From a virus: 22,979 nt of DNA. This document shows positions 1 to 22,979 of this stretch, in pieces. Each line of letters begins with the position of its first letter. Positions within the stretch are counted from its first letter, which is position 1. Where the stretch lies: positions 1,086-24,064 of IMG/VR virus record IMGVR_UViG_3300030328_002148, one strand, 5' to 3'. A model generated the notes under the pieces. That model had not been told where the DNA came from. It saw only the letters and a list, made by a program, of their open reading frames with translations, and searched no databases. Both the position numbers and the translations under genes were made by a program.

Positions 1-1074
1 GATGAGCATGGAAGCCCAGTCTTCAATACTCCGGATCATGACGTCTTTGACCCCCATGGAGAGTTAATAGATATAGGCGTAATTGACAGTTGGCAGAATG
101 AAGCTGACGGTTTAAAAAATGACCAAGACGCGTTAAACGAATTTTATAGACAATTTCCAAGAACTACAGAGCACGCGTTTAGAGATGAAACAAAAGGAAG
201 TATATTTAATTTAGTAAAGATATACGAGCAAATAGATTACAATGAAGAGATGTCTAGAACATTAGGTATTTCAAGAGGTAATTTTCAATGGGTTAACGGG
301 ATAAAAGACACTAGTGTTATATTTTATCCAGATCCAAAAGGAAGATTTAAAATAAGTTGGACGCCACCAACAAATATACAAAACAAAATAATAATAAAAA
401 ATGGCATTAAATATCCTGGTAATGAACACATGGGGGCTTTTGGTTGTGACTCATACGATATATCAGGAACTGTAGATGGTCAAGGATCAAAAGGAGCTTT
501 ACACGGTTTAACAAAATTCAGCATGGAAGATGCGCCAGCTAATCAATTTTTTTTAGAATACTTAGCTAGACCACAGACCGCAGAAATGTTTTTTGAAGAT
601 GTATTAATGGCAATAGTTTTTTATGGAATGCCAATACTTGCAGAAAATAATAAACCTAGATTGCTTTATTATCTTAGAAGAAGAGGATATAGGGGTTTTA
701 GTATGAATAGGCCTGATAAAGTATGGAATAAACTATCCGTAGCAGAAAGAGAGATAGGTGGTATACCAAATTCAAGTGAAGATATAAAACAAGCTCACGC
801 TGCAGCAATTGAAATGTATATACAAGGGCACGTGGGAATGAAGCAAGATGGTACTTTTGGTAGTTGTTATTTTAACGAACTACTAAATGATTGGGCAAGA
901 TTTGATATAACTAAAAGAACAAAACATGATGCTTCTATTAGCTCTGGATTAGCTATAATGGCCAACAATAGGCATTTATATTCACCTAATGCAAAAATAG
1001 AAAAACCTAAACTAAACATAAGTATTGCTAAGTATCATAACAAAGGTAATACATCAAAATTAATTAAAGAATAA
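1..1074 (+). CDS. terL: Terminase large subunit, C-terminal part (5' end outside window)
   Basis: The frame is open from base 1 and ends at TAA 1072-1074, giving 357 residues of a protein that begins upstream; the ATG at 250 is internal. The visible part corresponds to the RNase H-like nuclease domain, which cuts concatemeric DNA during packaging; the ATPase domain would lie before the window. A QFPRTTEHAFRDE stretch near residues 62-74 is typical of the linker between the ATPase and nuclease halves. Three acidic residues fit the metal-binding triad: Asp150 in FGCDSYDISGT, Glu215 in PILAENN and Asp310 in KHDASISSGLAIMA (numbered from the first base). The LRRRGYRGF segment between the second and third acids is also usual in phage terminases. 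The portal gene starts two bases after the stop, the common terminase-portal pairing. The assignment is by motif and position; no alignment was run. Confidence 0.88.
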   Translation, partial: DEHGSPVFNTPDHDVFDPHGELIDIGVIDSWQNEADGLKNDQDALNEFYRQFPRTTEHAFRDETKGSIFNLVKIYEQIDYNEEMSRTLGISRGNFQWVNGIKDTSVIFYPDPKGRFKISWTPPTNIQNKIIIKNGIKYPGNEHMGAFGCDSYDISGTVDGQGSKGALHGLTKFSMEDAPANQFFLEYLARPQTAEMFFEDVLMAIVFYGMPILAENNKPRLLYYLRRRGYRGFSMNRPDKVWNKLSVAEREIGGIPNSSEDIKQAHAAAIEMYIQGHVGMKQDGTFGSCYFNELLNDWARFDITKRTKHDASISSGLAIMANNRHLYSPNAKIEKPKLNISIAKYHNKGNTSKLIKE

Positions 1075-1076
1075 AT

Positions 1077-3500
1077 ATGGCAGAGTCTGTTATAAATAAT
1101 TATTTTCCTAGTCAAGTAGTTAGTGACTTAGAAAAAATGAGTAATGAATATGGTTTAAAAGTAGCTAAAGCTATTGAGAACGAGTGGTTTCATGCTGATA
1201 GAGGTTCCAATAGATATAAAACTAATAATAACAATTTTCATAAATTAAGATTGTATGCTAGAGGAGAACAATCAATACAAAAATACAAGGATGAGTTATC
1301 TATAAACGGTGATTTGTCCTATTTAAATTTAGACTGGACACCTGTTCCAATAATACCTAAATTTGTTGATATAGTTGTTAATGGTATAGCTGAAAGAACA
1401 TATGATATAAAAGCTTATTCTCAAGATCCGTATGGAGTTCAAAAAAGAACTGCATATATGGAATCTATACTTAAAGACATGAGAACTCAAGAACTTGCTG
1501 ATTTTGTTGAGCAACAAATGGGTATTGATATTAGAGAAAACAAAAAAGAAGAATTACCTGGTTCAGAAGAAGAGTTAAAACTTCACATGCAATTAACATA
1601 CAAGCAATCTGTTGAGTTAGCAGAAGAACAAGCTTTAAACGTGTTAATGGAAGGTAATAAATACGAGTTAATTAAAAAACAATTTTATTATGACCTTACA
1701 GTTTTAGGCATAGGCGCTGTAAAAACAGAGTTTAATACCTCTCAAGGTGTTGTAATTGATTATGTTGATCCGGCTGATTTAGTTTATTCATATACTGAGT
1801 CGCCATACTTTGACGATGTATATTACGTTGGTGAAGTTAAAATGATACCTGTTAATGAACTTATAAAAGAATTTCCAAATTTAACTTTATCAGAATTACA
1901 AGATATAATTAAAAACAAAAATCACAAGCAAACTAATTATAATAAATCAGGGTCAAATTTAAGAGAAGAAGACAATAATAAAGTTCAAGTTTTATATTTT
2001 AATTATAAAACATATATGAACGAAGTTTATAAAGTAAAAGAAACTGGTACTGGTGCTAAAAAGATATTACCAAAACCTGACACGTTTAATCCACCAAAAG
2101 ATAAGGATGGTAATTTTGACAAACTAGAAAGATCTGTTGAGTGCTTGTATGATGGCGCTATGATATTAGGCACGGAAAAACTACTTAAGTGGGAAATGGC
2201 TAAAAATATGGTGAGGCCAAAAAGTGATTTTACAAAAGTAAAAATGAATTATGCTATTGTAGCTCCTAGAATGTACAAAGGTAAAATTGAAAGTTTAGTA
2301 AGTAGAGTAACTGGTTTTGCCGACATGATACAACTTACGCATTTAAAACTACAACAAGTATTATCAAGAATGGTTCCAGATGGTATATACTTAGATGCAG
2401 ACGGGTTGGCTGAGATAGACTTAGGTAACGGAACTAATTATAACCCACAAGAAGCTTTAAATATGTTTTTCCAAACAGGATCTGTTATAGGTAGATCGTT
2501 TACTTCAGAAGGTGACATGAATCCAGGCAAAGTACCTATACAAGAAATACAATCGGGTTCTGGTGGTCAAAAAATGCAAAGTTTAATTCAAACTTACAAT
2601 TATTATTTACAAATGATAAGAGATACAACCGGATTAAATGAGGCTAGAGATGGTAGTATGCCAGACAAGAACGCTTTAGTAGGGGTGCAAAAATTAGCAG
2701 CAGCTAATTCCAACACTGCGACAAGGCACATCTTACAAGCTGGTTTATATTTAACAGCCGAAACTGCAGAATGCTTATCTCTTAGAATATCAGATATTAT
2801 AGAATATTCTCCAACAAAAGACGCTTTTATACAGCAAATAGGCAATCATAATGTTGCTACATTAGAAGAAATGAAAACTCTTCATCTATATGATTTTGGT
2901 ATATTTATAGAATTAGCGCCAGATGAGGAAGAAAAAATGTTACTTGAAAATAATATACAACAAGCTTTGGCTCAGCAAAATATAGAACTTGAAGATGCTA
3001 TTGATCTTAGAGAAATAAAAAATATTAAACTTGCTAATCAACTATTAAAAATACGTAGAGCTAAAAAACAAGAAAGAGATCAAATAATTCAACAACAAAA
3101 TATTCAAGCCCAAGCGCAGGCTAATATGCAAACGCAACAAGCCGCTGCCCAAATGGAAGTTCAAAAACAACAAGCTCTTTCACAAAGTCAAGCACAACTT
3201 GAGCAAATGAAAGGTCAAATTGAATCTCAAAAAATGCAACAAGAAGTTGCTCATAAGAAAGAGTTAATGCAAATTGAGTTTGAAATGAATATGCAATTAG
3301 AACAAATGAAGAGTCAAACAGTTAGCAATAAAGAAAGAGAGAAAGAAGATCGTAAAGATCAAAGAACAAAAATACAAGCGACACAACAAAGTGAGCTTAT
3401 AGATCAAAGAAAAAATGAAAAACCACCTAAAAACTTTGAATCTGCAGGTAATGATATATTAGGTGGGGGTTTTAATTTAGGTGCCTTTGATCCTAGATAA
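1077..3500 (+). CDS. Portal protein (head-tail connector)
   Basis: The portal forms the dodecameric ring at one capsid vertex through which DNA is packaged and ejected. The 807-residue length is near the upper end for podovirus portals (T7 about 536, P22 about 725, N4 about 763). Supporting segments are an N-terminal helical region with RLYARGEQSIQKYKDEL, the conserved-looking DWTPVPIIPKFVDIVVNGIA (from residue 86), and the GIGAVKTEF...VIDYVDPADLVYSY block (residues 211-239), a common portal clip/wing pattern. From about residue 670 to 780 the chain becomes Gln/Lys/Glu-rich and should form a long coiled coil, perhaps an internal barrel or a scaffold contact. The tail ends in a glycine-rich GGGFNLGAFDPR. 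The start follows the terminase stop by two bases in the context ATAAATATGG, without a Shine-Dalgarno sequence. The identification rests on position between terminase and scaffold plus these segments. Confidence 0.85.
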   Translation: MAESVINNYFPSQVVSDLEKMSNEYGLKVAKAIENEWFHADRGSNRYKTNNNNFHKLRLYARGEQSIQKYKDELSINGDLSYLNLDWTPVPIIPKFVDIVVNGIAERTYDIKAYSQDPYGVQKRTAYMESILKDMRTQELADFVEQQMGIDIRENKKEELPGSEEELKLHMQLTYKQSVELAEEQALNVLMEGNKYELIKKQFYYDLTVLGIGAVKTEFNTSQGVVIDYVDPADLVYSYTESPYFDDVYYVGEVKMIPVNELIKEFPNLTLSELQDIIKNKNHKQTNYNKSGSNLREEDNNKVQVLYFNYKTYMNEVYKVKETGTGAKKILPKPDTFNPPKDKDGNFDKLERSVECLYDGAMILGTEKLLKWEMAKNMVRPKSDFTKVKMNYAIVAPRMYKGKIESLVSRVTGFADMIQLTHLKLQQVLSRMVPDGIYLDADGLAEIDLGNGTNYNPQEALNMFFQTGSVIGRSFTSEGDMNPGKVPIQEIQSGSGGQKMQSLIQTYNYYLQMIRDTTGLNEARDGSMPDKNALVGVQKLAAANSNTATRHILQAGLYLTAETAECLSLRISDIIEYSPTKDAFIQQIGNHNVATLEEMKTLHLYDFGIFIELAPDEEEKMLLENNIQQALAQQNIELEDAIDLREIKNIKLANQLLKIRRAKKQERDQIIQQQNIQAQAQANMQTQQAAAQMEVQKQQALSQSQAQLEQMKGQIESQKMQQEVAHKKELMQIEFEMNMQLEQMKSQTVSNKEREKEDRKDQRTKIQATQQSELIDQRKNEKPPKNFESAGNDILGGGFNLGAFDPR

Positions 3501-3513
3501 ATTTTTTATTAAT

Positions 3514-3531
3514 TATTATATTATATTATGG
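3514..3531 (+). promoter_or_regulatory. 18-nt AT-only leader shared with 6261-6278
   Basis: The 18 bases TATTATATTATATTATGG end on the start codon (plus G) of the scaffold-like gene. Exactly the same 18 bases end on the start of the gene at 6275. No other gene start in the window has it. It could be a -10-like promoter element or an unstructured ribosome entry leader, but it is low-complexity and could be coincidence. Confidence 0.35.
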
Positions 3532-4730
3532 AAGAAAATGTAGAAAATGTAGTTGAAGAAACTACACAACAAACAAGCGATCAACCAGTTGAAGAAACTG
3601 TTGATCAAAGTAAATTTAAAAGCGCTGGAGATGACAGTGTTATTAAAGTAGATTTAAGCAAACCACTAACACCAAAAGAAGATGAAATTAAAGAAAATAA
3701 CTCTGTCGACGAGGGAGTGGCTACAAAGCCTGATAATGCCGAGTCCACAGAAAAACAAGAAGAAGTACAACCGGAAGGAGAAGCACAAGAAGAAACTCCA
3801 GTATTAGAAGAAATTACTAATGAAACTGAAGAGATTCAAGATGAGGCTAAAGAATTAGCCGAGGAAGTTCTTGATGCTAAACTTGAACAAGCTGAAACTG
3901 GAAAACCTTTACCTGAAAATTTACAAAAAGTTGTAGATTTTATAGAAGAAACCGGTGGTACACTAGAAGATTACGTTCGTCTTAATCAAGACTACTCTCA
4001 ATACGACGATATGACTATATTAAGAGAGTATTATAAACAAACCAAAAAACATCTTACTGATGATGAGGTTAGTTTTTTAATTGACGATTCTTTTTCATAT
4101 GATGAAGAAGAAGATGACGAAAGAGAAATAAAAAAGAAAAAAATAGCGCTAAAAGAGCAAGTTGCCAGCGCTAAAGCCCACCTGGACGGGCAAAAGTCCA
4201 AATACTATGAGGAAATTAAAGCTGGTTCTAGGTTAACACCTGAACAACAAAAAGCTTGGGATTTTTTTAATAGATATAACAAGGAATCGGAAGAGAATAA
4301 AAAAATAGCAGAAAAACAAACTAGTACCTTTTTAAATAAAACTAACGAAGTTTTTAACGACAAGTTCAAAGGTTTTGAATATAGTGTCGGTGATAAAAAG
4401 TATAGGTTTAACGTGAAGAATGCTGGAGAGATTAAAGACAGCCAAAGTGATATTAATAATTTTGTCAAAAAGTTTTTGAATGAAAATAATGAAATGTCAG
4501 ACGCTAAAGGTTATCACAAATCACTTTTTACAGCTATGAATCCCGATGCTGTTGCAAACCACTTTTATGAACAAGGTAAGGCCGATGCTTTAAAAGAAAG
4601 TATAGCTAAATCTAAAAATGTTGATATGAACCCTAGAGGATCTCATACTGAGACACAAGCTGGGGGAATGAAATTTAAAGTGCTAGGCGATACCTCTGCT
4701 GATTTTAAGTTTAAAATTAAAAATAAATAA
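3528..4730 (+). CDS. Scaffold-like acidic head assembly protein
   Basis: This 400-residue protein sits between portal and major capsid protein, where scaffolding proteins (T7 gp9, P22 gp8) lie. Residues 1-130 are very rich in Glu, Gln, Asp and Thr with few hydrophobics, so probably disordered. A helical, charged middle follows (LEDYVRLNQDYSQYDD from about residue 146; SFSYDEEEDDEREIKKKKI; a Lys/Glu-rich coiled-coil-like stretch around 200-270). The C-terminus is basic (KFKVLGDTSADFKFKIKNK), which matches the known use of a basic C-terminal end by scaffolds to bind the acidic inner coat surface. There is no signal peptide or membrane segment and no protease motif that I recognise. It probably fills the procapsid and leaves, or is cleaved, on packaging. 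The function is inferred from position and composition, so a minor head protein remains possible. The start context is TATTATGG. Confidence 0.62.
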   Translation: MEENVENVVEETTQQTSDQPVEETVDQSKFKSAGDDSVIKVDLSKPLTPKEDEIKENNSVDEGVATKPDNAESTEKQEEVQPEGEAQEETPVLEEITNETEEIQDEAKELAEEVLDAKLEQAETGKPLPENLQKVVDFIEETGGTLEDYVRLNQDYSQYDDMTILREYYKQTKKHLTDDEVSFLIDDSFSYDEEEDDEREIKKKKIALKEQVASAKAHLDGQKSKYYEEIKAGSRLTPEQQKAWDFFNRYNKESEENKKIAEKQTSTFLNKTNEVFNDKFKGFEYSVGDKKYRFNVKNAGEIKDSQSDINNFVKKFLNENNEMSDAKGYHKSLFTAMNPDAVANHFYEQGKADALKESIAKSKNVDMNPRGSHTETQAGGMKFKVLGDTSADFKFKIKNK

Positions 4731-4750
4731 TAATTTAAAACAATAAAAAA

Positions 4751-6193
4751 ATGGCAATTACTGCAGGAGGTAATTTGAATAAAACTCCGTCCCCTATACA
4801 GGCGACGTTAAGCTCAAATTACATTGATTTTATAGACGGTAGTACTGGTTGGGAACAACAGTATTTACCAGATTTAATGGAAGCTGAAGCTGAAGTTTTC
4901 GGAAAGAGAACTGTTTCAGGATTTCTAAAACAAGTCGGAGCTGAAGAAGCAATGACTGCTGACCAAGTAGTTTGGTCTGAGCAAGGTAGATTACATTTAG
5001 CGTACACTGGTACAATAGATGCGTCTGCTTCATTAGTAACAATTTCAGGTTTAGTAGGTTCTAACGCATCGTACACTTCTGGATCTCACGGTCTTAGAAT
5101 TGGTGATACTTGTTTAGTAGCTTCTGCTACTGTAACTTACCCAGGTCGTGTATCTGCGGTTTCTACTAACGACGTAACAATTCTTCCTTATACTCAGGGT
5201 CACGCAAGTGAAGCTGGTATTGGTATGGGTGATGAAGCTGTTACTGTACTTAAGTATGGTTCTGAGTGGAAAAAAGGATCTGATACTCCTTATTCTACTG
5301 CTAACGAGCCTTCTTTCTTATCTTATAGCAACAAGCCAGCTATTATTAGAGAAATGTATCAAGTCTCAGGATCTGATGCTTCTCAAATTGGTTGGGTTGA
5401 AGTTACTGGAGAAGATGGAACTGGTGGTTACTTATGGTACTTAAAAGCTGAAGGTGAAACTAGAATGCGTTTTGTTGACAACTTAGAGATGACATGTCTT
5501 GAAGGTGTTATGGTAGCTAATGATTCTACTGTAGAAACTTCTATAGGTATGGATACTGGTAAACCAGCTGGTACTCAAGGTTTATTTGATGCTATCGCTG
5601 ATAGAGGAAACAAATCTTCTGGTATTTCTGGTGTTAACGCTGCTACTGATTTAGCTGAATTTGACGCTATCTTAGCTGAGTTTGATAAGCAAGGTGCTAT
5701 TGAAGAAAATATGATGTTTGTTAACAGAGCTACTTCGTTAGCTATTGATGACATGTTAGCTTCAATGAATTCTTATGGATCTGGTGGTACTTCTTGGGGA
5801 GTATTCAACAACTCTGAAGAAATGGCACTTAATTTAGGTTTCTCTGGTTTCAGAAGAGGTTCTTATGACTTCTACAAGTCTGACTGGAAATACTTAAATG
5901 ACCAAGGAACAAGAGGTGCTATCAACGACAGAGCTACTACAGATGCAATACGTGGGGTAATGGTTCCTGCTGGAGTTTCTTCAGTTTATGATGAAAATCT
6001 AGGGAAAAATCTAAAAAGACCTTTCTTACACGTTAGATATAGAGCTTCTCAAACAGACAATAGATACATGAAAACATGGATTACTGGTTCTGTTGGTGCT
6101 ACTACATCTGAATTAGACGCGATGAGAGTTAACTACTTATCTGAAAGATGTTTAGTTACTCAAGGTGCAAATAACTTTATGTTATTGAACTAA
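4751..6193 (+). CDS. Major capsid protein
   Basis: This 480-residue protein follows the scaffold-like gene directly and is followed by a strong terminator, the usual setting of the coat gene. The N-terminal part (GSTGWEQQYLPDLMEAEAEVFGKRT, then QVVWSEQGRLHLAY around Trp75) resembles coat proteins of marine podovirus-like phages as I remember them. Residues 85-150 are Ser/Thr/Gly/Val-rich and read as a beta-rich insertion (VGSNASYTSGSHGLRIGDT). The remainder is mixed alpha/beta as expected for an HK97-type fold, ending in YMKTWITGSVGATTSELDAMRVNYLSERCLV. The gene uses AAC, TTC, TAC and GAC much more than its neighbours together with GGT, GCT, TCT and ACT, which fits very high expression. The leader is A-rich (ACAATAAAAAAATGG) with no Shine-Dalgarno sequence. 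HK97 fold membership is inferred, not tested. Confidence 0.82.
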   Translation: MAITAGGNLNKTPSPIQATLSSNYIDFIDGSTGWEQQYLPDLMEAEAEVFGKRTVSGFLKQVGAEEAMTADQVVWSEQGRLHLAYTGTIDASASLVTISGLVGSNASYTSGSHGLRIGDTCLVASATVTYPGRVSAVSTNDVTILPYTQGHASEAGIGMGDEAVTVLKYGSEWKKGSDTPYSTANEPSFLSYSNKPAIIREMYQVSGSDASQIGWVEVTGEDGTGGYLWYLKAEGETRMRFVDNLEMTCLEGVMVANDSTVETSIGMDTGKPAGTQGLFDAIADRGNKSSGISGVNAATDLAEFDAILAEFDKQGAIEENMMFVNRATSLAIDDMLASMNSYGSGGTSWGVFNNSEEMALNLGFSGFRRGSYDFYKSDWKYLNDQGTRGAINDRATTDAIRGVMVPAGVSSVYDENLGKNLKRPFLHVRYRASQTDNRYMKTWITGSVGATTSELDAMRVNYLSERCLVTQGANNFMLLN

Positions 6194-6201
6194 TCAACTT
6201 T

Positions 6202-6252
6202 AAAAGGAGGGCGGCATGCATGTAAACGCTCTCTGCCCTCCTTTTTATTTTA
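6202..6252 (+). terminator. Rho-independent terminator after the major capsid gene
   Basis: AAAAGGAGGGC (6202-6212) pairs perfectly with GCCCTCCTTTT (6235-6245), an 11-bp stem with a 22-base loop, followed by an interrupted T tract (CTTTTTATTTTATT). It lies 8 bases after the capsid stop codon. The AGGAGG within it is part of the stem and is too far (about 65 bases) from the next start to act as a ribosome binding site. It would separate the head genes from the connector and tail genes, or leak to reduce downstream transcript. Confidence 0.88.
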
Positions 6253-6260
6253 TTAACTTA

Positions 6261-6278
6261 TATTATATTATATTATGG
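6261..6278 (+). promoter_or_regulatory. Second copy of the 18-nt AT-only leader
   Basis: TATTATATTATATTATGG is identical to 3514-3531 and likewise ends on a start codon. It lies immediately downstream of the terminator, where a new promoter would be expected if the connector and tail genes form a separate transcription unit. No convincing -35 element is visible, so the role is open. Confidence 0.35.
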
Positions 6279-7081
6279 CAAAAAAACAAAAAATACAAAA
6301 CGATTTACCAGTAGATTTACCGGAAATCACAGAAACAAAACCAATAGATCAATCTGAAAAAAAATGGGAAGTAAAAGATAGAATTTATTTTTTAAGAGGC
6401 AATAGAAAACCTTTGTCTCATATTATAAAAGCAGCCGATATTTATTGGTTTGACGAAGAAAAAGGACACGAAAGAGAACTTAAATACACAAAAAACCAAA
6501 GAACGTGTTTTGTCGACGAAATGAAGGGTGATCAAAGATTAGCTCATATCATTTTTAGAAATGGAATGCTTGAAGTTCCAAGAGAAAAAACTGTTCTACA
6601 AAAGTTGCTTAGCTTATATCATCCACAAAAAAATACTTTGTATTACGAGTGGCAACCAGATGTAGAGGCTAAAGAAGAAGTAAATACAATAGAAGTGGAA
6701 ATAGAAGCTTTAAACGCTGCTTTAGAAATGGATATTGAAATGGCCGAAGCAATAATGCGTGTAGAGATTGGTTCTAAGGTATCAGAATTAACGTCTAAAG
6801 AACTTAAAAGAGATTTATTAGTTTATGCTAAGAAAAATCCTAAACTATTTTTAGATTTAATTAATGATGACAATATTGTTCTTAGAAATTTTGGGATTAA
6901 AGCTACTGAAATGGGGATGTTAAAATTATCTCCTGATCAAAGAACGTTTAGTTGGGGTTCTAATGATAGAAAACTAATGAATGTACCATTTGATGAGCAT
7001 CCATATTCAGCTTTAGCCGCTTGGTTTAAAACTGATGAAGGCATGGAGATTTACTCAAATATAGAAAAACAATTAAAATAA
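6275..7081 (+). CDS. Unassigned phage protein between capsid and connector genes
   Basis: This 268-residue soluble protein has no signal peptide, membrane segment or catalytic motif that I recognise. Residues 1-30 are polar and probably flexible. Residues 30-115 form a compact mixed domain (RIYFLRGNRKPLSHIIKA, DIYWFDEEKGHERELKYT, CFVDEMKGDQRLAHIIFRNG) that looks like a short domain shared by marine phage structural modules. A Glu-rich helical segment follows around 125-165. The C-terminal half (KELKRDLLVYAKKNPKLFLDLINDDNIVLRNFG, then GMLKLSPDQRTFSWGSNDR) ends with a helix. Position after the capsid gene suggests a head completion, head decoration or assembly role, but nothing in the sequence fixes that. 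It is the first gene after the capsid terminator and has the AT-only leader shared with the scaffold-like gene. Confidence 0.7.
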   Translation: MAKKQKIQNDLPVDLPEITETKPIDQSEKKWEVKDRIYFLRGNRKPLSHIIKAADIYWFDEEKGHERELKYTKNQRTCFVDEMKGDQRLAHIIFRNGMLEVPREKTVLQKLLSLYHPQKNTLYYEWQPDVEAKEEVNTIEVEIEALNAALEMDIEMAEAIMRVEIGSKVSELTSKELKRDLLVYAKKNPKLFLDLINDDNIVLRNFGIKATEMGMLKLSPDQRTFSWGSNDRKLMNVPFDEHPYSALAAWFKTDEGMEIYSNIEKQLK

Positions 7082-7087
7082 TCAAAC

Positions 7088-7126
7088 TGTAGGAGCGATC
7101 GCCCTACGGGGCGATTGCAAACTACA
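7088..7126 (+). other. GC-rich intercistronic hairpin with UACG tetraloop
   Basis: In an otherwise AT-rich sequence, GCGATCGCCC (7095-7104) pairs with GGGCGATTGC (7109-7118) over 10 bp (one G-U wobble), closing the four-base loop TACG (a stable C-UACG-G tetraloop of the UNCG class). An outer 5-bp stem TGTAG/CTACA (7088-7092 with 7122-7126) extends it across a GA/AAA internal loop. No T tract follows on either strand, so it does not look like an intrinsic terminator. It ends 10 bases before the ATG at 7136, so it could protect the downstream message from decay, mark a processing site, or tune initiation. Confidence 0.7.
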
Positions 7127-7135
7127 ATAAAAAAT

Positions 7136-7813
7136 ATGGTAAATATAGATAATGTATATCAAAAAGTTTTAGCTATAGCTAACAAAGAACAAAGAGGATA
7201 TGTAACGCCTCAAGAATTTAATTTATTTGCTGATCAAGTTCAAATGGATATTTTTGAGCAATACTTTTATGATATAAATCAATTTGGTAGAATTCCTGGT
7301 AATGATACAGAGTATGCTGATATGTTAACTTTGTTAGAAGAAAAAATAGCTATATTTAAAAATATAAAACTACTACACTATCAATCACCTTATTTTCAAA
7401 AACCAAGAGAGCTTTATAGATTAGGTACATTAGAAACTGGTTATGGTGAAATTGAGCAAGTAACTCATAAAGAATATTTATCAATGAAACTTTCACCTCT
7501 TGCTAAGCCAACTTTAAAAAGAGCAGTTTTTATTGATATGCCTAAAGGATATAGAATTTATCCGACTTTCACAAACAACGTACACTGTCATTATATTAGA
7601 AAACCTAAAACAGCTAAATGGGGTTATAATGTTATTGGTGAAAATGCTTTGTACGATCCTTCAAAATCAGAAAATTTCCAACTACATCCTTCGGAAGAAA
7701 ACAACTTAATTATAAAGATTCTAGCTTTAGCTGGTGTTGCAATTAAAGATGTTAATTTATATCAAATAGCTTCACAGGAAGACAATAAAAATATTCAACA
7801 AGAAAAATCATAA
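7136..7813 (+). CDS. Probable head-to-tail connector/structural protein
   Basis: I chose the ATG at 7136 (225 residues). The TTG at 7115 would add seven residues but lies inside the 3' arm of a strong hairpin, and the context AATAAAAAATATGG matches the other starts. The N-terminal part is helical (NVYQKVLAIANKEQRGYVTPQEF, DQVQMDIFEQYFYDINQF). The middle is beta-rich with DMPKGYRIYPTF and HCHYIRKPKTAKWGYNV. The C-terminus returns to helix with IIKILALAGVAIKDVNLYQIA, an arrangement resembling small podovirus adaptor proteins that plug the portal. The TAATAAATG junction leaves three bases to the next gene, so co-translation is likely. Adaptor-like role is inferred from order (after capsid, before nozzle) and helix layout; no catalytic motif is present. 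Confidence 0.6.
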   Translation: MVNIDNVYQKVLAIANKEQRGYVTPQEFNLFADQVQMDIFEQYFYDINQFGRIPGNDTEYADMLTLLEEKIAIFKNIKLLHYQSPYFQKPRELYRLGTLETGYGEIEQVTHKEYLSMKLSPLAKPTLKRAVFIDMPKGYRIYPTFTNNVHCHYIRKPKTAKWGYNVIGENALYDPSKSENFQLHPSEENNLIIKILALAGVAIKDVNLYQIASQEDNKNIQQEKS

Positions 7814-7816
7814 TAA

Positions 7817-9313
7817 ATGGGATTATTAGACGGCTTTATACAAAAACAAAATGAACAAACAGGCGAAGGTGAACTTATAGATTTAGGTTTAGATTCAAAA
7901 ACATATTACAATGGTCCTGATGGAGTTCAAAGAAGTGGTAATGCTAACTATGGTAATTACCAATTTATATCTCTAGAAGATATAATAAATTCTTTTATAG
8001 TAGCTTATGTTGGTGAAGGCAAAATAATAAGTAAAGTTAGTAGAACTGACGTTGCTTTTCACGCTCAAAGAGCTTTGGCTGAATTAAGTTTTGATACATT
8101 AAAATCTGTAAAGTCTTTTGAATTAGAGGTACCACCATCGCTAAACTTACCTTTACCACAAGATTATGTTCATTATACAAAACTTTCTTGGATAGACGGC
8201 GCTGGTGTAAAACGCCCTATATATCCTACGTCAAAAACTTCTAATCCTATATCTTATCAACAGGAAACAGACGGTGATATAAAGTTTGAAACTAATACTT
8301 GGAAGATAAATATACCAGAAGTAACTATTGATGATGGTTATTATGTTATTGATCCAAACGCAGAAAAACAATACTATGATAAATATATAGAATATGGTAT
8401 TACAAGATCTTATGATTCTTTTGGTAATCCAATAACTTCTACTGAAAATTTTACGTCTAAAACTCCTTTACCACAATTTAAAAGTGAGGTTAGGGTAACT
8501 ATAGCTCAAAACAAAGCTGGTGGAGGACAAAATATGATTTATGGTGTAAACGTAGATCAAGATGGTAATGCTACAAACGATGGTATGATAATACTAATGG
8601 ACACAGACCCAGGTGGTTTAAAAGTTGGTATGAGTGTGTTTGGTCCTGGTATACCGCTAGGCACAACTATAACATCTTTAGATGGTATAACTTCAGTAAC
8701 ATACCCTGGTATAGCTCTACACACAACAAACAAGCGTTACCAAGACTGGAAACTAATGGATGGTGACGCTAATCAACCTGCTATTAACCCTGGAAAACCT
8801 ATTGTAACTGTAAATTCTCAATTGTACGGTAACGAAATAATATTTGTAGATTTAAACACAGAGTCTAATGCTTGGAACAAATATAGATCACATACGTCTA
8901 CAACAACCACAGATGATTATGAAGATGATACAGAATGGATTAATGAAGGGCAAAGATATGGTATTGACCCTCAACACGCACAAAATAATGGCTCTTATTA
9001 TATAGATGAAAATACTGGTCTTATTCATTTTGGTTCAGCCATATCTGGCAAAACTGTAGTCTTAGATTATTTAAGCGATAGTCTTGGGACTGATTCAGAG
9101 ATGCGCGTACATAAGTTTGCTGAAGAGGCAATGTATATGTGCATGGCGTATGCAATTTTATGTACAAGAGCCAACATTCAAGAATATATAGTAAGAAGAT
9201 TTCAAAAACAAAAATTTGCTGCAGTAAGAAAAGCAAAATTAAGATTATCAAATCTAAAATTAGAAGAATTAACTCAAATACTTAGAGGTAAGTCTAAGCA
9301 AATAAAACACTAG
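7817..9313 (+). CDS. Adaptor-like head-tail connector protein with beta insertion
   Basis: This 498-residue protein has ends that resemble the T7 gp11/P22 gp4 adaptor pattern. Near the N-terminus are EDIINSFIVAYVGEGKI and RTDVAFHAQRALAELSFDTL followed by VPPSLNLPLPQDYVHYTKL, the usual 'helix, then beta-strand ending in LP.DY' motif. The C-terminus is helical (MRVHKFAEEAMYMCMAYAIL through RRFQKQKFAAVRKAKLRLSNL). Between them lies a long beta-rich insertion (about residues 110-410) that the small gp4-type adaptors (about 166-196 residues) lack. Residues 266-286 contain GLKVGMSVFGPGIPLGTTIT, which matches a module found twice in the protein encoded at 16070. The nozzle-like gene starts three bases downstream of its TAG. 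The adaptor role is inferred; the insertion could decorate the tail or contact the nozzle. Confidence 0.62.
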   Translation: MGLLDGFIQKQNEQTGEGELIDLGLDSKTYYNGPDGVQRSGNANYGNYQFISLEDIINSFIVAYVGEGKIISKVSRTDVAFHAQRALAELSFDTLKSVKSFELEVPPSLNLPLPQDYVHYTKLSWIDGAGVKRPIYPTSKTSNPISYQQETDGDIKFETNTWKINIPEVTIDDGYYVIDPNAEKQYYDKYIEYGITRSYDSFGNPITSTENFTSKTPLPQFKSEVRVTIAQNKAGGGQNMIYGVNVDQDGNATNDGMIILMDTDPGGLKVGMSVFGPGIPLGTTITSLDGITSVTYPGIALHTTNKRYQDWKLMDGDANQPAINPGKPIVTVNSQLYGNEIIFVDLNTESNAWNKYRSHTSTTTTDDYEDDTEWINEGQRYGIDPQHAQNNGSYYIDENTGLIHFGSAISGKTVVLDYLSDSLGTDSEMRVHKFAEEAMYMCMAYAILCTRANIQEYIVRRFQKQKFAAVRKAKLRLSNLKLEELTQILRGKSKQIKH

Positions 9314-9316
9314 TAT

Positions 9317-12300
9317 ATGCCGGAGATTAAACATGTTTTCAGTCAAGGTAAAATGAATAAAGATCTTGATGAGAGACTAGTACCTAATGGTCAATATAGA
9401 GATGCTTTAAATATACAAGTATCAACTTCAGAAGGATCTGATGTTGGTACAGTTCAAAATATATTAGGCAATAAAGGTATAAAATTTAATGTACCAGCAA
9501 ATTCTACTTGTGTTGGTGCAATTGCAGATGAAAAAAACAACTCATTATATTGGTTTGTTACAAGTCAATATATAGATATGATACTTGAGTACAAAGAAGG
9601 TGTAATAACGCCTGTTATTGTTGATACTTTAAAAAACGTTTTAAAATTTAATTCTGAAAACATTATAACTGGTATTAATATAATTGATAATTTATTATTT
9701 TGGACAGACAATGAAACAGAACCTAAAAAAATAAATATAGATCTTTGTAAACAAGGTACTAATCAAAACGGTTTTACTCATACACACTTAATAGTTCCTG
9801 ATAGAGACATAGGAATTACAAGTAGTATAAAAATAAGAGAAGAACATATAACCGTAATAAAAAAATCTCCTAAAAAACCTTTAACGTTAAATATAACTTC
9901 AGAAACTCTTATTGAAGCTCGGTCTTCTTTTGCTTTTGATAATGGTACTAGCAATCTTTACACCGTAAATGATATTTTTATTATTGAAAATATAGACTTT
10001 ACACGTGGAAATAGATTTAATATAGGCGAAGTAGTTTTTTTACTAGCAGACGGCCAAACAGGTAGTCTTCCAGAAGAATATAATATAAGACTTGAGGTAA
10101 TAGAAAATGTTAGTGGTAAAACTTTTCAAACAAGAAATACTCTTAACCAGCAAAATCAAATTCAACCAGCGCCATATCCACCAAACAGTTATTCTTTTAA
10201 AGTTTTAAGTGTTGATACATCAGTAACTATATCTCCTACTTCTTATGATATGATGCAGGGTGGTAATCAAGAGAAATTTTTTGAAAATAAACTTGTAAGA
10301 TTTGCTTGTAGATACAAATATAGAGATGGCGAATACTCTTGTTTTTCTCCATTTTCGCAAATAGCTTTTATTCCTTCTAAATTTGATTATCAAACAAAAC
10401 TTGCCTATAACTTAGGTATGGAAAATCAAATTAAAGAATTAATTATTTCTGATTTTAAACAAAGTGATATTTTAGAAAATGTTGTTGAAATAGAAATATT
10501 ATCTAAAAATAGCAATTCTCCTATAGTTTATTCTATTGATAAAATAAAACCTACAGACGCACAAACAACTACAATGGTTAATCCCAATGGTAGCATTTCA
10601 CCCGCTAACAACTGGCAATCTAATGAGTACAAAATAAACTCTGACATTATATATGCTGCTTTACCCTCAAATCAATTACTAAGATCTTTTGATAATGTTC
10701 CTAAAAAAGCATTGGCCCAAGAAGTCACTGGAAGTAGAGTTGTATACGCTAATTACGAGCAAAATTATGATATTTTAAATACACTTGGCAAGCCTCAAAA
10801 ACCAGAAATGCTAGCTTGGTACGAAAATAGATTTGTTGATATAAATATTGATAATGAATTACCTTTAAAATCCTTAAAGTCTAGTAGAGAGTATCAAGTA
10901 GGGGTTGTGTATGTAGATGAGTACGGTAGAGAAACGCCTGTTTTTAGTAGTTTTAATTCTATATTTAAACTGCCAAAAACAACATCAAGTCTTTCTACAA
11001 AAATATCAACAAGTATTGCAACAAGTCATCCATCATGGGCAAAGGGATTAAAATTTTATATTAAAGAAAATGCTAATGAGTATTATAATTTAGCAATGGA
11101 TAGAGTTTATAAAGCCGAAGATGGTAATTTATGGCTTGCTTTTCCATCTTCTGAGAGAAACAAAGTTGATGAAGAAACTTTTTTAATATTAAAAAAACGT
11201 GTAAACACGTCTGCAGCTGTTATAGAAGAAGCTAAATACAAAGTAATAGCTATTAGTAATGAAGCGCCTTTATTTATTAAAACTGTAAAAAAAGAAGTTG
11301 CAAGAACTCAAGGTAATCCTTCAGGTACTACCCCAGAAGGTGTAGAAGTGTTTTTCGGTACAAACGACACGCCACAGGTTGAAAATAGATCTTTTAGAAT
11401 GAAATCTGTCGAGTGGAAAACTGCGATTGGAAATGTTTCTTTAACACCTTTAGAAGATATTAACGAAACAATATCTATAACGTTTAGAGACCCAGTTCAA
11501 AATATTTATAGCAAAGCATATGTTATGAGTGAACTTGTAGATAATGCTGGTTTTTATAATATTGTTTTAGAAAGACCTATAGATGAAAGTGATTCTTGGA
11601 TATACACAGATCCAAACGTTACAACAAATGCTGGGTTTATACCAACTTTAGAAATTATAATTCATAAATACGAAGTTACAAATAGACCTGAGTTTGAAGG
11701 TAAGTTTTTTGTAAAAATATACAGCGATGAACTTGCTCAAGATTATATTCTTAGACCTGCTTTGGGTGAGTTAACCTTTGAAACATTAGCTGCTGCTCAA
11801 ACTTTTCAATTTTCAGATACAGCTTTTGTGCCTGGAACTGGATCAACATTTGACGTGCACGGACAAGACACAACGGCCCTAGGTACTCCTTTAGTTAGTT
11901 ATAATTTAAATAACAATTGGGAACTTGTTGGAAATCCTTTTTCTTATCAATCTAACGATCCTGATCTTTATCCTACAACTCCAAATTATACAGAGTGGGA
12001 AGATGTTATTGATGCTGCTAGAGAAGATGATGAAGGTGTTTGGTTTATCGATAGAGCTTATTTTAGAGGTGAAGCACCTAATGTATTTTTTCCACAAAGT
12101 GAGAGTGGACCACCCAACGTTCTTGCTGCTCAAACCACTACAGATGGTTATGGTATAACAGTGACTGCCGGTGGGTATAACACCACGTATTACCATACAA
12201 TATCTTTTAACTGGGCACCAGCAGTGGCGTCAGCACAAGAAAGAGATTCCGTTCCATTTAATACTATCGCACAAGGGTTGTATACAGATAATTTTACAGG

Positions 12301-15300
12301 CCAACACTATATAGACATTGCTTTTTCTGGATTAAATAGAAATAAATTAGAAAATGTTTATAATCGCGACATGCCTTCAGACAAAGTGTATTTTAGTCTT
12401 GGGAATGCAAGTAAAATTAATTACCAAGGACTTTATTGGGATGGTATCTGGCAAGTTGACGAAGATCAAGAAGACTTTGTTGCTGAAATAAAAGCTGGAT
12501 CACTGTTTAGATTTGATGGGGATGAAAATGAAGTTCTTTATAGAATAAACGAAAGTCCTCAAGTTGTCAGAAGACACAACCATACTAACATGCTTGATTG
12601 GCGATACGCTTATGCTAGAATGCTTAGTGATCCTACTCAAACAAAGATAAATGACGCGACAGAAACTTTTGCAAAACTAATAAGTTCTGACAACAGAAGA
12701 TTAACCTATAAAATACCATATGAGAGGTTTGATGGTGACACTTCTGACATCCTTAATAGTAGTGTTTTTAGTGGTAACTCTATTTTTAATCACAACGTTA
12801 CAGACGAAGACACCGCTGTAAGAATTACATTTTTAAAAGACAGGTTTGACGAGGACAACGTTTTAAATACTGATAATCCAGCGATATGGGAGACAGAACC
12901 AAAAGAAAATGTTGATTTAGATATTTATTACGAAGCTAGTAAAGTATATCCTTTGTCTTTTGATTCTGATACCTGCGGCGTTTTAGTATCAAAAGGTGAT
13001 ACTATAGCTTCTAGTAAACCTAACGTTGTTCTTCCAAACACCCAAGTTGTTTCAGTTGAAGATCAAGTTGTAACTCTTGATGATTTTGTTAACGACTCAA
13101 ATTTAAATCAAGGTGATGTTTTTGCTTTTGTAGACCAAGACGGTGGTTATATAAAACTATCTTTTCATTCATTAATTAATTCAACTTTAGATTCGCAAGG
13201 TAACAATATTTCTAAACAAATAAGGTTTTCTAATGAAGTTGTTAACGAATATGGTTTACCTTGGACTAATTGTTATTCTTTTGGTAATGGTGTTGAATCA
13301 AATAGACTTAGAGATGATTTTAATCAAGTAACTATAGATAAAGGGGCAAAAGCATCAGCGCCAATAGAAGAAGTTTATAAACAAGAAAGAAGAAAAAGTG
13401 GTTTAATATACTCTGGCTTATATAACTCTGTTTCAGGCGTAAACAATCTTAATCAATTTATACAAGCTGAAAAAATAACAAAAGATTTAAATCCAACATA
13501 TGGAAGTGTGCAAAAGTTATTTAGTAGAAATACAGACTTAATTGCTTTTTGTGAAGATCGTGTAATAAAAATATTATCAAATAAAGACGCTGTGTTTAAC
13601 GCTGACGGTAATGCTAATTTAACAGCAACAAATAAAGTTTTAGGACAAGCAATGCCATTTGCTGGTGATTATGGTATATCACAAAATCCAGAAAGTTTTG
13701 CTAAAGAAAACTTTAGAGCATATTTTACAGACAAACAAAGAGGTGCTGTTCTTAGATTATCAATGGATGGATTGACTCCAATATCTGAATATGGTTTGTC
13801 AGATTATTTTTCTGATAATTTAAAAATAAATGACATTCTTCTTGGTAGTTATGATGGTAACAAAAATAATTATAATTTAACTTTAAATGATCAATCTATA
13901 CCTCAAGGTTCTAAAACAGTTACAGCTACTGGAATAGAACATTCTCTCGGTAGTACATATGATGGAAGGTATTTTTTCTTTGAGGAATCAGAAATGAATT
14001 TATTACTTAATAGATCTGATTGGTCCGCTACAGGAGCGGGGTCATTAAATGCACATAAGGTTGTTGAAATGAAACAATATCGAAACAATGTGCTTGTTTA
14101 TAGCGGATTAATGATGCTTTGGAATAGTACTGAACCTAATTCCCTAAACTCTCCTTCTGGAGGGCCAACAAAAGGACACGGAAGAAGAACCAAAGCAGAT
14201 GGTCATATTGTTGGTACTGGTTTTGGTGATTTTAAAACTGGAGATATTATAACTATAGGTCAAAATAAATTAACAATTTCTTTTGATGAAAAAGTTAAAG
14301 GTTGGTCAAGTTTTAAATCATTTGCACCTGAACAAGCTGTAAGCATGGCTAATGACTATTATACTTTTAAAAACGCACAAATTTTCAAGCATCATCAAGA
14401 AGATGTAGATAGAAATACATTTTATAATGTAAAATACCCTTCTAGTATAAGTGTTATATTGAATGAACAAGCTAGTGTTATAAAAACTTATAAAACGTTA
14501 AGTTACGAAGGATCTCAATCAAACGTAACTCAAGAAACTACTGACGTTAGAACAGGTTATTATAATTTAAGCAATAAAGATGGTTGGTATTCACCGTTAA
14601 TATATACTGATAAAGAAGAAGGATATGTTAACGAGTTTATGGAAAAAGAAGGAAAGTGGTTTAACTTTATAAAAGGAAAAGACGTTGCACAAACTTTAGA
14701 TATAAAAACAGATGACTTTTCTTTTCAAGGTGTTGGATCTTTAAAAAACGATTATTTAATTAATCCTGACTTATATGTAGAAGATCCACTACCTGTAATA
14801 TCTGGTTGTACAGATGTTGATGCTGCTAATTATAATCCTAACGCAACAGTTGATGATGGTTCTTGTATTTACAATGATGGTATTATTATTGGTTGTATGA
14901 ATCCTAACGCTACTAATTTTAATCCACTTGCGGTTGTTGATGATGGAAGTTGTATAATACCTATATATGGATGTACTGATCCTAATGCTGTTAATTACTT
15001 TGATCAAGCAACTGTAAATGATGGGTCGTGTGTTTATTTACAGCCAGACGAAACAACAAAAGTTTATGGGTGTACAGATCCAACCGCTTTTAATTACGAT
15101 AGAGATGCAAATGTGGATGACGGAAGCTGTGTGTGGGTTGCAAGTAACTATGGCTGTACAGATCCTACAGCGTTAAATTATGATCCAAACGCAACTATTG
15201 ATAATGGTAGTTGTACTTATCCTGTTCCACTAGTTTTAAATGCACCTAATCTCTCTGTAGCAACAGAAACGTCAAGTTTGGTAGAAATAAATTTAAATTT

Positions 15301-16066
15301 TGATCCTGCTCAAGGAGGTACAGGACCGTTTACATACAGTTGTACTTATCAACACTCAGCAATGAATAATCCTGCTGATGTAATGGATGGATATATTTCA
15401 CAGTTATATCCTGGTACTCCTTATGTAGTTGAAATAGATCCAACACCTGTTGGTGCTCAAGATATTACTTTTGTTTTAACAGCTGTTGACACTAGTAATG
15501 GTAATACTGTAAGTTCAACTGGTATTATCAGGGCTGGAGTTTTACCGCCTCTTTCTGCATCTATAACAGCCAATGTAAGTAATAATGTTAATGTTGTTGA
15601 TACTTTGGCAATAAATGGAACTCAAGATCCAGGTGGTAATGTTATTAACGTTCTTGTTTTAGGTAATCTTGATTTAGATGTTCAACCGACTGGAGGCTTA
15701 GCACCTTTTGGTTGTTCAGTGTCTTTTAATCACGGCTCAACTCCATCGCCTGTTCAATATATTGATTACAATTCATCAACACCAAACACAAACCCAAGTG
15801 GGCCTTCATACACAAATTTAGTATTGATTGATTACCCACAGTCTTTACCAGGACTATCTGTTCCTTGCCCTGGAGTAACTAGTATTTCTAATACTGTAGT
15901 TCTTGACAACGCGTTTAGCTACACGTCTCCAAACCCACAAGTAGATACAATAGACATTGAATGTGGAATAACGGACTTTAACTTAGATTCTATAACTATA
16001 AGTACTCAAGCAGATATTGCAGGTACTAACCCATCCACTTGGAATGGATTATTTCCTTATCAATAA
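9317..16066 (+). CDS. Giant tail nozzle-like protein with C-terminal adhesin-like modules
   Basis: This 2249-residue protein begins with FSQGKMNKDLDERLVPNGQY and RDALNIQVSTSEGSDVGTVQ, a start that I associate with podovirus nozzle/stabilisation proteins (T7 gp12, P22 gp10). Propeller-like strands follow, for example LYWFVTSQYIDMILEY and LFWTDNETEPKKINID (Trp129). A second conserved-looking block is at about 1395-1490 (GSVQKLFSRNTDLIAFCEDR, then AYFTDKQRGAVLRLSMDGL). Between and after them are long beta-rich stretches. Residues 1830-1966 hold five Cys-flanked repeats, and 1970-2249 reads as two or three Ig/SprB-like domains. T7 gp12 is about 794 residues, so most of the length is extra. No signal peptide is visible, as expected for a virion protein. 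It probably forms the tail tube end and also carries receptor-binding modules, replacing separate tail fibres. A single frame without stops spans the whole gene; it is followed three bases later by the next gene. Confidence 0.72.
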   Translation: MPEIKHVFSQGKMNKDLDERLVPNGQYRDALNIQVSTSEGSDVGTVQNILGNKGIKFNVPANSTCVGAIADEKNNSLYWFVTSQYIDMILEYKEGVITPVIVDTLKNVLKFNSENIITGINIIDNLLFWTDNETEPKKINIDLCKQGTNQNGFTHTHLIVPDRDIGITSSIKIREEHITVIKKSPKKPLTLNITSETLIEARSSFAFDNGTSNLYTVNDIFIIENIDFTRGNRFNIGEVVFLLADGQTGSLPEEYNIRLEVIENVSGKTFQTRNTLNQQNQIQPAPYPPNSYSFKVLSVDTSVTISPTSYDMMQGGNQEKFFENKLVRFACRYKYRDGEYSCFSPFSQIAFIPSKFDYQTKLAYNLGMENQIKELIISDFKQSDILENVVEIEILSKNSNSPIVYSIDKIKPTDAQTTTMVNPNGSISPANNWQSNEYKINSDIIYAALPSNQLLRSFDNVPKKALAQEVTGSRVVYANYEQNYDILNTLGKPQKPEMLAWYENRFVDINIDNELPLKSLKSSREYQVGVVYVDEYGRETPVFSSFNSIFKLPKTTSSLSTKISTSIATSHPSWAKGLKFYIKENANEYYNLAMDRVYKAEDGNLWLAFPSSERNKVDEETFLILKKRVNTSAAVIEEAKYKVIAISNEAPLFIKTVKKEVARTQGNPSGTTPEGVEVFFGTNDTPQVENRSFRMKSVEWKTAIGNVSLTPLEDINETISITFRDPVQNIYSKAYVMSELVDNAGFYNIVLERPIDESDSWIYTDPNVTTNAGFIPTLEIIIHKYEVTNRPEFEGKFFVKIYSDELAQDYILRPALGELTFETLAAAQTFQFSDTAFVPGTGSTFDVHGQDTTALGTPLVSYNLNNNWELVGNPFSYQSNDPDLYPTTPNYTEWEDVIDAAREDDEGVWFIDRAYFRGEAPNVFFPQSESGPPNVLAAQTTTDGYGITVTAGGYNTTYYHTISFNWAPAVASAQERDSVPFNTIAQGLYTDNFTGQHYIDIAFSGLNRNKLENVYNRDMPSDKVYFSLGNASKINYQGLYWDGIWQVDEDQEDFVAEIKAGSLFRFDGDENEVLYRINESPQVVRRHNHTNMLDWRYAYARMLSDPTQTKINDATETFAKLISSDNRRLTYKIPYERFDGDTSDILNSSVFSGNSIFNHNVTDEDTAVRITFLKDRFDEDNVLNTDNPAIWETEPKENVDLDIYYEASKVYPLSFDSDTCGVLVSKGDTIASSKPNVVLPNTQVVSVEDQVVTLDDFVNDSNLNQGDVFAFVDQDGGYIKLSFHSLINSTLDSQGNNISKQIRFSNEVVNEYGLPWTNCYSFGNGVESNRLRDDFNQVTIDKGAKASAPIEEVYKQERRKSGLIYSGLYNSVSGVNNLNQFIQAEKITKDLNPTYGSVQKLFSRNTDLIAFCEDRVIKILSNKDAVFNADGNANLTATNKVLGQAMPFAGDYGISQNPESFAKENFRAYFTDKQRGAVLRLSMDGLTPISEYGLSDYFSDNLKINDILLGSYDGNKNNYNLTLNDQSIPQGSKTVTATGIEHSLGSTYDGRYFFFEESEMNLLLNRSDWSATGAGSLNAHKVVEMKQYRNNVLVYSGLMMLWNSTEPNSLNSPSGGPTKGHGRRTKADGHIVGTGFGDFKTGDIITIGQNKLTISFDEKVKGWSSFKSFAPEQAVSMANDYYTFKNAQIFKHHQEDVDRNTFYNVKYPSSISVILNEQASVIKTYKTLSYEGSQSNVTQETTDVRTGYYNLSNKDGWYSPLIYTDKEEGYVNEFMEKEGKWFNFIKGKDVAQTLDIKTDDFSFQGVGSLKNDYLINPDLYVEDPLPVISGCTDVDAANYNPNATVDDGSCIYNDGIIIGCMNPNATNFNPLAVVDDGSCIIPIYGCTDPNAVNYFDQATVNDGSCVYLQPDETTKVYGCTDPTAFNYDRDANVDDGSCVWVASNYGCTDPTALNYDPNATIDNGSCTYPVPLVLNAPNLSVATETSSLVEINLNFDPAQGGTGPFTYSCTYQHSAMNNPADVMDGYISQLYPGTPYVVEIDPTPVGAQDITFVLTAVDTSNGNTVSSTGIIRAGVLPPLSASITANVSNNVNVVDTLAINGTQDPGGNVINVLVLGNLDLDVQPTGGLAPFGCSVSFNHGSTPSPVQYIDYNSSTPNTNPSGPSYTNLVLIDYPQSLPGLSVPCPGVTSISNTVVLDNAFSYTSPNPQVDTIDIECGITDFNLDSITISTQADIAGTNPSTWNGLFPYQ
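14804..15214 (+). repeat. Five GCTDP...DDGSC protein repeats
   Basis: Within the nozzle-like gene, residues 1830-1966 contain five tandem units of the form [G]C-T-D-P-x-A-x-N-Y-x-x-x-A-x-V-D-D-G-S-C. The first unit runs Cys1831 to Cys1850 and the last Cys1947 to Cys1966. Each has 18 residues between its two Cys. The units are separated by short linkers and differ at the DNA level, so they are not recent duplications. Similar repeats are known from secreted and surface proteins of marine Bacteroidota. The paired Cys could form a disulfide and the Asp/Asn residues could bind calcium; both are inference. Confidence 0.9.
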
Positions 16067-16069
16067 AAT

Positions 16070-17341
16070 ATGAAATTAATAAATTCTTTTAATATAGAAA
16101 CATCGGCAATGCCAAGCAGTGCTGTCACAAGATCTTACCAGATAAACGGTGATCCAGGGGCACTGTTTACTTTAATTGTACAAAACGATGATAGTGATTT
16201 TTATAATTTCCCAGAAAACACTATTGTAAGTGTAGAAGAAGGAATTTCTAGACCTGACGCCTCTTTTTCATCAACACCAACCCAATTGCTTCAAAAAGAA
16301 ATAGGTGAAAATGGAGAGTATAGTGGATTCATTACTTTTCCAGTTATATCAAGTGACGATTACTATATAATAACTTTAATAGCAGGTGATAACACTGAAA
16401 TTAACAGCGAATTGTCAAGTACAAAAAAAATATATATTAGTGATAAGATATATAAGTATAAAGACACTACAGTTACTTTTTCTCTTTTACATAGTAGTAG
16501 TGCTGTTGTAGAACCTAGTAATTACACTAAATCAGGTCTTAGCAGTACTATTGAAAGAAAATCTTTTACTAGTCCATTAACTATTGATTGGAGTTTTACT
16601 TTAAGTTCTGACAATTGCGTTATAGCAAGACAACCTGTAATTTCTGATTTTGAGTTTACAACAACTAAAACAACTACAACCGCTGGATCTTCTGCAACTG
16701 AATTAGAACTTAATAGTATAGAAGGTCTTTCTGTTGGTATGGTTGCTGTGGCCACAGGTATACCTTCTAATACAGTAATATCAAAAATAGTTAAAGGATA
16801 TAAAAACACTGGTAAATCTACAGCTGCAACACCTGTATACGATATTCCTGTAACTACAGATGCTGACGGTGTTTTAATAGAAAGCAAGGCTGGTACAGTA
16901 ACTTTAGATAAAGCCTCCACGTTTGTAGTTGATAGGGTTGTTACTTTTACAGGTAAAGGATCTAAGCATAGTGAAGCATTTAACAATACAAGATTTAAAA
17001 TTAAAAACTTTACGTTAACTATTGATCCTGTTGTAACAACAACTGACGCCGCAGCTTCTAGTACCACGACTATACCATTAACAAGTACTAACGGTATAAA
17101 AGCAGCAGAAACTGTTATTATGTCCGGAATAGGTGTTTCGGGAACACCACATGTTGATACTGTAAATGATGGTGTTTCTGTGGTAGTTAGTGCCGCACAA
17201 ACAATAGAAAATGGACAAACATTGACTTTTACGGGTAGTAGTAGAGCTGGTAAAATAACAGCTAATTTAGAGGTTCTTGAATATGGAAACGACGATATAA
17301 CACTAACACTTAATTTAGATAACATTTTAACTGTAGCATAA
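16070..17341 (+). CDS. Beta-rich structural protein with duplicated Thr/Ser-Gly module
   Basis: This 423-residue protein is Thr/Ser/Val-rich and beta-predicted throughout, without a signal peptide or catalytic motif that I recognise. The N-terminal 190 residues resemble an Ig-like virion domain (SGFITFPVISSDDYYIITLI). Two copies of a module follow at about 196-295 and 319-389: Thr-rich strand, L.S..GL..G, an [A/S]xGI turn, and V[V/T]FTG or LTFTG. Copy one carries an insertion. The same GL.VGM.V..GIP core occurs at residues 266-286 of the adaptor-like protein encoded at 7817. The gene follows the nozzle-like gene by three bases and the next ATG starts one base after its TAA, so it is likely a tail or head surface accessory protein. 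The start ATG (AATAAAATATGA) has an A-rich leader. Confidence 0.62.
   Translation: MKLINSFNIETSAMPSSAVTRSYQINGDPGALFTLIVQNDDSDFYNFPENTIVSVEEGISRPDASFSSTPTQLLQKEIGENGEYSGFITFPVISSDDYYIITLIAGDNTEINSELSSTKKIYISDKIYKYKDTTVTFSLLHSSSAVVEPSNYTKSGLSSTIERKSFTSPLTIDWSFTLSSDNCVIARQPVISDFEFTTTKTTTTAGSSATELELNSIEGLSVGMVAVATGIPSNTVISKIVKGYKNTGKSTAATPVYDIPVTTDADGVLIESKAGTVTLDKASTFVVDRVVTFTGKGSKHSEAFNNTRFKIKNFTLTIDPVVTTTDAAASSTTTIPLTSTNGIKAAETVIMSGIGVSGTPHVDTVNDGVSVVVSAAQTIENGQTLTFTGSSRAGKITANLEVLEYGNDDITLTLNLDNILTVA
16655..17236 (+). repeat. Two copies of a GL.VGM..GI beta module (protein level)
   Basis: Protein-level duplication within the gene at 16070: 16655-16954 (residues 196-295, SIEGLSVGMVAVATGIPSNT core) and 17024-17236 (residues 319-389, STNGIKAAETVIMSGIGVSG core), both ending on an F-T-G strand. 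The copies are diverged in DNA. A third copy lies at 8612-8674 in another gene. Confidence 0.6.
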
Positions 17342-17342
17342 T

Positions 17343-17720
17343 ATGGAAATAACATTAAAATTTGATAATCCTTTTAACCATTCTTTACAAGTCGGTGATA
17401 CTATATGGTATACTAACGTTTCAACTTCTGGTGGTTATAATATTGCTGCAAAAGATTCTGTTAACAAATTAGGCACCGTAGAGTTTATTAGCGATCAATA
17501 TAGAGCTTATGAATTAAAAGTTAGTAGATATGCTCCTCAAGGAACAACAACAATAACGCCGCCTCTTAATTTAGGCGCTTTTATTATGTTTTCTAAAAAT
17601 AATGTCGTAAACTTGAGCAATGTTAGTGGTTATTTTGCAGAGGTAAAATTAGAAAACAATTCAACAGAAAAAGTAGAGCTTTTTGCAGTAGGCTCTGAAA
17701 TATCAGAAAGTAGTAAATAA
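17343..17720 (+). CDS. Small beta-rich phage protein, function unknown
   Basis: This 125-residue protein starts one base after the preceding stop (TAATATGG), so re-initiation or translational coupling is likely. The visible features are an N-terminal strand ITLKFDNPFNHSLQVGDTIW, a WYTNVSTSGGYNIAAKD loop, and a C-terminal half with GAFIMFSKNNVVNLSNVSGY and VKLENNSTEKVELFAVGSEI. It contains no cysteine, membrane segment or catalytic signature. The size and beta content fit a small virion component such as a tail or capsid accessory protein. It sits between the beta-rich tail genes and the internal-protein set and is followed by a 36-base gap. Confidence 0.6.
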   Translation: MEITLKFDNPFNHSLQVGDTIWYTNVSTSGGYNIAAKDSVNKLGTVEFISDQYRAYELKVSRYAPQGTTTITPPLNLGAFIMFSKNNVVNLSNVSGYFAEVKLENNSTEKVELFAVGSEISESSK

Positions 17721-17756
17721 TACGTAAAAAGTGTAATTATAATAAAAAAACAATAT

Positions 17757-18716
17757 ATGGCAGAAGAATACTCTTTATTAAACCCATTTCAAAGAAGCAT
17801 AATTGACCCAAGATATAGTGGTTTAAATTTAAAATTTGGTAGCAGTCTATCTAATATTTATGGCGACAACAAAGGCTTAAGCAGTAAATATGGAGGTTGG
17901 AATATTGGTGGTAGTACTGGTTATAATTTTAATACGGGTCTAGGTATTAATTTAAATGCAGATCAAGGTATGACTTTTTCAGGAGGAGATACTATGGCTA
18001 ATGTTACTGATGCGGCTGCAGCTGGAGGAGGTGGTATGTTTGGTGGTTTTAAAAATATGTCCGCCGCACAACAAATGCAAGTTGCCGGAGGTATTGGTGG
18101 TATTATACAAGGTTTAGTAGGAAGAAGAAAAAGAAGATCTGAGCAAAGAAGAGCTAAGGCGGAATATCAAAAACAAAGAAAACTGTACCAACAATTAGAT
18201 ACTAGTAATTTAGCGTCTGGATTTCAAAACACATTTGCTAACATGGAAAACACTTTTGAGGATTTAACCGTTAATCAACAGCAAGCACAGTTTATGGCAC
18301 AACAAAACCAACAAAGCCAAGCAAATATTATGCAGGGATTAAGAGGTGCCGCGGGTGGTAGTGGTATCGCTGGTTTGGCTCAAGCAATAGCAAATCAAAG
18401 TCAATTAGCTACTCAAAAAGCTTCTGCAAGTATAGGATTACAAGAAGCACAGAACCAACGTATGGCAGCTCAAGGAGCAGCCGCAAGACAAACAGCTGAA
18501 AGACAAGGAGAGCAATTTGCGCAATTACAAAGATTACAAGGTGCTAAAGATGCTAGAGCTTTAGATTGGCAAAAACAAGAAATGGAATTAGGGTTTGCAA
18601 TGCAAGAAAAAACTGCTGCAGATCAAGCTGTACAAAGCGCTAACGCTGCTCTATATGGTGGTATTGGATCTTTAGCAACAACAGCATTAACTGGTGGTTT
18701 TTCATTACCGGCATAA
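17757..18716 (+). CDS. Internal virion (ejection) protein-like, T7 gp14 position
   Basis: This 319-residue protein has the composition of podovirus core/ejection proteins. Its beginning is Gly/Asn-rich, with a Gly/Ala-rich patch (AAAGGGGMFGGF, then GGIGGIIQGLVG) just before a basic cluster RRKRR (residues 123-127). A Gln/Ala-rich helical stretch follows from about 130 to 290 (QQQAQFMAQQNQQSQANIMQ, GIAGLAQAIANQSQLATQKA). The C-terminus is a short hydrophobic/Gly segment (AALYGGIGSLATTALTGGFS). Such Ala/Gly/Gln-rich helical proteins with weak membrane-active ends are ejected from the capsid to help DNA cross the envelope (T7 gp14). It precedes two larger genes in the order expected for gp15 and gp16. 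The similarity is in composition and order only; no homology was demonstrated. Confidence 0.55.
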   Translation: MAEEYSLLNPFQRSIIDPRYSGLNLKFGSSLSNIYGDNKGLSSKYGGWNIGGSTGYNFNTGLGINLNADQGMTFSGGDTMANVTDAAAAGGGGMFGGFKNMSAAQQMQVAGGIGGIIQGLVGRRKRRSEQRRAKAEYQKQRKLYQQLDTSNLASGFQNTFANMENTFEDLTVNQQQAQFMAQQNQQSQANIMQGLRGAAGGSGIAGLAQAIANQSQLATQKASASIGLQEAQNQRMAAQGAAARQTAERQGEQFAQLQRLQGAKDARALDWQKQEMELGFAMQEKTAADQAVQSANAALYGGIGSLATTALTGGFSLPA

Positions 18717-18728
18717 AACAAATAAAAT

Positions 18729-20303
18729 ATGGCAAGACAATCAACTAACTTATTAAGTATACACAAAGAAATGTTAAAAGCGGGTGAAGATACTCGCGCG
18801 AAGTCTCTTATTAGTGGTGCAATGGGAGCTTTTGCTCTTAATGTGGCTGAACAAGAAAAGAAAGAGGCCATGATGGATAAGACTATGGAAGATCTTGGTG
18901 GCATACAAAATATTGTAAAAATACCACAAGAACAAAGAGGAGCGGTTGAAGAGTTTTTAAGAACAAATAGAGATGAATATGCTTCTTTAGCAGAGCAATA
19001 TATGAAAACAAAAGACCCTGCTATTAAAGACAAAATGAACGCTATTAAGTATAAGTTTGAAAATTTAAATAATCAACTTGATCAATACGCTACAAACAAA
19101 GCAGAATACATGAGTGATTATGAAGAAGGAAACTTAATGAAAGGTGGTAGTTTTGCTAAAGATAATAATTTCTTTTTAGGTATGTATGGAGATCCAAATA
19201 ATCAATTTGCTATTGATGACAATGGTGAAATATCTTTTACTGTAGACGGAGAAACAAAATCACTCAAAGACGCTGGTACTCACACTTTAAGAAATTTTGA
19301 AGGCGAAAAATATGCAGACGATTTATTCTTAAATGCAGCTGATTTAAAATGGAAAGGTGGTTATTTTGATAAAGGTGCTTATTCTAGAAATTTTGTTAAC
19401 CAACATAAATCAATTTCTAAAAATGATTTGTCTGCTTTATTACAAAGTGATTTAAGTGGTGATGGTGACAAACCCTCTTTTATGGATCAATGGTCGAATG
19501 GAGAATTAGCTGACGAGTTTTATCAAGGTGTAGATAAAGAAAATATAACTGAAGAAGATGTAAATAATTTATTAAAAGATAAACAAAGAGGTTTAGATTT
19601 AATGGGTAAATACGTTGGTAATATTTCACAAGATATATATGACGAAGGAAAATTAAGCCCTGAAGTTAGTTTAGATAGAAAAGCAAAACAAGCACAAATA
19701 GATTCGATGAATAAAAAATCTAAAGGTGACGATGAAGATATTGATTTAGGAAGAAAAGATATTAAAGGTAATTGGCGTAAAGACAAAGTTGTAAGAGAAC
19801 AAATAGAAAGAATAAATAATCCTAAAAAAGGTGATATTCTTCCTTATGGCGATGATGTTTATGAGTGGAACGATGAAAAGAAAGGTTGGGACGATGGTTC
19901 TGGAAAAATATTAAAACCAAAACAGCTTTATGATATAATGGATTTACCTCCAAACATGTATAACCTTAGTGACACTGGTATGACAGAAGAAGAAATAAAT
20001 CAGCAGGGTATGCTAGGCGTTGAAGATTTTATGCAAAACGAAACTAATTTTACTAATTTTATACAAACAAAATACGATTTAGATAACTATATTATAAAAG
20101 ACACAAGAGATGATCTTGGTGGACTTTTTGAAAAAATGGAAAATCATATTACAATATTTGATAAAAACACTGGAGAAGAGGTGTTTAGAACTAGAACAAA
20201 TTATACTAATCCAGAAAATGCTGTAGGACCAGCTGGTGATTTTAACGCTTGGTTAGAAAATAATAATATTCAGACAAGAGCAAAAAACAGACCTCAAAAA
20301 TAA
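18729..20303 (+). CDS. Possible internal virion protein, T7 gp15 position
   Basis: This 524-residue hydrophilic protein has no signal peptide or clear membrane segment. The N-terminal 140 residues are helical (AFALNVAEQEKKEAMMDKTM, YKFENLNNQLDQYATNKAEY). A mixed central part contains an EISFTVDGETKSLKDAGTHT segment, followed by a highly charged linker (about 310-350, Lys/Asp-rich). The C-terminal part has FTNFIQTKYDLDNYIIKDTR and an EEVFRTRTNYTNP strand. Its place between the gp14-like and the large open gene, and its lack of enzyme motifs, suggest an ejection-core or other minor virion protein. The assignment depends on neighbours. The start follows AATAAAATATGG and the next gene begins six bases after the stop. 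Confidence 0.5.
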   Translation: MARQSTNLLSIHKEMLKAGEDTRAKSLISGAMGAFALNVAEQEKKEAMMDKTMEDLGGIQNIVKIPQEQRGAVEEFLRTNRDEYASLAEQYMKTKDPAIKDKMNAIKYKFENLNNQLDQYATNKAEYMSDYEEGNLMKGGSFAKDNNFFLGMYGDPNNQFAIDDNGEISFTVDGETKSLKDAGTHTLRNFEGEKYADDLFLNAADLKWKGGYFDKGAYSRNFVNQHKSISKNDLSALLQSDLSGDGDKPSFMDQWSNGELADEFYQGVDKENITEEDVNNLLKDKQRGLDLMGKYVGNISQDIYDEGKLSPEVSLDRKAKQAQIDSMNKKSKGDDEDIDLGRKDIKGNWRKDKVVREQIERINNPKKGDILPYGDDVYEWNDEKKGWDDGSGKILKPKQLYDIMDLPPNMYNLSDTGMTEEEINQQGMLGVEDFMQNETNFTNFIQTKYDLDNYIIKDTRDDLGGLFEKMENHITIFDKNTGEEVFRTRTNYTNPENAVGPAGDFNAWLENNNIQTRAKNRPQK

Positions 20304-20309
20304 TAATTA

Positions 20310-22979
20310 ATGGCAGAATACAAAGACAGCGAAGGTCGAGTTTATAACGAAAGAGATCTTAAAGTTTATGCTAGAGAAGAAGGCTTAAGCTTTGATGATT
20401 ATCTAAAAGAATATAATCTTGAGTTCGATAAAACAGACTATGATGATGCTGATTTTGGAGACAAAATGGTGTCTCTTGGTGCATCTACTGCTTTAGGATT
20501 TGTAAGTTTTGCCGAAGGTTTAAGCGATATAAAAGATGGTTTGATTTACACCATGAGCACTGCTGGTGAAGATTTAAACGCTAAGCAAAAAGAAATGGCT
20601 ATGAAAGCTATTAAAACTCAATATGGTGGCGATCCTTTTGAAAAATACATGGAGAAGCTTGAGCGATCAAAACTTGAGTTTGATGAAGCTAGTATAACAG
20701 AAACTTTTAAAGAAGGAGATTATTATGAAGGTGGGTTTAGAGCTTTTGAAGCTGGTTTACAAAGTATGCCTTCTATATTAGCGGCTGGACTTGGTGTGCC
20801 AGGTTTAATAGGTTTGGCAGCTTCAACCGCTGGTAGTAAGTTTGAAGAGGAGTTTGAAGAAGATCCATCACAAAAAGCTACTACGCTTTTGTTTAATGCG
20901 GCTGGTTCCGGTGTAATTGAAGCAGGTTTTGAGCTTGCAACAAGGGGTCTTTTAAAACGCGCTGGATTAGTTAAAGGTTTAGGTGGTGATGCTAACATGA
21001 AATTAGCAGAAGAAATTGTTAGAGGTGGAGCTGCTAGTATTGTTAAAAACGTGGGTAGTGGTATGGCATCAGAAGCGGCCTCAGAAGCAGCTACTGAATT
21101 AACATCTACCATGTGGGATCAAGTTACTCTTGGTAAAAAAATAGATTGGGAAAGAAAAATATACGAAATAGCTGATGCTGGTATTGTTGGTGGTTTAGTT
21201 GGTGGGGTAATGGCAGGCGCTGGTGAAGTAAAGAAAAAATCTAGAGCTTCACAAGAAATGGCTTACGGTATATTACAAGACAATATAACTGGTAAAGAAC
21301 TAGCTGAAAAACAAGAACAGTTAAATGCTTTAATATTAGATCAGCAAGGCGCAAGACCAAAACCTAAATCAGAAGATCCTGATGGTGAATATGAAATAAT
21401 ACAAGATCAAATAAATGAGGTTTTGTATGAAATGGGTAATTTAAAACAAAGATCTATACAGGGATTAAGAAACTTAAATAAAGATGAGTTTGACGTTTAT
21501 TTTAAAAACGTTAAAAAAGCTAGGCCATTAAATAAAATATTAAACAGTAATAAGTCAGATGTTATAAAAAATAAAGCTCAAAAAGAATACGATGCTTTAA
21601 TGGAAGAAAACTTAGGTATGTTAAGAGAAGCTAGTGACAGAAAGCTAGAACAAAACCTAAGTGAAGCTGAAAATAGAGCTGCTCAAAGAAACGGTGAGAT
21701 TAAAGTTTTTGAAACACAAGACGAATATATAGAAGCCGTTAGTGGTGTCTCTAGAAAAAAAGTTTTAAATAAAGAAACTGGTAAAGAAGAATATAGCAAA
21801 GAGTTTATAGAAGCTGCTAGAGAACATAGATATAGTGATGGTAAAATTGTAGATGGCGTGTCTTTTATAAACAAACAAACAGCTAAAAATTTAGGATCTG
21901 TATCTGTTGGTTCACATGAAGTTCTTCACTCTATTATGGATAAATATATTAGAAATCAGGATGGTACCGTAAAAGATGAAGCTATAGAATTAATAGATGA
22001 TATGCTAGCTGGCATGTCTAAAAAAGACAGGAAAGTGCTAGAGGACAGGATAGATAGTAATTATAAATTTAACAAAGACGGTACCGAAAAAAGCAAAAGA
22101 GATTATTACGACGAGTATTTAAATGTTTTACACGACGCTATTGTTAAAAAACAAATTACTTATAACAAAAACTTTGACGCTATAGGTGGCAGGTTTAACG
22201 ATATATTTAGAAAAGCTGGTTATGGTGCTATTGATTTGTCTACAGGTAAGGGTTTATATAATCTTATAAGAACGTATACTAAAGCTATTGAAACAGGTGA
22301 AAGTACTGCTGATTTAGACGCTATAATAGAAGAGTCAAAAGGTTTTGCTATAAAAGGTAAAGAAGCTGGTAGAAAATCTATTGATTTAGGCACGGAAGAT
22401 GATGGTATACCATTAAATGAAAAAATAGATCCACTAACTGAAAATGCTAAAACAAAAGAAGAGTTTCAAGCGGGTGGTGTAAGAGGTGCGTTTGCCAAAG
22501 TATATCAAGGTATTTTAGATGGTAGTTTTGATAGGCTTTTTGGTAGTGTTAGTGAGCAACAAAAAGAAATACAAAGACAAAACCTTGCTGATAGACTTAT
22601 AAATTATGATCCTAAAAAATCACCTAGTCTTTTTGCTTGGATGCAAGGTAATAGAAGTAAACAGGGTAATGTTGAGTTTGCAGCAAAAGATGCTAAAAAA
22701 GAATTAGCAAAAAAGAAAGAAAGAAAAACTGTAAGTCTTGATGCTAAAAAGAAAGCTAAAGAAGGTGACGTAAAGCAAGAAGTAAAAGATACGTCTGCAG
22801 ATCCTGAGCAACAACTAATAGCTAAAGAGAAAAGAGAGCAACAAGAAAAACTACTTAAAGCTAAACAAAAAAAGTTTGAAGCATCTTTAGGTATAAGTAC
22901 TGATTTACAGAATAAAATTAAAACTGTAGTTACAAAAGTATTTGGCGGTAAACTTCCACCTGTTACAAGTCCTAAGTAT
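20310..22979 (+). CDS. Large internal virion/polyvalent-like protein with HEVLH zinc-peptidase motif (3' end outside window)
   Basis: The frame is open from ATG 20310 to the last base (890 codons, no stop), so the protein is longer than 890 residues. The start context is TAATAATTAATGG. Hydrophobic, Gly/Ala-rich stretches occur at about 153-175 (SMPSILAAGLGVPGLIGLAA) and 290-305 (AGIVGGLVGGVMAGAG, a glycine-zipper pattern), as in ejection proteins that insert in membranes. Helical, charged regions follow. Residues 536-540 read HEVLH in GSVSVGSHEVLHSIM, the HExxH signature of zinc metallopeptidases. Glu602 in YYDEYLNVLHDAI is a candidate third ligand 62 residues further on. Residues 730-860 are Lys/Glu/Gln-rich. 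The position matches T7 gp16, whose enzyme domain is a transglycosylase; here I see no such motif, and a peptidase would be the analogous cargo. Large phage proteins injected with the DNA (polyvalent proteins) often carry such peptidase domains. Activity is inferred. Confidence 0.62.
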   Translation, partial: MAEYKDSEGRVYNERDLKVYAREEGLSFDDYLKEYNLEFDKTDYDDADFGDKMVSLGASTALGFVSFAEGLSDIKDGLIYTMSTAGEDLNAKQKEMAMKAIKTQYGGDPFEKYMEKLERSKLEFDEASITETFKEGDYYEGGFRAFEAGLQSMPSILAAGLGVPGLIGLAASTAGSKFEEEFEEDPSQKATTLLFNAAGSGVIEAGFELATRGLLKRAGLVKGLGGDANMKLAEEIVRGGAASIVKNVGSGMASEAASEAATELTSTMWDQVTLGKKIDWERKIYEIADAGIVGGLVGGVMAGAGEVKKKSRASQEMAYGILQDNITGKELAEKQEQLNALILDQQGARPKPKSEDPDGEYEIIQDQINEVLYEMGNLKQRSIQGLRNLNKDEFDVYFKNVKKARPLNKILNSNKSDVIKNKAQKEYDALMEENLGMLREASDRKLEQNLSEAENRAAQRNGEIKVFETQDEYIEAVSGVSRKKVLNKETGKEEYSKEFIEAAREHRYSDGKIVDGVSFINKQTAKNLGSVSVGSHEVLHSIMDKYIRNQDGTVKDEAIELIDDMLAGMSKKDRKVLEDRIDSNYKFNKDGTEKSKRDYYDEYLNVLHDAIVKKQITYNKNFDAIGGRFNDIFRKAGYGAIDLSTGKGLYNLIRTYTKAIETGESTADLDAIIEESKGFAIKGKEAGRKSIDLGTEDDGIPLNEKIDPLTENAKTKEEFQAGGVRGAFAKVYQGILDGSFDRLFGSVSEQQKEIQRQNLADRLINYDPKKSPSLFAWMQGNRSKQGNVEFAAKDAKKELAKKKERKTVSLDAKKKAKEGDVKQEVKDTSADPEQQLIAKEKREQQEKLLKAKQKKFEASLGISTDLQNKIKTVVTKVFGGKLPPVTSPKY

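Follow-up and report, generated by a model that had tools for sequence, protein, structure and literature searches.

The gene at the far end of this viral locus raises the question of what a zinc-peptidase motif is doing in what is putatively the largest protein that the phage ejects, and whether it would serve to open the host cell wall, to attack host proteins after injection, or to process the very protein in which it resides. The window, by which we mean the whole 22,979-nucleotide stretch analysed here (positions 1,086 to 24,064 of IMG/VR record IMGVR_UViG_3300030328_002148), stops at the final base of the 24,064-base record, and the contig end thus interrupts the giant gene, leaving its N-terminal 890 codons on the plus strand (20310..22979, open at the contig end). 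The full-length giants of close relatives comprise 2,190-2,408 amino acids, and those of the full-length relatives as a whole about 2,200-3,400.

The genes upstream, all on the plus strand, identify the company that this giant keeps: the window opens with the C-terminal part of the terminase large subunit (TerL; 1..1074, phrog_6681 and tblastn), followed by the portal protein (1077..3500, phrog_6547), the capsid genes, among them the probable major capsid protein (4751..6193; phrog_13704, tblastn matches to flavophages, and the same position as the Calle_1 major capsid protein), the gene for a 2,249-residue muzzle (tail) protein (9317..16066) carrying the crassvirus muzzle C-terminal domain (PF25729 at 34.8 bits against a cut-off of 27; phrog_14478), several smaller open reading frames (ORFs), and then the giant. 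Two of the smaller ORFs can be placed by position, namely a 319-residue product that may be a cargo/ejection or tail protein (17757..18716; weak PHROG match only) and a 524-residue product (18729..20303) that has no family match in Pfam or PHROG and may be a smaller cargo/ejection protein, since it precedes the giant as gp100 does in phi40:1. The preliminary description had set the locus in a T7-like frame, which gives way here to a different kinship: the phage is a relative of those that infect marine flavobacteria, its tail and head genes being closest to those of Elemovirus, Pervagoviridae, and Pachyviridae phages of Flavobacteriia, and of the Crassvirales traits the muzzle C-terminal domain is present, whereas TerL and capsid instead match the Elemovirus, Cellulophaga, and Maribacter phages, as well as the Manatee Spring phage. 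Related phages hold one giant protein at the equivalent position, and the record of phi40:1 states that its giant, gp101, was detected in virions by MS/MS; by analogy with these relatives, the window giant probably travels in the virion and is ejected. Within this group, the elemoA giant has the same zincin domain (profile E-value 1e-10, motif HEIFH, as for the cultured Elemovirus on Flavobacterium sp. BAL314), the Manatee Spring giant has two HEFGH motifs and the Gundel_1 giant one, these being other zincin-like motifs, and in phi40:1, phi13:2, and Panino the virion giant at the equivalent position shows no HExxH, a point against the self-processing favoured below. Two syntenic giants (L009:741-12320 and L010:18229-23718) are annotated as a reticulocyte binding/rhoptry protein and a tRNA methyltransferase, respectively, which look like misannotations.

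Within the ORF at 20310, the features first described from the letters alone are where they were said to be. HEVLH occupies residues 536-540 (21915..21929), with H536 and H540 as predicted zinc ligands and E537 as predicted catalytic base, and E602 (22113..22115), the predicted third ligand, sits in DEYLNVLHDA; the two glycine/alanine hydrophobic segments are likewise present, at residues 156-174 (20775..20831; possibly membrane-active) and 287-305 (21168..21224), accompanied by weaker hydrophobic segments at residues 53 and 193, and the N-terminal region of the ORF is common to the giant of Maribacter phage Panino. The main ORFs of the window hold no other HExxH, and composition predicts 0.002 copies in the 890-residue ORF and 0.06 across all 7,572 residues, so that the HEVLH observation is correct and goes beyond chance.

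Conservation tells the same story from the side of the homologues, of which searches of IMG/VR yielded 85 distinct domains. None of the 85 departs from H536, E537, H540, and E602, and this includes the whole of a subset (21/21) retrieved mainly with patterns that lie outside the motif. An alignment of 82 sequences, the majority with about 16-30% identity to the window protein, has these four positions as its sole invariant columns, and when the whole 890 residues are aligned across 56 sequences, the only addition is E259. That these columns are the only invariant ones, E259 aside, is what one expects of a catalytic-site signature. N521 (21870..21872), on the edge strand ahead of the active-site helix, is an asparagine in 79 of the 85 domains. 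Neither the window protein nor the 82-member alignment, used as query against Pfam, PHROG, and PDB sequences, returned a significant family. As a separate observation, E259 (21084-21086), kept without exception across its 56 sequences, belongs to the hydrophobic N-terminal region.

The predicted structure agrees with this reading. The AlphaFold model of residues 425-700 (mean pLDDT 83, pTM 0.81) places HEVLH on a helix (109-123 in model numbering) and E602 at the start of another, the next conserved one (helix 177-188, E178), with the elements arranged as an N-terminal helix, a short beta sheet, and two C-terminal helices; together with the 82-sequence alignment and the structure matches, it delimits a zincin domain at about residues 425-680 (21582..22349). 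In VIA-align, rows 1-14 are lethal factor, Certhrax, Zmp1, and an edema factor complex, some rows covering the catalytic part of lethal factor (459-776) and others its N-terminal part, while collagenase peptidase domains rank lower; the best neighbours score Z 4.9-5.1 over 141-160 aligned residues. Because a Z of about 5 is middling, we claim a zincin-like fold, which the model supports well, and make no claim of membership in M34. A second model, of all 890 residues, is poor in its N-terminal half (mean pLDDT 63), and for this reason we make no fold claim for residues 42-305; in the same model, residues 677-692 fall below pLDDT 50 and are likely flexible.

Against this background, one can weigh the reading that the motif, whose possible origin by chance the preliminary description itself raised, lies in a coiled or structural region that has no peptidase. 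HExxH is a short pattern, and Foldseek against the PDB gave no significant E-value (best 0.8, the top rows being lethal factor); nonetheless, invariance in 85/85 domains, third ligand included, and a confident zincin-like model make such an accident scarcely credible. The zinc-peptidase interpretation, with Glu602 as third ligand, has thus survived both the homologue comparison and structure prediction, and we regard the fold and the active site as well supported by alignment and model, and infer zinc binding and catalysis from them.

What the domain does must be sought in the proteins that carry it. Among 69 distinct giants, 65 hold HExxH, four hold HHDxxH, and none lacks both, where composition would predict fewer than one HExxH giant; the selection of giants retains some bias, as certain search patterns fall within the zincin, and among 28 giants from less motif-biased searches, the corresponding counts are 24, four, and zero. 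We had entertained giants devoid of any zincin as a separate category and dropped it, as those without HExxH carry HHDxxH. The HHDxxH form occurs in a matching context at residue 1031 of L096 and at residue 868 of L106 and L118 and is possibly an active-site variant.

Downstream of the zincin, the full-length relatives carry a HAD phosphatase-like domain (residues 1523-1670 of the close relative L006, and equivalents), beyond the point at which the window copy is cut; its DxDxT motif is present in 18/19 aligned giants and is followed by conserved TAR and DD motifs, and its weak matches to polynucleotide kinase are consistent with the phosphatase half of that enzyme. Other modules come and go. 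The L054 giant (6811-14325) begins with a phage lysozyme (residues 20-149, E-value 1e-13), with the zincin motif at 822 and the HAD domain at 1642, and one giant, probably L108 (5653-14415), matches Zeta toxin/AAA, with a Walker A motif near residue 2124, right after the start of the HAD domain, as the likely source of the match. The zincin is kept while other modules, such as the lysozyme and the kinase-like insert, are swapped. No convincing RNA polymerase DxDxD motif was found in close relatives, the single pattern match (in L007) looking like chance; no lytic transglycosylase was matched by Pfam in the 890-residue fragment or in full-length L006; and an LPD38 search returned no match, its control being equally silent. 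Judged by this architecture, the giant is probably a virion cargo protein of the polyvalent type.

This modular build also bears on the proposal that the zincin aids envelope entry by taking over from the transglycosylase of T7 gp16 and cleaving either envelope proteins or peptides of the cell wall. The hydrophobic segments, the position equivalent to that of a T7 gp16-like protein, and the Pfam search that found no lysozyme in the window's own fragment would all suit such a role, but the L054 giant unites an N-terminal lysozyme and a zincin in one polypeptide, which tells against the earlier thought that the zincin simply replaces a cell-wall enzyme, and the fold neighbours act on proteins rather than on the cell wall. 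We therefore consider an entry function highly improbable.

A further clue came from scanning each giant for over-represented short patterns. Many giants yield forms of [KQ]FS[KRE][ST] spaced at domain joints, that is, after the zincin, in mid-protein, just ahead of the HAD domain, and just behind it, and the form differs by lineage: QFSK five times in L045, FSET/FSES six times in L029, LSIT/LSLS five times in L023, ESK at four joints in L106 and L118, and R.S..L four times each in L003-L006. The window belongs to a lineage whose form is R-x-S-x-x-L, which appears as GRKSIDL just after the zincin and recurs in the middle of the protein and on either side of the HAD domain; since the contig breaks off within the gene, a single joint lies within the window, namely RKSIDL at residues 688-693 (22371..22388), a predicted processing site directly after the zincin. 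The generic form [KQ]FS[KRE][STDE] occurs 92 times in the giants as opposed to 3.4 times in shuffled sequences (maximum 8), and 49 of the 92 copies fall in two short stretches that flank the HAD domain; it is absent from 23/69 giants, and among 599 other ORFs, some of which may themselves be truncated giants, 40 copies occur. An automatic triple finder went astray in L002 and L006, and the motif counts rest on other scans.

The joints of one protein resemble one another more than they resemble those of other proteins: none of 300 permutations reaches the observed value at any of three redundancy cuts (15, 24, or 42 proteins), and pairwise tests give p 0.0015, 0.0055, and 0.11. Such concerted change of short sites is the trace to be expected from one enzyme that reads several sites in a polyprotein, and with a zincin in the same chain, the obvious candidate for the cutter is at hand. 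That zincin and joint motif vary together more than phylogeny explains could not be established: a partial Mantel test, which related distances among zincins to those among joint motifs and controlled for the C-terminal domain, is weak (r 0.07, p 0.057).

The last result is one of two that suit a different account, according to which the zincin is an active protease with another job, while some other phage or host protease cuts or binds the joint motif, or this motif acts as a threading or packaging signal; the other is that similar joint motifs are shared by giants with differing HExxH contexts or with HHDxxH. A general prohead protease would be expected to leave the same marks elsewhere, yet the lineage-specific forms, which for each locus were picked from the giants themselves, turned up in none of the other late ORFs at 13 loci, and a zincin-type motif is kept in every giant examined. 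We hold this account to be unlikely, if worth reckoning with. There is also the idea that the zincin acts as an effector, cleaving some host protein after delivery into the cell, a possibility that PMC5512222 names and that draws on the nearest structural neighbours, some of them secreted zincins whose substrates in other systems are host proteins. Retention of the zincin while the lysozyme and kinase-like insert are swapped, and the joint motif, sit better with self-processing, and we regard an effector role as decidedly unlikely. Of the earlier cargo proposal, then, the cargo stands as probable, of polyvalent type and in the virion, and the attack on host proteins has receded.

Because the joint motif is repeated, we favour self-processing over both host-protein attack and cell-wall opening. 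On this explanation, which we judge moderately probable, the zincin would be of the Glu type, with H536, H540, and E602 holding zinc and E537 serving as base; the giant would be a polyvalent cargo that travels in the virion and leaves it together with the DNA; and the zincin would cut it at the short motif repeated at the domain joints, so that a long chain could thread the narrow tail and release separate enzymes in the cell. An alternative timing would have the giant trimmed during assembly. Both the cleavage at the joints and the identity of the cutter are what we infer from the motif, which resembles the protease sites of a polyprotein. That many phages deliver their injected enzymes as one giant polyprotein, with a built-in zincin cutting the joints and with the motif and the protease diverging in step from lineage to lineage, is a wider generalization that we offer more tentatively, as a prospect just short of even. 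If it holds, a polyprotein strategy like that of RNA viruses would exist within tailed-phage cargo, and one could see how a very large cargo passes a narrow tail as a string and ends as separate enzymes. More immediately, the joint motif pinpoints candidate cut sites across dozens of giants, one of these sites in the window, and these named sites make the self-processing idea directly testable.

Comparison with known systems helps to separate what is ordinary here from what is new. T7 gp16-type ejection proteins resemble the window giant by position, as the last giant virion gene with hydrophobic segments, and differ in that the window part has no detected transglycosylase and carries a zincin instead, joined in relatives by a HAD domain. 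The best structural neighbours, the M34 zincins (the lethal factor catalytic domain and Zmp1/PPEP-1), score in the middling range and show no detectable sequence match. Nearer in context is the crAss001 cargo protein gp47, with a conserved HExxH and downstream glutamates, a similar size, a gene placed after the muzzle block, and a profile probability of 84, although its zincin lies at the C-terminus rather than in the first third and belongs to a different sequence clade. Annotated as an RNA polymerase subunit, gp47 (L135:16120-23145, motif at residue 2157) has a C-terminal HExxH zincin-like domain that is conserved in Steigviridae and Suoliviridae, and the words protease and peptidase are absent from the main text of the structural paper PMC10172136. 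The C1 domain of the N4 virion RNA polymerase (vRNAP), itself a giant protein that is ejected, is likewise a zincin; it has HExxH together with a conserved glutamate in NEFMAW, and its active site aligns with that of the window, although the N4-type profile matches the window zincin weakly (hhalign probability 43) and, unlike in N4, an RNA polymerase is not recognised in window-type giants. According to PMC5512222, the N4 enzyme, which has a zincin, is reported to be packaged uncut; given so comparable a protein, the window giant may be cut after ejection or not at all.

The closest class is that of the polyvalent proteins, of which zincins are reported in PMC5512222 as the commonest domain; their job may be self-processing, host attack, or something else, and the same paper proposed self-processing from phage P1 DdrB on general grounds. 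The window zincin differs from polyvalent MPTase domains in having no Pfam or PHROG family match, and it shares with them, as described there, a HExxH helix, a glutamate on the next conserved helix, a variable insert between the two, and residence in a giant multidomain protein of the injected type. Polyvalent proteins are described there as modular, and the giants studied here are built alike. The zincin is thus real and ordinary for its class, in which such domains were already known, and the new and unexpected element is the joint motif repeated in these giants, a candidate cleavage motif that the MPTase account in PMC5512222, as far as consulted, does not give and that is added here.
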